From: Stenotrophomonas maltophilia
GTDB lineage: Bacteria > Pseudomonadota > Gammaproteobacteria > Xanthomonadales > Xanthomonadaceae
DNA: 64,000 bases
Direction of reading: 5' to 3'
Assembly (NCBI RefSeq): GCF_006974125.1
Contig: NZ_CP037858.1
Location: 434,001-498,000 of the forward strand
Below, piece after piece: positions 1 to 64,000 of the stretch. The position numbers and the translations under genes were made by a program. Position 1 is the stretch's first letter. The number at the start of each line of letters is the position of its first letter. The notes under the pieces are model-generated. The model made no database searches. It saw only the letters and a list, made by a program, of their open reading frames with translations, and was not told the origin of the DNA.

Positions 1-1382
1 AGCCGCGACAGGTTGTCGAAGGTACCGCTGTTGCTCCTGCCGCGCAGCGCGTCCTGTTCAGCCGATTCCTTGATCACGGCGTCGCGCTGGCTGTCCAGCA
101 CCGTGCTCTTGCCATCGTCCTCGATCAGCACCGCGGTCGTGGAGCCCGTCGCCAGGGTGACGCTGCCCTTCGTATCGGAGGCCGAGTTCAGCAGATGCAC
201 GGTGCCGCGCTGATTCAAGGTGGTCGTGGCCACCGCCACGCCCGCCTGCTCGACCGCGCGCCCGGCCAGGGTGATATCGCCTTCGCGCGCCTGGATCAGG
301 CCGCTGTTGCGCACGCTGCCGGCACTGCTGTCGGCAATGAAACGCGGCGCGACTTCGTTGCCTCGGGTAGTGGAGGCGGTGTTCTGCGCGGTGCCCACGC
401 CGCGCCGGATCACGAAACTGTCACCGGCCGCCAGCTGGGCCTGGCCCTTGCGGGTCTCGATCTGGCCAGCGTTCTCCACGCTGTGGCCAGCCAGCAGCAC
501 GTAGCCGCCGCCACGGGTGGCGGTGGTGGGCTCGTGGGTACTGATGCGCGCGCCCTGCTCGACCATCACCTTGCCGAAGGCATCGGTCAGTGAGGCCGTG
601 CTGGCATCGGCGCTGTACAGGCCGTTGTCGCGGAACTGCGCATCACTGATGCGTGTTGCCGCCGCGACCAGATTGCGCACGTTGACCTGGCTGTTGTTGC
701 CGAACACCACGCCGTTGCGGTTGGCCACGAACACCGTGCCACTGGCCTTGAGCTGGCCGAGGATCTGGCTGGGCCGGGCGTTGGGATCATTGACCCGGTT
801 CAGCACCGCCCAGTCGGGGTTCTGCAGGAAGTTCAGCGTGGTATTGCCGCCCACGTTGAAAGTCTCCCAGTTGAGGATCGCCTTGTCCGCGGTCTGCTCG
901 ATGCTGACCTGGACCCGGCCATCGGCCCCTTGCGACTGGATGGCTTCACGCGCGTTGATCCAGCCGCGCGTGAGTGGGTTCTCGTCCGCCTTCAGGCCGT
1001 CCTTGCCCAGGCCGTCGGCGATCACCAAGCCACCGTCGCGGCGCACCTGCCGGGCCTGCTCCTGCAGGCGCTGCTGCAGGGCGATCGCCTGCGCTGCGGT
1101 GCCGAGGTTGTCGATCGATTGCTGCAGCTTCTGCCGCGCCGCGTCCTGCTGCTGTGCCGGCAGCTGGAACTGGATCGGCACGCCATTGGGCATGCGCCCG
1201 CTCTGTGCCGCTGCCCCCTGGGCCGCACCGCGATCGGCGAACCATGCCGGGCTGAATGCCTGCTGCGCCTGGCTGGCCGGAGCAACGACAGAGCCCAACG
1301 CCACCGCAATGGCCCAAGCCATCGGGTGATTGCGGCGCAGCAGCGCGGCCGGACGAACAGCGGACGTGAGCGGGTGCGACAT
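1..1382 (-). CDS. Two-partner-secretion exoprotein with filamentous haemagglutinin N-terminal domain, partial (C-terminus beyond window)
   Basis: The reading frame is open from an ATG at 1382 to the window edge, giving 460 codons. The N-terminus has arginines followed by a hydrophobic stretch ending in ASQAQQA, which reads as a signal peptide. At about residues 150-260 comes the typical TPS domain (NWETFNVGGNTTLNF, then VFVANRNGVVFG and NVRNL), followed by repeats rich in beta structure. Such proteins cross the outer membrane through a TpsB partner; none is seen here, but it could lie beyond position 1. By position after a type II secretion cluster it matches PdtA of the P. aeruginosa hxc region; this equivalence is inference from gene order. 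Function of the missing part is unknown. Confidence 0.85.
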   Translation of the reverse strand, partial: MSHPLTSAVRPAALLRRNHPMAWAIAVALGSVVAPASQAQQAFSPAWFADRGAAQGAAAQSGRMPNGVPIQFQLPAQQQDAARQKLQQSIDNLGTAAQAIALQQRLQEQARQVRRDGGLVIADGLGKDGLKADENPLTRGWINAREAIQSQGADGRVQVSIEQTADKAILNWETFNVGGNTTLNFLQNPDWAVLNRVNDPNARPSQILGQLKASGTVFVANRNGVVFGNNSQVNVRNLVAAATRISDAQFRDNGLYSADASTASLTDAFGKVMVEQGARISTHEPTTATRGGGYVLLAGHSVENAGQIETRKGQAQLAAGDSFVIRRGVGTAQNTASTTRGNEVAPRFIADSSAGSVRNSGLIQAREGDITLAGRAVEQAGVAVATTTLNQRGTVHLLNSASDTKGSVTLATGSTTAVLIEDDGKSTVLDSQRDAVIKESAEQDALRGRSNSGTFDNLSR

Positions 1383-1528
1383 CGGGACCTCGGCAATCGG
1401 GTGGGCCGCGGCGGCGGCAGCAATCGGAAGGCACGTGCAACGCGTGCCCTGCCCTTGATAGACGGTCTACGTGACGTGAAGCCGACAGGAATCTGCGGTC
1501 CCCACAGGCGACTGACCAGGGAAACGAA

Positions 1529-1553
1529 GACGCCGGCCCAAAGGGCCGGCGTC
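1529..1553 (-). terminator. Rho-independent terminator after the DING-protein gene
   Basis: A perfect 11-bp inverted repeat (GACGCCGGCCC / GGGCCGGCGTC) with an AAA loop lies about 30 bases past the stop of the gene ending at 1585. On the minus strand it is followed by TTCGTTTCCC, a moderately T-rich tail. It would separate the DING gene from the exoprotein gene downstream. Confidence 0.8.
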
Positions 1554-1584
1554 GGGTCAAACAGATATCAGCAAGCGGTCGCGA

Positions 1585-2817
1585 TTACAGCGGGCGACCG
1601 ATGTTGGCGCAGGTGCTCGGGTTGTTCAGCGCTGCAGCGTTGCCGGCCAGCACGAAGCGGGCACGGATGGCTTCACGCCAGGTCTTGGTCAGCGGGATGA
1701 AGCCGTGGGCACGGACGGCGGCATCGTTGGTGCCGTTGGTGCCGGCGTTGTAGTGGTTCATCAGGAAACCACGCAGGCTGTTGGCAACCGCGGTGGCCTT
1801 GTAGCACTGGCCGAACACCAGGTTGGTGTAACCGGCGATCGGGTAGCCATTGGCCGGATTGCCGAACACCGGCACCCACTTGGCCGGGTCGCTGGCGTCG
1901 GCACCGGACGGCGGAGCTGCGGATTCCAGGGTAGCCTGCACGTCCACTTCGTTCGGCGAATAGCCCTTCACCTTGGCGACCTTGGTCGCATCGCTCAGGG
2001 CAGCCTGGCGAGCAGCTTCGGTGTTGTCGGCAGCCGGGATGGCGTCCGGGCTGACGTAGCCGATGCGGCCCACGGCAGCCTGCACGGTGCTGTACAGCGC
2101 GCTGCCGCCGGTGGCGCTGGCCGGGATGAAGTTGGCCGGCGCGGTGTTGTTGACGAACAGGTTCTTGAAGGTCGACTGCACCGCGAACTTCGGAGCGGCG
2201 GTTTCGCCCGTTGCCCAGGCAACCTGCTTCAGGGTGGTGCCTTCGACGTCGGCCTTGGTGCAGGCGGTGGTCAGGAAGCGGGTCAGCAGTTCGCTGGTGC
2301 CGCTGCTTTCGTCGCGGTAGACGACAACGAGGTCACCGCTACGGCCCGACCCGGCAATGTCTTCCCACTTGGTGATCTTGCCCGAGAACACGCCGCAGAT
2401 CTGGGTCACGTTCAGGTTCAGGGCGCCACCGGCCTTGTTGAACGGAACGGTGACGGAGGTCGCGACCGACGGCACCTGGATCAGCGCGCCGTAACGGTTG
2501 GCATCGCCAGCAACGTTGTAGGTGGTGTTGTAGGTGGTCAGTTCGGTGCCGCTCAGCACCGAGTCGCTACCGGCGAAATGCACGGTGCCAGTCGCCTGGA
2601 ACAGCGCCGAGTTGTTTTCAAGGAAGGCCTTCTTGCCGGTGCCCGAGCCGGTCACGGCGTAGCTGAAGCTGGCCGGCAGGATGCTGTCCGGCTTGCCCTT
2701 GTACAGGTCGGCCGGCAGCGAAGCGCCGCCGCCGGTGACAGTCTGCGCCGAAGCGGCACCGGCGGTGGCCAGCAGCGCGGTGGCAACCAGCGCGGCCAGG
2801 GTCTTGTACTTGTTCAT
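1585..2817 (-). CDS. Secreted DING/PstS-family phosphate-binding protein
   Basis: 410 residues. A clear Sec signal peptide (MNKYKTLAALVATALLATAG, cleavage near AQT) precedes a mature start TVTGGGASLPADLY, which resembles the DINGGG start that names the DING subfamily of PstS-like phosphate-binding proteins. Typical family motifs follow: HFAGSDSVLSGTEL, LIQVPSVATSV, ICGVFSGKITKW, YRDESSGTSELLTRF. A ribosome binding site (AGGAGA) sits just before the ATG. DING proteins bind phosphate; one in P. aeruginosa is an Hxc type II secretion substrate. The gene lies directly after gspF, so it is probably the cargo of this local system. That role is inference. Confidence 0.88.
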   Translation of the reverse strand: MNKYKTLAALVATALLATAGAASAQTVTGGGASLPADLYKGKPDSILPASFSYAVTGSGTGKKAFLENNSALFQATGTVHFAGSDSVLSGTELTTYNTTYNVAGDANRYGALIQVPSVATSVTVPFNKAGGALNLNVTQICGVFSGKITKWEDIAGSGRSGDLVVVYRDESSGTSELLTRFLTTACTKADVEGTTLKQVAWATGETAAPKFAVQSTFKNLFVNNTAPANFIPASATGGSALYSTVQAAVGRIGYVSPDAIPAADNTEAARQAALSDATKVAKVKGYSPNEVDVQATLESAAPPSGADASDPAKWVPVFGNPANGYPIAGYTNLVFGQCYKATAVANSLRGFLMNHYNAGTNGTNDAAVRAHGFIPLTKTWREAIRARFVLAGNAAALNNPSTCANIGRPL

Positions 2818-3088
2818 GATCTTCTCCTGAAGGGTTTACTGCGAAGGGAAACGCCAAGGGAGGAACGGTCACTACACGCCTGCTGCCGCCGAGGGCCTCC
2901 CAGCCCACTCTGCGGCGACGTGTCCATGCTGGTCCGTGCCGATGACAGGCCGCTTAAGAAACCTGTGGAAGATCGAAAAAAGGTATGGAGGATTGTGTGG
3001 AGAAATCCAGGTCTCAGTAGATCCACGCCATGCGTGGATGCGCCGCCCAGGGTGCGCGTCGGTTGATCCATCCACGCATGGCGTGGAT
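2818..3088. other. Intergenic region between DING gene and gspF with one GTAG repeat pair
   Basis: 271 bases without a gene. It must hold the DING promoter on the minus strand. A single CTGTCAT (minus strand, 2942-2948) equals half of a Pho box, but no second half lies at the right spacing. The left arm of an inverted GTAG repeat begins at 3015. Confidence 0.5.
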
Positions 3089-3094
3089 CTACTG
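3015..3094. repeat. Inverted pair of GTAG (SMAG-like) elements, GTAGATCCACGC type
   Basis: The 25 bases at 3015-3039 are the exact reverse complement of 3070-3094. Each arm is itself a hairpin (ATCCACGC-CAT-GCGTGGAT). Two arms beginning GTAG in inverted orientation match the S. maltophilia SMAG/REP repeat format. The right arm overlaps the last codon of gspF. Such pairs may fold in the transcript and affect stability or termination. Confidence 0.85.
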
Positions 3095-4288
3095 CACCAG
3101 CTGATTCATTTCCATGATCGGCATCAGCACCGCCAGCACGATCGTCAGCACTACGCCGCCCATCACCAGGATCATGGTCGGCTCCAGCAACGCAGTCAGT
3201 GCCATCGCGCGACGCTCGAGCTCGCGCGAGATCGTCTGTGCGGCGCGATCCAGCAGCGGTGCCAGCGAACCGGTCTTCTCGCCACTGGCCACCAGATGCA
3301 CCAGGATCGGCGGATACACCTTCTGCACCTTCAGCGCAGAGCCAAGCGCGGCACCTTCGCGCACGCGCGCGGACACATCGTCGGCACAGCGCGCCAGCAG
3401 CGCATTGCCCAGGGTCTGCCGCGCCGCCTCCAGTGCACGCAGCAGCGGCACACCGGCATCCAGCAGGATCGCCAGTGTCGAGGCGAAGCGCGCACTGTTC
3501 ACACCCAGCACGAATCGCCCGACCATCGGCACCCGCAGGAGCATCGCGTCCCATCGCAGGCGCAGCTCGGGCTTGCGCAGGGCCAACCGCCAGGCCACCA
3601 CCAGCGCAGCGATACCGAGCCCCATCCACATGCCCCAGCTGCGCACGAACGCGCTGGCGGCCAGCATCACCTGCGTGAGCATCGGCAGCGTCTGGCGTGC
3701 CTGCACGAACGCGGTCACCACCTGCGGCACCACGTAGCTGAGCAGGAAGATCACGATCGCCACCGACACCAGGCTGATCGCCGCCGGGTAGATGAAGGCG
3801 GTCAGTACCTTGGCCTGCAGCGCATTGCGCTCTTCGATGTAGTCGGCCAGGCGCTCCATCACCCGTGCGAGGTCGCCGGAGTCTTCACCTGCACCCACCA
3901 GCGCCCGATAGATCGGTGGAAAATCGCGTGGCCGCGCTGCCAGCGCCACGGTCAGTCGCTGGCCGGCACGAACGTCGGCGCGTACCGCGGTGAGTGCCTG
4001 GGCCACGTGCGGGCGCTCGGCCTGCTCGATCACCGCGCTCAATGCGCCTTCCAACGGCAGGCTGGCAGCCAGCAGGCTTGCCAGCTGACGCGTGGCCCAG
4101 GCCAGCTCGCTGGCAGACAGCCTGCGGGCGCCCCAGCCACTGCCCGCACTGCGCGCCGCACTCACCTGCACCGGTGTCAGCCCGCGACCACGCAGCAGCT
4201 GGCGCGCACCGCGCGGGCTGTCGGCATCCAATTGGCCCTTCTCGATGCGGCCCTGCGCGTTGGCAGCCTGGTAGTCGAACAGTGCCAT
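3089..4288 (-). CDS. gspF: Type II secretion inner-membrane platform protein GspF
   Basis: 399 residues, the usual GspF length. It starts MALFDYQAANAQGRIEKG, the standard GspF opening, and has two GspF repeats with three membrane segments (about 170-195, 215-240 and 370-395, the last ending VLAVLMPIMEMNQLV). GspF anchors the assembly platform and connects the GspE ATPase to pseudopilus growth. It is the last gspG-F operon gene, 7 bases after gspE. Nothing looks degenerate. Confidence 0.96.
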   Translation of the reverse strand: MALFDYQAANAQGRIEKGQLDADSPRGARQLLRGRGLTPVQVSAARSAGSGWGARRLSASELAWATRQLASLLAASLPLEGALSAVIEQAERPHVAQALTAVRADVRAGQRLTVALAARPRDFPPIYRALVGAGEDSGDLARVMERLADYIEERNALQAKVLTAFIYPAAISLVSVAIVIFLLSYVVPQVVTAFVQARQTLPMLTQVMLAASAFVRSWGMWMGLGIAALVVAWRLALRKPELRLRWDAMLLRVPMVGRFVLGVNSARFASTLAILLDAGVPLLRALEAARQTLGNALLARCADDVSARVREGAALGSALKVQKVYPPILVHLVASGEKTGSLAPLLDRAAQTISRELERRAMALTALLEPTMILVMGGVVLTIVLAVLMPIMEMNQLVQ

Positions 4289-4295
4289 GCAGGCC

Positions 4296-5729
4296 TCAAT
4301 CGTCGCCGGTGACGCGCAGGATCTCTTCCAGCGTGGTCACCCCGCTGTCGACCCAACGCTGGCCATCCTGCCGCAACGTCCGCATGCCGGCGCGCCGTGC
4401 GGCCTCGCGCAGCGCGGGCTCACCCTGCCCTTCATGGATCAACGCACGTACCCGGTCGTCGACCACGAACAGCTCATGGATGCCGGTTCGCCCCCGGTAG
4501 CCGCTGTTGGCGCAGGCTGCGCAGCCCACCGCGCGCCATACGGTGCGACCCTCGCCATCCACCTCGGCACGCCGGCACTGCGTACACAGCCGCCGAACCA
4601 GCCGCTGCGCCAGCACACCACGCAACGAGGACGCCAGCAGGAACGGCTCCACGCCCATGTCGGCCAGGCGGGTCACCGCCGAGATCGCATCGTTGGTATG
4701 CAGCGACGCCAGCACGCCATGCCCGGTCAGCGACGACTGCACGGCGATCTGTGCGGTTTCCAGGTCGCGGATCTCGCCGATCATGATGGTGTCCGGATCC
4801 TGGCGCAGGATCGCGCGCAGCGCGGTGCCAAAGCTCATGCCGATGCGCGCGTTGACCTGGATCTGGCCGATGCCGGCGAAGTCGTACTCCACCGGGTCTT
4901 CCACGGTGAGGATGTTGCTGGTGCTGCTGTCGAGCTGGCCCAGTGCGGCGTACAGCGACGTGGTCTTGCCGCTGCCGGTCGGCCCGGTGACCAGCACGAT
5001 GCCGTGCGGCTGCCGGATCAATCCGGTGAACGTGGCCAGTGTGTCATCGGCCATGCCCAGGCGCTGCAGCTGCAGGCGACCGGCATCCTTTTCCAGCAGG
5101 CGCAGCACAGCACGCTCGCCATGCCCGGTCGGCACCGTGGAGACGCGGATATCCAGCGGCCTCCCGCCGACGCGGATCGCGATGCGCCCGTCCTGCGGCA
5201 GGCGCTTCTCGGCAATGTCCAGGTGCGCCATGATCTTGATGCGCGATACCAGCGCGGCGTGTAGTGCGCGCCGTGGCTGCACCATGTCGCGCAGCGTGCC
5301 GTCCACCCGGTAGCGCACCACCGAATGGGTCTCGAACGGTTCGATGTGCAGGTCGCTGGCGCCATCGCGTGCAGCCTGTGCCAGCAGTGCATTGATCATG
5401 CGGATCACCGGTGCATCGTCCTGTGCATCCAGCAGATCGGTGACCTCCGGCATGTCCTGCATCAGCCGGTCCAGATCGACCTCGCTTTCGGCGGCACCGA
5501 CCACGGCAGCGGCATCACCGCCGTCACGGTACTGCTCACCCAACCGCTGCTGCCAGGTCGCGGCATCCAGTGCCTGGAACGGCAGCGGTCCATGCCGGCG
5601 GCGCAGCTCGGCCACGGCCCACGCCGCGGTGTCGGCGGTGCCCAGCAACACGGGCTCGCCGCCCGCTTCGGACAGCATCACGCCATGGCTGCGCACCCAG
5701 GCGTACGGCAGCGGTGCGGCGGTGCTCAC
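4296..5729 (-). CDS. gspE: Type II secretion assembly ATPase GspE
   Basis: 477 residues with a GTG start whose bases overlap the gspD stop. Seen are Walker A GPTGSGKTTSLYAAL, the Asp box and Walker B region ending IMIGEIRDLETA, a His box (GHGVLASLHTND), and the C-terminal tetracysteine zinc motif (CTQC ... CAAC followed by GYRGRTGIHEL). It powers pseudopilus assembly from the cytoplasmic face. The N-terminal domain is present, and all catalytic motifs are intact. Confidence 0.96.
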   Translation of the reverse strand: MSTAAPLPYAWVRSHGVMLSEAGGEPVLLGTADTAAWAVAELRRRHGPLPFQALDAATWQQRLGEQYRDGGDAAAVVGAAESEVDLDRLMQDMPEVTDLLDAQDDAPVIRMINALLAQAARDGASDLHIEPFETHSVVRYRVDGTLRDMVQPRRALHAALVSRIKIMAHLDIAEKRLPQDGRIAIRVGGRPLDIRVSTVPTGHGERAVLRLLEKDAGRLQLQRLGMADDTLATFTGLIRQPHGIVLVTGPTGSGKTTSLYAALGQLDSSTSNILTVEDPVEYDFAGIGQIQVNARIGMSFGTALRAILRQDPDTIMIGEIRDLETAQIAVQSSLTGHGVLASLHTNDAISAVTRLADMGVEPFLLASSLRGVLAQRLVRRLCTQCRRAEVDGEGRTVWRAVGCAACANSGYRGRTGIHELFVVDDRVRALIHEGQGEPALREAARRAGMRTLRQDGQRWVDSGVTTLEEILRVTGDD

Positions 5730-8107
5730 GGCCCGATCACCAGTTCCGGCGTGTAGCCCAGCCCGCGCAGCTGCTGCAGTGCCGGGTCCAGCGTTGCCGG
5801 ATCGCGCGGCAATCGCACGCGCAGGCGCTGCCCACTCTCGCCCGGCGTCGCTTCGGCATAGGCCTGCAGGCCCAGTGCCCGCACCTGCGCCACGCCCTGG
5901 CTGGCACGCGCCGGGTCCAGTCCCTGTGCGAACTGCACCAGCTGGGCATCGCCCTCACCGGCCGGATACAACGCCGCCAGGCTGGTGTTCTGCAGCGGCT
6001 GGCCCTGTCCATCGCGCGCATTGCCCTGGCCGAGCACAGACAGGTCCTGCGGCGGCAGCTGCGGTGCGGACAACGCCGGCAAGGCCCAGCTCTGTACGGG
6101 CTGCGCGCCGGCCTGCGCGTTGCGCATGTAGTCATAGCGGTCGCGGGTCAGGCGCTGGCCGGCGGCGGGATCGCGCACCACGTGCGGGCGCAGGAATACC
6201 ATCAGGTTGGTCTTGGAACGCTTGCGCGTATCACTGCGGAACAGCGCCCCCAGCACCGGGATCTTTCCCAGCCCCGGCACCGCATCACGGCCGTGGCTGA
6301 CGTTGTCCTCCAGCAGGCCACCCAGGACCATGATCTGGCCATCGTCCAGCAGCACGCTGGTATCCAGCGCACGCTTGTTGGTGATGATGCCGGCGGCACT
6401 GTTGGCACTCTGCGCGTCGATGCTGCTGACTTCCTGGTAGATGTCCAGTTTCACCGTGCCACCTTCGGAAATCTGCGGGCGCACCCGCAGCTTCAGGCCC
6501 ACGTCCTCGCGCACGATGGTCTGGAACGGATTGTTGCTGCCACCGCCACCGTCGGTCACGTAGCGGCCGCTGACGAACGGTACGGTCTGGCCGACCATGA
6601 TGCTGGCCGCCTCGTTGTCCAGCGTCATCAGGTTCGGCGTGGACAGGATGTTCGCGCCGCCCTTGCTCTGCAGCGCGTTGGCCAGCGCTTTCATGTTGAG
6701 GATCTGACCGACACCGGGCAGGTTGATGGTGCCGTCGATCACACCGATCTTCAGGCCGTCCTTGGGCAGCACGTCCAGGGTGGTGCGCGCGGTGGTGCTC
6801 AGCCCGCTGCCGCCGGTGGCGCCACCGAAGTGGGTGCCGCCAAAGGTACGGCCATTGCCCAGCATCCATTGCACGCCCAGCTCGGCCGCGTCGGTCTGGT
6901 TGACCTCCACGATCAGGCTCTCGACCAGCACCTGCGCACGGCGCTGGTCGAGCTGGTCGATCACACGCCGCAGGTTGCGGTACACCGGCTCCGGCGCCGA
7001 GATCAGCAGCGTGTTGGTGGCCACGTCCGCCTGTACCGAAATGCCGTTCTGGCTGAAGCCGGTGCTTCCCGCATCGATCGGGTCACGGCGGCTCGGGTCC
7101 AGACGCTGTGATTCCAGCGCATTGCCTCCGGTCTTGGCCTGCTGCGGCTGCGACGGCTGCGCGGGGGTGGAACGGTTGGCGTCGCCGGGCAGTGGTGTGA
7201 TGCCTTCGTTGCTGCCCATTGCCGGTGCATCGCTCTGCCCGGCCACCACGCCTCGCAGCACACCGGCCAGCTGGTTGGCCTGGGCATTGCGCAGGTAGAC
7301 CACATGCAGGTTGCCGGATTCATCCTGGGCACGGTCCAGCTTCTCCACCAGCTGCCGCGCCAGGCGGGTGCGCCCGGGGCTGCTCGACCGCAGCAGCACG
7401 CTGTTGCTGCGCGGGTCAGCCATCACCACCACCTTCTGGGTGGGCTCGGTGCCCTGCGCATCCAGCAGCGGCGCGACCATCGCCGCGACGTCAACGGCAA
7501 TGCCCTGCTGCAGCTTCACCACGTCGGTGTCCATGCCGGCCGGTGTATCCACGCTGGCGATCACCCGCGCGATGCGCTCCAGGTTGTCGGCGTAGTCGGT
7601 GATCACCAGGGTGTTGTTGCCCGGATTGGCGGTGATCGGATTGTCGGGGCTGATCATCGGTCGCAGCACCGCCACCAGCGCGGCCGCGTTCTCGTAGCGC
7701 AGCGCGAAGGTGCGCGTGGCCACCTCACCGCCGGCACCACCGGTGCCGACGCGCCCTCCCAACAGCTTGGCATCGGCCTGCGGCACCACCCGGCTGACGC
7801 CGCCGTTCTCGACCACCGCGAAGCCACGCATGCGCAGTGCACCGAGCAGCAACTGGTAGGCCTGGGTACGACTGACCGGGCCATCGGAAACCACCGTCAT
7901 CTTGCCGGTCACCCGTGGGTCGACCAGGAACTGGCGCCCGGTGAAGCGCGCGGCCATGCGCAGCACGCCGCCGATATCGGTATCCACCAGGTTCAACTGC
8001 ACCGGCTCGTCGCGGGTGTCCTGCGCCAGTACCGGCGCCGGTGCGTGGGCCATGCACACGATCAGGGCCAGTGCGGTACTGCAGGCAAGGCTGCGCATCG
8101 CCCTCAT
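5726..8107 (-). CDS. gspD: Type II secretion outer-membrane secretin GspD
   Basis: 793 residues from ATG 8107, which overlaps the upstream gspM stop as ATGA; a second ATG at 8098 is possible. A longer frame runs upstream but overlaps gspM and is Ala/Gly/Arg junk. A signal peptide (ALALIVCMAHAPAPVLAQ) is followed by N0 (VQLNLVDTDIGGVLRMAA), N1-N3 repeats and the secretin core (VPGLGKIPVLGALFRS, NLMVFLRPHVV). It forms the outer-membrane exit channel. The last 80 residues extend past the core; a section VQFAQGL...GLGYTPELV looks SPOR-like by eye rather than a normal pilotin-binding S-domain. Confidence 0.95.
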   Translation of the reverse strand: MRAMRSLACSTALALIVCMAHAPAPVLAQDTRDEPVQLNLVDTDIGGVLRMAARFTGRQFLVDPRVTGKMTVVSDGPVSRTQAYQLLLGALRMRGFAVVENGGVSRVVPQADAKLLGGRVGTGGAGGEVATRTFALRYENAAALVAVLRPMISPDNPITANPGNNTLVITDYADNLERIARVIASVDTPAGMDTDVVKLQQGIAVDVAAMVAPLLDAQGTEPTQKVVVMADPRSNSVLLRSSSPGRTRLARQLVEKLDRAQDESGNLHVVYLRNAQANQLAGVLRGVVAGQSDAPAMGSNEGITPLPGDANRSTPAQPSQPQQAKTGGNALESQRLDPSRRDPIDAGSTGFSQNGISVQADVATNTLLISAPEPVYRNLRRVIDQLDQRRAQVLVESLIVEVNQTDAAELGVQWMLGNGRTFGGTHFGGATGGSGLSTTARTTLDVLPKDGLKIGVIDGTINLPGVGQILNMKALANALQSKGGANILSTPNLMTLDNEAASIMVGQTVPFVSGRYVTDGGGGSNNPFQTIVREDVGLKLRVRPQISEGGTVKLDIYQEVSSIDAQSANSAAGIITNKRALDTSVLLDDGQIMVLGGLLEDNVSHGRDAVPGLGKIPVLGALFRSDTRKRSKTNLMVFLRPHVVRDPAAGQRLTRDRYDYMRNAQAGAQPVQSWALPALSAPQLPPQDLSVLGQGNARDGQGQPLQNTSLAALYPAGEGDAQLVQFAQGLDPARASQGVAQVRALGLQAYAEATPGESGQRLRVRLPRDPATLDPALQQLRGLGYTPELVIGP

Positions 8108-8631
8108 GGATGGGCACCCACGTTGAGCGCCATCACGATGTTTCCGGAAATCCGTGCCGCCGGCATGTTCGCATCCCCTGTGCGTGTCAGTTGCAGCTGC
8201 TTCAGTTCGATGGCCGGGTCGGCCAGCAGCGGCAGCAGCCAGTTCCATAGCGCGTCGGCGGGCACCGCCTGCACCTGCAGGTGCCAGCGCCCGTCGCGCG
8301 CTTCGATATGCAGGCCGTCGGCAAGGCCGGCGGTCCTGATGCCATCGCGCAGCCCGGCCAGTGTCGGGTGCTGGCCCTGCGCCTGCTGCTGGCGCTCGCG
8401 GGCGCGCAGCAGCGGTGCCAGTAGGCGGGACTGCGCCTGCAGCCGGGGTAGCTCGGCCTGCCAGTGCGTACGCTGCTTCAGCAGGGGCTCCAGCCACAAC
8501 GACCACAGACCCGCCACCAGCAGCGCCACCACCATCACCCACAGCATCAGCCGGTCGCGCGGTGGCAGGCGTTGCCAGCGCAGCTGCAGGCCCGCCAGCC
8601 CCTCGCCCAGCCGTAGGGTGCGGGTCGTCAC
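8104..8631 (-). CDS. gspM: Type II secretion protein GspM-like
   Basis: 175 residues, GTG start overlapping the gspL stop. It has a short cytoplasmic N-terminus, one membrane segment (about 29-48, LMLWVMVVALLVAGLWSLWL), a helical stretch and a small periplasmic domain ending QLQLTRTGDANMPAARISG. This layout is that of GspM, which pairs with GspL. Assignment rests on architecture and position between gspL and gspD; the sequence itself is poorly conserved in the family. Confidence 0.85.
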   Translation of the reverse strand: MTTRTLRLGEGLAGLQLRWQRLPPRDRLMLWVMVVALLVAGLWSLWLEPLLKQRTHWQAELPRLQAQSRLLAPLLRARERQQQAQGQHPTLAGLRDGIRTAGLADGLHIEARDGRWHLQVQAVPADALWNWLLPLLADPAIELKQLQLTRTGDANMPAARISGNIVMALNVGAHP

Positions 8632-9791
8632 TGTCCAGCTCCGCTCACCCGCAGGTGTCCACCAGCTTCGCGCGCCAGTTGCAGGCCCTGTGCCTGCACC
8701 GCCTGCTGCCAGTGCTCAAGCCGCTGCGGATCGTCGGCCAATGCCTGGGCATCGGCATCCAGCTCCATGTCCAGCTGCCCGGGTTGGTAATGCAGGCTGC
8801 GCACCTGCCCTGCCAGCTCCGGGACCGCCTGCAGCGTGCTGGCAACCTGACGCTGCAGCACCGGCAATGGCGGCGCCGGCGGTGGCACTGCAAGTGCTCG
8901 CCTCGCCTGCAACACCGGGTCCACCACATCGGTGATCTCCGGGAAGCGCGCGCTGAACTGCCGTGCCATGTCCTGCTGCAGCGCTTCACCCTCGATCCGC
9001 CAACGCGAGACCTGCAGCTGCAGGCCGAGTGCAGCCAGCAGCACTGCTGCCAGTGCCAGGCCGATCGCCAGTCGCGGTGCTTGCCGGCCTGCGCCGGGCA
9101 GCGGCAATGACCAGCCTGGCAAGGGGCCACAGGCCTGCTGTTCATGCGTGACGGCGGTGGCCGGCAGGCTGTCCGGCCACGTCTGCGGCACACTATCGAT
9201 CCACTGCACGGCCTGCACGCCGGCCTGTTGCAGGCGCACGGCCAGCGCCTGCATCACCGCACAGGCGTCACGTCCGCCATACCATTGAACGAAAGCCCGA
9301 TCGCGCCCGCTGCGTACCAGCAGGTGCTCGCCGCTGACCTGCAGCGTGGCATGGCCGTCCTGCCAAGGCAGCAGCAGCGGCGTCGGATACAGTGCCTGCA
9401 GCCGCAGGGCACACGAAGCCAGCAGCTGCTGCGCCTGCACTATCGCCTGCTGGCCGAGCCAGGCCACCGGAACCGTGCCGTCTGCCGCCTGCGCACCGTG
9501 GGCCAGCGCCACCTCCTGCAGGTCATCCAGCAGCATCGCCTCCACCTCACCCTGCAGCGCCGACTGCAGGCGGCGCCCGGACAGCGGCGGCAGCTGCAGT
9601 TCCAGCAGGATCAGATCCTGGGGATCGAGGCAGGCCAGCACCCCGGCCTGTGGATGGCGGCGCCCCAGCACAGCCAACGCTTCGCGGCCGTGGGCCTGCA
9701 TGCCCCCCTTGTGCAGCAGCGCCCACTCGACCTCGCTGTCGGCGCGCAGGTATTCCAGTGGCGGCAGGCGCACCCTCAGCTGCACGCTCAT
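8628..9791 (-). CDS. gspL: Type II secretion protein GspL
   Basis: 387 residues from ATG 9791 (overlaps gspK stop as ATGA). The first about 235 residues form the actin-like cytoplasmic domain that binds GspE; a membrane segment lies near 245-265 (LAIGLALAAVLLAALGLQLQ), then a periplasmic ferredoxin-like domain. GspL links GspE to the platform and to GspM. The cytoplasmic part contains LLELQLPPLSGRRLQSALQG, a typical GspL signature region. Confidence 0.92.
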   Translation of the reverse strand: MSVQLRVRLPPLEYLRADSEVEWALLHKGGMQAHGREALAVLGRRHPQAGVLACLDPQDLILLELQLPPLSGRRLQSALQGEVEAMLLDDLQEVALAHGAQAADGTVPVAWLGQQAIVQAQQLLASCALRLQALYPTPLLLPWQDGHATLQVSGEHLLVRSGRDRAFVQWYGGRDACAVMQALAVRLQQAGVQAVQWIDSVPQTWPDSLPATAVTHEQQACGPLPGWSLPLPGAGRQAPRLAIGLALAAVLLAALGLQLQVSRWRIEGEALQQDMARQFSARFPEITDVVDPVLQARRALAVPPPAPPLPVLQRQVASTLQAVPELAGQVRSLHYQPGQLDMELDADAQALADDPQRLEHWQQAVQAQGLQLAREAGGHLRVSGAGQ

Positions 9792-10693
9792 GCACCGATC
9801 CTCGTCCATACGCGCTGCACACGCACGCTGTCGTCGCGGTACTCGCGCCAGATCAGCGCGCGGAAGTCGACCGTACTGCCATCGGCCTGCACCTGGCCGA
9901 GGGCGAGGAACCATTCGCTATGGATGCCAAGCGGCACTACGGCCATCTGTGCGTCGCTCAGTTGGAGTCGATGGGCGATGTCGCCGCGGTTCAGCAGCCA
10001 TTGGCCGCCGTCACGTTCACCGAGCAGCGCCCGCAGGCGCGCCGGTTCTACACTGGGTACGACGGCCTGCAGCACGCTGATGTCACTGGTATTGGCATTG
10101 ACCAGGGTCTGCGCCGGCAGCACCACGGTCCGCCGTGCCAGCGCCTGCAGTGCCACCGGATCGGCGCCGGGAAGGGCCTGCTCGATCATGGCGTCACGCG
10201 GCAGCGGCGCCTGCGCCTGGATGTCGCCATCGCGCAGGCGTGCCTGGATATGGTCCGCCGCGGAGGCACAGGCACCCTGCCCCAATCCCTGCCCGGTGCA
10301 CAACGCAACGAAGGCGCGTCGCGCCTCCGGGTCCACCTGACCATGGGCCAGCAGATTGCGCAGGTTGAACATTGACTGGGCATCGACCAGCTGCAGCTGC
10401 ACCGGTAACGGTGCCTGCAGCTGCAAAGGACGCGCCCAGCGCCCGCCACGCACCGTGGTCAACTGCTCGCGCACATCCTCTCGCAGCTGCTGCGCTGCAC
10501 GCTCCAGCGTTGCGTCCACGGCCATGCGCACCTGTGCGCGCAGCTGGTCGCCACGCAGCGCACGCAGCTGGGCCGACTGCCGGGTCAGCAGTGCCGTGGC
10601 AATCACCGCCACCAGCGCCACCACCAGCAGGGCAACGATTACCGCCATGCCACGTTGACGGACACTCGAAACAGAACGCATCCGGGCTGACAT
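9788..10693 (-). CDS. gspK: Type II secretion minor pseudopilin GspK
   Basis: 301 residues. A prepilin-like N-terminus (RQRGMAVIVALLVVALVAVI) is followed by a large globular domain with two helix-hairpin regions (LVNANTSDISVLQAVVP is characteristic). GspK caps the pseudopilus tip, normally together with GspI and GspJ, which are not encoded in this cluster. It starts 9 bases after gspG. Confidence 0.93.
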   Translation of the reverse strand: MSARMRSVSSVRQRGMAVIVALLVVALVAVIATALLTRQSAQLRALRGDQLRAQVRMAVDATLERAAQQLREDVREQLTTVRGGRWARPLQLQAPLPVQLQLVDAQSMFNLRNLLAHGQVDPEARRAFVALCTGQGLGQGACASAADHIQARLRDGDIQAQAPLPRDAMIEQALPGADPVALQALARRTVVLPAQTLVNANTSDISVLQAVVPSVEPARLRALLGERDGGQWLLNRGDIAHRLQLSDAQMAVVPLGIHSEWFLALGQVQADGSTVDFRALIWREYRDDSVRVQRVWTRIGA

Positions 10694-10702
10694 CGGCCTG
10701 CC

Positions 10703-11140
10703 TCACAGCTGCCAGGAGCCGATGTCCGCGTTCCCGGCGTCGCCACCGGGCTTGCTGTCCGCACCCAGCGAGAACACATCGATGTCGCCGTGGGTGCCTG
10801 GTATCTGATACTGGTACGGATGGCCCCACGGGTCATTGGGCAGGCGATCCAGATAGGGCGTGACCGGCATCGCGCCACCGCCCTGCGGTGGCTTCACCAG
10901 TGCCTGCAGGCCCTGCTCGGCACTGGGATAGCGTCCGTTGTCCAGCTTGAACAGTTTCAACGCCTGCATCAATGCGGCGATGTCCTGGCGCGCCGCCACT
11001 ACGCGCGCCTGGTCGGGACGGTCCATCAACCGCGGCACGATCAATGCGGCGAGGATGCCGATGATCACCACCACCACCATGATCTCGATCAGGCTGAAAC
11101 CCTGCTGCCGAGCCCTGCGACCACGAACCTGCCTTGCCAT
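10703..11140 (-). CDS. gspG: Type II secretion major pseudopilin GspG
   Basis: 145 residues, normal size. The prepilin peptidase motif GFSLIEIMVVVVIIGILAAL is followed by NGRYPSAEQGLQALV and DPWGHPYQYQIPG, both hallmark GspG segments. It builds the pseudopilus. It is the first gsp gene in the transcription direction; no prepilin peptidase gene is present in the window. Confidence 0.97.
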   Translation of the reverse strand: MARQVRGRRARQQGFSLIEIMVVVVIIGILAALIVPRLMDRPDQARVVAARQDIAALMQALKLFKLDNGRYPSAEQGLQALVKPPQGGGAMPVTPYLDRLPNDPWGHPYQYQIPGTHGDIDVFSLGADSKPGGDAGNADIGSWQL

Positions 11141-11197
11141 TGTTCCGCCCTCGTCATCCTGGAAGAGACCGCTGCGCCATGGTCAGCGGTGCATGTG

Positions 11198-11782
11198 TCA
11201 GTACGATAAACATCCGCCGGAAATCCGCTGCGCGTGTGCCTGTGCAGGCGCAACACGTGCAGCCGGGGCACATGCAGACTCGAACAGGTGCTGCGGCACG
11301 CCGGCCAGCGCATCGTCGATGCAGCCGCGCAGCAACGGGTGCGCGCAGGCCTGCAGCAGGCGCACGCACTGCATCGGCGACCACGCTGTTCCATGATCCA
11401 GGCCGATGAACATCCGATAGGCCTGGTGATAGCGCAGGTCGTCGTACACGCGCTGGGCACTTTTCAGATCGCGCACGACCACCAGCAGGGCCGCGCGTTG
11501 CAGCAGCCGGGCATCGCCTGCGTCAAGCGGCAGCGCGCTCATGGCCGCCTCGGGCCAGGGCCGCAGCTGCAGGTCGAGGGCTCTTCGCAGCGCCACCAGT
11601 GGGTGCGCACTACCATCCAGTGCCGCCCAGCGCGCCGCATCCGCCCAGGCGTCACTGGACAGCACCCAGACCCAGGAGTGCCCGTAACGGTGCACATTCA
11701 ATGGCGTATGCCGTGCCTGCTCCAGTGACTGGCTGAGGTGACGATCCAGCTCCAGCATGCTGATCCTGCGACTGTCTGCCAT
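11198..11782 (-). CDS. Unknown protein with Phd/YefM-like N-terminus and transposase-DUF772-like C-terminus (paralogue 1)
   Basis: 194 residues. Residues about 5-45 (LDRHLSQSLEQARHTPLNVH, then SWVWVLSSDAW) have the pattern of Phd/YefM antitoxins. Residues about 108-150 (LLQRAALLVVVRDLKSAQRV, then YHQAYRMFIGLDHG) resemble the DUF772 region of IS5/IS1182 transposases, where a similar segment ends YRWFVGL. There is no toxin partner and no DDE catalytic domain. It lies 57 bases upstream of gspG in the same direction and is paralogous to the next gene, which points to a regulatory role in the island. Domain matches are by eye; function unknown. Confidence 0.7.
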   Translation of the reverse strand: MADSRRISMLELDRHLSQSLEQARHTPLNVHRYGHSWVWVLSSDAWADAARWAALDGSAHPLVALRRALDLQLRPWPEAAMSALPLDAGDARLLQRAALLVVVRDLKSAQRVYDDLRYHQAYRMFIGLDHGTAWSPMQCVRLLQACAHPLLRGCIDDALAGVPQHLFESACAPAARVAPAQAHAQRISGGCLSY

Positions 11783-11902
11783 CGGCGCCGCCCGTGCTCC
11801 GCGACGCGTGGTGCGTCGTACTCTGGAGAAGACGTCAGCAAGGCAGGTGAAGCGACAGCGCGCATGCAGCTCTGTGCACTGCGTGGCGCTTCATCGGCAA
11901 CG

Positions 11903-12454
11903 TCATCGCAGCGTCATCCGGCTGCAGGCTTCGCGCTCCAGTCGCGGCGCTTCGCCACCACAACGGCGTGCCAGTGTCGCCACGTCGCTGCGCGCGGCGA
12001 ACGCGACCAGCGCATCGGTCATGTCCACGTCATCGCCCCATGACGCCATCGCAACACGCAACGCAGACAGTTGCCAGCCGTCCATCACACCGTGGGTTCC
12101 CGCCACGAACCAGTGCCACAGCCGATGGTGCAGCACCTGCTCATGCAGCTGCGCCAGATCGTCAAGGCCGTGCATCCCCGTCAACAACAGCGCACGCGCG
12201 AGGGCCGCAGGTGACAATGCACCGGCTTCAGACAGGGGGAGTGCCTGTTGCTGCAGGCGCAGCAGCATCGCCAACGGGTGCGACTGCGGATCAAAGTCCA
12301 GCAGCACTGCCTGTTGCTGCCACTGCGCATCGGACACCACGCACACCCATGGCGAGCCATAGCGATGCACCATCAAGGGCCGTCGCTGTGTGGTTTCCAG
12401 CAGCGCCGACAGATTGCGACGCAGATCCAGCACACCGATGGTCTCGTTGCGCAT
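11903..12454 (-). CDS. Unknown protein with Phd/YefM-like N-terminus and transposase-DUF772-like C-terminus (paralogue 2)
   Basis: 183 residues. The N-terminus (VLDLRRNLSALLETTQRRPL, then YGSPWVCVVSDAQW) aligns with paralogue 1 and with Phd/YefM antitoxins. The middle (LARALLLTGMHGLDDLAQLH, then HHRLWHWFVAG) keeps the same transposase-like helical segment. It sits between fecR (58 bases upstream) and paralogue 1 (120 bases downstream), all on the minus strand. The pair looks like an old tandem duplication. Function unknown; DNA binding is plausible from the N-terminal fold. Confidence 0.7.
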   Translation of the reverse strand: MRNETIGVLDLRRNLSALLETTQRRPLMVHRYGSPWVCVVSDAQWQQQAVLLDFDPQSHPLAMLLRLQQQALPLSEAGALSPAALARALLLTGMHGLDDLAQLHEQVLHHRLWHWFVAGTHGVMDGWQLSALRVAMASWGDDVDMTDALVAFAARSDVATLARRCGGEAPRLEREACSRMTLR

Positions 12455-12512
12455 CCTTGGCTTCTCCTTGCTTGCAACAGCCCTGCACGGTGCGCACGGC
12501 CAGCGTCTTCAT

Positions 12513-13493
12513 CTATCCAAGGACGGCAATGCCACCCGGAAAGCGACGCAGATCCAGCGACATCGTCAGCCGCAGCTGCTCAAGCGCCGCATCCGGGTCA
12601 TCAATGCGGAAGCGACCGCTGACCGGGGCACGCGCCAAGGCCGATTCGCCCAGCAATACCTTGCCGCGGCGGTAACGGTTGATCTCCTCGACCACCTCGC
12701 GCAGCGGTGCGCGACGGAACACCAGCATGCCTTCGGTCCAGGCACTCACTTCCGAGGCCACAGCCTCGGCCACAACGCCACTGAGGCGCTCGTCATAGCG
12801 GGTCTGCTGGCCCGCCTGCAGCTGCAGGCGGCCCTGCGGGTGCTCGATGCGGGCGCTGCCCTGCAGGCAGGTAACGCGCACCTGCCCCTGGGTGTTGCGT
12901 ACGTCCAGGCGCACCGCGCCCTCATCGGCAATCACGCAGCCCGGGCCCGCGAACAACGCCAGGTGCAGGCCCGGCCGGGTCTCGATCGCGGCCTGGCCCT
13001 GCACCAGCTCGAAGCCTTCGCCCTGCGCGTCCGCGCGGCGGCGCAGGCTGCTCTGCGTATCCAGTTCGATCTTCAGCTGTGGCGAGGGCGCGATCTGCAG
13101 ACGTTCACCGGTGCCGGTGTGGAAATCGGCCGCCATGGCTGTCACCGAAGGCCACAGCCCCAGCGGCGGGCGGATCGCCGCCACCACTGCCAGGCTGGCC
13201 GGGGCGGCAATCGCGGCACCGAGGAAGGCACGGCGACTCCAGCGCTGGGCTGGCGTCGGCGCGACCGGTTGGCGCGTGGCCGCGGGCAGCTGCTCGCCGG
13301 CCAGCCGTACCTGCTCCCATTGCCGGCGCGCACGGCCGAACGCTTCACGATGACGGGGATCGGCCTCGCACCACGCGCGGAACCTGCGCCCGTCTGCGGC
13401 GGTCGCCTCGCCCGAGGTCAGCCGCACCACCCACGCGTGGGCCTGACGCTCGACGGCATCCAGCGGGCGTTGCGGGCGATCGTCAGGATCCAT
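12513..13493 (-). CDS. FecR-type anti-sigma factor / sigma regulator
   Basis: 326 residues. The cytoplasmic anti-sigma part (about 10-60, with AWVVRLTSGEATAADGRRFR) is followed by a twin-arginine-like motif SRRAFLGAA and one membrane segment (about 88-110), then the periplasmic FecR domain and a C-terminal STN-like section (LREVVEEINRYRRGKVLL). FecR proteins hold an ECF sigma factor until a periplasmic signal arrives. It follows the sigma gene by 69 bases; that gap holds a small 6-bp hairpin (13510-13524). E. coli FecR has been reported to use the Tat route, which fits the SRRAFL motif. Confidence 0.92.
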   Translation of the reverse strand: MDPDDRPQRPLDAVERQAHAWVVRLTSGEATAADGRRFRAWCEADPRHREAFGRARRQWEQVRLAGEQLPAATRQPVAPTPAQRWSRRAFLGAAIAAPASLAVVAAIRPPLGLWPSVTAMAADFHTGTGERLQIAPSPQLKIELDTQSSLRRRADAQGEGFELVQGQAAIETRPGLHLALFAGPGCVIADEGAVRLDVRNTQGQVRVTCLQGSARIEHPQGRLQLQAGQQTRYDERLSGVVAEAVASEVSAWTEGMLVFRRAPLREVVEEINRYRRGKVLLGESALARAPVSGRFRIDDPDAALEQLRLTMSLDLRRFPGGIAVLG

Positions 13494-13562
13494 GGGGGCT
13501 CATGCCGGACCCGCACACTGCGGGGTTCTGTTCGGCGTCAAAGTGTAGACGGATGCCGTCGC

Positions 13563-14093
13563 TCAGAACCGCACCTGGCGCCCCTGCCCGCTGCGCTCGG
13601 CCAGGTAGTCCTGGGCCGCCTTCAGCTCACGCTGCACCAGCCGCAGCGACACGCCGAGATGCTCGGCCACGTCGCGCTGCTGCAGGCCATCGACGCGGAT
13701 TGCCAGCAGGATGCGGCGACGGCGCTCGGGCATGCGTTGCAGCAGGCCGACCATGTCTTGCAGCGCGAAGTCCAGTTCGGCCGCCTGCGCCGGGCCCGGT
13801 GCCGGGTCGGCCATGTCCATCAGCGTATCCACCTCCTCCAGGCTCAGCAGGCGGTGGTCTGCACGTTGGCGGTCGATCACGGTGTTCATCGCCATGCGCA
13901 GCAGGTAGGCCGCGGGGTTCTGCACGGCGTCCAGGCGGTCACGGCGCGCGCTCAGGCGCATCCAGGTGTCCTGCAGCGCGTCGCCGGCCAGCTCTTCCGA
14001 GCCCAGCTTGCGCACCAGCCGGCGCTTCAGCTCATCGTAGGCGCCCAGAAGGTGCTCCATCAGGTCAACTGCCCCAGCCGTACCGTTGCTCAT
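13563..14093 (-). CDS. ECF-family RNA polymerase sigma factor (iron-starvation/FecI-like group)
   Basis: 176 residues from ATG 14093. Region 2 reads LAGDALQDTWMRLSARR and AYLLRMAMNTVIDRQR; region 4 reads LLQRMPERRRRILLAIRVDG then QRDVAEHLGVSLRLVQREL, the FecI-type helix-turn-helix. Its pairing with a FecR gene downstream and an STN-domain gene 16 bases upstream makes it the sigma component of a cell-surface signalling system. The nearest functional model is VreI of P. aeruginosa PUMA3, which controls hxc and pdt genes; that assignment is inference from order. Confidence 0.92.
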   Translation of the reverse strand: MSNGTAGAVDLMEHLLGAYDELKRRLVRKLGSEELAGDALQDTWMRLSARRDRLDAVQNPAAYLLRMAMNTVIDRQRADHRLLSLEEVDTLMDMADPAPGPAQAAELDFALQDMVGLLQRMPERRRRILLAIRVDGLQQRDVAEHLGVSLRLVQRELKAAQDYLAERSGQGRQVRF

Positions 14094-14109
14094 GTTCGAA
14101 TCCTTGAAG

Positions 14110-14790
14110 TCATGGAAGGGGCGCACGCCGGCCACAGTCGTGGTCGGTGCCGGAAGGACGGATCTGCAGTGTTACCGGCTGTGGCAGCGCGGCGGCCTCG
14201 GTCGCCAGCACCAGGCCCTGCATCGCCTGCAGCAGGCGTGCATCGCGGCGATCACTGCCACTGCCGGACAGCAGCTCGGGCCGGCTCACCTGACCCGCGC
14301 CGTCGATGCGGAAGCGCAGCGTCGCGGCATAGCGGCCGGGCGCGATCTCCGGGTCGTCACAGAACACCGCACGCAGGCGCTGCTGCAGCCCGCCGTAGCG
14401 ACGCCGACGCTCGGTATCGGGAAGATCGACGCCAACAACGGGTTCGGCGACGGAGGACATGCCCCGGCGCAGCACCACGCGCTGCTCGCCGATAACCTCG
14501 GCCTCGATACCGGAGTCCTGCAAGAGCATCCGCAGTGCGGGCAGCGGCGGCAGGCTGGCGCGCAGCGCATGGCTGCTGCGGCCCGCGGCAAGATCGCCCG
14601 GGTACATCACCGACCACCCGCTGATGACGCTGAAGCGCTCGACCGCCTGTTCCAGCGGCTGCGCGGGGATGTCGTAGGCATGAACACCATCCTGCGCGGC
14701 AGCGGCAAAGGACAGCAGCAGCCATGCGGCGATGGCCACCTTCCAAGTTCTGACCGCATGGTGTCCATTCAGCCCCCTGACGTAGAACAC
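14110..14790 (-). CDS. Barrel-less signalling protein: STN domain plus TonB C-terminal-like domain (VreA-like)
   Basis: 226 residues from a GTG at 14790; the start is uncertain (a CTG at 14772 follows a strong AGGGGG). After a signal segment (VAIAAWLLLSFAAAAQ) comes an STN domain (HAYDIPAQPLEQAVERFSVI, then LPALRMLLQDSGIEAEV). The last about 85 residues (RYAATLRFRIDGAGQVSRPE, then SDRRDARLLQAMQGL) resemble the TonB/TonB-C fold. No beta-barrel is present. Normal signalling receptors carry an STN domain on a TonB-dependent barrel; this one ends in a TonB-like domain, as I recall for VreA. It probably acts in the periplasm on the FecR protein. First gene of the island. Confidence 0.8.
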   Translation of the reverse strand: MFYVRGLNGHHAVRTWKVAIAAWLLLSFAAAAQDGVHAYDIPAQPLEQAVERFSVISGWSVMYPGDLAAGRSSHALRASLPPLPALRMLLQDSGIEAEVIGEQRVVLRRGMSSVAEPVVGVDLPDTERRRRYGGLQQRLRAVFCDDPEIAPGRYAATLRFRIDGAGQVSRPELLSGSGSDRRDARLLQAMQGLVLATEAAALPQPVTLQIRPSGTDHDCGRRAPLP

Positions 14791-15095
14791 ATGACCCTCG
14801 GCAGCGACAGCAGCTGCAGTGGACGCGCACCACGACCGGAACCCCGGCCCGCGCGCGACCAGCAAGCGGGCTCAAACCGTACCGGGGCCACATGTCATTG
14901 CGATGACCGCCGCCCACAGCCTGCCGTCGAGGCAGGCTCGGTAAAGCCAGTCATGCATCAGGAATCAATGAATCGAACAGACATGATCATCTGCGCACGG
15001 GGTCGGATCACGTGCCGACCCGAACGTGTCGACCAAGGTCGACACCCACCAGGAGCAGCTCGTGCCGTTCCGACAGATCGTGGAAATCTGTCGAA

Positions 15096-15277
15096 GGCGG
15101 GGTGGGTCCGGTTGCAGGGGTGTCCGCGGCATGGATGCCGCGGCCAAGCCCCCATGGGTGAGGGCGCTTTGCTTGCGAAGCACTGCTTCGCAAGCGCCCG
15201 AACGCACAGCCGCCAGCGGCTGGGCCGGACCGCGGAGCGGGGTTTACGGCGTCCCCTGCAACCGGACCCACCCCGCC
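15096..15277. repeat. Composite inverted repeat with 25-bp perfect arms
   Basis: Bases 15096-15120 are the exact reverse complement of 15253-15277. Inside lie a CCGCGGCATGGATGCCGCGG palindrome and a 12-1-12 perfect palindrome at 15171-15195 (GCTTGCGAAGCA-C-TGCTTCGCAAGC). The whole could extrude as a cruciform or fold as one RNA. It encodes nothing recognisable. Confidence 0.85.
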
Positions 15278-15293
15278 ATCCCTCGGAATGCAA

Positions 15294-15363
15294 GCTGTTG
15301 CTTCGGCTGTTGCTTCGGCTGTTGCTTCGGCTGTTGCTTCGGCTGTTGCTTCGGCTGTTGCTC
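15294..15363. repeat. 12-bp tandem repeat (GCTGTTGCTTCG), five full copies plus a partial one
   Basis: Five identical direct units at 15294-15353 and a sixth that diverges after GCTGTTGCT. In translated frames it gives runs such as Ala-Val-Ala-Ser or Gln-Gln-Pro-Lys, but no gene surrounds it. Such identical units expand and contract by slippage, so copy number should vary between strains. Confidence 0.9.
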
Positions 15364-15371
15364 CTGAGGTT

Positions 15372-15393
15372 GCCGGCCAGCGGCCGGCACTAC
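15372..15393 (-). repeat. Single GTAG (SMAG-like) element
   Basis: On the minus strand it reads GTAGTGCCGGCC, GCT, GGCCGGC: a 5' GTAG followed by a GC-rich hairpin, the same form as the copies near 19190, 26410 and 30665. Confidence 0.8.
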
Positions 15394-15434
15394 CCGCGGG
15401 TGCCGGGTGCAACCCGGCCGCAACCACCCATCCC

Positions 15435-15899
15435 TCAAAGCGGCAGCTGGGTCGTCTGCTTGATCCGCTGCATCGGAATCTCGGTCTTGGTGTTCTGCAC
15501 GCCGGCAATCCGGTTCAGGTGCTGCATCTGGAACTGCCGGTAGGCATCAAGATCGGCCACCGCCACCCGCAGCAGGAAGTCGCAGTCACCGGCCATCAGA
15601 TGGCATTCAAGGACTTCCGGAAAAGACTTGATGCTGTTGATGAAGTGATTGGTGGTGTCCTCGTCCTGCCCGCGCAGCCACACCCGCACGAACACCGTGA
15701 AGCCCCGGCCCACCTTGGCCTCGTTCAACAAGGCCACATAGCGGTCGATGTAGCCGCCCTCCTCCAGCAGCCGCACCCGCCGCAGGCAGGCCGAGGGCGA
15801 AAGGCCCACCAGCCGGGCCAGCTCCAGGTTCTGCAGGCGACCGTCACGCTGCAGGGCATCGAGGATGCGCCGATCAAGGTTGTCGAGCTGGTACTGCAT
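15435..15899 (-). CDS. Lrp/AsnC-family transcriptional regulator
   Basis: 154 residues, typical length. The N-terminal winged helix-turn-helix reads LDNLDRRILDALQRDGRLQN then ELARLVGLSPSACLRRVRLL; the C-terminal RAM domain contains VLECHLMAGDCDFLLRVAV, where an amino-acid effector binds. It is divergent from azlCD with 128 bases between the starts, the classic arrangement in which an Lrp-type protein controls export of branched-chain amino acids. The effector is not known from sequence. Confidence 0.94.
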   Translation of the reverse strand: MQYQLDNLDRRILDALQRDGRLQNLELARLVGLSPSACLRRVRLLEEGGYIDRYVALLNEAKVGRGFTVFVRVWLRGQDEDTTNHFINSIKSFPEVLECHLMAGDCDFLLRVAVADLDAYRQFQMQHLNRIAGVQNTKTEIPMQRIKQTTQLPL

Positions 15900-16027
15900 G
15901 GAATTTCACCAGTGGCGACATTGGCCGCATGTAATCTCAATATTCTCGGATTCAATGGCATCAACGCAACCCGATTTCGCGATCGGACCGCTAGCATGGG
16001 CCACCCCCACCTTAGTTGTGCCGTTCG

Positions 16028-16759
16028 ATGGACGCCCGTACCACCCTCCCCCTGCCCGACACCTGCGACACCGCGCCGCGTGCCGAATTCCTGCGCGGCC
16101 TGCGCGCCGCCGTGCCGGTGATGATCGGCTTCATCCCCTTCGCCCTGGTACTCGGCGCACAGGCGGCCCAGAAGGGTCTGAGCGTACTGGAAGTGCCGCT
16201 GATGACCGGCCTCAACTTCGCTGGCGGCTCGGAGTTCGCTGCCGTCGAACTGTGGACCTCGCCACCGCACATCGCACTGATCGTGGCCATCACCGCGCTG
16301 GTCAACAGCCGCCACCTGCTGATGGGCGCCAGCCTGGCCCCGCTGCTGCAGCACCTGCCGCGCCGCCGGGTGCTGCCGGCCTTGTTCTTCATGTGCGACG
16401 AAAGCTGGGCGATGGGCGTGGCCGACGCGCGCCGCCGTGCACTCGGCTTCAGCCTGGCCTACTACCTGGGCGTCTCGGCAGGCCTGTACACGGTCTGGGT
16501 GGCCTGCACCGCGCTGGGCGCGGTCGTCGGCCCGATGCTGGGCGACATCCACGCCTACGGCTTCGACATGGCCTTCCCCGCCGTGTTCCTGGTGCTGCTG
16601 CGTGGCATGTGGCAGGGCATGAAAGCCGCGCGTCCGTGGCTGGTCAGCCTGGTGGTGGCCGCTGCCACCTACCTGCTGGTGCCGGGTGCCTGGTACGTGG
16701 CGAGCGGCGCACTGGCCGGCCTGGCCGCGGCCTGGCTGCTGGCGGAGGACGCAGCATGA
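16028..16759 (+). CDS. azlC: Branched-chain amino-acid exporter large subunit AzlC
   Basis: 243 residues from ATG 16028; an in-frame TTG at 16016 adds only four residues. Motifs include MIGFIPFALVLGAQAAQKGL, NFAGGSEFAAVELW and NSRHLLMGASLAPLL, all AzlC signatures, within several membrane segments. With AzlD it exports branched-chain amino acids or analogues such as azaleucine. Its stop overlaps the azlD start (ATGA), so the two are coupled. Confidence 0.95.
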   Translation: MDARTTLPLPDTCDTAPRAEFLRGLRAAVPVMIGFIPFALVLGAQAAQKGLSVLEVPLMTGLNFAGGSEFAAVELWTSPPHIALIVAITALVNSRHLLMGASLAPLLQHLPRRRVLPALFFMCDESWAMGVADARRRALGFSLAYYLGVSAGLYTVWVACTALGAVVGPMLGDIHAYGFDMAFPAVFLVLLRGMWQGMKAARPWLVSLVVAAATYLLVPGAWYVASGALAGLAAAWLLAEDAA

Positions 16760-17070
16760 TCTTCAATGGCCTGATCCACTGGACTTCGGTACTGACCATC
16801 GTGCTGATGGCCGCCGCCACCTACCTGACCCGCATCGTCGGCTTCCTCGCGCTGCGCAACCGCACGTTGAGCAAGCGCGCAGTGACGGTGATGGAAGCCG
16901 CGCCGGGCTGCGTGCTGATCTCGGTGATCGCCCCGGACTTCGTCGCCGACAAGCCCGCCGACCTGGCCGCGCTGGCGATCACCCTGCTGGCTGCCACGCG
17001 GTTGTCGATGCTGCCGACCGTGCTGATCGGCGTGGTCTCGGCTGGCGTGCTGCGCTATCTGATGGGCTGA
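16756..17070 (+). CDS. azlD: Branched-chain amino-acid exporter small subunit AzlD
   Basis: 104 residues with about four membrane segments. The motif YLTRIVGFLAL near the N-terminus and VMEAAPGCVLISVIAPDFV are family features. It starts inside the azlC stop codon. It forms the exporter with AzlC. Confidence 0.94.
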   Translation: MIFNGLIHWTSVLTIVLMAAATYLTRIVGFLALRNRTLSKRAVTVMEAAPGCVLISVIAPDFVADKPADLAALAITLLAATRLSMLPTVLIGVVSAGVLRYLMG

Positions 17071-17129
17071 CGCGCCTTCGCCGGGCACGACCCCTGCGAC
17101 ACCCGGTCGCAGGCCATCGCGTCACCCGC

Positions 17130-17143
17130 TTGATCAATGTCAA
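17130..17143 (+). promoter_or_regulatory. FNR/ANR-type box upstream of the PAS gene
   Basis: TTGAT-CAAT-GTCAA matches the FNR consensus TTGAT-N4-ATCAA at 9 of 10 positions. Its centre is about 86 bases before the ATG of the PAS gene, a reasonable distance for an activator site. An FNR-type regulator is encoded at 28590-29366. Confidence 0.7.
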
Positions 17144-17222
17144 ACCGCCCGCCGCCGCGCGGGCGTATTTCTATGCAGGACCCGAACACGCCGGCGTTAC
17201 CGGCATCCACAAGGACCCTGCG

Positions 17223-17651
17223 ATGAGCTACACCCCCGACAACGTCCAGCTTCTGAACGCCATGCAGAACGTCATGGTGATCTCCACCACCGACCTGCAG
17301 GGCAACATCACCTACGCCAACGACCTGTTCTGCACGCTCACCGGCTTCGCCCGCGAGGAACTGATCGGCCAGCCGCACAGCATCGTGCGCCACCCGGATG
17401 TACCCAAGGCGGTCTACAAGGACATGTGGGACACCATCAAGGCCGGCAAGACCTGGACCGGCATCGTGCCCAACCTCGGCAAGGGCGGCGTGCTCTATGT
17501 GGTCGATACCACCGTGCAGCCGCTGTTCGACGCCGACGGCAACATCACCTCGTACATCAGCATCCGCCGCGTGGTGAATGACCTGATGCAGAACTACGAC
17601 CTGGTCGAGTTCAGCAAGGAAAAGTTCGACGACTTCTACGAGGCCGCGTGA
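17223..17651 (+). CDS. Stand-alone PAS-domain protein, Aer-like
   Basis: 142 residues, almost all one PAS domain: ITYANDLFCTLTGFAREELI then GQPHSIVRHPDVPKAVYKDM, and WTGIVPNLGKGG. This is very close to the FAD-binding PAS of the aerotaxis receptor Aer, suggesting flavin-based redox sensing. There is no output domain; the C-terminus ends FSKEKFDDFYEAA. A flavoprotein reductase gene overlaps its stop, so the two products may work as a redox pair. Whether flavin is bound is inference. Confidence 0.88.
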   Translation: MSYTPDNVQLLNAMQNVMVISTTDLQGNITYANDLFCTLTGFAREELIGQPHSIVRHPDVPKAVYKDMWDTIKAGKTWTGIVPNLGKGGVLYVVDTTVQPLFDADGNITSYISIRRVVNDLMQNYDLVEFSKEKFDDFYEAA

Positions 17652-19177
17652 ACGCCCTCCCGACCAGTACGCCCTTCAGCCGTCTGCTGGTGGGTTTCGC
17701 GTCCGAGTCGGGCAATGCCCGCGCCCTGGCCCAGCGCTTGGGCGCGGACCTGCAGCCACATGGGCCGCAGGTGCTTCCATTCAACGACATCGACGTGGCC
17801 AGTCTCGGCCAAGGCGATGTGCTGCTGGCGATCTCCAGTTCCTTCGGTGACGGTGAGCCGCCAGCCAATGGCGAGCAGTTCTTCGAAACGCTGCGCCAGA
17901 TCCCGACGCTGAGCGGCCTGCGCTATGCAGTGTTCGGCCTCGGTGACACCGGCTACCCCAGTTTCTGCGGCTTCACCAAGGCGCTGGATGCCGCGCTGAG
18001 CGAGCGCCAGGCGCAACCGCTGCTGCATCGGGTGGATGCCGACCTGGGCTACGAGCAGTTCTTCCAGCAATGGCAGCCGGTGCTCGGCCAGGTGCTGGAT
18101 GGCGACCTCAGCGCTGGCCAGGACCTGCACCTGCAGGTCACCGCCTATGGCGAAGACAATGCCTTTGCCGCCCCCATTCTCGAACGCCGCCGCTTGAACA
18201 GCAGCAACCCGGCAGCGTGGCACCTGCAACTGGACATTGCCGGCAGCGGCATGGCCTACCGCGCGGGCGACACCCTGCACGTGGTGCCGGAGAACGACCC
18301 TGCCCTGCTGCAGGCATTGGCCACCTGGTACGGCGACACCGCCGCCGTGGCCGCCCTGCATGACCGCGAGCTGCGCCTGCTGAGCAAGGGCGTGCTGCGC
18401 GAACTGGCCAGGCTCGGTGGCAGCGAGGTACTGAAGGGCCTGTTGAAGGTCAGCCAGAAGCGCGAGCTGGAAGCCTACCTGCACGGCCTGGACCTGCTGG
18501 ACGTGCTGCAGGACCACGCCACGCCGGACAGCGTGCCGCTGGCCCGGCTGCGCGAACTGCTGTCACCGCGGCTGCCCCGCGCCTATTCGATTGCCTCGCA
18601 CCCGTGCGACGACCAGCTGAGCCTGTGCGTGCGCGAAGTGCGCTACACCCTGCGCGGCCGCGAGCGCTTCGGCACAGCCACCGGCAGCCTGCTGCATGGC
18701 GGCGACCATGCCCGTGTGTACTGCCGCTCCAACCCCGGCTTCCACCTGCCCGATACCGGCGAGGCACCGCTGCTGCTGGTCGGCACCGGCACCGGCATCG
18801 CACCCTTGATGGGCCTGATGCAGGAGCTGCAGGCCAGCGCCTGCGAACGTGAAGTGCACCTTGTGTTCGGTGAAAAGCACAGCCAGCACGACTACCTGTA
18901 TCGCGACCAGCTGCAGGACTGGCACACGCGTGGCGTGCTGGCCGGCCTGCATACCGCGTTCTCGCGCGATGGCGCCGAAAAGGTCTATGTGCAGCACGTG
19001 CTGCAGCAGCGCGCCAGCGAGGTGCGTGATGTGCTGGCCCGCGGCGGGCATCTGTACCTGTGCGGCAACAAGAGCCACCTGGAAGGCGCGGTCCGTGAGG
19101 CCATCGATGCCATCGGTGGCGAAGGGCACTGGGACGCGTTGCGGGGCGAAGGCCGCACGCACTGTGAGTTGTATTGA
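17648..19177 (+). CDS. Diflavin reductase (sulfite reductase flavoprotein / cytochrome P450 reductase type)
   Basis: 509 residues with a GTG start overlapping the PAS stop (GTGA). Domains in order: flavodoxin-like FMN domain (1-150, FASESGNARALAQRLG, SSSFGDGEPPANG, FGLGDTGYPSFCG), FAD domain with RAYSIAS (about 315) and a C-terminal NADP domain (LLLVGTGTGIAPLMGLMQEL, LYLCGNKSHL, ending THCELY). It should move electrons from NADPH through FAD and FMN to a partner. No CysI-type sulfite reductase or P450 is nearby, so the acceptor is unknown; the PAS partner suggests a sensing or respiration-linked role. Confidence 0.9.
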   Translation: MNALPTSTPFSRLLVGFASESGNARALAQRLGADLQPHGPQVLPFNDIDVASLGQGDVLLAISSSFGDGEPPANGEQFFETLRQIPTLSGLRYAVFGLGDTGYPSFCGFTKALDAALSERQAQPLLHRVDADLGYEQFFQQWQPVLGQVLDGDLSAGQDLHLQVTAYGEDNAFAAPILERRRLNSSNPAAWHLQLDIAGSGMAYRAGDTLHVVPENDPALLQALATWYGDTAAVAALHDRELRLLSKGVLRELARLGGSEVLKGLLKVSQKRELEAYLHGLDLLDVLQDHATPDSVPLARLRELLSPRLPRAYSIASHPCDDQLSLCVREVRYTLRGRERFGTATGSLLHGGDHARVYCRSNPGFHLPDTGEAPLLLVGTGTGIAPLMGLMQELQASACEREVHLVFGEKHSQHDYLYRDQLQDWHTRGVLAGLHTAFSRDGAEKVYVQHVLQQRASEVRDVLARGGHLYLCGNKSHLEGAVREAIDAIGGEGHWDALRGEGRTHCELY

Positions 19178-19189
19178 CCTGTCCATGGG

Positions 19190-19255
19190 GTAGCGCCGGC
19201 CGCTGGCCGGCTGCGCTTCGCACCACGCGCTGCCGGCCAAGGGCCGGCACTCCCC
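19190..19255. repeat. Inverted pair of GTAG (SMAG-like) elements
   Basis: GTAGCGCCGGCC-GCT-GGCCGGC at 19190-19211 is followed by an inverted relative ending GCCGGCAC at 19232-19255. It lies between convergent genes (diflavin reductase and modE), a place where such pairs may act as bidirectional terminators. Confidence 0.8.
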
Positions 19256-19264
19256 AAGACCCCT

Positions 19265-20071
19265 CTACATCGGCACGCCCACGATCACGCTCGACGCCTT
19301 GAACAGCACCGTCGCCGCGGCGCCCTCCTGCAGCTCCAGCGCTGCTGTGCTGGCCCGAGTGATCACCGCCACCACGCTGCAGCCATGGCCGATATCCACC
19401 ACCACCTCGTCGTTCACCGCGCCCTCGGTGATCCGCTCCACCGTGCCGGCGAACTGGTTGCGTGCCGAGTAACGCGCCCCCTCACCCTGCGCCACGATCA
19501 CCGACGAGGCCTTCACCAGCGCGTAGGCCGGCACGCCCACCGCCAGGCCCAGCGATTCCACGCTGCCATGGGTGATGGTGGCGACCAGCGCGAGGCCCGG
19601 CGCCACTTCAATCTGCACTTCATCGTTCACTGCGCCGGTGGCCAGCCCACTGACCCGGCCATGGAACTGGTTGCGTGCACTGGTGATCATGCCGATTCTC
19701 CGGATCAGGGCCAGATCCTCGTCCAGCCCAGGGGTGGCCTGCAGCGACTGCAGGAACGTACGGTGCGCGCGCTCGACCTCCTCGAACCGGGCGATCAGCT
19801 GGTGGCCGCGCTCGGTCAGTCGCGCACCGCCACCACCGCGGCCGCCCACACTGCGCGCGACCAGCGGCTCGCCGGCCGCGGTGTTCATCGCGTCCACTGC
19901 GTCCCAGGCGTTCTTGTAGGTCATGCCCATGCGCTTGGCGGCCTGGCTGATCGAGCCACAGGCGTCGATCAGGCCCAGCAGCGCGAAGCGTCCGCGGCCA
20001 CCCAGGCTCTGACCGGCAATGCTCAGCCACAGGTTGCCCTGCAGCTCCAAAGGCGGTTCGGCCTCGCTCAT
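19265..20071 (-). CDS. modE: Molybdate-responsive regulator ModE
   Basis: 268 residues from ATG 20071. The N-terminal LysR-like winged helix reads GGRGRFALLGLIDACGSISQ, then AAKRMGMTYKNAWDAVDAMN, a ModE signature. Two molybdate-binding (TOBE/Mop) repeats follow (SARNQFHGRVSGLATGAVND and SARNQFAGTVERITEGAVND). ModE with molybdate represses uptake genes. The gene is divergent from a TonB receptor whose start is preceded by a ModE-type palindrome. Confidence 0.96.
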   Translation of the reverse strand: MSEAEPPLELQGNLWLSIAGQSLGGRGRFALLGLIDACGSISQAAKRMGMTYKNAWDAVDAMNTAAGEPLVARSVGGRGGGGARLTERGHQLIARFEEVERAHRTFLQSLQATPGLDEDLALIRRIGMITSARNQFHGRVSGLATGAVNDEVQIEVAPGLALVATITHGSVESLGLAVGVPAYALVKASSVIVAQGEGARYSARNQFAGTVERITEGAVNDEVVVDIGHGCSVVAVITRASTAALELQEGAAATVLFKASSVIVGVPM

Positions 20072-20135
20072 CGTGCTCGTTTCCCTGCGTTTCGCGCGAA
20101 CGGCCAGTGTACGGCGTCGCCCCCCTGCACCGGGC

Positions 20136-20149
20136 TTGATATGGATCAA
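20136..20149. promoter_or_regulatory. Perfect FNR/ANR box between modE and the TonB receptor
   Basis: TTGAT-ATGG-ATCAA matches the FNR consensus at all ten positions. Its centre is about 112 bases before the receptor ATG and about 71 bases before the modE ATG, so it could serve either unit. It implies that molybdenum uptake responds to loss of oxygen. Confidence 0.8.
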
Positions 20150-20211
20150 GGTGGCCGCGCCGACCAGCAACGAGAATCCCCGGGTCGGTCATCAAGTTGA
20201 CCCCTGCCAAC

Positions 20212-20235
20212 CGTTATATCATCTTGGATATAACG
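20212..20235. promoter_or_regulatory. ModE operator in front of the TonB-dependent receptor
   Basis: CGTTATATC-ATCTTG-GATATAACG: perfect 9-bp half-sites with a 6-base spacer, the same layout and core as the E. coli ModE operator at modA. It ends 19 bases before the receptor ATG, so bound ModE would block transcription. A TTGACC at 20197-20202 may be the -35 element. Confidence 0.88.
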
Positions 20236-20254
20236 AACCCGAGGACTCACGAGG

Positions 20255-22240
20255 ATGCGTACCTGTCGTTTCGTTCTACCCCTGTCCGCCCTGCTGCTCC
20301 CGCTTGCCGCCACTGCGGCCGACGCCACCTCGCCGCCCCCGGTGTTCACCCTGGGCACGATCGACGTGCATGCCGCGCGCGGCACCTCGCCCACCGTCGC
20401 CGAACGCAGCCTCGATGCCGAACGCATCCAGCAGCTCGACCGCACTACGGTCGGTGATGCGGTCAGCGTATTGCCTGGCGTGAGCCTGGCGCGCAACTCG
20501 CGCAACGAGGACATGGTCTACCTGCGCGGCTTCGACGCACGCCAGGTGCCGGTATTCCTCGACGGCATCCCGCTGTACGTGCCCTATGACGGCTACGTGG
20601 ACTTCGGCCGCTTCACCACCTTCGACCTCGCCGAGATCCAGGTCGCCAGCGGTGGCGCGTCGCTGTTGTACGGGCCGAACATCCTCGGCGGTGCGATCAA
20701 CCTGGTCAGCCGCCGCCCGGAACGTGCGCTGGAAGGCGACGTGCGGCTGGGCATCGCCGAGGGTGGCGAGCGCAAGGCAGCGGTCAACCTCGGCGGGCGT
20801 CGTGGCGACTGGTACTTCCAGCTCGGTGCGTCGATCCTGAAGGCCGATGAATTCCCGCTGCCGAAAGGCTTCGTCGACTACAAGCGCGTGCCCACCGATA
20901 CCGGCAAGGACCGCCGCAACGCCTCGCGCGACGACCGTCGCCTGTCGTTCAAACTGGGCTATGCCCCGCGCGAGGGCGACGAGTACGCGATCGGCTACGC
21001 GCGCCAGGACGGCGAGAAGGACAACCCGGTCTACACCGGCACCGCGCGCAGCGGCATCCGTTACTGGCGCTGGCCGTGGTGGGACAAGGACAGCCTGTAC
21101 TTCATCGGCAACACCCGCCTGGGCGAGCACACCACGCTGCGCACCCGCGTCTACCGCGATACCTATGGCAACGGACTGGACGCCTACACCGACGGCACCT
21201 ACCAGGTGGCGATGGACAACAGCAGCTTCCCCAGCATCTACGATGACCGCACCGTGGGCGGCTCGGTGACCCTGGCCACCACGGCGCTGCCGCGCCAGGA
21301 ACTGCAGTTCGCGATCCACTACAAGGAAGACCAGCACAGCGAGCGCAACCCGCACTCGCCGACCAAGGACTTCCGGGATGTGACCACGTCCGTGGCGATC
21401 GAGGACCGCATCGCGCTGACCGACACCTCGCACCTGCGCGTGGGCATCGGCCATGACCGCCGCGACGCCAAGCGCGTGTACTTCTGGCCGACCGGCAGCA
21501 CCGATGCCACCAATGCAGTGCTGGAGTACGTGCAGCAACTGGCGCCGGACCAGCAGTGGTATGCAAGCGCCGCGCGGCGCACGCGTTTCCCGACCATCAA
21601 GGATCGCTACTCCGCGCGCATGGGCGCGGCGCTGCCCAACCCGGATCTGAAAGCCGAGCATGCCACCCACCTCGAAGTGGGCCTGCGTGGCCGCTGGTGG
21701 GAAGGCGGCCAGCTGCAGGCGGCGCTGTTCCAGAGCCGTATCGATGACCTGATCCAGAACGCGGTGGTGGCCTCGCGCGAATGCGGCGGCAGCACCTGCA
21801 ACCAGGCGCAGAACATCGGCAAGGCCCGCCACCAGGGTGTCGAACTGGGCCTGCGCCAGCGCATCGGCGACGACTGGGACCTGCAGACCAGCTACACCTG
21901 GCTGCGCCGCACCAACCTGGAAGACCGCAGCGTGGCCCTGCTCGACAGCCCGCGCCAACGGCTGTTCATGGCGGTGGGCTGGCAGTTGCTGCCGCAGTTG
22001 AAGCTGCAGGCCACGCTGGAAGCCGAACAGGGCCGCAAGGTCAGCTACGCCGATGCGGCACGCCCGGTGCGCGACCTGCCCGGCTATGGCATCACCGGCT
22101 TCAAGGCCAGCTGGAGCCCGCGCGAGGCCTGGGATGTCGACCTCGGCGTACGCAACATCGGTGACAAATGGTACGAACTGGCCGACGGCTACCCGATGCC
22201 GGGCCGCACCTGGTTCGCCAATGCCAACTGGAGGTTCTGA
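20255..22240 (+). CDS. TonB-dependent outer-membrane receptor, probable molybdenum-compound importer
   Basis: 661 residues. Signal peptide (VLPLSALLLPLAATAAD), TonB-box-like FTLGTIDVHA, plug domain (VSVLPGVSLARNSRNEDMVY, DGIPLYVPYDG, GGASLLYGPNILGGAINLVS) and a 22-strand barrel ending in the aromatic NANWRF. There is no STN signalling domain. General homology is to siderophore and vanchrobactin-type receptors, but the ModE operator and following genes indicate molybdate, tungstate or a chelate of them. Substrate is inference. Confidence 0.88.
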   Translation: MRTCRFVLPLSALLLPLAATAADATSPPPVFTLGTIDVHAARGTSPTVAERSLDAERIQQLDRTTVGDAVSVLPGVSLARNSRNEDMVYLRGFDARQVPVFLDGIPLYVPYDGYVDFGRFTTFDLAEIQVASGGASLLYGPNILGGAINLVSRRPERALEGDVRLGIAEGGERKAAVNLGGRRGDWYFQLGASILKADEFPLPKGFVDYKRVPTDTGKDRRNASRDDRRLSFKLGYAPREGDEYAIGYARQDGEKDNPVYTGTARSGIRYWRWPWWDKDSLYFIGNTRLGEHTTLRTRVYRDTYGNGLDAYTDGTYQVAMDNSSFPSIYDDRTVGGSVTLATTALPRQELQFAIHYKEDQHSERNPHSPTKDFRDVTTSVAIEDRIALTDTSHLRVGIGHDRRDAKRVYFWPTGSTDATNAVLEYVQQLAPDQQWYASAARRTRFPTIKDRYSARMGAALPNPDLKAEHATHLEVGLRGRWWEGGQLQAALFQSRIDDLIQNAVVASRECGGSTCNQAQNIGKARHQGVELGLRQRIGDDWDLQTSYTWLRRTNLEDRSVALLDSPRQRLFMAVGWQLLPQLKLQATLEAEQGRKVSYADAARPVRDLPGYGITGFKASWSPREAWDVDLGVRNIGDKWYELADGYPMPGRTWFANANWRF

Positions 22241-22242
22241 AC

Positions 22243-22785
22243 ATGACCACGTCCCAGCCGCCACGCATCGCGGCCATCGTGCATGACCACAGCGGCGAAC
22301 CCGATGGCTTGCTGGCCGCATTCGCCGCACGCCAGCTGGCCGCCGGCCACCGCGTGCGCGGGCTGGTACACCTGCCACACGAACCCACCGCCAGCGGCAG
22401 GAAGCGCATGGCACTGATGGACGTGACCGATCCTGGTTCGCGCTACCCGATCATCCAGGCGCTGGGCCCGGCCTCCTGCGGCTGCAACCTGGACCCCGGT
22501 GGCATCGCCGATGCCAGCGTGGTGCTGCGCCGGGCCTTGCAGGACCATGCCGAGCTCGCCATCGCCAACCGCTTCGGCACGCTGGAATCGGAAGGCGGCG
22601 GCATGGCCGATGAGCTGCTGGCGCTGATGCTGGCCGGCATCCCGTTGTTGACCGCGGTGAAGCTGCCCTACCTCGACGCGTGGCGCCAGTTCACCGGCGG
22701 CATGGCCATCGAGCTGCCCGCCGAGGACGCGGCGCTGCAGGCCTGGTGGGATGCCTGCCGCAACGCACCCGAGGCCGCAGCATGA
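22243..22785 (+). CDS. DUF2478-type protein associated with molybdenum uptake
   Basis: 180 residues, begins 2 bases after the receptor stop. The text IAAIVHDHSGEPDGLLAAFA and LAIANRFGTLESEGGGMADE fits DUF2478, a THEP1/P-loop-like family that I recall from molybdenum transport clusters. The N-terminus lacks a clear GxxxxGK loop (it has HSGEPDG), so nucleotide binding is doubtful. No signal peptide, so cytoplasmic. Its stop overlaps the next gene start. The biochemical role is unknown. Confidence 0.75.
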   Translation: MTTSQPPRIAAIVHDHSGEPDGLLAAFAARQLAAGHRVRGLVHLPHEPTASGRKRMALMDVTDPGSRYPIIQALGPASCGCNLDPGGIADASVVLRRALQDHAELAIANRFGTLESEGGGMADELLALMLAGIPLLTAVKLPYLDAWRQFTGGMAIELPAEDAALQAWWDACRNAPEAAA

Positions 22786-23819
22786 GGCGGCGCGCCCTGC
22801 TGCAGGCGTTCGCACTGGCGCCGTTGCTGGTTGCCAGTGCCGAGCTGCTGGCGATGCCGGCGCAGCGCGTGTTGCGGCTGGGTGCGCCCAAGGCCACGCC
22901 CAAGCGCGTGTTCGCGGCCGGTCCGCCGGCTGCGGTTTTGCTCGCCGCCGTGGCACCCGAACGCCTGCTGGGCTGGCCGATGAAGGTCTCGCCCGACGCA
23001 CTGGCGCAGCTGCCGGCAGCGCTGCGCACGTTGCCGGTGGTCGGTCGCCTTGCCGGGCGCGGCAGCACGGTCAGTCTCGAGCGCCTGCTCGCGATGCAGC
23101 CGGATCTGGTGCTGGATGCCGGTGACTTCGATGCCAACTACCGCGACTCGGCCGAGCGGGTCTGGAAGCAGACCGCGATTCCCTTCGAACTGATTGCCGG
23201 ACGCCTGCCCGATCATCCGGCGCAGCTGCGCCACGTTGGCCGGCTGCTGGGTGTTGCCGCACGCGGCGAAGCGCTGGCGCAGGCGGCCGAGGCGCAGCTG
23301 GCACTGGTGCGTGAGGTGCTGGCGACGCGTCCCTCTGCGACGCGGCCCACCGTGTACTACGGGCGTGGCAGCGACGGCCTGGAAAGCGGCCTGTCCGGCT
23401 CGATCAACACCGAAGTCATCGAATTCTGTGGCGGCCGCAACGTGGCCGCCAGCGCCGGGGCCGGTGGCCTCGCCCGCGTGTCGTTCGAACAATTGCTGGC
23501 CTGGGATCCGGACGTGATCCTGACCCAGGATGCCGGCTTCGCCGCGCATGCGGCACAGGATCCGCGCTGGCGCGGCCTGCGTGCCGTGCGCGAACGTCGC
23601 CTGCATTGCGCACCGGTACTGCCGTTTGGCTGGCTGGATGGTCCGCCCGGTGTCAACCGCCTGCCCGGCCTGCCGTGGCTGCTGTCCAGGCTGCATCCGG
23701 GTGCAGTGCCCGCATTGGCGCCTGCCGCGCTGCGCGCGCGCATCGGTGCGCTGCATCAACTGCTGTGGGGCGAGCCATTGCCCGCCCAGCTTGCACGCAG
23801 CCTGGATGCGAACGCCTGA
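22782..23819 (+). CDS. Periplasmic metal-chelate binding protein (BtuF/FecB/MolA type) of an ABC transporter
   Basis: 345 residues from ATG 22782, overlapping the previous stop. The signal segment is RRRALLQAFALAPLLVASAE with a possible twin-arginine feel. Two Rossmann-like lobes are joined by a helix (TVSLERLLAMQPDLVLDAGD, FEQLLAWDPDVILTQDAGFA), the class III binding-protein fold used for siderophores, B12, haem and, in MolA, molybdate. It delivers ligand to the permease that starts 2 bases downstream. Confidence 0.88.
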   Translation: MRRRALLQAFALAPLLVASAELLAMPAQRVLRLGAPKATPKRVFAAGPPAAVLLAAVAPERLLGWPMKVSPDALAQLPAALRTLPVVGRLAGRGSTVSLERLLAMQPDLVLDAGDFDANYRDSAERVWKQTAIPFELIAGRLPDHPAQLRHVGRLLGVAARGEALAQAAEAQLALVREVLATRPSATRPTVYYGRGSDGLESGLSGSINTEVIEFCGGRNVAASAGAGGLARVSFEQLLAWDPDVILTQDAGFAAHAAQDPRWRGLRAVRERRLHCAPVLPFGWLDGPPGVNRLPGLPWLLSRLHPGAVPALAPAALRARIGALHQLLWGEPLPAQLARSLDANA

Positions 23820-23821
23820 GC

Positions 23822-24835
23822 ATGCGCACGCTTCCACGTTGGGCCTGGCATGCCGGTGGCTGGAGCCTGCTGCTGGCGATGCTGCTGCTGGCGTTCTCGG
23901 TCGGCCAGTTCCCGGTGCGACCGGCGGCGCTGCTGCACGCCATCGGCTGGCAGCTGTTCGGCATCGGCGAACCCAGCCCGCCTGCGGTGCAGGCCGCGCT
24001 CTGGCATATCCGCCTGCCGCGCGTGCTGGCCGCCGTGCTGATCGGTGCGGTGCTGTCGGCGGCCGGTGCGGCCTACCAGGCCATGTTCCGCAATCCGCTG
24101 GTGTCGCCGGACATCCTCGGCGTCTCCGCCGGTGCCGGCCTTGGCGCTTCGCTGGGCCTGTTCCTCGGCCTGCCGATGCTGCTGGTGCAGGGCATCGCCT
24201 TCGCAGGCGGCCTCGGTGCGGTGGGCCTGGTCTGCCTGGTGGCTGCGCTGGTACGGCGGCACGATCCGGTGCTGGTCCTGGTACTGGCCGGCGTCGCAGT
24301 GTCCGCGCTGCTCGGTGCCGGCATCTCGCTGCTGAAGCTGCTGGCCGATCCGTACACGCAGCTGCCCTCGATCACTTTCTGGCTGCTGGGCGGCTTGAAC
24401 GCGGTGGTCATCGACGACCTCAAGGTCACCGCGCCACTGCTGCTGATCGGGCTGTTGCCGCTGGTGCTGCTGCGCTGGCGGGTGAACCTGCTCGGCCTGG
24501 GTGATGAAGAGGCCAGCGCGCTGGGCGTGGCGGTCACCCCGCTGCGCTGGACGCTGATTGCCGCCGCCACGCTGTGCACTGCGGCGGCGGTGTCACTGGC
24601 CGGCATCATCGGCTGGGTCGGACTGGTGGTTCCGCATATCGCGCGGCTGCTGGTCGGCGCCGACTTCCGCCGCCTGCTGCCGGCCAGCCTGCTGCTCGGC
24701 GCCAGCTTCCTGCTCGCCGCCGATACGCTGGCGCGCACCCTGGCGCCAATCGAGCTGCCGCTCGGCATCCTCACTGCGTTCGTCGGTGTGCCGTGCTTTT
24801 TGCTGGTACTGGCGCGCAGCGAGCGTCGCCCATGA
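23822..24835 (+). CDS. FecCD/MolB-type ABC transporter permease
   Basis: 337 residues with about ten membrane segments. Family motifs: LPRVLAAVLIGAVLSAAGAA, YQAMFRNPLVSPDILGVSAG, and GIIGWVGLVVPHIARLLVGA. This type II importer family moves iron chelates, B12 or, for MolBC, molybdate and tungstate. Its stop overlaps the ATPase start. Confidence 0.92.
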   Translation: MRTLPRWAWHAGGWSLLLAMLLLAFSVGQFPVRPAALLHAIGWQLFGIGEPSPPAVQAALWHIRLPRVLAAVLIGAVLSAAGAAYQAMFRNPLVSPDILGVSAGAGLGASLGLFLGLPMLLVQGIAFAGGLGAVGLVCLVAALVRRHDPVLVLVLAGVAVSALLGAGISLLKLLADPYTQLPSITFWLLGGLNAVVIDDLKVTAPLLLIGLLPLVLLRWRVNLLGLGDEEASALGVAVTPLRWTLIAAATLCTAAAVSLAGIIGWVGLVVPHIARLLVGADFRRLLPASLLLGASFLLAADTLARTLAPIELPLGILTAFVGVPCFLLVLARSERRP

Positions 24836-25608
24836 GCACCGCCACACTGCTGCTGGAAGCACGCAGCCTGGCCATCGGCCATGCCGGCGTGGCACTGGGC
24901 GCGCCGTTTGCGCTGTCGGTACAGCCTGGCGAGGTGCTGTGCCTGCTTGGCCCGAACGGCTGTGGCAAGACGACTCTGTTCCGTACACTGCTAGGCCTGC
25001 TGCCTGCGGTGCACGGCGAGGTGGACCTGCAGGGCTCGCCGCTACGCGCGCATGATCGTGCCGCCCGCGCCCGCCGTATGGGCTATGTGCCACAGGCCGC
25101 GCCGTTGCCCTTCCCCTGGCGCGTGCGCGAGGTGGTCGCCATGGGCCGCGCCGCGCACCTGGGCCTGCTGGCGGCACCGGGTCGCGCTGATGAAGCCATC
25201 GCCGATGACTGCCTGCGCGAACTGGGCCTGCAGGCGCTGGCCGACCGCACCGTCACCACGCTCAGCGGTGGTGAGCGCCAACTGGTGCTGATCGCACGCG
25301 CACTGGCGCAGCAGGCGCAGTTGCTGATCATGGACGAACCCACCGCCAGCCTCGACTTCGGCAACCAGCTGCGCATCCTCGATACCGTGCGCCGCCTGGC
25401 CGATCGTGGCATCGGTGTGCTGCTGTCCACCCATCAACCGCAGCACGCGCTGCAGGTGGCCGACCGCATTGCGTTGATGTCCGCCGGCAGCCTGCAGGCG
25501 CTCGGCCCTGCCCGCGAGGTCGCAACGCCCGAACGCCTCGCCACCCTGTATGGCGTCGATGCCGCACGCGTCGCCGCCGCCCTGCCCGCTTCCGGAACTT
25601 CTACATGA
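24832..25608 (+). CDS. FepC/MolC-type ABC transporter ATPase
   Basis: 258 residues. Walker A GPNGCGKTTLFRTLLGLLPA, Q-loop VPQAAPLPFPW, signature LSGGERQLVLIARALAQQ, Walker B LLIMDEPTASLD and the switch His in LLSTHQPQHAL are all intact. It powers the permease encoded just upstream; the stop overlaps the methyltransferase start. Confidence 0.93.
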   Translation: MSTATLLLEARSLAIGHAGVALGAPFALSVQPGEVLCLLGPNGCGKTTLFRTLLGLLPAVHGEVDLQGSPLRAHDRAARARRMGYVPQAAPLPFPWRVREVVAMGRAAHLGLLAAPGRADEAIADDCLRELGLQALADRTVTTLSGGERQLVLIARALAQQAQLLIMDEPTASLDFGNQLRILDTVRRLADRGIGVLLSTHQPQHALQVADRIALMSAGSLQALGPAREVATPERLATLYGVDAARVAAALPASGTST

Positions 25609-26405
25609 GTACACCGCTACCGACCCCGATCGACCACAGCGCACGCTATCGCCAACACCTGCAGGCCTGTGGCTTCCAGGCCAAGCCGGCCAGTGCCTGG
25701 GACGCGCGTGCCGCACAGTCCAGCTGGAAGCGCCGTCACGACGACTACAGCGAGGCGTTCCTCGCCCGGCTTGATCTTTCCGGCGTGGCCACCGTGCTCG
25801 ACGTGGGCTGCGGCCCCGGGCTGCTGAGCCTGCCGATCGCCACGCAGGTCGGTCATGTGCATGCGCTCGACTACAGCACCGGCATGCTCGACGGCCTGCG
25901 TGCCGCCATCGCCCGCGACGGCGCTTCCAACGTCACGCCGTGGGCGCTGTCGTGGACCGACGACTGGCACGACGTGCCGCGCTGTGATCTGGCCATTGCC
26001 TCGCGCTCGCTGATGGTGGCGGATCTGGAGGCCGCGCTGCGCAGGCTGGATGCGCACGCCCGCCAGCGTGCCTGCATCACCTTCGCCACCGGTCCTCGGG
26101 CCGGCGTGCCGGAGTTGGCCGAGCTGCTTGGCCGTGATTGGGTGCCGATGCCCGACCACCGCTACCCGATCAACATGCTGCTGGACATGGGACGCGAGCC
26201 GCAGCTGGACTACCTGCCCGAGTCGGTGCGCGACGTCGCGCAGGATGCCGACGGCCTGGTGCGCCAGGCGGTGGAGCTGTTCGGTGCGTTGGATGCGGAT
26301 GAGGAAGCACGCGTACGTGCATGGCATGCGCGCTCGCCACAGCATCGTTTCGGCATGGCGCCGACGCGGCGCTGGGCGTTCATCCAGTGGGCGACGAACG
26401 GCTGA
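25605..26405 (+). CDS. Class I SAM-dependent methyltransferase
   Basis: 266 residues; the start overlaps the ATPase stop, so it belongs to the transport operon. The SAM motif I reads VLDVGCGPGLLSLPIA, motif II region VHALDYSTGMLDGL. An N-terminal helical extension of about 60 residues precedes the fold. It could methylate a molybdenum-binding small molecule or another target in metal uptake; there is no direct evidence for the substrate. Confidence 0.82.
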   Translation: MSTPLPTPIDHSARYRQHLQACGFQAKPASAWDARAAQSSWKRRHDDYSEAFLARLDLSGVATVLDVGCGPGLLSLPIATQVGHVHALDYSTGMLDGLRAAIARDGASNVTPWALSWTDDWHDVPRCDLAIASRSLMVADLEAALRRLDAHARQRACITFATGPRAGVPELAELLGRDWVPMPDHRYPINMLLDMGREPQLDYLPESVRDVAQDADGLVRQAVELFGALDADEEARVRAWHARSPQHRFGMAPTRRWAFIQWATNG

Positions 26406-26409
26406 ACCG

Positions 26410-26472
26410 GTAGCGCCGGCCGCGGGCTGGCTGCTCCCGATGTCGTGGTTGCCGGCCAGCGGCCGGCACTAC
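26410..26472. repeat. Inverted pair of GTAG (SMAG-like) elements
   Basis: GTAGCGCCGGCCGCGGGCTGGC at 26410-26431 faces an inverted GCCGGCCAGCGGCCGGCACTAC at 26451-26472. It separates the convergent methyltransferase and modC genes. Confidence 0.8.
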
Positions 26473-26481
26473 CATCACAGG

Positions 26482-27153
26482 TCAATTGCCAACGATGCGA
26501 CCATCCACTACACGCGCCACCTGCTGCCCAAACACGGCCACATCCTGCGGATCGTGGCTGATCAACAACAGCGGGATACCGGTCTTGTCCAGCACCGTCT
26601 CCAGCTCCTGGCGCAGGTGCTGGCGAAGATCATGGTCCAGCGCAGAGAACGGCTCATCCAACAGCAGAGCCTGCGGTTGCGTCACCAGGGCGCGCGCCAG
26701 TGCAGTGCGCTGGCGCTGGCCACCGGACACCTGGGAAGGCAGCAGATCGCCCACCGTGTCGATGCGGAATGCGTGCAACCACTGCTCCACCGCATCGAAG
26801 CGCTGACCGATCCGCGGATTCAACCACCCCTTCTCCAGACCGAACGCCACGTTCTGGCGCACGCTCAGGTGCGGAAACAGCGCGTAATCCTGGAACACGT
26901 AGCCCAACCGGCGGCACTGCGGCGGCAGATCCACACCGGTGGCCGCATCGAACAGGGTCTGTCCCTGCAGGCGCACATGGCCCTGGCCCGGCCGCAGCAG
27001 GCCGGCCACCGCCTTCAAGGTCAGGCTCTTGCCCGCGCCCGAGGGCCCGAACAGCACCACCTGGCGCTGCGTGCACTGCAGCGATACGTCCAACACGAAA
27101 TCCTGGCCGGCCGCCTGCAGGCGACGCTGCACCTGCAGGTCAAGCCACATCAC
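26482..27153 (-). CDS. modC: Molybdate ABC transporter ATPase ModC, short form without TOBE domain
   Basis: 223 residues; the usual ModC is about 350. Walker A FGPSGAGKSLTLKAVAGLLR, signature VSGGQRQRTALARAL and Walker B LLLDEPFSALD are intact, but the C-terminal molybdate-binding TOBE/Mop domain is absent. It would still energise ModB; regulation by internal molybdate through the ATPase (trans-inhibition) is probably missing. Its start overlaps the modB stop. Confidence 0.9.
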   Translation of the reverse strand: MMWLDLQVQRRLQAAGQDFVLDVSLQCTQRQVVLFGPSGAGKSLTLKAVAGLLRPGQGHVRLQGQTLFDAATGVDLPPQCRRLGYVFQDYALFPHLSVRQNVAFGLEKGWLNPRIGQRFDAVEQWLHAFRIDTVGDLLPSQVSGGQRQRTALARALVTQPQALLLDEPFSALDHDLRQHLRQELETVLDKTGIPLLLISHDPQDVAVFGQQVARVVDGRIVGN

Positions 27154-27823
27154 GCAGCTCCCGGCGACGTCCGCCCACCAGCCGTGCAGCCAGCAACAGA
27201 ATCACGATGCAGACCACCGAGGTCAGGATCACCAGCGCATTGGCCTTGCCGTCCTGGCCGGCCTGCACCGCCTCGTAGATGGCGATCGACAACGTCTGCG
27301 TTCGGCCCGGAATGCTGCCCGCCACCATCAACGTCGCGCCGAACTCGCCCATCGCGCGTGCGAACGCCAGCAGCAGGCCGGCGAGGATGCCGCGCCAGGC
27401 CAGCGGCAACGTGATGCGGAAGAACACCGCTGCTTCGGACACTCCAAGCGTACGCGCGGCCTGCTCCAGCTGACCATCCACTTCCTCGAACGCCGCGCGT
27501 GCCGGCTTGAACACGAGCGGCAGCGAAGCCACCGCCGCGGCGATCACCGCCGCCTGCCAGGTGAACACCAGGTTGATGCCGAACCACGACTGCAGCCACG
27601 CGCCGATCGGGCCGTTGCGACCGATCAGCACCAGCAGGTAATAGCCCAGCACCGTCGGTGGCAGCACCATCGGCAGGGTCAGCAGCGAATCCAGCAACTC
27701 ACGGCCGGGAAAGCGCCGCCGCGCCAGCAGCGCGCCCAGTGCCACGCCCAGCACCAGATTGATCGCGGTGGCCCAGCCGGCCACCTTCAGCGACAACCAC
27801 AGTGCGCTCCAGTCGAGATCCAT
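27150..27823 (-). CDS. modB: Molybdate ABC transporter permease ModB
   Basis: 224 residues (27823 start) with five to six membrane segments. The EAA loop reads EQAARTLGVSEAAVFFRITL, and GEFGATLMVAGSIPGRTQT is a ModB signature. It imports molybdate with ModA and ModC. Overlaps modC by 4 bases and follows modA by 3. Confidence 0.94.
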
Positions 27824-27826
27824 GCC

Positions 27827-28570
27827 TCAGGGATTGCCGAACCCGTGCTTGGCCAGGATCGCCTGGCCCTGTGCCGAACGCACGAAGGCGGTGAATCGCT
27901 TTGCTTCGCCGGGCTGCGCGCTGGCCTTGGTCACCGCCAGCGGATACGCAATGCGCCCCGCCACCGGCACCGCGAAGGCACGGCGCACCCGGTCGGGCAT
28001 CGCCTGTGCATCGGTGGCATAGACGAAGCCGGCGTCCACTTCGCCGCGCGCCACGTAATCCAGCGACTGGCGCACGTTCTGGGTGGTGATGGTCTTGCCC
28101 TGCACCGACGGCCACAGGCCCGCTGCTTCCAGCGCGCCCTTGGCATAGCGGCCGACCGGCACGCTGTCCGGGTTGCCCAGTGCGATGCGTTGCACGCCTG
28201 CACCGGCCAGGTCCTTCAAGGTACGTGGCGCAGCCTTGGCCTGCGGCGGCACCACCACCCACAGCGCATTCACTGCGAACACCTCGCGGGTACCGGCCGC
28301 CAGCAGGTCCTGCTGCTGGGCCTGGTCCATCGTGGCTTCGTCGGCCGACGCGAACACATCCACCGGCGCGCCGCGGCTGATCTGCTGCAGCAGTACGCCG
28401 GACGCGGCGAAGTTGAAGTCGACCTTGGTCCCCGGGTGCGCCTTCTCATAGGCGGCGCCCAGTTCGCGGAAGCTCTCGGTCAGGCTCGATGCCGCCGACA
28501 CCGTCAGGTCGGCCGCCCACGCCGGCACCGTGGCCAGCAGTCCCAGCAACAACAGTCCAGCTCGCTTCAT
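27827..28570 (-). CDS. modA: Periplasmic molybdate-binding protein ModA
   Basis: 247 residues from ATG 28570 with a signal peptide (MKRAGLLLLGLLATVPAWAA). Motifs LTVSAASSLTESFRELGAAY, NFAASGVLLQQI and GAPVDVFASADEATMDQAQQ are standard for ModA. It lies 19 bases after the FNR-type gene. No ModE palindrome was seen just upstream, unlike the TonB-dependent unit. Confidence 0.95.
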   Translation of the reverse strand: MKRAGLLLLGLLATVPAWAADLTVSAASSLTESFRELGAAYEKAHPGTKVDFNFAASGVLLQQISRGAPVDVFASADEATMDQAQQQDLLAAGTREVFAVNALWVVVPPQAKAAPRTLKDLAGAGVQRIALGNPDSVPVGRYAKGALEAAGLWPSVQGKTITTQNVRQSLDYVARGEVDAGFVYATDAQAMPDRVRRAFAVPVAGRIAYPLAVTKASAQPGEAKRFTAFVRSAQGQAILAKHGFGNP

Positions 28571-28589
28571 CGTCGGCTCCCGGCCAGGT

Positions 28590-29366
28590 TCAGTTCGGAT
28601 CGGATTCGTCGGCCACCGCCAGCGCCGCCAGGCGCTCGGGCTGCAGCAGCAGGATCTCACGCTGCTTCACCGCGATGATTCCATCATCGCTCAGGCGACG
28701 CAGCACGCGGCTGGCGGTTTCCGGCGCCATCCGCAGGTAATTGGCGATCTCGGTACGCGCCATCGTCAGGTTGAAGCGCGTGGCGGAAAAACCACGCCGC
28801 GCGTAACGCTCGGACATGTCCAGCAGGAACGCGGCCATGCGCTCTTCAGTACGGTGGTTGGCGGCCAGGGTAGCGACCTTGCCGATCTCCGCACTGAGCA
28901 GGCTGAACAGCTTGGCCTGCAGACCCGGCATGCGCGTGGCCAGCGAGCTCAGCTTGGGGAACGAGATGCGGCACAGGTGCACCGTATCCAGCGCCACCGC
29001 ATTGCAGGGGAAGCGCGAACCGTGGATCGCATTCAGGCCGATCACTTCGCCCGGCAGGCTGAAGCCCAGCACCTGCTCGTTGCCCTGGCTGTCATCGACG
29101 AAGGTCTTGACCATGCCCGCGCGCACCGCAGCAATCGAATCGAACGATTCGCCGGCGCGGAAGATGTAGTCACCTGCATGGAACGGACCGACATGGTCGA
29201 CCAGCACGTGCAGATCACCCAGTGCGGTCTTGTCGTAGCCCTGCGACATGCACGCGTCGGAAAACGCGCAGGTGCTGCAGAAGTGCAGCGCATCGCCGTC
29301 ATCGGCGGCGGCGGGGTTCGGTGTGGCCTGGCCGAGGCGGCCGTGCGAAGGCGGATTCGAAGACAT
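28590..29366 (-). CDS. fnr: FNR/ANR-type oxygen-sensing transcription factor
   Basis: 258 residues from ATG 29366. The N-terminal cysteines FCSTCAFSDACM and the internal Cys in RFPCNAVALD match the four ligands of the FNR [4Fe-4S] cluster. A cyclic-nucleotide-type beta roll follows and a helix-turn-helix with PETASRVLRR, whose E-x-x-S-R is the FNR DNA-recognition pattern (TTGAT-N4-ATCAA). It activates anaerobic genes when oxygen is absent. Boxes of this type occur at several units in the window. Confidence 0.95.
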   Translation of the reverse strand: MSSNPPSHGRLGQATPNPAAADDGDALHFCSTCAFSDACMSQGYDKTALGDLHVLVDHVGPFHAGDYIFRAGESFDSIAAVRAGMVKTFVDDSQGNEQVLGFSLPGEVIGLNAIHGSRFPCNAVALDTVHLCRISFPKLSSLATRMPGLQAKLFSLLSAEIGKVATLAANHRTEERMAAFLLDMSERYARRGFSATRFNLTMARTEIANYLRMAPETASRVLRRLSDDGIIAVKQREILLLQPERLAALAVADESDPN

Positions 29367-29377
29367 CGGGGCAAGAC

Positions 29378-30601
29378 TCAAGCGATGGCGGCCGCCGGCC
29401 GGAAGCATGCGGCCATCATACGCCACAGCAGCCGCCCTTCTTCGGCCAGCCGCAGTACGCGCCCATCCCAGTGTGCCCAGCCGCGCGCCAGCAACGGTGC
29501 CAATGCCGGCAGCTGCTCGGCGAAGCATTCTTCGAACGGTTCATCGTTGCGCCATTCGAAGGCAGCCGCATCGAGCGCGTGATCGCAGGCGATGCTCTGC
29601 GCCACCTCGGCCGCCAGTCGCTCGTCTTCGGACAGGATCAATCCGGCAGACACGCCCATGTGCCCAGCCTGCAGCCGCGCACGCCATTCGCCCAGTTCGT
29701 CCTCCAGGCGGTAGAACACCTCGCCGATCTGGCTGCAGGCGGACAGGCCAAGCCCGATGAAATCGCTGCGGTCGCGGCGTGGCGCGCCGGCCAGGTCACA
29801 ATGACGCTGGCCATCGCCCGGGCCATGCGGGTTGGGCAGGTCGCCGCGCTGATAGTGATCGCCACCGATCGGCTCGTAACCCGCTGCGCGCAGCAGGCGC
29901 CAGCTCTGCAGCCATCGTGCGGCCGAAGGATGTTCCGGCAGTGCGCACGGCGCCGGCAACAGGATGCGCTCGGGCGCTTCGGCCAGCACCTCATGCAGTC
30001 GTTCGATGAAGCCGGTGTCCTCGCTGCCGGGCACCCGCAACTGGTAGTAGCGCGCGGTAAAGCCGACCTGTCGCGCCTGCGCCAGCAGGGTCGGCCCGGG
30101 TGCATCGGCGCGATCGATCACGTTCAAACGGGTGCAGCCCACCGCACGCAGCTGCGCCGGTGACAGCGCACTACCCGCGTCCAGACGCACCTCCACCTGT
30201 GGCCGCGCCACCGTGCGCAGGTGCTGCGGCACCGCATCCAGCAGCTGGCCCAGCTGCGGCGGCGGCAGCGTCTCGGCCAGCCCCAGCTGCAGTACCATCG
30301 CCACTACCTCGCGATCTTCAGCCAGCGCGCCGGCCTGCAGGCGCAGGGCCAGCAGCAGGGTGTCCAGATACGCCTGCGCTGGCGCATCGCGTCCACCACG
30401 ACCAACCTGGAAGCCGAGCGTCAAGCCACGCGGGATCAGGTGCTCGTTGCTGGCGCGCACGGCGCCGCGCCACCCGCTTTCGCCAAAGCCGGTACTGAAC
30501 TGGTCAGCCGGCGGAAATAGCACGTGCCGGGGCTGCCGCAGCAATGCCGCCTGCAGCGCAGTGTCCTCGCTCTCGTCAACGTGGAAGCTCATGGCAGACA
30601 T
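29378..30601 (-). CDS. HemN-like protein lacking the radical-SAM cluster motif
   Basis: 407 residues, about HemN size. The N-terminal part (LFPPADQFSTGFGE) and C-terminal part (AAGYEPIGGDHYQRGDLP, DFIGLGLSACSQIG, ending RLLWRMMAACF) follow oxygen-independent coproporphyrinogen III oxidase. Where HemN has its CxxxCxxC cluster motif, this protein reads LTLGFQVGRGGRDAPAQAYL with no cysteine. It cannot carry out the radical-SAM reaction as such. It may bind porphyrin or serve as a regulator or haem-handling protein; unknown. Next upstream gene is narK; FNR starts 11 bases after its stop. Confidence 0.82.
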   Translation of the reverse strand: MSAMSFHVDESEDTALQAALLRQPRHVLFPPADQFSTGFGESGWRGAVRASNEHLIPRGLTLGFQVGRGGRDAPAQAYLDTLLLALRLQAGALAEDREVVAMVLQLGLAETLPPPQLGQLLDAVPQHLRTVARPQVEVRLDAGSALSPAQLRAVGCTRLNVIDRADAPGPTLLAQARQVGFTARYYQLRVPGSEDTGFIERLHEVLAEAPERILLPAPCALPEHPSAARWLQSWRLLRAAGYEPIGGDHYQRGDLPNPHGPGDGQRHCDLAGAPRRDRSDFIGLGLSACSQIGEVFYRLEDELGEWRARLQAGHMGVSAGLILSEDERLAAEVAQSIACDHALDAAAFEWRNDEPFEECFAEQLPALAPLLARGWAHWDGRVLRLAEEGRLLWRMMAACFRPAAAIA

Positions 30602-30627
30602 CTTCGGGCGTTCCTCTTCGCGTGGCC

Positions 30628-30641
30628 CTGATTGAAATCAA
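30628..30641. promoter_or_regulatory. FNR/ANR-type box before the HemN-like gene
   Basis: CTGAT-TGAA-ATCAA, 9 of 10 matches to the FNR consensus. Its centre is only about 33 bases before the annotated ATG, so either the start is slightly downstream (ATG 30592), the leader is very short, or the site represses. Confidence 0.6.
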
Positions 30642-30664
30642 GCGTGGCGCATCTGATGGTTCCT

Positions 30665-30726
30665 GCCGGCCAGCGGCCGGCACTACCCTTTCATCCACCA
30701 CTCGGTAGTACCGGCCGTTGGCCGGC
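30665..30726. repeat. Inverted pair of GTAG (SMAG-like) elements
   Basis: GCCGGCCAGCGGCCGGCACTAC at 30665-30686 and GTAGTACCGGCCGTTGGCCGGC at 30705-30726, a tail-to-tail pair between narK and the HemN-like gene. It could weaken or end read-through from narK. Confidence 0.8.
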
Positions 30727-30734
30727 AGCACCCT

Positions 30735-32066
30735 TCACCCGCCACGCACCCGCTCGGCGGCAGCCGCATCGATGGCTTCGGGCAGATCGGTTTCGCGGTC
30801 GATCTGCGGGAAGTGGCGGCGTTCCATGCGACGGATCGCGAAGTGCATCCATGCCAGCGCAGCCGCCACCAGCACGAACAGCAGCATGAAGCAGCTGCTC
30901 CAGATGCCCACTGCATCGTTCAACGCGCCGAACACGATCGGCAGGATGAAGCCACCCAGGCCACCGATCATGCCGACCACGCCGCCCACGGCACCCACGT
31001 GCTTCGGGTAGTACACCGGAATGTGCTTGTAGACCGCGGCCTTGCCCAGCGACATGAAGAAGCCAAGCACGAACACCAGCACGGTGAACATCACCACGCC
31101 GATGGCCAGATGGAAGTGGATCGGGCCATGGATACCCTTCACCACATACTCGGTATCCGGGTAGGCCAGCAGGAAGGTGCAGATGGCCGACACGCCGAAG
31201 GTCCAGTACATCACCCGGCGCGCGCCCATCCGGTCCGACATCCAGCCACCCACCACCCGGAACAGGCTGGCCGGAATCGAATAGCACGCCGCCAGCATGC
31301 CGGCGTGGCCCACGTCCATGCCATAGGCGCCCACCAGGTAGTGCGGCAGCCACAACGCCAGCGCCACGAAGCCGCCAAACACGAAGAAGTAGTACAGCGA
31401 GAACCGCCAGACCTGCAGGTTCTTCAGCGGTGCCATCTGCTCGGCAAACGGCACCGGCTTCACGCCTTCGCGGCGGCGCTGCTCCAGCGACGGATCTTCC
31501 TTGCTGAAGAGGAAGAACAGCACCGCAGTAACCGCCAGCGCAACGGCCCAGACCTTGGCAACCATGGTCCAGCCGGCCGCCACCATCACCAGCGGCGCCA
31601 GCAGCTTGGTCACCGCCGAGCCGATGTTGCCGGCACCGAAGATGCCCAGTGCGGTGCCCTGCTTGCTGGCCGGGAACCACTTCGACACGTAGGCCACGCC
31701 CACCGAGAAGTTGCCGCCGGCGATGCCCACGCACAGCGCGGCAATCAGGAACTGGGTGTAGGTCTGCGCATAGGTCAGCATCCAGGTGGCCACTGCGCCA
31801 CACAGCATCACCAGCACCATCACCTTGCGGCCACCGAACTGGTCGGACCAGATGCCGAGGAAGACGCGGCTGACCGAACCGGTCAGCACCGGCGTGGCGA
31901 TCAACAGGCCGAACTGGGTGTCATTCAAGCCGAGCTGTTGACTGATCTGGATGCCGATGATCGAAAAGATCATCCACACCGCAAAGCACACGGTGAAGGC
32001 GAACGTGCTCAGCCACAGCGCACGTTGCTGCTGCCCGGCGCTGGCGGGGGCAAGAGCCTGGTTCAT
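30735..32066 (-). CDS. narK: Nitrate/nitrite transporter NarK (NarK1-like)
   Basis: 443 residues, twelve membrane segments of the major facilitator family. Signatures: RVFLGIWSDQFGGRKVMVLV, GIAGGNFSVGVAYVSKWFPA and FGAGNIGSAVTKLLAPLV, which are typical nitrate-signature motifs of NarK/NasA. It probably imports nitrate with protons. It lies after the parvulin gene, downstream of narI. A second, different narK is at the head of the operon, as in P. aeruginosa narK1K2. Confidence 0.93.
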   Translation of the reverse strand: MNQALAPASAGQQQRALWLSTFAFTVCFAVWMIFSIIGIQISQQLGLNDTQFGLLIATPVLTGSVSRVFLGIWSDQFGGRKVMVLVMLCGAVATWMLTYAQTYTQFLIAALCVGIAGGNFSVGVAYVSKWFPASKQGTALGIFGAGNIGSAVTKLLAPLVMVAAGWTMVAKVWAVALAVTAVLFFLFSKEDPSLEQRRREGVKPVPFAEQMAPLKNLQVWRFSLYYFFVFGGFVALALWLPHYLVGAYGMDVGHAGMLAACYSIPASLFRVVGGWMSDRMGARRVMYWTFGVSAICTFLLAYPDTEYVVKGIHGPIHFHLAIGVVMFTVLVFVLGFFMSLGKAAVYKHIPVYYPKHVGAVGGVVGMIGGLGGFILPIVFGALNDAVGIWSSCFMLLFVLVAAALAWMHFAIRRMERRHFPQIDRETDLPEAIDAAAAERVRGG

Positions 32067-32089
32067 GAATTTTCCTCGTTCAGGGGGGT

Positions 32090-32989
32090 TCAGCCGATAT
32101 CCGCTTCGGCTTCGATCTCATCCAGCCCGCGCACCGGGTAGCGCTCCTGCAGCTGCAGCGGGTAGGCCTGCACCTCGCGCTGCCGCACCTGCAATTCCAG
32201 GTAGTCACGCAGCTGCGGCAACACGGCCTCGAACGGCTGCGGCTGGCCTTCCTCGCGGGCATCGACGCAGACCACGTGGTAGCCCCAGCGCGATTCCACC
32301 GGGAAGCCGGCCAGGCCCTCGCGCAGGCGGAACACCTGTCGGTCGAACTCCGGCGTGGTCTGCCCACGCTGCAGCCAGCCCAGGTCACCGCCTTCGCTGC
32401 TGGATGGGCAGCGTGAATGGCGCAGGGCGAAATCGGCGAACAGGTGCGGCGACTCCTTCAGCAGCCCGACCAGCCGCTCACCCTCGGTACGTGCGGCGAA
32501 GCGCCCGGCCACGTCGTCGGCCGGCGCGGCCAGCAGGATATGGCGCAGACGCACGCGGTCGGGAGAGCGGAAGCGCTCCGGGTTCTGCTCGAAGTAGCGG
32601 CGGCAGTCTTCATCGGTCGGCACGCGGTCTTCGATCGCGTCTTCCAGCAGTTGCTGGATCAGCACTTCCTCGTCGCTTACCCGGTTGCCGTCCGGCGCCT
32701 GCAGACCCAACCGCTGCGCTTCCAGCCGCAGCAGCTCGCGCACCACCAGTGCACGCGCCGCCTCGGCCCGTGACTGTTCCGGGCGCATCGCCCGGTGGTG
32801 CTGCATCTCGCGGGCGATGTCAGCCTCGCTGATCGCGGTCTCGTCCACGAACAGCCGGCACGGTGCCGGCTGCCCGAGCGAGCGTGGCCCCTGCGCTGGC
32901 GCGTCATGGTGATGCGAATGCGCCTCGGCGGGAACCGGTGCGGCGGAGTCGATCACGGTGATCGGCAGGAATTTCGGCAGGCTGCCCAT
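32090..32989 (-). CDS. Parvulin-type peptidyl-prolyl isomerase of the nar cluster
   Basis: 299 residues. An N-terminal section with AEAHSHHHDAP is followed by a SurA/NifM-like helical part and a parvulin domain (VRLRHILLAAPADD, FADFALRHSRCPSSSEGGDL, GWLQRG). No signal peptide is evident, so it likely acts in the cytoplasm. It lies 3 bases after narI, the same place as PA3871 in P. aeruginosa, and may help fold or mature nitrate reductase. Its exact client is unknown. Confidence 0.88.
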   Translation of the reverse strand: MGSLPKFLPITVIDSAAPVPAEAHSHHHDAPAQGPRSLGQPAPCRLFVDETAISEADIAREMQHHRAMRPEQSRAEAARALVVRELLRLEAQRLGLQAPDGNRVSDEEVLIQQLLEDAIEDRVPTDEDCRRYFEQNPERFRSPDRVRLRHILLAAPADDVAGRFAARTEGERLVGLLKESPHLFADFALRHSRCPSSSEGGDLGWLQRGQTTPEFDRQVFRLREGLAGFPVESRWGYHVVCVDAREEGQPQPFEAVLPQLRDYLELQVRQREVQAYPLQLQERYPVRGLDEIEAEADIG

Positions 32990-32992
32990 GGC

Positions 32993-33700
32993 TTACTCCC
33001 GCGGACCGTAGCGCAGCGTGGCCTGGCGGCGGCGCACCACCTGGTAGGGCCGCCACAGGTAGCTGATCGGAATGCTCCACACGTGCACCAGGCGGGTGAA
33101 CGGCGCGATCAGGAACAGGGTCAGGCCCAGGAAGATATGCATCTTGTAGACCCAGCTGACGCCCTCGATGTAGTCAGCGGCACCGGCGCGGAAGGTCACG
33201 ATGTGCTGCGCCCACTCGGCCAGCTGCACCATCACCCCGCCGTCCAGGTGGCCGGACGAGACGCGGATGCTGTACAGGCCCAGGCACAGCTGGGCGAACA
33301 GCAGCACCAGCACCAGGGTGTCACCGAAGCTGCCGGTAGCCCGCACGCGCGCGTTGAACAGGCGACGTACCAGCAGGATGCTGATGCCGATGAAGCACAG
33401 TGCGCCGAACACACCGCCGACCACCATCGCCAGCATCTGCTTCTGCGACGAGGTGATGAAGTGCTCGTACACCGCGTGCGGAGTCAGCAGGCCGACCAGG
33501 TGGCCACCGAGGATGGCCAGGATGCCGATGTGGAAACAGTTGCTGCCGATCCGCATGCCCTTGTCCGACAGCATCTGGCTGGAGCCGGTGCGCCAGGTGT
33601 ACATGGCCTTGTCATAGCGGGCCCAGCTGCCGATCAGCAGCACCGCCACGGCGATGTACGGGTAGTACTGGAAGGCGAATTGATGCAGGGAGTAACTCAT
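32993..33700 (-). CDS. narI: Respiratory nitrate reductase gamma subunit NarI
   Basis: 235 residues from ATG 33700, overlapping the narJ stop. Five membrane segments carry the haem b ligands (His residues in FHIGILAILGGHLVGLL and in YKMHIFLGLTLFLIAPFTRL). It oxidises quinol at the periplasmic face and passes electrons to NarH. Size and motifs are normal. Confidence 0.96.
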   Translation of the reverse strand: MSYSLHQFAFQYYPYIAVAVLLIGSWARYDKAMYTWRTGSSQMLSDKGMRIGSNCFHIGILAILGGHLVGLLTPHAVYEHFITSSQKQMLAMVVGGVFGALCFIGISILLVRRLFNARVRATGSFGDTLVLVLLFAQLCLGLYSIRVSSGHLDGGVMVQLAEWAQHIVTFRAGAADYIEGVSWVYKMHIFLGLTLFLIAPFTRLVHVWSIPISYLWRPYQVVRRRQATLRYGPRE

Positions 33701-34377
33701 GGCTGGACCTCTCGATGCGAAGGACGGGCCGGCGTACGCACGGGCGGCTTGCAGTCTTCGGCGGGAGCTTCGGCGCCGAAGCGCACCGCCTCCTCCTCCC
33801 ACAAGCGGTCCATGGCCTCGGCGGTATCGTCGCGGACTTCTTCGCTGGCACGCTGGCGCAGCGCATGCAGATCGGCCTTGCCGTCACCGGCTTCGACCAG
33901 AATCTCGAACAGCACCCGGTGCGGCAGCTTACGCTCGGCCGCACGTGCCGCCAGCATCCCGGCGATGTGGCCGATGTGGTGCAGCCACTCGCGGGCCTCG
34001 CTGCCGGGGCGATGGGCCAGGAACTCCAGCAGCAGCGGCAGGTAGTCCGGCAGCTCGCGTGCATCCAGCTCGAAGCCGTTGCGGCGGTAGGTTTCGACCA
34101 GATCGACCATGGCCTGGCCACGGTCGCGCGACTCGCCATGGATGTGCTCGAACAGCAGCAGGCTCATCGAGCGGCCGCGGTCGAAACTGGCCAGCCATGC
34201 GGCCTGTGCGTCCAGCGCGTCGGTGGCCAGCAGCTGCTGCACGAAACTGCGCAGCTGCTGGCGGCGGGCGGCGTTCAGCGCCGGGTCGTCACAGGCGGCG
34301 AGCAGTTCCTCGCCGTGCTCCCACAGTTCTTCGCGGGGGTAGTCCAGCAACACCCCGACCAGCTTGAGCACGCTCAT
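33697..34377 (-). CDS. narJ: Nitrate reductase assembly chaperone NarJ
   Basis: 226 residues from ATG 34377 (a GTG three bases earlier is also in frame). All-helical TorD/NarJ family: LKLVGVLLDYPREELWEHGE at the start and SMSLLLFEHIHGESRDRGQA in the middle are family hallmarks. It binds apo-NarG until molybdenum cofactor is inserted. Start overlaps the narH stop. Confidence 0.95.
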   Translation of the reverse strand: MSVLKLVGVLLDYPREELWEHGEELLAACDDPALNAARRQQLRSFVQQLLATDALDAQAAWLASFDRGRSMSLLLFEHIHGESRDRGQAMVDLVETYRRNGFELDARELPDYLPLLLEFLAHRPGSEAREWLHHIGHIAGMLAARAAERKLPHRVLFEILVEAGDGKADLHALRQRASEEVRDDTAEAMDRLWEEEAVRFGAEAPAEDCKPPVRTPARPSHREVQP

Positions 34378-35921
34378 CACACCACCTCCTTGCGGCGGTG
34401 GTTCGGACCCTTGTCCACCACGAAAGTGGTGGTCTTGCGCTGGCCGAACAGGTCGGCCGGGCTGTCACCATTGCAGCCGTTGCCGAAGGTGAAGCCGCAG
34501 CCGCCGCGCTCGCCGAAGGCATCGTTGGCGTACTCGCGGTGGCCGGTCGGAATCACGAAACGGTCCTCGTAGTTGGCGATGGCCAGGTAGCGGTACATCT
34601 CTTCCACCTGGGCGATGCTCAGCCCGGTCTGTTCCAGCACCGCGGTGTCTTCCACGCCGTCCACGTTCTTGGCCCGGCGCCAGGCACGCATGGCCATCAG
34701 CCGCTCCAGCGCGCGCACCACCGGCGCCTCGTCACCGGCCGTCAGCAGGTTGGCCAGATAGCGCATCGGAATGCGCAGCGAAGCGACGTCCGGCAGCTCG
34801 CCGCTCATGCCCACGCGGCCACGCTCGGCAGCGGACTGGATCGGCGACAGCGGCGGCACGTACCAGACCATCGGCAGCGTGCGGTATTCCGGGTGCAGCG
34901 GCAGCGCCAGCTTCCAGTCGATCGCCAGCTTGTACACCGGCGACTGCTTGGCCGACTCCAGCCAGCTGTCCGGGATCCCCTCCTTGCGCGCGGCGGCGAT
35001 CACCGCCGGGTCGTTCGGGTCCAGGAAGATGTCCAGGTGGGCCTGGTACAGGTCCTTCTCGGCGGCCACCGAAGCGGCCTCGGCGATGCGGTCGGCGTCG
35101 TACAGCATCACCCCCAGGTAGCGGATGCGGCCCACGCAGGTTTCCGAGCACACGGTCGGCTCACCCATCTCGATGCGCGGGTAGCAGAAGATGCACTTCT
35201 CCGACTTGCCGCTCTTCCAGTTGTAGTAGATCTTCTTGTACGGGCAGGCCGAAACGCACATGCGCCAGCCGCGGCACTTGTCCTGGTCGATCAGCACGAT
35301 GCCGTCTTCCTCGCGCTTGTAGATCGCGCCCGAGGGGCACGCCGACACGCACGCCGGATTCAGGCAGTGCTCGCACAGGCGCGGCAGGTACATCATGAAA
35401 GTCTTCTCGAAGGCGCCGTAGATCTCCTTCTGCACCTGGTCGAAGTTGTAGTCGCGCGAGCGCTTGCTGAACTCCGAACCGAGGATTTCCTCCCAGTTCG
35501 GGCCCCACTCGATCTTCTGCATGCGCTCGCCACTGATCAGCGAACGCGGCCGCGCGGTGGGCTGGTGCTGGCTGTCCTTGGCGGTGTGCAGGTTCTGGTA
35601 GTCGAAATCGAATGGCTCGTAGTAGTCGTCGATCTGCGGCAGATCCGGGTTGGCGAAGATCTTGGCCAGCATGCGCCAGCGGCCACCGGCACGCGGCACC
35701 AGCTTGCCGGCGCGGGTACGCACCCAGCCGCCGTTCCACTTGTCCTGGTTCTCCCATTCCTTCGGGTAGCCGATGCCCGGCTTGGTTTCCACGTTGTTGA
35801 ACCAGGCGTACTCGACGCCCTCGCGCGAAGTCCAGACGTTCTTGCAGGTGATCGAGCAGGTATGGCAGCCGATGCACTTGTCCAGGTTCAGCACCATCGC
35901 GATCTGTGCGCGGACCTTCAT
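34377..35921 (-). CDS. narH: Respiratory nitrate reductase beta subunit NarH
   Basis: 514 residues. Iron-sulfur ligand groups: CIGCHTCSITCKNVW near the N-terminus, CEHCLNPACVSACPSG, and CRGWRMCVSACP, in which Trp replaces a cysteine as expected for the [3Fe-4S] cluster, then CIFCYPR and CSETC. Four clusters carry electrons from NarI to NarG. The start shares bases with the narG stop. Confidence 0.97.
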   Translation of the reverse strand: MKVRAQIAMVLNLDKCIGCHTCSITCKNVWTSREGVEYAWFNNVETKPGIGYPKEWENQDKWNGGWVRTRAGKLVPRAGGRWRMLAKIFANPDLPQIDDYYEPFDFDYQNLHTAKDSQHQPTARPRSLISGERMQKIEWGPNWEEILGSEFSKRSRDYNFDQVQKEIYGAFEKTFMMYLPRLCEHCLNPACVSACPSGAIYKREEDGIVLIDQDKCRGWRMCVSACPYKKIYYNWKSGKSEKCIFCYPRIEMGEPTVCSETCVGRIRYLGVMLYDADRIAEAASVAAEKDLYQAHLDIFLDPNDPAVIAAARKEGIPDSWLESAKQSPVYKLAIDWKLALPLHPEYRTLPMVWYVPPLSPIQSAAERGRVGMSGELPDVASLRIPMRYLANLLTAGDEAPVVRALERLMAMRAWRRAKNVDGVEDTAVLEQTGLSIAQVEEMYRYLAIANYEDRFVIPTGHREYANDAFGERGGCGFTFGNGCNGDSPADLFGQRKTTTFVVDKGPNHRRKEVV

Positions 35922-38900
35922 CACACCACCTCCTTGGCGGCGGCCGGCACGGCCTCGCCATCTAGCCAATCCACCTTGTCCATCTTGCGCACGATCACGA
36001 ATTCATCGCGGTTGGTGCCGCAGGTGCCGTAGTAGTTGAAGCCATAGGCCAGCTGCGCGTAGCCGCCGATCATGTGTGTGGGTTTGAGCACGATGCGGGT
36101 CACCGAGTTGTGGATGCCGCCGCGGGTGCCGGAGATCTCCGAGCCCGGCACGTTGATGATGCGTTCCTGGGCGTGGTACATCATCGCCATGCCCGGCATC
36201 ACGCGCTGGCTGACCACCGCACGGGCGGCGATCGCACCGTTGACGTTGAACAGCTCGATCCAGTCGTTGTCGACGATGCCGGCGCTGCGCGCGTCGTCCT
36301 CGCTGATCCACACGATCGGGCCACCGCGCGACAGCGTCTGCATGATCAGGTTGTCGCTGTAGGTGCTGTGGATGCCCCACTTCTGGTGCGGGGTGATCCA
36401 GTTCAGCACGATCTCCTTGTTGCCGTTCGGGCGCTGGTTCAGCAGCGGCTCCACCGTGCGCGTGTTGACCGGCGGCCGGTAGCTCATGAACGCCTCGCCG
36501 AAATCGATCATCCACTCATGGTCCTGGTAGAACTGCTGGCGACCGGTCACCGTGCGCCACGGAATCAGCTCGTGCACATTGGTATAGCCAGCGTTGTAGC
36601 TGACGTTGTCGTCTTCCAGGCCCGACCAGATCGGCGAGGAAATGATCTTGCGCGGCTGTGCCTGGATGTCACGGAAGCGGATCGCCTCGTGCTCCTTGCC
36701 CACGGCCAGGTGGGTGTGCTCGCGGCCGGTGAAGGTGCCCAGCGATTCCCAGGCCTTCACCGCCACGTGGCCGTTGGTTTCCGGCGCCAGGTGCAGGATC
36801 ACTTCGGCTGCGTCGATCGCGGTCGAGATGGCCGGGCGGCCTTGGCTTACGCCTTCTTCGTGCACGGTGTGGTTCAACTTGCCGAGGAACTCGACCTCGT
36901 GCTTCGTGTCCCAGCTCATTCCCTTGCCGCCGTTACCCTGCTTGTCCAGCAGTGGGCCGAGCGAGGTGAACTTGCGATACAGGTTCGGGTAGTCACGCTC
37001 CACCACCGTCATCGACGGCATGGTCTGGCCCGGAATGGCCTCGCACTCACCCTTCTTCCAGTCGGCCACGCCGAACGGCATGCCCAGTTCGTTGGGGGTG
37101 TCGTGCAGGGTCGGCACCAGCACCAGATCCTTCTCCACACCCAGCACGCCCGGCGCCATCTCGCTCACGGTGCGGGCCACCTCCTTGAAGATGTCCCAGT
37201 CGCTGCGCGATTCCCACGCGGGGTCCACCGCCTTCGACAGCGGGTGGATGAACGGGTGCATGTCCGAGGTGTTGAGGTCGTCCTTCTCGTACCAGGTGGC
37301 GGTCGGCAGCACGATGTCCGAGTACAGCGCGGTGGTGCACATGCGGAAGTCGAGCGTGACCAGCAGGTCCAGCTTGCCTTCCGGCGCCTCGTCGCGCCAC
37401 TTCACCTCCTGCGGCTTCACTGCGCCCATTTCGCCCAGGTCCTTGCCCTGCAGGCCGTGGCGCGTACCCAGCAGGTGCCGCAGCATGTATTCGTGGCCCT
37501 TGCCCGACGAACCGAGCAGGTTCGAGCGCCAGATGAACATCATGCGCGGGTGGTTCTGGCTGGCGTCCGGGTCGGCGAAGGCGAAGTCCAGCGAGCCGTC
37601 CTTGAACTTGCCCAGCGCGTAGTCGGCCGGGGCTACGCCGGCCGCTTCGGCCTCGCGTACCAGCTGCAGCGGGTTGCGGTCCAGCTGCGGGGTGCTCGGC
37701 AGCCAGCCCATGCGCACCGCGCGCAGGTTCAGGTCGGCCAGGCTGCCGCCGTACTTGCTGGCATCGGCAAGCGGCGACAGCAGCTCGTCCACCTGCAGCT
37801 TCTCGTAGCGCCACTGCCCGGTGTTGAAGTAGAAGAACGAGGTGCCGTTCATGTGGCGCGGCGGCTTGCTCCAGTCGAGGCCGAACGCCAACGGCTGCCA
37901 GCCGGTCTGCGGGCGCAGCTTTTCCTGGCCCACGTAATGCGCCCAGCCGCCACCGGTCTGGCCCACGCAACCGCACATGATCAGCATGTTGATCAGGCCG
38001 CGGTAGTTCATGTCGTTGTGGAACCAGTGGTTCATGCCCGCGCCGACGATGATCATTGATCGGCCGTGGGTCTTGTCGGCGGTACGGGCGAACTCGCGGG
38101 CGATCTCGATCACCTCGGCGCGCGACACGCCGGTGATGCGCTCCTGCCACGCCGGCGTGCCCGGCACCATGTCATCGAAGCTCGATGCCACGTTACCGCC
38201 GCCAAAGCCACGGTCAACGCCATACTGGGCCAGCAGCAGGTCGTAGACCGTGGCCACCAGCGTCTCGCCGCCATCGGCCGTGGCCAGCCGGCGCACCGGA
38301 ATGTTGCGGTCCAGTACTTCTTCGGCCGGCGCAGCGGTCCAGCCATCGCTTTCAATGCCGCCGAAGTACGGGAAGCTCACCGCCTCGATGCCGTCGTTGG
38401 TGTCGGACAAGCTCAGGCGCAGGCGTGTGTCGGCGCCATTGCTGGCCTTTTCTTCGATGTTCCAGCGGCCCTTCTCACCCCAGCGGAAACCGATCGAGCC
38501 GTTGGGCACCACGATCTGGCCACTGTTCTCGTCGTAGGCCAGGGTCTTCCAGTCCGGGTTGTTGGCTTCACCCAGCCCGCCCAGCTCACTGGCACGCAGG
38601 AAGCGGCCCGCCACCAGGCGGCCATCGTCGCGGCGCTCCAGACGCACCAGCATCGGCATGTCCGAGTACTGGCGGCAGTAGTCCTGGAAATACTGCGAGG
38701 GCGAATCGACATGGAACTCGCGCAGGATCACATGGCCGAAGGCAAAGGCCAGCGCCGCGTCGGTGCCCTGCTTGGGGTGCAGCCAGTGGTCGGTCAGCTT
38801 GGCCAGCTCGGAATAGTCCGGGCAGATCGCCACCGTCTTGGTGCCGTTGTAGCGCGCCTCGGTGAAGAAGTGCGCATCGGGCGTACGCGTCTGCGGCACG

Positions 38901-39664
38901 TTCGAGCCCCAGGCGATGATGTAGCGACTGTTGTACCAGTCGGCCGATTCGGGCACGTCGGTCTGCTCGCCCCAGATCTGCGGCGAGGCCGGCGGCAGGT
39001 CGCAGTACCAGTCGTAGAAAGACAGGCAGGCGCCACCCAGCAGCGACAGGTATCGCGCACCGGCAGCGTAGGACACCATCGACATCGCCGGAATCGGCGA
39101 GAACCCGACCACGCGGTCCGGGCCGTACTGCTTCACCGTATACAGGTTGGAGGCGGCGATGATCTCGTTGGCCTCTTCCCATTGCAGGCGCACGAAGCCG
39201 CCCATGCCGCGGCGGGTCTTGTACGAGCGTGCCTTCTCCTTGTCCTCCACGATGCTTGCCCAGGCATCAACCGGGGCCTTGCTCTTGCGTGCTTCGCGCC
39301 ACAGGCGCAGCAGCGTGCCGCGGATCAGCGGGTACTTCAGCCGGTTGGCGCTGTACAGGTACCAGGAATAGCTGGCGCCACGCGGGCAGCCACGCGGTTC
39401 ATGGTTGGGCAGGTCCGGGCGCGTGCGCGGGTAGTCGGTCTGCTGGGTTTCCCAGGTGACCAGGCCGTTCTTGACGTAGATCTTCCAGCTGCAGGAGCCG
39501 GTGCAGTTCACGCCATGGGTGGACCGCACGATCTTGTCGTACTGCCAGCGGGCGCGGTAACTGTTTTCCCAGTCGCGGCCCTCGCTCTTGGCAAAACCAT
39601 GGCCATCGGCAAAGGTCTGGGGGTCACGCTTGAAGAACTGCAAGCGATCGAGGAAATAACTCAT
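35921..39664 (-). CDS. narG: Respiratory nitrate reductase alpha subunit NarG
   Basis: 1247 residues, the full usual length. STHGVNCTGSCSWKIYVKNG holds the His and first cysteines of the FS0 cluster; HEPRGCPRGASYSW, PIPAMSMVSYAAGARYLSLL and GSNVPQTRTPDAHFF are nearly identical to E. coli NarG. It binds bis-MGD molybdenum cofactor and reduces nitrate on the cytoplasmic side. First gene of the narGHJI set, 72 bases after narK. Confidence 0.98.
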   Translation of the reverse strand: MSYFLDRLQFFKRDPQTFADGHGFAKSEGRDWENSYRARWQYDKIVRSTHGVNCTGSCSWKIYVKNGLVTWETQQTDYPRTRPDLPNHEPRGCPRGASYSWYLYSANRLKYPLIRGTLLRLWREARKSKAPVDAWASIVEDKEKARSYKTRRGMGGFVRLQWEEANEIIAASNLYTVKQYGPDRVVGFSPIPAMSMVSYAAGARYLSLLGGACLSFYDWYCDLPPASPQIWGEQTDVPESADWYNSRYIIAWGSNVPQTRTPDAHFFTEARYNGTKTVAICPDYSELAKLTDHWLHPKQGTDAALAFAFGHVILREFHVDSPSQYFQDYCRQYSDMPMLVRLERRDDGRLVAGRFLRASELGGLGEANNPDWKTLAYDENSGQIVVPNGSIGFRWGEKGRWNIEEKASNGADTRLRLSLSDTNDGIEAVSFPYFGGIESDGWTAAPAEEVLDRNIPVRRLATADGGETLVATVYDLLLAQYGVDRGFGGGNVASSFDDMVPGTPAWQERITGVSRAEVIEIAREFARTADKTHGRSMIIVGAGMNHWFHNDMNYRGLINMLIMCGCVGQTGGGWAHYVGQEKLRPQTGWQPLAFGLDWSKPPRHMNGTSFFYFNTGQWRYEKLQVDELLSPLADASKYGGSLADLNLRAVRMGWLPSTPQLDRNPLQLVREAEAAGVAPADYALGKFKDGSLDFAFADPDASQNHPRMMFIWRSNLLGSSGKGHEYMLRHLLGTRHGLQGKDLGEMGAVKPQEVKWRDEAPEGKLDLLVTLDFRMCTTALYSDIVLPTATWYEKDDLNTSDMHPFIHPLSKAVDPAWESRSDWDIFKEVARTVSEMAPGVLGVEKDLVLVPTLHDTPNELGMPFGVADWKKGECEAIPGQTMPSMTVVERDYPNLYRKFTSLGPLLDKQGNGGKGMSWDTKHEVEFLGKLNHTVHEEGVSQGRPAISTAIDAAEVILHLAPETNGHVAVKAWESLGTFTGREHTHLAVGKEHEAIRFRDIQAQPRKIISSPIWSGLEDDNVSYNAGYTNVHELIPWRTVTGRQQFYQDHEWMIDFGEAFMSYRPPVNTRTVEPLLNQRPNGNKEIVLNWITPHQKWGIHSTYSDNLIMQTLSRGGPIVWISEDDARSAGIVDNDWIELFNVNGAIAARAVVSQRVMPGMAMMYHAQERIINVPGSEISGTRGGIHNSVTRIVLKPTHMIGGYAQLAYGFNYYGTCGTNRDEFVIVRKMDKVDWLDGEAVPAAAKEVV

Positions 39665-39736
39665 CGGGGGTCTCCCTTTGCGGACATCGGCATCGTGGCT
39701 GTGTGTGTCATCTGGCTGCGGTGCGTTCTCATGTCG

Positions 39737-41155
39737 TCAGCAGGGTGTCTCGGCACCGCGCCGGTAGTACCACCACCAGGTCACGGCCAGGCAGGTGACA
39801 TAGAAAACAACGAATCCGTACAGCGCCATGTCGGGGCTGCCGGTCAACGTAATGGACGAGCCGTAGCTCTTGGGAATGAAGAAACCGCCGTAGGCACCGA
39901 TCGCACCGGAGAAACCGACCACTGCGGCCGACTCGATGCTGGCCTGGTGTGCGGCCGTGGCCTTGCCCTCGGCGTTGTCGTTGGCCGACCAGCGCTCATG
40001 CAGGGTGCGGAAGATCACCGGGATCATGCGGAAGGTGGTGCCGTTGCCGATGCCACTGAGCACGAACAGCGCCATGAAGCTGAGCAGGAAGCCGTAGAAG
40101 TTGCCACCCTGGCCATCGCTGGGCAGGAAGTGCAGCACGCCGAACACTGCCGCGATCATCAGCGCGAACACCCAGAAGGTCAGGCGTGCGCCACCCCAGC
40201 GATCGGCCATGCTGCCACCCACCGAACGCATCAGTGCGCCCAGCAGTGGGCCGATGAAGGCGTAGGCCAGCGGGTTCACGTCCGGGAACTGGCTCTTCAC
40301 CAGCATCGGGAAGCCGGCCGAGAAACCGATGTAGGAACCGAAGGTGCCGATGTACAACCAGCACATCAGCCAGTTGTGCTTGCGGCGGAAGATCACCGCC
40401 TGCTCGGAGAACGAGGAGCGGGCGCTGGTCAGGTCGTTCATGCCGAACCAGGCCGCGATGGCGCACAGCGCGATGGCCGGCACCCAGATGAAGCCGGCGT
40501 TCTGCAGGAACAGCGGCGCCCCACCCTCCACCGCGGGCTGCGGTGCACCACCCAGCGCACCGAACACGCCCACGGTGATGACCAGCGGAATCACCGCCTG
40601 CGCCACCGACACGCCCACATTGCCCAGGCCGGCGTTCAGGCCCAGCGCCAGGCCCTGCTTCTGCTTGGGGTAGAAGAAGGAGATGTTGGACATCGACGAC
40701 GAGAAGTTCGCGCCACCGAAACCACACAGGATCGAGATGGCCACGAACACCCAGTACGGCGTGGCCGGGTTCTGCACCGCAAAGCCGAGCCAGAGCGTCG
40801 GCGCCAGCAGCGACGCGGTGGACAGCGCGGTCCAGCGGCGGCCGCCGAAGATCGGAATCACGAACGAATAGAAGATGCGCAGGGTCGCGCCGGACAGGCT
40901 GGGCAGCGCCACCAGCCAGAACAGCTGGTCGGTACTGAAGTTGAAGCCGATCTTCGGCAGGCTGATCGACACCGCCGAGAACAGTACCCAGACCGAGAAG
41001 GCCAGCAGCAGCGAGGGGATCGAGATGACCAGGTTGCGGGTGGCGACCCGCTTGCCGGTGCGCTCCCAATAGCCGGGGTCCTCCGGCGTCCAGTCGCTGA
41101 TGACGCGACCCGGACTGGCAGTGCTGCGGACAACAGGATCGCTACCGACGGTCAT
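39737..41155 (-). CDS. narK: Nitrate/nitrite transporter NarK (NarK2-like), first gene of the nar operon
   Basis: 472 residues from ATG 41155. A 35-residue hydrophilic lead is followed by twelve membrane segments; NFSSSMSNISFFYPKQKQGL then ALGLNAGLGNVGVSVAQAV is the nitrate-signature pair. It differs clearly from the narK at 30735 and is probably the nitrate/nitrite exchanger. FNR-type boxes lie at 41252 and 41291. Confidence 0.94.
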   Translation of the reverse strand: MTVGSDPVVRSTASPGRVISDWTPEDPGYWERTGKRVATRNLVISIPSLLLAFSVWVLFSAVSISLPKIGFNFSTDQLFWLVALPSLSGATLRIFYSFVIPIFGGRRWTALSTASLLAPTLWLGFAVQNPATPYWVFVAISILCGFGGANFSSSMSNISFFYPKQKQGLALGLNAGLGNVGVSVAQAVIPLVITVGVFGALGGAPQPAVEGGAPLFLQNAGFIWVPAIALCAIAAWFGMNDLTSARSSFSEQAVIFRRKHNWLMCWLYIGTFGSYIGFSAGFPMLVKSQFPDVNPLAYAFIGPLLGALMRSVGGSMADRWGGARLTFWVFALMIAAVFGVLHFLPSDGQGGNFYGFLLSFMALFVLSGIGNGTTFRMIPVIFRTLHERWSANDNAEGKATAAHQASIESAAVVGFSGAIGAYGGFFIPKSYGSSITLTGSPDMALYGFVVFYVTCLAVTWWWYYRRGAETPC

Positions 41156-41251
41156 ACATGGCTCCAAGGCTGTGGAATGACGTGGGTACTGCGTTTCAAG
41201 TTGTAACCCGTCGTCATGCAGCCATTAGGCCGTGCAGCACGGACGACGGGG

Positions 41252-41265
41252 TTGATCTGGATCAA
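41252..41265. promoter_or_regulatory. Perfect FNR/ANR box upstream of narK-narGHJI
   Basis: TTGAT-CTGG-ATCAA matches the consensus at all ten positions. Its centre is about 103 bases before the narK ATG. This is probably the main anaerobic activation site of the nitrate reductase operon. Confidence 0.85.
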
Positions 41266-41290
41266 TCAGGGGCCGGTTTCCACCCTGCCC

Positions 41291-41304
41291 CTGACAAATG
41301 TCAA
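41291..41304. promoter_or_regulatory. Second FNR/DNR-like palindrome upstream of narK
   Basis: CTGAC-AAAT-GTCAA forms a symmetric TGACAAATGTCA core, 39 bases from the first box. It overlaps the stop codon of the gene ending at 41301. It may bind a related Crp/FNR-family protein; weaker match. Confidence 0.45.
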
Positions 41305-41666
41305 ACCGATGAAGCGGTGCTGCGGCGGGTCACCCCGCGCTGGCGCACGCTGTCGCGCACGTCCACATCGAACTGCAGCTGAAGCTGGCTGCCATCTTCC
41401 AGGGCAATGTCGAATGGCAGGCCATCCCGGCACGGCAGCCGCGCCGCCAAGGCCTCGACTGCCGGGCGCGGCAGTACCAGGCGGCAGAAGGTGCCGCCGT
41501 CCAGCAGCACGGGCTGTTCACCGCCATGCAGCGACACCGCCATGCCCCAGCCTTCGATACCGCCGAAGCGGGTCATGTTCTCGACCGATTCACCGGCCAG
41601 CAGGCGCGCCAGTTCGGCCTCGTCCAGGCGAAGCCGTACCGATTGGTCCTGCAACTGCACTTTCAT
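41301..41666 (-). CDS. Small conserved hypothetical protein next to mobA
   Basis: 121 residues from ATG 41666, overlapping the mobA stop (ATGA), so translation is coupled. It begins MKVQLQDQSVRLRLDEAELA and has TRFGGIEGWGMAVSL and LPFDIALEDGSQLQLQFDVD: a soluble beta-rich protein, possibly the family called DUF7009 (from memory). The position in a molybdenum-cofactor operon next to the nar promoter suggests a nitrate or cofactor role, but function is unknown. Confidence 0.75.
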   Translation of the reverse strand: MKVQLQDQSVRLRLDEAELARLLAGESVENMTRFGGIEGWGMAVSLHGGEQPVLLDGGTFCRLVLPRPAVEALAARLPCRDGLPFDIALEDGSQLQLQFDVDVRDSVRQRGVTRRSTASSV

Positions 41667-42205
41667 GACGCAACATCCTCCCATTGTTCGGGGGTATTGC
41701 AGTTGACCAGCCCGGCCTCGTCAACCGGCGCCAGCGCCACGGTGTTCACGCCAAGACGACGCTGCAGCGCCTGCAGCGAGCGCGGACCGTCCGGGTCATC
41801 CAGCATCGATCCAAGTACGTTGCGACAAGCATCGTCTATATCCACCAGCATGGGCAGGGGGTGGCCCGCAAAGATCGTGCATGGACCGCGATGGCCGTCA
41901 CGCAATTGCTGCAGCAATCGCGGCGGCAGCAGCGGCGTATCCACCGGCACCACCCAGGCCGGGCCATCGGGCATGCGCATCGCCACGCTGTAGAGCCCGC
42001 CCAGCGGCCCGCAACGTGCCACGCGGTCCGGTACGCCCCCGAACGCCGGGTAATTTCCGCTGACCCATACCTCGCCTGCGCCGGCCTGCATCAACAGGCC
42101 CCGCATGTGTTCCAGCAGCGTGCGGCCCTGCCACGGCAGCAGCGCCTTGTCGCGACCCATCCGGCTGGACAGGCCACCGGCAAGCACGATGCCGTTGATG
42201 CTCAT
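41663..42205 (-). CDS. mobA: Molybdenum cofactor guanylyltransferase MobA
   Basis: 180 residues. The nucleotidyl-transferase start GIVLAGGLSSRMGRDKALLP, with LLEHM, PLGGLYSVAMRM and VVPVDTPLLPPRL, is standard for MobA. It adds GMP to Mo-molybdopterin to make MGD, which NarG needs. It overlaps the small gene downstream. Confidence 0.95.
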   Translation of the reverse strand: MSINGIVLAGGLSSRMGRDKALLPWQGRTLLEHMRGLLMQAGAGEVWVSGNYPAFGGVPDRVARCGPLGGLYSVAMRMPDGPAWVVPVDTPLLPPRLLQQLRDGHRGPCTIFAGHPLPMLVDIDDACRNVLGSMLDDPDGPRSLQALQRRLGVNTVALAPVDEAGLVNCNTPEQWEDVAS

Positions 42206-42210
42206 CGCAG

Positions 42211-42285
42211 TAGAGCCACGCCATGCGTGGCTGCGCCGGCCGGATGCGCGGGAAAGGCCTCATCCACGCATGGCGTGGATCTACT
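42211..42285. repeat. Inverted pair of GTAG (SMAG-like) elements, GTAGAKCCACGC type
   Basis: GTAGAGCCACGCCATGCGTGGCT-type arm at 42211-42233 (hairpin AGCCACGC/GCGTGGCT) and inverted arm 42263-42285 (ATCCACGC/GCGTGGAT). Same subfamily as the pair at 3015-3094. Lies between moaE and mobA. Confidence 0.82.
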
Positions 42286-42289
42286 GAAC

Positions 42290-42313
42290 CCCGCCCCCCC
42301 CTGAAGGGCGGGG
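42290..42313 (-). terminator. Hairpin directly after moaE
   Basis: CCCCGCCC (42290-42297) pairs with GGGCGGGG (42306-42313) across an 8-base loop, immediately after the moaE stop. No T-run follows on the minus strand, so it may be a weak terminator or stability element. Confidence 0.5.
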
Positions 42314-42814
42314 TCAATGCTGGTGATCGTGCGCATGGTCATGGGCATGAGCGGGTTCGCTGTCCGCATGGCACAGGCTGCAACCCTCGCTCCACTCGCT
42401 GTCGCCGTCCTCGTAATGCTCCTGCTTCCAGATCGGGCACTGGTGTTTCACCACCTCGATCAACTGCCGGCACGCGCGGAACGCTTCGTCGCGGTGCGGG
42501 CTGCCGGCGGCCACCACCACCGCCACATCGCCGATGCCCAACCGGCCCTTGGCGTGGGCCACATACAGCTTCAGCTTCGGACCGAACGTCGCCTCGACCT
42601 CGGCGGCCAGGCGCTTGAACTCGTTCAGCACCAGCGGCTCGAACAGGTCGTAGGTGATCCCGGTCACCGGCCGGCCGATGTTGACGTCACGCACCTTGCC
42701 GATGAACACGTCGATGCCGCCGAAGCCCGGATCGGAGACCGCGGCGATGCCCTCGGCCGGATCGATCGCCGCCTGCGCGCGATCCACCACCTTTGCGATG
42801 ATCTTCTCGCTCAT
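42314..42814 (-). CDS. moaE: Molybdopterin synthase catalytic subunit MoaE with Cys/His-rich tail
   Basis: 166 residues. The core is typical (FIGKVRDVNIGRPVTGITYD, VAHAKGRLGIGDVAVVVAAG, SPHRDEAFRACRQLIEVVKH, and PIWKQEHYEDG with the active-site Lys). It makes molybdopterin from precursor Z with MoaD. The tail continues SEGCSLCHADSEPAHAHDHA, a CxxC plus alternating His run that a usual MoaE (about 150) lacks. The tail may bind metal ions. It starts 3 bases after the moaD stop. Confidence 0.95.
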   Translation of the reverse strand: MSEKIIAKVVDRAQAAIDPAEGIAAVSDPGFGGIDVFIGKVRDVNIGRPVTGITYDLFEPLVLNEFKRLAAEVEATFGPKLKLYVAHAKGRLGIGDVAVVVAAGSPHRDEAFRACRQLIEVVKHQCPIWKQEHYEDGDSEWSEGCSLCHADSEPAHAHDHAHDHQH

Positions 42815-42817
42815 CGC

Positions 42818-43081
42818 TCAGCCCCCGCTCACCGGCGGCAGGATCGCCACCCGGCCATCGTCGGGCAGCGCCTCGTGGTCGCGCAGCACGCGTTGCTGGT
42901 CGGCGAACGCCGAGTAGTCCAGCAGGCCGGCGCGGAAACCCGGCCAACGCAGCGGCAGCAGTTCGCGCAGCGCCTGGCGCAGATCGGCCACAGTGTCACC
43001 GGCCACATCCACGGCAATCTCACGGCTGGCATCCAGGTCGGAAAACGCACCGAACAACTGCAGATTCACTTGTTTCATCAT
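42818..43081 (-). CDS. moaD: Molybdopterin synthase sulfur carrier MoaD
   Basis: 87 residues, ubiquitin-like, ending in the diglycine of LPPVSGG that is thiocarboxylated. The start (MMKQVNLQLFGAFSDLDASR) overlaps the moeA stop. Partner of MoaE. Confidence 0.94.
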   Translation of the reverse strand: MMKQVNLQLFGAFSDLDASREIAVDVAGDTVADLRQALRELLPLRWPGFRAGLLDYSAFADQQRVLRDHEALPDDGRVAILPPVSGG

Positions 43082-44331
43082 GACTCCTGGCTCACCAGCT
43101 GCACCGGTTCGTGGTGACCCCAGCCCTGCACGCGCACGTAGGTGCCAGCGCTGGCCAGGTCTCCCTCGGCCTCCAGCACCACCCAGGCGTTGGCCTGCAG
43201 CATGGACATCAAACGGAACGACTCCTGCCCGGACAGCACGCGCGCACTCAGGCGCCCCTGCCCGTCCATTTCCACCCGCGCACGCGCGTGGAAGCGCAGG
43301 CCCGGCGGCTTGCGCACGTCGGCCTGCAGCGGCAGCTGCAACATGAGCTCCGGCGCCAGCCCCAGCAGGCGGCGCAGCACCGGCTCGACGAAGAAACGCT
43401 GGCCCACGGCGGCCGACACCGGATTGCCCGGCAGGCCGAAGTACAACGCACCATCGGGCAGCACCGCGAACAGCAGCGGCTTGCCCGGGCGGATCGCCAC
43501 CTTGTGGAACACGATGCGCGCACCACGGCCGCGCAGCGCATCGGGAACGAAATCGTAGCGCCCAGCCGACACCGCGCCGGTGCTGATCAGCACCTGCGCG
43601 CCCGCGGCCAGCGCTTCATCCAGCACCGCATTGAACGCGGCCACGTCGTCGCCCACCGTGCCCTGCCAGACCACCTCGGCACCGGCGGCCTGCAGGCGGC
43701 CGACCAGATACGGCCGGTTGCTGTCACGGATCTGCCCGGATTCCAGCGTCTGCGCCGCTTCGGTCACCAGCTCCTTGCCGGTGGCGATCACCGCCGCCTT
43801 CGGCCGTGCCACCACCGCCACCTGGCCCACGCCGATGGCATGCAGCAGGGTGCGCGCATTGATATCCAGCACCTGCCCGGCCTGCAGCACGCGCTCGCCT
43901 TCGCTCACGTCCTGGCCGCGCAGGCGCACGTGCTGGCCCGGCTTCACCGATGCCTTCAGCGCGATGCGGGTCGGGCGTCCCTCCTCGCTGGCGAGGATGT
44001 CCACGTTCTCGACCGGAACCACTGTGTCCAGCCCGGACGGCATGCGCGCACCGGTCATGATTTCCCAGGCACCCTCGCCGCCCTCGGCGCCGGCATCGCC
44101 GGCCGCCTGCCAGCCCTGCACCGCGAATTCGGTACCGGCCTCGAACGTCGCGCCGTTGGCACGCAGCGCGAAGCCGTCCATCGCCGAATTGTCGAACGGC
44201 GGCAACGACTGCCCGCTGTGGATGTCACTGGCCAGGGTACGGCCGCCGGCCTCATGCAGCGGCAGGCGCTCGGCCGGCAGCGGCGTGGCCGCGTCCAGCA
44301 GGTGCTGCAAGGCTTCGCTGTAGGCAATCAT
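43078..44331 (-). CDS. moeA: Molybdopterin molybdenumtransferase MoeA
   Basis: 417 residues from ATG 44331. PPFDNSAMDGFALRA, VVPVENV, VIATGKELV, STGAVSAGRYDFV and YFGLPGNPVSAAV are classic MoeA motifs. It inserts molybdenum into adenylylated molybdopterin. Start and stop both overlap neighbours (moaCB, moaD). Confidence 0.96.
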   Translation of the reverse strand: MIAYSEALQHLLDAATPLPAERLPLHEAGGRTLASDIHSGQSLPPFDNSAMDGFALRANGATFEAGTEFAVQGWQAAGDAGAEGGEGAWEIMTGARMPSGLDTVVPVENVDILASEEGRPTRIALKASVKPGQHVRLRGQDVSEGERVLQAGQVLDINARTLLHAIGVGQVAVVARPKAAVIATGKELVTEAAQTLESGQIRDSNRPYLVGRLQAAGAEVVWQGTVGDDVAAFNAVLDEALAAGAQVLISTGAVSAGRYDFVPDALRGRGARIVFHKVAIRPGKPLLFAVLPDGALYFGLPGNPVSAAVGQRFFVEPVLRRLLGLAPELMLQLPLQADVRKPPGLRFHARARVEMDGQGRLSARVLSGQESFRLMSMLQANAWVVLEAEGDLASAGTYVRVQGWGHHEPVQLVSQES

Positions 44332-45338
44332 CAGTGGCCACCACCCTCGACCATCGCCAGGGCGTGGCCCAGTACCGGCGCCAGGATATCCAGGCACTGC
44401 GCCGCCGCCTTCGGGCTGCCAGGCAATGCGAACACCAGCATGTTGCCCAGCTGCACCACCTCGGCGCGGCTCAGCCAGGCCATCGGCGTGTGCTGTGCAC
44501 TCAGTGCCCGCACCATCTGCGCCAGGCCATGCACCGGCCGCGCGTCCAGGGAACGCAGCGCCTCCGGTGTCAGGTCACGCGGGCCCAGCCCGGTACCACC
44601 GGTACACAGGCACAGGCGCACGCCCTCGGCGGCCAGGGCCTGCAGGCGGCCCGCCAATGGTTCGATGCCATCAGGCAACACCTCGGCGGCCACCACCTCG
44701 CCGCCCAGCCTTTTCAGGCCGGTCACCAGGGTCGGGCCGGACACATCCTCATAGGTGCCTTCGCTGGCACGATCACTCAGCGTGATCACCGCGCAGGCCG
44801 CGCCCTGCAGGCCCTTCGGTGCACGCGGCTTGAAACGCGCGCGCTCGGCATCGTCCATGCCGTCGGGGTGCAGCCAGACACCGCGCTTGCCGCCTTCCTT
44901 GAACAGCAGGCGGATGCCTTCGATGCGCAGCGCCGGTTCCACCGGCTTGCTCAGGTCGTACAGGGTCAACAGCGCCGCGTTGACGCCGGCCAGTGCCTCC
45001 ATCTCCACGCCGGTGCGTGCCTCACTGGCGCACTCGCACCACACGCGGATCGCCTGCCGTTCCGGCACCGGCGCGCAGAACACCTGCACCAGTTCCAGCG
45101 GCAGCGGGTGGCACAGCGGCATCAGCATCGAGGCCATCTTTGCGCCCTGCAGGCCGGCAATCTCCGCCATCACCAGCGCATCGCCCTTGGGCAGGCGGCG
45201 CTCGACGATCAGCGGATAGGCCACCGGACCGGCATGCAGCTCGCCCACCGCCACCGCACGGCGGCGGGTGATGCGCTTGTCGCGGACATCGGCCATATGG
45301 AAGGCCGCATTCAATTCCCCACTCATCGTGTTGCTCAT
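44331..45338 (-). CDS. moaCB: Bifunctional MoaC-MoaB protein (cyclic pyranopterin monophosphate synthase fused to MogA/MoaB-like adenylyltransferase)
   Basis: 335 residues. Residues 1-155 are MoaC (KMASMLMPLCHPLPLELVQV, SEARTGVEMEALAGVNAALL, TLYDLSK); residues 175-335 are MoaB/MogA (CAVITLSDRASEGTYEDVSG, CTGGTGLGPRDLTPEAL, VFALPGSPKAA). The first makes cPMP with MoaA; the second adenylylates molybdopterin before MoeA. Fused MoaCB proteins are known in other bacteria. Confidence 0.95.
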   Translation of the reverse strand: MSNTMSGELNAAFHMADVRDKRITRRRAVAVGELHAGPVAYPLIVERRLPKGDALVMAEIAGLQGAKMASMLMPLCHPLPLELVQVFCAPVPERQAIRVWCECASEARTGVEMEALAGVNAALLTLYDLSKPVEPALRIEGIRLLFKEGGKRGVWLHPDGMDDAERARFKPRAPKGLQGAACAVITLSDRASEGTYEDVSGPTLVTGLKRLGGEVVAAEVLPDGIEPLAGRLQALAAEGVRLCLCTGGTGLGPRDLTPEALRSLDARPVHGLAQMVRALSAQHTPMAWLSRAEVVQLGNMLVFALPGSPKAAAQCLDILAPVLGHALAMVEGGGH

Positions 45339-46315
45339 CCTCCGATGGAGGCCAGGTGCGGGGTCAGCCCGGTCTGGCCCTGGTGCAGTCCATGCCCGGC
45401 CGCTTTCAGGCCAAGCTGTGTGGTGATACGTGCCAGCAGCGCGTCGTGGTCATCGTCGCTCTGCAGCAGCGGGCGCAGCGGCACGCCGAACTCGCCGAAC
45501 AGGCACAGCCGCAGGTCGCCCTTGGCGGTCACCCGCAGGCGGTTGCAGCCCTTGCAGAAGTCACGCGAATACGGGGCGATGATGCCGATGCTGCCGCGAT
45601 GGTCGGGGTGGCCGAACTCGCGCGCCGGGCCGGCATCGGCGGCGCGCGGACGCTCGTGCCAGCCAGCGGCCAGCAGCTGCTCGATCACCACGTCGGCGCG
45701 CAGGTGGTGGCGCTGGAAATAGGCTTCGTTGTCGCCGGTGCGCATCAGTTCGATGAAGCGCACGCTGAAGGGGCGGTCACGCAGGTAGTCCATCCACTGC
45801 GGCAGCTCGTCGTCGTTCAGGCCACGCAGCAGCACCGCGTTGAGCTTGATCGCCGGCAGGCCCAACGCCTGCGCCAGGGCCAGGCCCTGTTCGATCTCCG
45901 GCAGGCGGTCGTGCCCGGTGATGGTCTTGAAGCGTTCGCGCTGCAGGCTGTCCATGCTCACGTTCAGCGCGGTCAGGCCAGCCCGGTGCCACCCCGGCAG
46001 GCGCCGCGGCAGCAGCGTGCCGTTGGTGGTGATGGCCACCTTGCGGATGCCCGGCACCGCCGCAACCGTGGCGATGATCTCGTCCAGGTCCTTGCGCAGG
46101 CTGGGCTCACCGCCGGTCAGGCGGATCTTGCTCATGCCCAGCGCGGCAAACGCACGCACCAGGCGCGAGATTTCATCCACCTGCAGGAAGCGCGGGCGGC
46201 CATCGGCCTGGTAACCGTCGGGCAGGCAGTAGCTGCAACGGAAGTTGCAGGCTTCGGTCAACGACAGGCGCAGGTACGGAAAGCTGCGTCCGAAACCGTC
46301 GGTGAGTTGGCTCAT
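45335..46315 (-). CDS. moaA: GTP 3',8-cyclase MoaA (radical SAM)
   Basis: 326 residues from ATG 46315. The N-terminal cluster motif is CNFRCSYCLPDGYQ, the second cluster ligand set CKGCNRLRVTAKGDLRLCLF, and LRLTGGEPSLRKDL supports the fold; the C-terminus ends in Gly-Gly. First step of molybdenum cofactor synthesis. Heads the mo-cofactor unit, with an FNR-type box about 114 bases before the ATG. Confidence 0.96.
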   Translation of the reverse strand: MSQLTDGFGRSFPYLRLSLTEACNFRCSYCLPDGYQADGRPRFLQVDEISRLVRAFAALGMSKIRLTGGEPSLRKDLDEIIATVAAVPGIRKVAITTNGTLLPRRLPGWHRAGLTALNVSMDSLQRERFKTITGHDRLPEIEQGLALAQALGLPAIKLNAVLLRGLNDDELPQWMDYLRDRPFSVRFIELMRTGDNEAYFQRHHLRADVVIEQLLAAGWHERPRAADAGPAREFGHPDHRGSIGIIAPYSRDFCKGCNRLRVTAKGDLRLCLFGEFGVPLRPLLQSDDDHDALLARITTQLGLKAAGHGLHQGQTGLTPHLASIGG

Positions 46316-46422
46316 GGCTGGTCCACCTTGTTGCTCCACCGTCTTGCCTGTGCCCGGAACGGCCCGGATACCCTCGCCTGCTGGAACGATTGCCAGAGTA
46401 CGCGGCCTTCAGTTCCATGGGC

Positions 46423-46436
46423 ATGACTTAAATCAA
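46423..46436. promoter_or_regulatory. FNR/ANR-like box in the moaA divergent region
   Basis: ATGAC-TTAA-ATCAA, 8 of 10 matches to the FNR consensus. It lies about 114 bases before moaA (minus) and about 80 bases before the gene at 46510 (plus), so it could act on either. Confidence 0.55.
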
Positions 46437-46509
46437 TCGTGTTCGGCCCCGCGCGGCAGGCGTTGTGGCAGCATGCGGCTTTCCGTGCAGCGGGCGTGTG
46501 ACAACCCTC

Positions 46510-46914
46510 ATGATGATGAACGATTTCCAGCAACTGCTGCATGCCGCCGGCGAGCAGGCTGAACCGCAACGCCTGCTGTTCGTATTCGTGCGCGCCGAGC
46601 TGCCCGAATCGCCCACCAGCGACCAGCGCGACCGGCATGACCGCCGCGAGGGCGGCACCCTGTCGCCGGTGCTGTGCGTGGACAAGCTGCCGGCCGAGGT
46701 GCCCAGCTTCCAGGCGCTGGCGGCCGAGTCGACCACCACCGGCATCGACTGGGACCTGGTGTTCGTGGCGGCGCTGGATGGCAGAGGCGGTTTCGCACCC
46801 AACAGCGACGAAGCCGCGCGCCCGCTGAAGCTGATGGTCAACGCCATCCATGACGGTCAGATCGGCCGCTTCGCCGCCTTCGACCGTGGCGGCGAGCCCG
46901 TTCAGTTCTATTGA
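46510..46914 (+). CDS. Conserved hypothetical cytoplasmic protein
   Basis: 134 residues from ATG 46510 (three consecutive ATG codons). It reads PQRLLFVFVRAELPE, PVLCVDKLPAEVPSFQALAA, DWDLVFVAALDG and ends EPVQFY. No signal peptide or membrane segment. I do not recognise a function. It is divergent from moaA and converges with the membrane protein gene that ends at 46908 (7 bases overlap). Confidence 0.8.
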   Translation: MMMNDFQQLLHAAGEQAEPQRLLFVFVRAELPESPTSDQRDRHDRREGGTLSPVLCVDKLPAEVPSFQALAAESTTTGIDWDLVFVAALDGRGGFAPNSDEAARPLKLMVNAIHDGQIGRFAAFDRGGEPVQFY

Positions 46915-47237
46915 GCCACCAGCTGCAGGGTCAGGAAGAAGATCACCAGCACGGTGTTCAGCCCCCAGGCCACGGTCAACCCGCGCGCGGCCACGCCCAG
47001 GTTGGGGTTGTGCGCGGTGGGCGCCGCCCGCCAGACCGCCGGGATGATCCAACCGGTATAGAGCAGCAGCACGGCAAATACCCCCAACAGCAGCGTGGTG
47101 CGCTGGTTGGCCAGCGCCCAGAGGGCTACCGCCCACAGAATGTTGCTGGGAATGACGCCCTGCAGCCAGAACACACTCCAGAGGCGGGAACGGCCCTGGG
47201 TGTCGGGGGTTGGGTGCAGCGAAGCGGTCGCGGTCAT
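46908..47237 (-). CDS. Small membrane protein of unknown function
   Basis: 109 residues with three hydrophobic segments (LQGVIPSNILWAVALWALA, TTLLLGVFAVLLLYTGWIIP, LNTVLVIFFLTLQLV). No known domain recognised. It stands alone, convergent with the previous gene. Confidence 0.75.
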   Translation of the reverse strand: MTATASLHPTPDTQGRSRLWSVFWLQGVIPSNILWAVALWALANQRTTLLLGVFAVLLLYTGWIIPAVWRAAPTAHNPNLGVAARGLTVAWGLNTVLVIFFLTLQLVAQ

Positions 47238-47808
47238 AAGTCTCCCTCTGATTAGGAAACGTGCTGAACAAGCCTGCGCTTGGTGGCTGGGAACGTCAAC
47301 CCGAGTCGCACATCACGCTTTGACGCCTGTAGAGGCCAGCCATGTACAACTCAGCCCCCTCCCCGCAGAGCCTGTCGCCATCACCCCTCCCTGCTTGTTC
47401 CCTAACGCCCCCCAACCTCGACACCTGTCGCAGATTGCACGGTGCGGGTGGACCGCCGCGCCAGCCAGCGCTGGCAGTGCTTAACAGCGTGGGAGAATAC
47501 CGAAAGCGTCTCCAATCGAGTGATGTTTGCAACTCTTCTGATTGGCATTGCACAGCGCCCCGGGCTCAGATGGCGTGCCACCGGAAAAGGGTGGCCGGGC
47601 TTCGAATCCCGTGTTGGCTTTGAGTAAGTGCGCTTGCCAGCCGGCGTCACCATGCGTGGCGCCGGCTGGCAATCCGTCTGCCGGCTATGGCGGGCGGTGC
47701 GTTGGGGGCGTTCGCGCCCGCCGGCTTGAGGCCAACCCGGATTCGAACCACGTACCGCCCGCCACCTTTCGGGTGGCGGCTACCGATTGCCCTGCACGGA
47801 GCCTTGCC
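47238..47808. other. Structured non-coding region upstream of a small hypothetical gene
   Basis: 571 bases with no convincing gene. It holds a perfect 11-bp hairpin (47636-47646 with 47660-47670), GGGCG-TTCG-CGCCC at 47706-47719, GCCACC-TTTCG-GGTGGC at 47761-47777 just before the next ATG, and a near-inverted pair containing TTCGAATCC (47598-47618 and 47731-47749) that resembles tRNA T-arms without a cloverleaf around them. May be a structured leader or a mobile remnant. Confidence 0.55.
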
Positions 47809-48183
47809 ATGAACGAATCGGACTTCCCGCATCTGCACGCCTACCGCAGCACCGCCCGCGACGACGGTTCGCCACAGACTGCGCCTGCGGTGGACAGGAA
47901 CACCTTCATTGCCAACCTCAACCGCATCGGCTCCGGTGCAGCAGCCGACGGACAACCCTGGCCGGAGCGTCACCAGCTGCCTGGGCGCTGCCTGGCCCTG
48001 GCCGATGCAGATTGCGCGTTGAGCGGGTTGCGGGTGGTGCTGGAAATGCTGCTGGCGGCGGAACGAACCCGGCAGAACGGCGAGCCGGAAGAGTACGTGG
48101 GCGACCGGGTGATGGAGGGGTTGGTCATGGCCTGCCAGTCGTTGTGCGCGCAGGCGGTGGGGCGGTTGCAGCCCGAAGGGTGA
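47809..48183 (+). CDS. Small hypothetical protein
   Basis: 124 residues from ATG 47809; the frame is open further upstream but that part crosses hairpins and is not protein-like. It reads DRNTFIANLNRIGSGAAADG and a helical C-terminus LSGLRVVLEMLLAAERTRQN, YVGDRVMEGLVMACQSLCAQ. No signal peptide. Resembles the small DUF3077/DUF6124-style proteins of pseudomonads only in general layout; function unknown. Confidence 0.7.
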   Translation: MNESDFPHLHAYRSTARDDGSPQTAPAVDRNTFIANLNRIGSGAAADGQPWPERHQLPGRCLALADADCALSGLRVVLEMLLAAERTRQNGEPEEYVGDRVMEGLVMACQSLCAQAVGRLQPEG

Positions 48184-48228
48184 ACGCGATGCGCCACGCC
48201 CTTCGGCGAGGACCGCTTTCAGCAGGTG

Positions 48229-48588
48229 TCAGTGCTCGCTGAAAGCGCTCCTCAGATCGACGCCGATGATCGGTGAGAAGTCCACCTTGCACAGCTCCAG
48301 CTCGAAGAGCTGATCGTGATTGTCCAGGCACAGGGTGACTCTCACCGGCACGCCGTCGGCATCGGCAAGCATTGCAGTGGCAATGTCGCTTCCGAAGACC
48401 TGGGTCGTGCTGGACAGGAACACCACGCCTCCGAATCCGACGACCTCCACGTCCTCCACCTGGGCGAGCGCCAGATCCTTCAACAACCGTTCGGACAGCT
48501 CGGTCGTCTCCGGCAGCAGCCTATGGATGAGGGAGACCTCGTCGGGGGTGAGGAATCTGGGCACGGAATGTCCTTCAGGGCACTGCAT
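48229..48588 (-). CDS. Putative immunity-type protein (DUF6984-like)
   Basis: 119 residues: VPRFLTPDEVSLIHRLLPET, VEDVEVVGFGGVVFLSS and VRVTLCLDNHDQLFELELCK. An alpha/beta soluble protein of the type often found near polymorphic toxins; the DUF6984 label is from memory. It overlaps the gene upstream by 14 bases. Its cognate toxin is not evident. Confidence 0.65.
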   Translation of the reverse strand: MQCPEGHSVPRFLTPDEVSLIHRLLPETTELSERLLKDLALAQVEDVEVVGFGGVVFLSSTTQVFGSDIATAMLADADGVPVRVTLCLDNHDQLFELELCKVDFSPIIGVDLRSAFSEH

Positions 48589-48964
48589 CCGCCATCGGCT
48601 GATTCTCGATCCGCCATGTCCTGGCGTAGATCAGAATGACGCTTCCGGTCGAGCTGGTCTCGATACGAAAACACTTCAGACCGGACAGCGGATAGCCGAC
48701 CGCCTTCCAACGATCAAGAAGATCAGCGAGTCCCGGCTCGTCATCGTCCACCATGGCGAACTCAATTCCCTCGTCACCCAGTACGCCGAAGTTCATGAGA
48801 GCCGAGCACCCGTAGGCTCCCGAGAAGCAAACGGTTGCCTGCCGGCCGTCCGGCCAGCGCACCTGAACCTTTACCTCATCGCATACGCCTGGATTGCTTC
48901 TGTCAATGTCGATAGCCAGCAACGTGGCGTCACACCATTCGAACGCGTTGAAATCCTCATTCAT
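48575..48964 (-). CDS. Putative immunity-type protein of the RHS locus
   Basis: 129 residues, acidic: FEWCDATLLAIDIDRSNPGV, VQVRWPDGRQATVCFSGAYG, GIEFAMVDDDEPGLADLLD. No signal peptide. Tail of the RHS locus, where immunity genes of lost toxins accumulate. Function inferred only from place and style. Confidence 0.6.
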   Translation of the reverse strand: MNEDFNAFEWCDATLLAIDIDRSNPGVCDEVKVQVRWPDGRQATVCFSGAYGCSALMNFGVLGDEGIEFAMVDDDEPGLADLLDRWKAVGYPLSGLKCFRIETSSTGSVILIYARTWRIENQPMADAVP

Positions 48965-49117
48965 CTACGGGAACCTCTCAGACGTATACAGCTGGACGAC
49001 CGAAACGTGACACCGCCGCCATTTGCTATGGCGGGCATAAGTGCTCCTGCGGGCCTTGTGGAACGGCCAGGATCTCGGCACGACGGTCGGCATCAGAGAA
49101 TCGCTCGTTCCGGCAGA

Positions 49118-49225
49118 CTGTCGGCCTAAGTAGTCATCAAACCCCGACACGGAAACAGCCAGCACTCGGCAGAGCAGCATGGTGGGATAGAGAGTCCTCT
49201 GACTGGCGACGAAGGCGTACCTCAC
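49118..49225 (-). pseudogene. IS3-family transposase OrfB N-terminal remnant
   Basis: The first about 36 codons read MRYAFVASQRTLYPTMLLCR then VLAVSVSGFDDYLGR, the usual start of IS3-family OrfB (a HTH region ending SGYYAW). After this the frame loses similarity, and no DDE core follows. It marks an old insertion between immunity genes. Confidence 0.6.
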
Positions 49226-49430
49226 GTGGACTCTTTGGCAAAGAACGCCGCCGCCCCTTTTTTAGGATTTCACACTCCATCCGTAGCAAGGAACGACAGA
49301 ATCGGTAGCAACGGGCGCGGCCTCGCGGAAACCGCCACGTCCATGCGCCTCAGTCTCGCCGCGCATGGCCAGCCCGCTACGGATTCCTGACCCGCCACAA
49401 ACAGCCCAAGCCTCGCCCCGGCAGTCGGCA
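49226..49430. other. Gap with no supported gene
   Basis: Roughly 200 bases between the IS3 remnant and the lipoprotein gene. A minus-strand frame reads DADCRGEAWAVCGGSGIRSG and AMRGETEAHGRGG, a kind of text I have seen as dispersed non-genic sequence in Stenotrophomonas; it is not called as a gene. Confidence 0.4.
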
Positions 49431-49883
49431 TCAAGGGGTGAAAGGCTCAGACCTGTAGTCACACCCATTGATGTCGCGAAACACTACTGAGTATTCCTTA
49501 TGTTCATCTGCCTGCCCGGGAACGAAGAGACCGTTTGCATCAAACAATACTACCTGCGGCTTGCCGCGACTGACACGCAGACTCCGGGTGGGGCCAGCAA
49601 CCTCCTCAAGGATCGGGTTGAAAATCTTCCAACTTGGGCTTCCCTTCGGTCTCTGCTCGGTGACCGCGCTCCGGGCAGCGACATGACCGTCGGGACCGTC
49701 GAGCGCAATCCGGATTGCGGGACCAGACATATGCGTCACCTCGAATCTACCAACCCAGGATTCGGCAACTGAAGCCGATTCGACATACCTTATCTGGGCC
49801 TCACTGCAGACCTTGTGACCATCAAGTGTGGAACATGCCGCACTACTCAGTGCGATCGCTAGGAAAAGCGCGACGTTCTTCAA
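49431..49883 (-). CDS. Lipoprotein, probable immunity protein of the orphan RHS tip
   Basis: 150 residues with a TTG start one base after the upstream RHS stop. Lipobox SSAACS at about residues 13-18 (FLAIALSSAACSTLDGHKVC) predicts export and lipid anchoring. The rest contains FEVTHMSGPAIRIALDGPDG and YSVVFRDINGCDYRSEPF. Tight coupling to the orphan toxin tip and a periplasmic location suggest it neutralises a toxin acting in the periplasm. That role is inference. Confidence 0.65.
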   Translation of the reverse strand: MKNVALFLAIALSSAACSTLDGHKVCSEAQIRYVESASVAESWVGRFEVTHMSGPAIRIALDGPDGHVAARSAVTEQRPKGSPSWKIFNPILEEVAGPTRSLRVSRGKPQVVLFDANGLFVPGQADEHKEYSVVFRDINGCDYRSEPFTP

Positions 49884-49884
49884 T

Positions 49885-50757
49885 TCACCGCCCCCTGATT
49901 ATCAATCGATGCTTGCCACTATCATCCCACTGTTGCCTTGACCTGATCACCGCAGGAAGAATGCTCTCCGACAAATGGCTCTGCATTGCGGCAGCACCTT
50001 GCACCTCACATTCCTGCGCGCTCTGATACCGGTTTGCGCCAATACTAGCTTCGAATCGCTCTGCGGCCGCTCTTGCATTTTCGGCCCAGCCCTGCAGGTC
50101 TCCGACATGATCCATTTCGTCACGCATCGTCGAACGCCTGATGGCAGGAGAATCATATCGGTCGCGCATCAGCACAGTGGGGGTGAGGCCAACGGCATAT
50201 TCTTCAAGATAGTGGCCCGCAGCATCGCAATTGCACTTAGGGCTGATAGTCCATTCCATGGTCGTCCGAGCAAGCGTATTGGCCCTGAATTCAGATGTCG
50301 GTGCGCCCGGGTACGTCGCAGTCATGTCGCCATTTCGAGTTCCCCTCTTCCATGCAACCGGATTCAACTCCCAATCCAGCAACCCAAATGGATCCATCGA
50401 AGCGACCGGCCTCGCACTCGCATAGAGATACAACAAAATGCCACCATTCAATCCCAACGGATCGCCCTGAGAATACCGCCCGACCTCAGGGTCATACTCT
50501 CGCTGCGAGTTGTAGAAGAAGCCGCTCGCATCGGTCGCCTGCTGCCCCGGGAAACGGAGGGCCAATAGAAAGGACAGGCCATCACCATCTGGATCCGCAC
50601 TCGGAATCTGGTTGCCGAACACCTCGCTCTTGTTGCTCCACTCCCAGATCGAGACATTCCGTACCGGATCGATCACCACGCGCGGTGTGCCCAGATGATC
50701 CGGCTGCACGTAGGCCAGTTCCGGTACGCCGGTAGCCGGCACGTTGATCAGCGCCAC
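49885..50757 (-). CDS. Orphan RHS-core fragment with alternative C-terminal toxin domain
   Basis: 290 residues from a GTG. Residues 1-125 copy the last RHS core of the large gene upstream (PELAYVQPDHLGTPRVVIDP, EYDPEVGRYSQGDPLGLNGG, ending MDPFGL); then a different 165-residue domain starts at LDWELNPVAWK. Core similarity continues upstream of the GTG to 50817, with no promoter or start, as in displaced rhs-CT modules. The tip holds RRSTMRDEMDHVGDLQGW, whose DExDH pattern is reminiscent of metallopeptidases but not enough to call. It can become active by recombination with the full-length gene. Confidence 0.75.
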   Translation of the reverse strand: MALINVPATGVPELAYVQPDHLGTPRVVIDPVRNVSIWEWSNKSEVFGNQIPSADPDGDGLSFLLALRFPGQQATDASGFFYNSQREYDPEVGRYSQGDPLGLNGGILLYLYASARPVASMDPFGLLDWELNPVAWKRGTRNGDMTATYPGAPTSEFRANTLARTTMEWTISPKCNCDAAGHYLEEYAVGLTPTVLMRDRYDSPAIRRSTMRDEMDHVGDLQGWAENARAAAERFEASIGANRYQSAQECEVQGAAAMQSHLSESILPAVIRSRQQWDDSGKHRLIIRGR

Positions 50758-50817
50758 CGGGTAGTTGTCCAGCCAGATCGCCTGCTGCTGAGCTTGGCCC
50801 GTGGCCGAGTAGTTACC
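50379..50817 (-). repeat. Duplicated RHS core segment (second copy at 51818-52254)
   Basis: The stretch encoding GNYSATGQAQQQAIWLD to DPFGL in the orphan tip repeats the segment GNYSATGQAQQQAIWLD to DPQGL of the main RHS gene, in direct orientation about 1.4 kb apart. It is long enough for homologous recombination that would swap toxin tips and delete the genes between. Confidence 0.85.
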
Positions 50818-51131
50818 CCGACATAGAGCAACAAGTCTGCCGCCGCTCTAACCCTCTCAAGATTTTCGACGTACTCAGTATGCATGCCACAGAAGAAACG
50901 TTCATCTCCTTTCGCAACTGCAACCCTCTGGCCTAGAGACATGTGCAGGAACGACAAATCATCATAGGTCGGAAGCACGAAGGTCCATAGGTAGATAGCA
51001 GACGGTGCAGGGTCTATCGCAAACCCAGAGATCACATCTCGCGTATACGAGGCAATCAAGAAATTCCCAACGACCCGCATGCCGCTTTTCTTGGCGTCTT
51101 TTTTCAATCTCCGCAGATCAAACGCTCTCAT
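50748..51131 (-). pseudogene. Truncated immunity-like gene cut by the orphan RHS module
   Basis: From ATG 51131 the protein reads MRAFDLRRLKKDAKKSGMRV, FLIASYTRDVISGFAIDPAP, YLWTFVLPTYDDLSFLHMSL and ends in ADLLLYVG. From there (about 50817) codons come from the RHS core read out of frame (TRPRAKLSSRRSG), so the native C-terminus is missing. The junction coincides with the first base of RHS-core homology, which shows how the module arrived. Probably a displaced immunity gene; functional state unknown. Confidence 0.65.
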
Positions 51132-51181
51132 GCTATGCCACGGACCTTCCTGGAGGGCTGAGGAGCTCCCTGTTTCATGTC

Positions 51182-51394
51182 TCACACATTAAGAATCCGC
51201 CGGATCACCGGAGAGTCGATCAGCAGGTTCTCGCCGAGCGCTTTCGCAAGATCCTGCAACTCGGCAGACCATCCCTCAACGTGCGGAAGCGCCACCCTGG
51301 TGAACAAGGTCCTCTTCCCATCTGCCCCCACCCGAAAAACAACCAATTCCTTTGCATCTTCATCAACACAGACGAGATGGTCATACGTATTCAT
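51182..51394 (-). CDS. Small protein after the RHS gene, probable cognate immunity
   Basis: 70 residues from ATG 51394 (MNTYDHLVCVDEDAKELVVF, then RTLFTRVALPHVEGW and ENLLIDSPVIRRIL). An alternative start at 51409 overlaps the RHS stop region. No signal peptide, so cytoplasmic. Its place right after the toxin gene makes it the likely immunity protein. No family recognised. Confidence 0.65.
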   Translation of the reverse strand: MNTYDHLVCVDEDAKELVVFRVGADGKRTLFTRVALPHVEGWSAELQDLAKALGENLLIDSPVIRRILNV

Positions 51395-51396
51395 TG

Positions 51397-54300
51397 TCAA
51401 TTGTTCCATGTATTCAATGGCGGAATAGGACTTCCGCTAAGACACGCAGCATATCTCTGCGTCGCCGACGCATGACAGACCGCACCAGCTCTTGCGCCAC
51501 GCACCCTGGTGATTCCATTGCAGGTATCCGTGTCAGTCCGTAGCAGGGCCTCACAATCTTCTCCCTCCTCGTCCGAACACATCGCCTGACCGGCAATATT
51601 GCCCAGGAACCCACCGACCACCGAACCTGCGGCACCGCCAAGAGTACTCCCGCCGGCCGCGCCGCCGATGGCGCAGACTGCTGCCCCTGGGCCTGATGGA
51701 CTGCAAGCCGCCGCGCCGCCGATGCCTCCCACAGCGCCTCCTCCGTAGTAGCCCGCCGCACCGCCGCAAACCGCACCTCCAGCGATGTAGGCCGCGACAC
51801 ACGCTCTTTTCTTTGCCAGCCCCTGCGGATCGGTAGCAATGGTTGGATTCGAATCGACATAAGCGTAAGCGCTGATGCCCCCCTTCAATCCAATAGGATC
51901 ACTCTGCGAGTACCGCCCCACCGCCGGGTCGTATTCACGCTGGTAGTTGTAGAACAACCCACTCACGTCCGTCGCCTGCTGGCCCGGGAATCGCAGCGCC
52001 AGCTCGAACGCCACACCATCACCATCCGGATCAGCGCTCGGAATCTGGTTGCCGAACACTTCGCTCTTGTTGCTCCAATCCCAGATCGCGACATCGCGCA
52101 CCGGGTCGATCACCACGCGCGGCGTACCCATATGATCTGGTTGGACGTAGGCCAGCTCCGGCACGCCGATAGCCGGCACATTGATCAGCGCCACAGGATA
52201 GTCGTCCAGCCAGATGGCCTGCTGCTGCGCCTGCCCCGTGGCCGAGTAGTTGCCCAGCCACTGCCCTGCCTCGTCATACAGGGTGATCTGCGCTGCGCCA
52301 CTAACCGGGGTACGCAGTACGCGTTCACCGCGATGGTTGTAGCTGTAGCTTTCCACCACCGCATTGCCCTGCTTCACCGCGTTCATGCGGTTGGCATCGC
52401 TGTAGGTGAACGTCTTGCTGCCGATGCTGGTGGTGTTGCCCACTGCGTCATGGCTGCGCGCCTCGCCATCCACCGCAGTCAAGCGATGGCTGGTTGCGGG
52501 ATAGGTGTAGCGGGCGGTGCCTGCCGAGGTGGTCAATGCGATGCGATTGCCGGTGGCGTCATACGCATAGGTTTCAATCGGAGTGCCGGTCGTGCCGTCC
52601 TGGGTCTGGGTCAGGCGGCCCAGCGTGTCGTAGGCGTACTTGGCGAGCACCGCCGAGCCCGCGCCGTTCTTCAGTTCGGTGATTGAACCGACCGGGTCAT
52701 AGCCATAGCCCAGCGACAGGCCGCCTGCGGCCGGGTCGTGCACCGCTTGCGGGCGGTAGTCCAGATCCAGCGGACGCTGCAGCTGGCGGCCGTTGCCATA
52801 GGTCCAACCGGTCGCCGGGCCGAAGGCTGCGTAGGTCACGTTGTTCACCACGATCTGGCGGGCTTGGCCGGGCCGGGTCAGGCCGATCTGACTGATGCGC
52901 CCCTGGGTATCGCGCACGTAGTCGGCCACACTGCCATCGGGGTACGTCAACGCCGTCAGGCGGCCCGACTTGCTGTAGGCATAGCGCAGGGTACTGGCCA
53001 CCCCATTGAGCGTCTGCACCTTGCGGGTGACCTGACCGAAGCGGTCATGGCAGTACTGGGTGCTGCCATTGACGTGCAGCACCTGCCCCAGTCGTCCCTT
53101 GGCAAAGCGCTCGTCGGCGGTGCAGACCGCTGGCGCCACGTCATAGCTGTAGCCCACATCCAGATTGGGATCCGGATAGGCAATGCCGATCAGACGGTTG
53201 AGTACATCGTAGTGATAGGTGGCGGTGACGCCACGCGCATCGGTGGCCGTCTTGCGGTTGCCGGCTGCATCTGAGGTGAAGCTGCTGGCGCCACTGTCCG
53301 GGCTGACCTGCCCGGTCAGGTCACCGAACCCGTTGTAGGCATAGGTCGTATGCAGGCCTTTCGGGTCGGTGACCTGGGTGACCTGGTCCAGCGCGTTGTA
53401 CTGGCTGCGGATCTCCGCCGCCACGCCGCCGACATCCTGCAGGGTCTGCGCCAGTCGGTTCAGCGGGTCGTACTGCTGGCTGGTCACGCGCTGCAGGGCG
53501 TCGGTCACGGTCTGCGGGTTGCCGTTGGCATCGTAGGCAAAGCCGGTGGCGTGATTGCTCGCGTCCTTCAGTGCGGTCAGCTGGCCGAGCGTGTTGAACG
53601 TCCGTGCCAGGGTGCGACGCAGGGTGCCGCCAGTATCCAGCGTGTCTTCCTTGAGGCGGTTGCCGGCGTTGTCCAGCGTGTAGTGAATGGTGTTGCCGGC
53701 GTTGTCGGCGATATCCGTCAGCCGCTGGGCGGCGTCGTAGACATAGGTAACGCTGCTGCCGTCAGGCTCGGTGACCTGTTGCACCTGGCCGGTCGGCCAG
53801 TAGCTGATCTGGGTCACCCGGTCCTCGGCTGTGGCGGCACCGCGCACGGTGACCGAGGTCGGCCAGCCGCGGGCATGGTAGGTGTAGTCGGTCACAACGC
53901 CGTTGGCATCCTTGACCGACAACGGCCGCCCGAACGCGTCGTAAGCCAGAGTCTCGGCCGTCTGGCCCAGCGCATTGGTCACGCTGCGCAGGTCGCCCTT
54001 GCGATAGCTGCAGGCACCTCCGGTCGCGCACCCTGCATCATCCGCCGAGTAATAGGCATAGGTAACGGCATCGGCCACATCCGTGCGCGGGCCATCCACA
54101 CTCTTCAGCAGCCCCTCCACCGGGCAGCTGCCTGCCGCTGCCACATCAGCGGCTTCGCAGTACGTGTAGCTGGTGATGCGCGTCTGACCGGAAGCGGTGT
54201 CGGTCACCGTGTTGGCCGTCGGCTGGCGTCGGGAATTGAAGGCCATGCGGGTTTCGCGGCTACCGATCCGGGTGGTCAGTACCGCATTGGTTTCGACGTC

Positions 54301-56127
54301 GCGCGCGGTGGTCACCACCCGCTGCTCGGGCAGGCCGACCGCTTCGGTCACGGCATGGATGCTGACGGCACGACCGCTCACCGCATCGGTGCCCTGCGCA
54401 TAGGTGTGCTTGGTCTGGATACCGCGGCGATCGGTGTAGGTATCCAGGCGTCGGCGGAAGTCGACACTCTGGTCGTAGTAGGTCCGGCTGACGGTTCCCT
54501 GCGAATCACTCAGGCCGGTTACCTTGCGCGACGGCGCGGTGTCGCCCCCGGGTGTCAGGGTGTAATCGGTCTGCCGCCCAAGCGCGTCGGTCACGACTGC
54601 ACCGCCGTTGGGGCTGTAGGCCAGTGTCACACCATCGGCACCGCCGGCATGCTGACTGGAGATCACACGGCCGATGGAATCGTAGGAAAAGGTGCTGTAG
54701 CGGCGACCGTCCTCGGCGGTGATACCCGTCAGGTGCTGGGGGAACGCCTGGTTCTCGTAGTGATACGTGCGCACACCACCACCCGCATAGGTCACCGTGG
54801 CAACCTGGTTCTGCGATGTATAGGTGTAGGTGGCGAGCGGAATGCCTTCGACCAGGACCGAACTGATCAGCGCCTCGTAGTCGTTGGACTGGTAGACGAA
54901 CTCCAGCGTGCGGCCACTGCTGTGGGTGACGGCTGCAAGGCGCTCGCTGTCATCGTAGATGTAGGTCAGCGACGTGCCATCCGGGAAGCGCTTGCCGGTC
55001 AGACGCCCGTCCGTGCCGAAGGTAGAGATGGAGCCCGCTGAATACAGCGTCCAGTTGCCGTTCTGGACCAGACGATCGCCACTGTCGTCGTCCGCCTCAT
55101 AGGCTTGCCCGATCTTCTTGAATGCACGCTGGAAACCAGTGCTTTCAATGATGCCCACACTGTCAACGCCATCCAGTGCCAGGTGGGCTCCCAGCGAATG
55201 GGTCCAGCCATAGCCGAAGCCACCGGATGACGTGGAGATGCCGGAGTGATAGAAGCGCGTCAGCGCGATCCAGCCAAGATCGAAGTCCTGCGCGATTTCG
55301 TACTTCTCGCCGGTTTTGACATCACACGGATTGCCGACATTGCCGTCGCAGGTACCGCCGTTGGAGGTCGGGTCCTGGTCGGGAAACGGACTCATGTTCG
55401 CCGCTGTATCGTTGCGGGACATGGGGCAGCTGCCGTTGCCGCCGTCCTTGTCGCACTTCTGCGACTTCGAGGTGATGGTCGCAACGAATTCTTCGCTGAC
55501 GCAGGCGTTATGCTTGTTAGACCACTGTGTGAGGGGGATCGGGCAGTTCAGACGCCGGGTCCGCGTCATCTGGGCATCGCTTGGATAGGGCGTGCACGGC
55601 GACTCGGCTGTGTTGTCGCCGGTCATGTATATCACTTCAAAATCACGTGTCTCGATGGTTCCTTCCATGTCCGGACTGAGCGCATACCACTCACTTGCGG
55701 GCGTGACCGTTGCACCAGGGCATATAGGATTCTCTGCCTGAACCATGGCCAGATAGTCGGCAACCATTGCCTCTTCTGTTGGGAACTGCGCGGTGCTTAG
55801 ATACGACCAATCAGGGTCGGAGGGCTGAGACTTTCCCATCCAGTAGGTGATCGACGTATTGCCGTTCAAGTCCATGACTTTCGACTTGATCTTGTCGACG
55901 TACTGCCAGCCGAACTGGAAATCTGGTGGGAACGGGCTGGGTGCGGGCAGGTTCTTGATGGCAGCCACCGCCGCCTGTTGGGTCTTGTACTGAGTCGCAT
56001 CGCCGCCGGGCTGCGAAATGCGCCAGGTAATCTTGCTTTCCTGCGCCTGTGCCATAGCAGGGGCGAAGCAGCCGAGGGCAACAATCGCCAGCGCGGCACG
56101 CGAGAGGGTCTTCAGTCGTTCCAACAT
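51397..56127 (-). CDS. Secreted RHS/YD-repeat polymorphic toxin
   Basis: 1576 residues from ATG 56127, where a signal peptide (LSRAALAIVALGCFAPAMAQ) begins; the frame is open upstream but that part is not protein-like. After about 230 residues comes a DUF6531-type segment (PCDVKTGEKYEIAQDFDLGW), then many YD repeats (YTYDAQRL-like units) and the RHS core end (PQGL). The last about 140 residues hold a glycine-zipper stretch (GGGAVGGIGGAAAC) and a Cys-rich end, TDTCNGITRVRGARAGAVCH. No PAAR or VgrG domain, so export may be by Sec and a further route. The tip may be membrane active (inference). Confidence 0.88.
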   Translation of the reverse strand: MLERLKTLSRAALAIVALGCFAPAMAQAQESKITWRISQPGGDATQYKTQQAAVAAIKNLPAPSPFPPDFQFGWQYVDKIKSKVMDLNGNTSITYWMGKSQPSDPDWSYLSTAQFPTEEAMVADYLAMVQAENPICPGATVTPASEWYALSPDMEGTIETRDFEVIYMTGDNTAESPCTPYPSDAQMTRTRRLNCPIPLTQWSNKHNACVSEEFVATITSKSQKCDKDGGNGSCPMSRNDTAANMSPFPDQDPTSNGGTCDGNVGNPCDVKTGEKYEIAQDFDLGWIALTRFYHSGISTSSGGFGYGWTHSLGAHLALDGVDSVGIIESTGFQRAFKKIGQAYEADDDSGDRLVQNGNWTLYSAGSISTFGTDGRLTGKRFPDGTSLTYIYDDSERLAAVTHSSGRTLEFVYQSNDYEALISSVLVEGIPLATYTYTSQNQVATVTYAGGGVRTYHYENQAFPQHLTGITAEDGRRYSTFSYDSIGRVISSQHAGGADGVTLAYSPNGGAVVTDALGRQTDYTLTPGGDTAPSRKVTGLSDSQGTVSRTYYDQSVDFRRRLDTYTDRRGIQTKHTYAQGTDAVSGRAVSIHAVTEAVGLPEQRVVTTARDVETNAVLTTRIGSRETRMAFNSRRQPTANTVTDTASGQTRITSYTYCEAADVAAAGSCPVEGLLKSVDGPRTDVADAVTYAYYSADDAGCATGGACSYRKGDLRSVTNALGQTAETLAYDAFGRPLSVKDANGVVTDYTYHARGWPTSVTVRGAATAEDRVTQISYWPTGQVQQVTEPDGSSVTYVYDAAQRLTDIADNAGNTIHYTLDNAGNRLKEDTLDTGGTLRRTLARTFNTLGQLTALKDASNHATGFAYDANGNPQTVTDALQRVTSQQYDPLNRLAQTLQDVGGVAAEIRSQYNALDQVTQVTDPKGLHTTYAYNGFGDLTGQVSPDSGASSFTSDAAGNRKTATDARGVTATYHYDVLNRLIGIAYPDPNLDVGYSYDVAPAVCTADERFAKGRLGQVLHVNGSTQYCHDRFGQVTRKVQTLNGVASTLRYAYSKSGRLTALTYPDGSVADYVRDTQGRISQIGLTRPGQARQIVVNNVTYAAFGPATGWTYGNGRQLQRPLDLDYRPQAVHDPAAGGLSLGYGYDPVGSITELKNGAGSAVLAKYAYDTLGRLTQTQDGTTGTPIETYAYDATGNRIALTTSAGTARYTYPATSHRLTAVDGEARSHDAVGNTTSIGSKTFTYSDANRMNAVKQGNAVVESYSYNHRGERVLRTPVSGAAQITLYDEAGQWLGNYSATGQAQQQAIWLDDYPVALINVPAIGVPELAYVQPDHMGTPRVVIDPVRDVAIWDWSNKSEVFGNQIPSADPDGDGVAFELALRFPGQQATDVSGLFYNYQREYDPAVGRYSQSDPIGLKGGISAYAYVDSNPTIATDPQGLAKKRACVAAYIAGGAVCGGAAGYYGGGAVGGIGGAAACSPSGPGAAVCAIGGAAGGSTLGGAAGSVVGGFLGNIAGQAMCSDEEGEDCEALLRTDTDTCNGITRVRGARAGAVCHASATQRYAACLSGSPIPPLNTWNN

Positions 56128-56477
56128 CCCTGTTCTCCTTCCTGGACGAACACAGCGCCGGCGGGAACGAGAACGCGAAGGTGTTCCCCGCGTCATGCTT
56201 CGGATCGTCCCTGGTCCGGAATGCGGCAGTGCCACATGCCGCCTTTGTCGTTGAGGACGCTTGCACATTCAAGTGTGGAGTCGCGTAACCGATCACAGAT
56301 TCAAGCATCCAACGCCATTCAGCGGACTGCGCCCTGTCCCCATGACTTCCTGCACAGGGAGTCGGTGTTATACCTCACTACATTACCAGCACGACCTGTC
56401 GCGAGGTCGGCAGGCTACGGCACTCCGCTGCAGACCTGACCCATCGGAAGGGCTGGCACGCGGCATGGCCCAGGGGA
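56128..56477. other. Divergent promoter region between RHS gene and hydrolase gene
   Basis: 350 bases without a supported gene. It must carry promoters for both divergent genes. Short frames in it show no protein-like text. An AAGGAGAACAGG ribosome-site stretch lies just ahead of the RHS ATG on the minus strand. Confidence 0.5.
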
Positions 56478-57302
56478 ATGGCAATGAAGAGCAACCGAGT
56501 GACGTTGTGGGTGCTGGCCGCGGTGATGGCCGCAACAGGCACCGTCCACGCCGGGGAAATCCAGGTGGATCGGGGCACTTATGCACTGCAGGCCGAGGAG
56601 ACGGGGGCCGGCCCGATCACCGTGGTCTTCGAATCCGGCTTCGGGCAGGGTGCGGGTGCCTGGAAGGAGGTGGTCGCGGGTCTGGGGCGCGATTACCACA
56701 GCATCACCTACGCCCGTGCAGGGCTCGGCAAGTCCGGCAGCGATGGTCAGCCCAAGCGCATCGATGCGCACCTGGCCGACCTCACGGCCGTGATCGATAC
56801 GCTCGCTCCCGGTCGCCGCGTTGTACTGGTGGGTCATTCCTATGGAGGCCTGCTGGCCACGGAGTTTGCACGCCGCCATCCGGAACGCCTGCAGGGCCTG
56901 GTGCTGGTGGACCCGGCCACGATGGGGCAGCGCCATGCGTTCAAGCAGGCCGACAGTGCCCGCGTGCAGGCAGACGATGCCCAGCTGCGGGCAATGGTGC
57001 CGCCGGCCATGGCTGCCGACTACGCCGTGCTGACCGAACAACTGGATGCACCCGGTGCGGTGACCCCGCGCACGATGCCGGACGTGCCCGTGGCGCTGCT
57101 GACTGCAACCCAGCTCGCTGCCGAACCGCTGTTCTTCGAGGAAACCGCAGCGGGCAAGGCACTCTGGAAGGCACAGCACGCCCTGCTCTTCTCAGGGTTC
57201 ACGCGCGGTACGCATCGCTACCTGGCGACCGGCCACACCCTCCAGCGCGAGGATCCTGCTGCGGTGGTGGCCGCCATCAGAGCTGTTGTGGACCAGCCCT
57301 AG
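56478..57302 (+). CDS. Exported alpha/beta hydrolase
   Basis: 274 residues; ATG 56478 or 56484. Signal peptide VTLWVLAAVMAATGTVHAGE. The fold shows FESGFGQGAGAWKEV (oxyanion region), nucleophile elbow GHSYGG (about residue 118) with Ser, and a C-terminal His near ATGHTLQRED. The acid residue is probably the Asp of TMPDVPVALL. It is periplasmic or secreted; substrate unknown. Confidence 0.88.
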   Translation: MAMKSNRVTLWVLAAVMAATGTVHAGEIQVDRGTYALQAEETGAGPITVVFESGFGQGAGAWKEVVAGLGRDYHSITYARAGLGKSGSDGQPKRIDAHLADLTAVIDTLAPGRRVVLVGHSYGGLLATEFARRHPERLQGLVLVDPATMGQRHAFKQADSARVQADDAQLRAMVPPAMAADYAVLTEQLDAPGAVTPRTMPDVPVALLTATQLAAEPLFFEETAAGKALWKAQHALLFSGFTRGTHRYLATGHTLQREDPAAVVAAIRAVVDQP

Positions 57303-57321
57303 CGCCCGGCGACAACGCACT

Positions 57322-57633
57322 TCATGACCGCGACCGCTTTGGCCGGCGGCGCCTGCGCTCCCGACGCCGCACCTGCCCCCGCCCCGCATGCATACCCTCC
57401 CGCAGTGCGATATGCCCGAACATCAGCGCCGCGGCAACGAGCCCCGTCGCCACCAGTATTTCGAATCCCCGATCACCAAAGAGCAGGCGAATCGATATCT
57501 CCAGTGAGCACAGCCTGCCGCAGCGCAGGCCCTGCTCGTTGAAGCCATAGATGAGCACCAGTACACCCATCAGCCCGCACAACGCCATCAGGGCCAGGCT
57601 TGCGATGAAAATGAAAGGTCGATGGATACGCAT
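57322..57633 (-). CDS. Small membrane protein of unknown function
   Basis: 103 residues, two hydrophobic segments (FIFIASLALMALCGLMGVLV, FEILVATGLVAAALMFGHIA) and a basic tail (RRRERRRRRPKRSRS). Convergent with the hydrolase, 19 bases apart. The tail should be on the cytoplasmic side. No family recognised. Confidence 0.6.
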   Translation of the reverse strand: MRIHRPFIFIASLALMALCGLMGVLVLIYGFNEQGLRCGRLCSLEISIRLLFGDRGFEILVATGLVAAALMFGHIALREGMHAGRGQVRRRERRRRRPKRSRS

Positions 57634-57650
57634 GCGCTCGTCGTGGTCTT

Positions 57651-57974
57651 CTACGGTGATGTCCAGCGCGACGTTGCGAGCACGCGATCTGAAGCATCCA
57701 GCTCTACCGACCAGGCTTGGGTATCCAGGCCCAACCGGTTCTCATACCACCATCGCTGCACACAGCGGCCACTGCATCCACTGCTGGCATAGCGGGTAAA
57801 GGGAACACCGGCGTGCTCCACCACATCAGGCTGCCCCAGCGCCCGGAGTACCTCGCCCCTGCTCGCCCCGACCGGGACTGAAGCAAGCGCATGGGAATGC
57901 CACGCCGAGATCGCCGAGCAACCAGCAACGTACGCCACGAACAGGCCGGCAAGCCCCCACATAAGTGTCCTCAT
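57651..57974 (-). CDS. Small exported protein with BamE/SmpA-like pattern
   Basis: 107 residues from ATG 57974; the frame is open upstream but not protein-like. A hydrophobic lead (LMWGLAGLFVAYVAGCSAIS) holds a Cys that could be lipidated (YVAGCS). The body reads VPVGASRGEVLRALGQPDVV, similar to the SmpA/OmlA fold opening, and QRWWYENRLGLDTQAW. Function unknown. Confidence 0.65.
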   Translation of the reverse strand: MRTLMWGLAGLFVAYVAGCSAISAWHSHALASVPVGASRGEVLRALGQPDVVEHAGVPFTRYASSGCSGRCVQRWWYENRLGLDTQAWSVELDASDRVLATSRWTSP

Positions 57975-58113
57975 TGACAGATCCCCTCCTGCGCCGCGCG
58001 CCCGCGCATCATCCGCGCAGACCTTCTTCAACGTCAAACCTCGACAAGCGGGCCTGTTGCAGCGCCCGGCATCCGTGCTAGCGTGCGCCGTCAAACTCTC
58101 CATGGGGTGCAGG

Positions 58114-58746
58114 ATGCGCAATGGAATGGGACGGAATCTGGTGATCGCCTGCATGGCCCTCGCTGTTGCCCCAGCGGCGGCAACAACGGCCGCAACAGCG
58201 ACCGCAACGCCCGGTGATCGTGGGCAGGATTTCGTACAGACGCAGGCAATCGCAGCACGCTGCCAGAAGACCCTCCCTGGCTTGAAACTGCAGTTGCAGG
58301 AAGGTCGCCAGCACTGGCTGTCGACACTCGACGCCGCACAACTGCAGGCCGCCGAGGTCTATGCCAGCAGCAAGGAAGGCAAGGCTCTGGAAAAGGATGT
58401 GGAGCGGGATGCCTCCCGCGCCTTCGGTCGCAATCCCCTGTCCGCCGCAGCGACCTGCGTTGGCCTGCTCGCCGAGTACGGCCCGGCCCATCCGCTGCCT
58501 GCCGGAACGGCCATGCCGACCGACCGGGTGCAGCACTACATGCTGCACTTCGCGCCGATGGCACTGGCCCGGTTGCAATGCGCCCGCCTGGAGGGCATCG
58601 ACGTGACAGCCCAACCCGATGGCTCGGAAACCTGGCAGTACCGGGCCTGCGGCCGGACCGAATCCGTCCGCATGGCCCCGCTCGGACAGAGCTGGTCGAT
58701 GAACGATGCGGACCGCAATCGCCTGTTCGACGCGCTGACCCGATAG
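58114..58746 (+). CDS. Hypothetical secreted protein
   Basis: 210 residues from ATG 58114 with a signal peptide (LVIACMALAVAPAAATTAAT). The mature part is helical with CQKTLPGLKLQLQEGRQHWL and conserved Cys residues (ATCVGLLAEYG, LQCARLEG, YRACGRTES). No family recognised. First of four collinear small genes. Confidence 0.72.
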   Translation: MRNGMGRNLVIACMALAVAPAAATTAATATATPGDRGQDFVQTQAIAARCQKTLPGLKLQLQEGRQHWLSTLDAAQLQAAEVYASSKEGKALEKDVERDASRAFGRNPLSAAATCVGLLAEYGPAHPLPAGTAMPTDRVQHYMLHFAPMALARLQCARLEGIDVTAQPDGSETWQYRACGRTESVRMAPLGQSWSMNDADRNRLFDALTR

Positions 58747-58778
58747 GTCGGACGGCATTCCACGGGGACGCAAGGACG

Positions 58779-59231
58779 ATGTTTCCACTCGCCATCTGGA
58801 CCAGGATGCGATCCATCCTTCCATTGACGGTCTGCACGGCGCTCAGCGCCTGCGGCCTGGTGATGGACAGTTCGTTCGACACTCTGCGCGAGGCGCTTGA
58901 CGCCGACATGGTGAACAAGGGACGGATTCCCGGCTGGGTGCCCCACGAGGCGACCGACCTGCGCGAGGTGCATGACCTCGACTCAAACACCAGCGCGCTG
59001 GCCTTCACCAAGCCCCCTGCGATACCACTGCAGCTGCCTGCGGATTGCCAGGCAACCACATTCAACAACAGCGATCCTGTTGCGTTCAATCGATACTGGT
59101 GGCCCGGCAACGCGAGGCTCAACAAATCGTACCGCGTCTTTCGCTGCGCGCCTGAATCCGGAAAGTCAGTCTTCGTCGCCATCAACAGGGCAGAAGACCG
59201 CGTTCTTTTCTGGCGAACCTACGCGCGGTGA
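58779..59231 (+). CDS. Hypothetical lipoprotein
   Basis: 150 residues from ATG 58779. A lipobox-like LTVCTALSACG near residues 16-26 predicts a lipidated Cys. The mature part ends FVAINRAEDRVLFWRTYAR. Starts 32 bases after the gene before, so probably co-transcribed. Function unknown. Confidence 0.7.
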   Translation: MFPLAIWTRMRSILPLTVCTALSACGLVMDSSFDTLREALDADMVNKGRIPGWVPHEATDLREVHDLDSNTSALAFTKPPAIPLQLPADCQATTFNNSDPVAFNRYWWPGNARLNKSYRVFRCAPESGKSVFVAINRAEDRVLFWRTYAR

Positions 59232-59265
59232 TGCGCCTGCGCCGCCGCGCCTCCCTCAGGAACCC

Positions 59266-59796
59266 ATGATGCCCAATGCACGCGCACGCTTCGCCGCCCT
59301 CGCCCTGTTGCTCCCGGCGTGGCTGCCGGCCTACGCCGCGCAGAACGCCCCCGCCGACGTCAAGGCGATCGAACAGGTGGTCGAATCGTTCCGCACCTCG
59401 CTGATCAACAAGGACAAGCCGACCTACATGAGCCTGTTCTTCTCGGACAAGCCGGAAGATATCGGCTGGCAGTTCGTCTCCGAGGACGTTCGCCTGCAGG
59501 ACATCCGCAAGGCCAAGCCCGATGCGATCAAGGCACGGCAGATTCCCACCAACAACTTCATCGCGCTGATCGACGGGGCGGTGGCCTCGCCCAAGCCGAA
59601 GGAGGAGACATTCTCCAACACCAAGATCGAGACGGATGGCGATGTGGCTTCGGTGTCGTTCGACTACAGCTTCCACGACGATGGGGTGAAGACCAACTGG
59701 GGCAAGGAGATGTGGCAGCTGATCCGGACCGAACAGGGCTGGAAGATCTTCTCGGTGATCTACTCGGTCCGCGATTCACGCAGCCCGGCCGGGTGA
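59266..59796 (+). CDS. Secreted NTF2/SnoaL-like protein (DUF4440 type)
   Basis: 176 residues from ATG 59266 with signal peptide (FAALALLLPAWLPAYAAQ). The mature part has the NTF2-like pattern: AIEQVVESFRTSLINKDKPT, YMSLFF near the start and MWQLIRTEQGWKIFSVIYSV at the end. Such proteins are small ligand-binding or enzyme scaffolds; substrate unknown. Confidence 0.78.
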   Translation: MMPNARARFAALALLLPAWLPAYAAQNAPADVKAIEQVVESFRTSLINKDKPTYMSLFFSDKPEDIGWQFVSEDVRLQDIRKAKPDAIKARQIPTNNFIALIDGAVASPKPKEETFSNTKIETDGDVASVSFDYSFHDDGVKTNWGKEMWQLIRTEQGWKIFSVIYSVRDSRSPAG

Positions 59797-59845
59797 GCGA
59801 TCTGTCAGACTGGCGCACACCGTTCGTCCACACCCGCCAGACCCG

Positions 59846-60472
59846 ATGACCCGCATTGCCGACCTCAGCGCCGACCAGCTCGCGCACCATGCCCTCAACA
59901 TCTTCATCGCCCAAGGCCGTCACGTGGAAGGCGCACGGGTGATCTACCGGGCGCTGCAACTGGACCCGCACCATCCCGGTGCGCTGCGCTGTCTGAGCGA
60001 TTTCCTGGCCCACGAAGGCACCGAACCGTTCGCAGCAGCCACGCTGGAGCACGCTTTGTCCGGCGCGGTCGCGCTGAATGACGATGCGCGCCGGATGCTG
60101 GATGACCTGCGTTTCCTCGACATCTGGTCCTGGGGATTCTCGCGGCACGTCTCCGGCGAAGCCAACCTCAGCGGCGATGCCTTCCAGCAGCGCGAGGACT
60201 TCGTCTTCGATGGGCCGGCCTATGCGGCCTTCCTCAACACGGTCACCGAGCCAGCCGGATCGCTGCAGGGCGCCTTCCAGGCCGCCGTCCGCATCTGCGG
60301 GCTGATGTCCGGCCTGCTGCGCCATGCGGAGAAGGACAATCCGGCGTTCGATGATGTGCTGCGATCTTCCGCCTTCGTCGAGACCGAAGCGTACCCGGCA
60401 TGGCTGGCCTCGCCGACCGATGAGCTGGACGCCCTCGACCAGGCCATCCAGGCGCAGCGCCAAGGCGGTTGA
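59846..60472 (+). CDS. TPR-like hypothetical protein
   Basis: 208 residues. The first about 75 residues form one or two tetratricopeptide-like helix pairs (GRHVEGARVIYRALQLDPHH, GALRCLSDFLAHEGTEPFAA). The rest is helical without a known motif. No signal peptide. Lies 50 bases after the NTF2-like gene and 73 bases before the response regulator; relation to either is unclear. Confidence 0.75.
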   Translation: MTRIADLSADQLAHHALNIFIAQGRHVEGARVIYRALQLDPHHPGALRCLSDFLAHEGTEPFAAATLEHALSGAVALNDDARRMLDDLRFLDIWSWGFSRHVSGEANLSGDAFQQREDFVFDGPAYAAFLNTVTEPAGSLQGAFQAAVRICGLMSGLLRHAEKDNPAFDDVLRSSAFVETEAYPAWLASPTDELDALDQAIQAQRQGG

Positions 60473-60545
60473 GTACGCCCCACCCGTTTCCGTAGTCCGG
60501 GCCGGAACCTTCACCGCCCGGCCTCGCGCAAGGATGCCCTGCCCT

Positions 60546-61220
60546 ATGACCCGCCTGCTCATCATCGAAGACAACCCCGAGCTGGTTGCCAATCTGTATG
60601 CCTTCTTTGAACCGCTGGGCTACGTACTGGACGACGCCCGCGACGGCGCCAGCGGACTGCGCCGGGCCACGCAGCACGACTACGACGCCATCCTGCTGGA
60701 CCTGATGCTGCCGCGGCTGGACGGCATGACGCTGTGCCAGAAGCTGCGCCAGGAATTCCAGAACCCGGTACCGATCCTGATGCTGACCGCGCGCGATCCG
60801 GTCGAAGACCGCGTGCAGGGCCTGGCCCTGGGCGCGGATGACTACCTGGTCAAACCGTTCTCGCTGATGGAACTGGATGCACGGATCAAGGCCCTGGTGC
60901 GGCGGGCACAGGGTCGCCAGGTCCAGAGCGTGCTGGCGTGGAAGGACCTGCAGGTGGACACGCGCTCGCCACAGGCCTGGCGGCAAGGCCGCTGCATCGC
61001 GCTGACGCCCACGTCGCACAAGCTGCTGATGTGCCTGGTGCGTGCGGCGCCCGCCGTGGTGCGCAAGCAGGAGATGGAATACCTGGTCTGGGGCGACGAG
61101 CCACCGGACAGCGGCGCGCTGCGAACCCACATCCATGAACTGCGCCTGCAGGTGGATCGCAGCTTCGATACCGCGCTGATCACCACGGTGCACAGCGTCG
61201 GCTGGCGCATGCAGGCGTGA
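60546..61220 (+). CDS. OmpR/PhoB-family response regulator
   Basis: 224 residues from ATG 60546. Receiver: LLIIEDNPELV acidic pair, phospho-acceptor Asp in AILLDLMLPRLDG (about 51), Thr in LMLTARD and Lys in DDYLVKPFS. C-terminal winged helix reads LTPTSHKLLMCLVRAAPAVV and LRTHIHELRLQVD. Partner kinase gene overlaps its stop. Likely controls the downstream lipid and lipid A genes (inference from order). Confidence 0.94.
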   Translation: MTRLLIIEDNPELVANLYAFFEPLGYVLDDARDGASGLRRATQHDYDAILLDLMLPRLDGMTLCQKLRQEFQNPVPILMLTARDPVEDRVQGLALGADDYLVKPFSLMELDARIKALVRRAQGRQVQSVLAWKDLQVDTRSPQAWRQGRCIALTPTSHKLLMCLVRAAPAVVRKQEMEYLVWGDEPPDSGALRTHIHELRLQVDRSFDTALITTVHSVGWRMQA

Positions 61221-62449
61221 GTCCTGCCTCCCTCTACCGCCGCCTGAGCCTGCGTGCCCGCATCACGATCTCGTTCGTGCTGTTGATGGCCGGTGCCATG
61301 GGTTTCATCGTTCTGGCCGAACAGGTCGACTACGACCAGGTCCGGGCTGCTGTCGTCGCGCGGACCCAGCACGGTGAAGTGCAAAGACTGCAGGCTGCGC
61401 TGGCTCGTGGCCAACGCCCCACCCTGCCACCGGGGACCCAGCTGTTCGATGCCGATGACGTGCCTGTCGTGCTGCGCCAGTACGGCCCGGGCCATCACGG
61501 CGAAGAGGCGCCCAACGAGTGGCACCTGAGCGTCTTCGACAACGGCGACCAGCGCTACTACCTGCTGCAGGACGCGGCGCACTATGGCTATCTGGAACAC
61601 CTGATCAATGCCTTCGCGGCACTGGTCATTTCGATCTGCGTGCTCTGCGCCTTCCTGATCGGTCGCAAGGTAGCGACGCACGTCATCGCGCCCATCACGC
61701 GATTGGCGGACGCGGTGCAGGACGGCCAGAAGCCCTTTCCCTACCAGGACGCGCGCGATGAGATCGGTGTACTCGCCCGCGCGTTCGCCCGGCACAGTGA
61801 CGAGCTCGAACGGTTCCTGCATCGCGAACAGTGCTTCAGCGGCGATGCCAGCCACGAGCTCCGCACGCCGCTGGCCATCATCGGCGGCGCTGCGGAGACA
61901 TTGGCCTGCCAGCTTCCGGCCGAGAGTCACCTGGTTCCCAGCGCAGAGCGCATCCTGCGCACCACCCAGGAGATGCAGCGCCAGCTGACCTGCCTGCTGC
62001 TGCTCTCACGCGCCCCCAGCACCGTGCCACGCAATGAGGTGGCCCTGCGTCCGCTGATCGAATCCTGCATGGAGCGTTGCCAGCCCTGGATTTCCGGCAA
62101 GCCGGTGATCGTTGCGTTTGATGCCCGGCATGACGCCGTGCTGGACACCAACGCGGATCTGGCGCACAGCGTGATCTGGAACCTGCTGCGCAACGCCTGC
62201 CAGTACACTGAAAGGGGCGAAGTGAGGATCACCCTCCACGACACCACACTCATCATCGCCGACACGGGACCCGGCCTGCCCTCCAGTATCGACCCACAGC
62301 AGTTCCAGCGTTTCCTGCCCGGCAGCCCGCACAGTGGCGAAGGACTGGGGCTGTCGATCGTGCAGCGCATCGTCGAGCACCTGGGCTGGAGGATGACGGT
62401 GCATTCCTCGCAGCAGGGATGCCGGTTCAGCCTGGAGTGGCCCATCTGA
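61217..62449 (+). CDS. Sensor histidine kinase
   Basis: 410 residues, GTG start overlapping the regulator stop. Membrane segments near 18-40 and 132-152 border a periplasmic sensor of about 90 residues; a HAMP-like region follows, the H-box is FSGDASHELRTPLAIIGGAA, the N-box LLRNACQYTERGEV, and G-boxes IADTGPGLPSS and GEGLGLSIVQRIV. All catalytic motifs are intact. Signal unknown. Confidence 0.94.
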   Translation: MSPASLYRRLSLRARITISFVLLMAGAMGFIVLAEQVDYDQVRAAVVARTQHGEVQRLQAALARGQRPTLPPGTQLFDADDVPVVLRQYGPGHHGEEAPNEWHLSVFDNGDQRYYLLQDAAHYGYLEHLINAFAALVISICVLCAFLIGRKVATHVIAPITRLADAVQDGQKPFPYQDARDEIGVLARAFARHSDELERFLHREQCFSGDASHELRTPLAIIGGAAETLACQLPAESHLVPSAERILRTTQEMQRQLTCLLLLSRAPSTVPRNEVALRPLIESCMERCQPWISGKPVIVAFDARHDAVLDTNADLAHSVIWNLLRNACQYTERGEVRITLHDTTLIIADTGPGLPSSIDPQQFQRFLPGSPHSGEGLGLSIVQRIVEHLGWRMTVHSSQQGCRFSLEWPI

Positions 62450-62508
62450 CGGTTTCCTGACGCGCGCCTGCACATGCTGGGGGTTGCTCACTTCACGGCG
62501 GAAACGGC

Positions 62509-62895
62509 ATGCAGCACCCCAAGGACAGCGGCAAGTACCCGCACGGCAAGACCGGCCTGAGCCGCATCTTCCACACCCTCATCCATTCGCGCGATGGTTT
62601 CATCGCCACCTTCCGCGGCGAGGCTGCCTTTCGCCAACTGCTGCTTCTGCACGCGCTGTTGATCATTGCAGCGTTCGTGCTGGACATCAGCAAGCTCGAA
62701 CGGGCGCTGGTGCTGGCGGTCTGCTTCATCAGCCTGCTGGTGGAACTGCTCAACTCGGCGATCGAAGCAGTGGTCGATCGCATCTCTCTGGAGCAGCATC
62801 CGCTGTCCAAGAACGCCAAGGACATGGGCAGCGCCGCGCAGACCACCGCACTGTTGATGGTGGGCGCGGTGTGGGGCGTGATCCTGCTGGGCTAG
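62509..62895 (+). CDS. dgkA: Diacylglycerol kinase DgkA
   Basis: 128 residues with three membrane helices. The signature LLVELLNSAIEAVVDRIS carries the catalytic Glu and Asn; RDGFIATFRGEAAFRQ is typical of the N-terminal part. It recycles diacylglycerol to phosphatidate. Lipid A phosphoethanolamine transferases release diacylglycerol, so its position before such a gene makes metabolic sense. Confidence 0.95.
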   Translation: MQHPKDSGKYPHGKTGLSRIFHTLIHSRDGFIATFRGEAAFRQLLLLHALLIIAAFVLDISKLERALVLAVCFISLLVELLNSAIEAVVDRISLEQHPLSKNAKDMGSAAQTTALLMVGAVWGVILLG

Positions 62896-62968
62896 TCCGC
62901 CCAACCTGACAACTTCCTGATAAAGCGGTTTCGATACTGCGCGCACTCCCGCTCCACGGAACCTGCTC

Positions 62969-64000
62969 GTGCGTCAATGCCGCCGTATTCCACGGCCCCA
63001 TCCGATCATTCTGGTCTGGGCCGCCGCACTGTTCTTCACCACAATTGGAAACATCGCCCTCTGGAAGACATTGTGGGGGCTGATCGACCTCAACAGCCTG
63101 CGCAGCGTGCTGTTCCTGGCCAGCCTGCCGGTGGTGCTGTTCTGCCTGCTCAACCTGATGCTGACGCCACTGCTGGCACTGCCGTTCCTGCGCAGGCCGC
63201 TGCTGGTGCTGCTCGTTGTCGTCAGCGCCGCCTGCAGCTACTTCATGCTGCACTACAACGTGCTGATCGATCGCAGCATGGTGCAGAACGTGTTCGAGAC
63301 CAACCAGGCCGAACTGAACGCCTATCTCTCGCTGCCACTGCTGTTGACCCTGCTGGCGCTGGGCGTGCTGCCCGCTGCCGGGCTGGCCCTGGTGCGCACC
63401 ACCAGCGGGGCCGGTTCGATACGTTCGCTGCTGGTGTGGCCGGCCAGCGTTCTGGCGTCATTGCTGGTACTGCTGGCAATCGGCTTCGCGTTCTACAAGG
63501 ACTACTCCTCGCTGCTGCGCAACAACCGCCATCTCCGTGACCAGGTGCTGCCGTTGAACGTCGTGCGCCATACCCACGGTTATCTGAAAGGTCTCTACAG
63601 CACCCGCCAGCAACCCTTGCGCCCGATCGGCATGGACGCCCGGCGCGTACCGGGCCCGCGTCCGAAGCTGGTGATCATGGTCGTCGGCGAGACCGCGCGC
63701 TCACAGAACTTCCAGCTCAACGGCTACCCACGCGCGACCAATCCCCGGCTCTCGCGCAAGGAAGGCGTCATCAGCTTCAATGATGTCTCGTCATGCGGAA
63801 CCGCAACGGCGATCTCGGTGCCGTGCATGTTCTCGCAGATGACCCGCAGCCAGTACGACGATGTTCGCGCAGCGACCGAGGAGAACGTGCTCGACATCCT
63901 GCAGCGCACCGGCATCAGCGTGCTCTGGCGCAACAACAACAACGGCGGCTGCAAGGGCGTGTGCGAACGCGTGCCGACCGAGGACATGCCCGCGTTGAAG
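62969..64000 (+). CDS. Phosphoethanolamine-lipid A transferase (EptA/MCR family), partial (C-terminus beyond window)
   Basis: 344 codons from a GTG at 62969 to the window edge; family members have about 540. Five N-terminal membrane segments are followed by the catalytic domain: VVGETARSQNFQLNGYPRAT (metal-binding Glu) and SSCGTATAISVPCMFSQMTR (nucleophile Thr). It would transfer phosphoethanolamine to lipid A, lowering polymyxin binding. The upstream order regulator-kinase-dgkA-eptA recalls the context reported for mcr-8 (copR-baeS-dgkA). Whether it is active cannot be seen from the fragment. Confidence 0.92.
   Translation, partial: MRQCRRIPRPHPIILVWAAALFFTTIGNIALWKTLWGLIDLNSLRSVLFLASLPVVLFCLLNLMLTPLLALPFLRRPLLVLLVVVSAACSYFMLHYNVLIDRSMVQNVFETNQAELNAYLSLPLLLTLLALGVLPAAGLALVRTTSGAGSIRSLLVWPASVLASLLVLLAIGFAFYKDYSSLLRNNRHLRDQVLPLNVVRHTHGYLKGLYSTRQQPLRPIGMDARRVPGPRPKLVIMVVGETARSQNFQLNGYPRATNPRLSRKEGVISFNDVSSCGTATAISVPCMFSQMTRSQYDDVRAATEENVLDILQRTGISVLWRNNNNGGCKGVCERVPTEDMPALK

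Follow-up and report, generated by a model that had tools for sequence, protein, structure and literature searches.

A conserved cassette linked to ModE and FNR, predicted to import a molybdenum compound through a TonB-dependent receptor

In a 64,000-nucleotide stretch of a Stenotrophomonas genome (the window; the genome is a single contig of 4.55 Mb), we find a six-gene cassette that probably encodes a TonB-dependent importer of a molybdenum compound, most likely a molybdenum chelate, under the control of FNR and ModE. What we observe in the sequences is the gene order, the operator, the FNR box, their conservation, and the co-occurrence of the receptor with ModE. Porins are commonly assumed to be the route by which molybdate passes the outer membrane. 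An energy-driven receptor controlled by ModE would imply a form of molybdenum that is too large or too scarce for porins. The cassette gives the search for molybdophores in bacteria a concrete genetic handle.

A tightly packed cassette divergent from modE

The features of the cassette are collected in Table 1. All six genes, from the receptor to the methyltransferase, are separated by at most 2 nt or overlap, as in a tight operon: 2-nt gaps lie between receptor and DUF2478 genes and between binding protein and permease genes, and 4-nt overlaps join DUF2478 to binding protein, permease to ATPase, and ATPase to methyltransferase. A preliminary description of this DNA had placed the receptor translationally close to a DUF2478 gene, a FecCD/MolABC-type transporter and a methyltransferase, and divergent from modE; both statements hold. 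The 183 bases between modE and the receptor gene contain an FNR box and a 9-6-9 palindrome.

Table 1. Coordinates of the cassette, its promoter elements, its neighbours and related genes elsewhere (window positions unless a locus is named)
Feature	Position	Strand	Evidence
modE, molybdate-responsive regulator	19265..20071	-	Pfam HTH_1 (LysR-type HTH) and two TOBE/Mop stretches
FNR box TTGATATGGATCAA	20136..20149	+	perfect match; comparable sites in the corresponding position of relatives
Probable -10 element GAGAAT of a putative FNR class II promoter	20172..20177	+	AGAAT invariance, spacing to FNR box
Predicted ModE-type operator, perfect 9-6-9 palindrome CGTTATATCATCTTGGATATAACG	20212..20235	+	pattern search, conservation
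TonB-dependent receptor, 661 aa	20255..22240	+	Plug and barrel domains, model, fold matches, clade support 1.0
DUF2478 protein with a THEP1-like fold, lacking the usual Walker residues	22243..22785	+	
Periplasmic substrate-binding protein, BtuF/MolA-like	22782..23819	+	PF01497
FecCD/BtuC-type permease	23822..24835	+	PF01032
ABC ATPase	24832..25608	+	PF00005
Class I SAM-dependent methyltransferase	25605..26405	+	PF13649 and others
modC, modB, modA, ordinary molybdate transporter, convergent with cassette	26482..28573	-	domain/profile matches
FNR-type regulator	28590..29528	-	cNMP-binding and Crp HTH domains; PRK11161
E. coli cassette with ModD and TonB receptor	L106:2416-8842; L112:4331-10757		upstream ModE box 16/16
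PF00174 protein with Sec-like leader, P. aeruginosa, directly behind receptor	L107:8836-9384		

The modE product scores 135.3 bits against the Mop model TIGR00638 (cut-off 55) and 94.5 bits against TIGR00637, under the cut-off of 98.5. Among the downstream neighbours, modB is over its profile cut-off and modC under its own, and the FNR-type regulator reaches 182.2 bits against PRK11161, under the cut-off of 228. The narG gene of the same genome (G000:C1:469960-473661) also lies within the window, starting near position 39661 on the minus strand; a second perfect FNR box is found about 1.6 kb upstream of it, at 41252-41265.

The pairing of a FecCD permease with a BtuF-like binding protein is that of a MolABC importer. 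The closest solved relative of the binding protein is not MolA: its best PDB match is 4pag (E 7.5e-32), and 4pag, 4ovk, 5gj3 and 4hn9 all outscore MolA (3psa, E 5.5e-9), the fifth-best match. For the DUF2478 protein, a first Foldseek pass gave no match below 0.001, and a second fold search led to THEP1. By eye, neither the Walker A GKT/S nor the Walker B acidic pair was seen in the window protein or in a 26-row alignment, at the motif positions that we take to be those of THEP1. Among the 11 window proteins scanned, no enzyme of siderophore biosynthesis was recognised, the methyltransferase being the only candidate.

A single ModE-type palindrome in the genome

The perfect 9-6-9 palindrome that had been described ahead of the receptor is present, ending 19 bases before the receptor ATG, so that the receptor gene has a ModE-type operator in its promoter region. 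When up to three mismatches in 16 positions are allowed, it is the single match in the window (none in 100 shuffles) and the single match in the whole genome, against 77 matches to the receptor barrel family. ModE-type boxes were scored with the pattern CGNTATATA-N6-TATATANCG (16 positions, threshold at least 13/16), using the E. coli ModE consensus given in the accessible part of PMC545781. The operator scores 14/16, and its two misses are symmetrical. We also considered modABC as a second ModE target and set it aside, the best ModE-type score near the modA start being merely 7/16.

The box accompanies receptor relatives and the receptor accompanies ModE

Relatives were picked by receptor protein similarity alone. 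Set A comprises 22 loci with organism names; set B, drawn from genome samples, comprised 25 loci after two same-genus matches (the genome itself and G902) had been left out, and 24 once L031, a repeat of L009, was dropped, giving 46 distinct loci. Of these 46 loci, 30 have a box of at least 13/16 in the 1.3 kb ahead of the receptor homologue, against a background of seven such sites in 771 kb elsewhere of the same DNA. Many loci are closely related, so the counts are not independent and binomial figures are rough. In set A the box is found in 21 of 22 loci, the sole miss (L023) being a locus without upstream sequence. Set B has it in 9 of 24, or 14 of 24 at 12/16 or better; five of the 15 loci lacking a 13/16 box within 1.3 kb thus have one of 12/16, and the other ten (L032, L033, L034, L035, L059, L060, L062, L064, L074 and L075) have no site of at least 12/16 in that range. 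Four of these (L033, L059, L060 and L064) also lack a mod gene and a FecCD permease, although L059 and L060 nonetheless have a DUF2478 gene and a binding protein. Some box-less loci show palindromes with other spacing, which were excluded from the counts.

A match to modE, modA or modB occurs within the fetched stretch at 33 of the 46 loci. The window receptor itself shares 95 to 98% identity with its S. maltophilia and S. terrae counterparts. One genome, G812 (L051/L070), carries a receptor gene with one in-frame TGA, and its operator and neighbour genes were detected. At L012:8615-10788 the receptor match starts only at residue 69, and a 138-aa ORF lies just before it in another frame.

Co-occurrence was counted with cut-offs of E up to 1e-80 for the receptor and E up to 1e-10 for ModE (TIGR00637). 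In a sample of 299 genomes of the order, nine have the receptor and 51 have ModE; ModE is present in all nine receptor genomes vs 42 of the 290 others (Fisher p 6.5e-8, uncorrected for kinship). Within the genus (19 genomes), the four receptor carriers all have ModE and the 15 others have none. Nitrate respiration alone, which we considered as the link, shows a weaker association: narG occurs in 55 of the 299 genomes, 6/9 with the receptor and 49/290 without. The receptor is uncommon: the class sample has it in 7 of its 369 genomes, and a sample from the order of G224 in 14 of its 300. Control by ModE and FNR, and the link to molybdenum, are thus supported, as far as sequence can speak, well beyond the window.

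A putative FNR class II promoter with a ModE box

The perfect FNR box claimed for the gap between modE and the receptor was found there, one of ten perfect FNR sites in the genome. In an alignment of Stenotrophomonas-type gaps (one row shortened), the ModE box and the sequence AGAAT stand out as invariant islands, AGAAT being invariant in six aligned sequences at a fixed distance from the FNR-type box. As part of a -10 element, AGAAT would place the start of transcription near 20184, and the centre of the FNR box then lies exactly 41.5 bases from the implied start in the window, L002-L010 and L070. The window therefore has the arrangement of an FNR class II promoter, a box at -41.5 together with a -10 element. 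At least four of the six bases of TATAAT are found at the exact spacing in the window, L002-L010, L012, L013, L070 and L071. Three Thermomonas-type loci have TATCAT, TATGCT or TATCCT at the FNR spacing, the -10 element is one base off in L011 and L016, and L015 matches at 3/6 only. L018 has an FNR-like site but no -10 element at the right spacing. Overall, an FNR-like site is found upstream of the receptor at 17 of the 46 loci (15/22 in set A, 2/24 in set B) and is absent from both Burkholderiales loci of set A.

Together, this layout is the one expected of a promoter activated by FNR and repressed by ModE. In Stenotrophomonas, however, the first base of the operator lies about 29 bases beyond the inferred transcription start; a repressor bound there would have to block elongation or act on another promoter. 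The same position, and the fact that E. coli ModE activates some operons, could instead suggest that ModE activates here and that the system serves when molybdenum is plentiful. We consider this highly improbable, given that the ModE box covers the inferred start, the position of a repressor, in all six Thermomonas-type loci that have an FNR site (L011, L012, L013, L015, L016 and L071), and that in A. vinelandii the operon for molybdate transport is under repression by ModE, according to the accessible part of PMC9542535.

Related cassettes in E. coli, P. aeruginosa and on plasmids

A tblastn search of plasmid records yielded E. coli receptors at 33% identity. The E. coli cassette, sited between treA and ymgE, has the order binding protein, permease, ATPase, methyltransferase, ModD and receptor, with 43, 60, 41 and 32% identity to the window for the first four products. 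It occurs in 2,102 of 5,426 complete genomes (in 2,094 of them the match spans 80% or more of the query), and its promoter stretch alone occurs in 2,098 complete genomes; the treA-ymgE position of K-12 MG1655 lacks it. Compared with the E. coli consensus, the ModE boxes of five promoter copies that we read match at 16, 16, 15, 14 and 16 of the 16 positions, and the box lies 24 bases before the first start codon. In our judgement, an E. coli cassette with ModE boxes is the strongest independent evidence, at the level of sequence, for the proposed control, and it opens the question to experiment with a ModE that is already well studied. By eye, the E. coli binding protein (L106:2416-3438) starts with MSLTRRRFTQIL, a twin-arginine-like leader.

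In P. aeruginosa CP109682, a receptor gene and a PF00174-type gene are flanked by a binding protein gene on one side and moaA-narIJHG on the other; a 14/16 box precedes the receptor start by 14 bases. Of six plasmid loci that we read, those of Azospirillum (L108), Paracoccus and Bartonella (L111) have no 13/16 box, the Paracoccus locus having one of 12/16, 192 bases ahead of the receptor. The Azospirillum and Bartonella homologues possibly have another cargo. A Methylorubrum plasmid (L109) has three sites of at least 13/16 in 18 kb; its receptor homologue (7773-9968) follows a 14/16 box, and the plasmid also carries a DUF2478 gene (14486-14998).

The receptor clade and the case for an iron cargo

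Both receptor domains score above their cut-offs (PF07715, 65.7 bits; PF00593, 131.3 bits). The predicted model (pLDDT 85.4) has 22 long strands after the plug, as expected of a TonB-dependent receptor, and its fold matches are receptors of this type. The fold does little to discriminate the cargo, since BtuB, OprC, PqqU and siderophore receptors hardly differ as matches. In a tree of 20 of the receptors at hand and 30 of the other receptors of the Stenotrophomonas genome, composed without receptors of known cargo, the receptors of both cassette flavours (see below) cluster with those of E. coli and P. aeruginosa in a single group of 20 (support 1.0). Plug residues R83, E85, Q97, Y108 and R119, together with K255, Y270, P274 and W276, are each found in 19 or 20 of the 20 clade members and in 0 to 3 of the 30 paralogues; W273 (20/20 vs 4/30) and W271 (20/20 vs 14/30) are less exclusive. 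These clade-specific residues may mark a shared, charged and partly aromatic cargo.

This cargo could be an iron-siderophore or other iron compound, with ModE merely linking iron supply to the demand of molybdoenzymes. Public records annotate the binding protein, and some of them the permease as well, as iron transport (for the E. coli binding protein, in the rows listed), and the receptor scores 152.5 bits on the siderophore model TIGR01783, although below the cut-off of 223.5; on the BtuB model TIGR01779 it reaches 122.6 bits, under a cut-off of 599.7. We nevertheless regard an iron cargo as very improbable in view of the ModE-type boxes conserved across several families, the neighbouring modE and modABC genes, and ModD in the cassettes of E. 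coli, L017, L022 and L057. Control by iron (Fur) was likewise set aside: no strong Fur-like site was found, the best match being 10/18 in the promoter and 12 in the window. A correction of the iron-transport annotation that the binding protein carries in many genomes is suggested.

Two cassette flavours and the nature of the molybdenum species

The clade comes in two flavours. The first, with a FecCD importer and a methyltransferase, is found in Stenotrophomonas, Burkholderiales (L017 and L022), L057 and E. coli; in addition, L017, L022 and L057 have ModD, and DUF364 genes are neighbours in L017, L021 and L022. The second, with a small exported PF00174 protein, is found in the Thermomonas-type loci (L011-L016 and L071) and in the P. 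aeruginosa record. A small protein of this family, a Moco-domain family, accompanies the receptor in 12 of the 46 loci and is adjacent in 11; its gene is the first after the ModE box in all seven Thermomonas-type loci, five of which have a modA or modB match. At L012, L013, L015 and L016 a gene for a SLAC1-type anion channel adjoins modABC.

Judged by eye, the Thermomonas-type PF00174 protein has what we take to be a Sec-type and not a twin-arginine leader, and it keeps a cysteine at what is presumably the place of the molybdenum ligand. With a leader of the Sec type, the protein could only be loaded with its ligand in the periplasm. It is conceivable, though unlikely, that what the clade imports is not plain molybdate but an organic molybdenum species, with the molybdenum cofactor and a Mo-pterin fragment as possible candidates. 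If so, E. coli and other Gram-negative bacteria would possess a nutrient uptake route specific to organic molybdenum.

Cargoes of tungstate, vanadate or their chelates must also be weighed. ModE senses tungstate too. According to the accessible parts of two papers, MolA binds both molybdate and tungstate (PMC4031551), and the DUF364 family, present next to the three loci named above, is tied by genome context to the transport of molybdenum, tungsten and vanadium (PMC2954201). We find such a cargo very improbable: narGHJI lies near the cassette in the window and in the P. aeruginosa record (there with moaA), which points to molybdenum enzymes. The cargo is most likely a molybdenum chelate (a molybdophore), more so than free molybdate, tungstate or another molybdenum-containing molecule.

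For a molybdenum chelate, the direction of regulation and the parts played by the individual proteins might be as follows. At low oxygen, FNR would activate the class II promoter, and when molybdate is plentiful, ModE bound to the operator would block it. When molybdenum is low, the receptor would carry the compound over the outer membrane, and the MolA/BtuF-like protein and the FecCD-type ABC importer would bring it into the cell. The methyltransferase and the DUF2478 protein may act on the chelate or release the metal from it, for use by nitrate reductase and other molybdoenzymes. The molybdenum-linked uptake under ModE and FNR put forward in the preliminary description thereby gains support from the conserved boxes, the co-occurrence with ModE and the E. 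coli cassette. Weighing against it are the loci of set B and the three plasmid loci that lack a 13/16 box, narG in only six of the nine receptor genomes, FNR-like sites at only 17 of the 46 loci, and the place of the Stenotrophomonas operator downstream of the inferred start.

Comparison with known systems

Among the literature matches listed, from which subscription papers and regulon databases mostly fell outside, we recognised no test of a ModE-controlled TonB receptor, and met neither the conserved ModE/FNR layout, nor the breadth of the clade, nor the E. coli cassette. A close known system, Achr_39320-39290 of Azotobacter chroococcum, is described from annotation, and a bifunctional ABC operon for iron and molybdenum has been proposed in A. 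ferrooxidans (accessible part of PMC2631029).

The nearest tested importer that we found is MolBC-A of H. influenzae (HI1470-1472), for which the accessible part of PMC4031551 is our source. Like the cassette, it combines a BtuF-like binding protein with an importer of the BtuCD/FecCD type, and molybdate-dependent repression of molB is reported; unlike the cassette, it has no receptor named for it there. MolBC-A is described as a low-affinity transporter of free molybdate, which counts against reading the cassette as an importer of a chelate.

ModE-ModABC shares the type of regulator and the metal with the cassette but has no outer-membrane step, and in the window no ModE-type box accompanies the start of modA. 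Compared with BtuB-BtuFCD and the siderophore TonB-FecCD importers, the window cassette is set apart by its ModE operator, by the clade-specific plug and loop residues, and by a receptor whose score stays below cut-off for both the siderophore and the B12 receptor model. We place the cassette not as a proven molybdophore system but as a variant of TonB-FecCD metal import.
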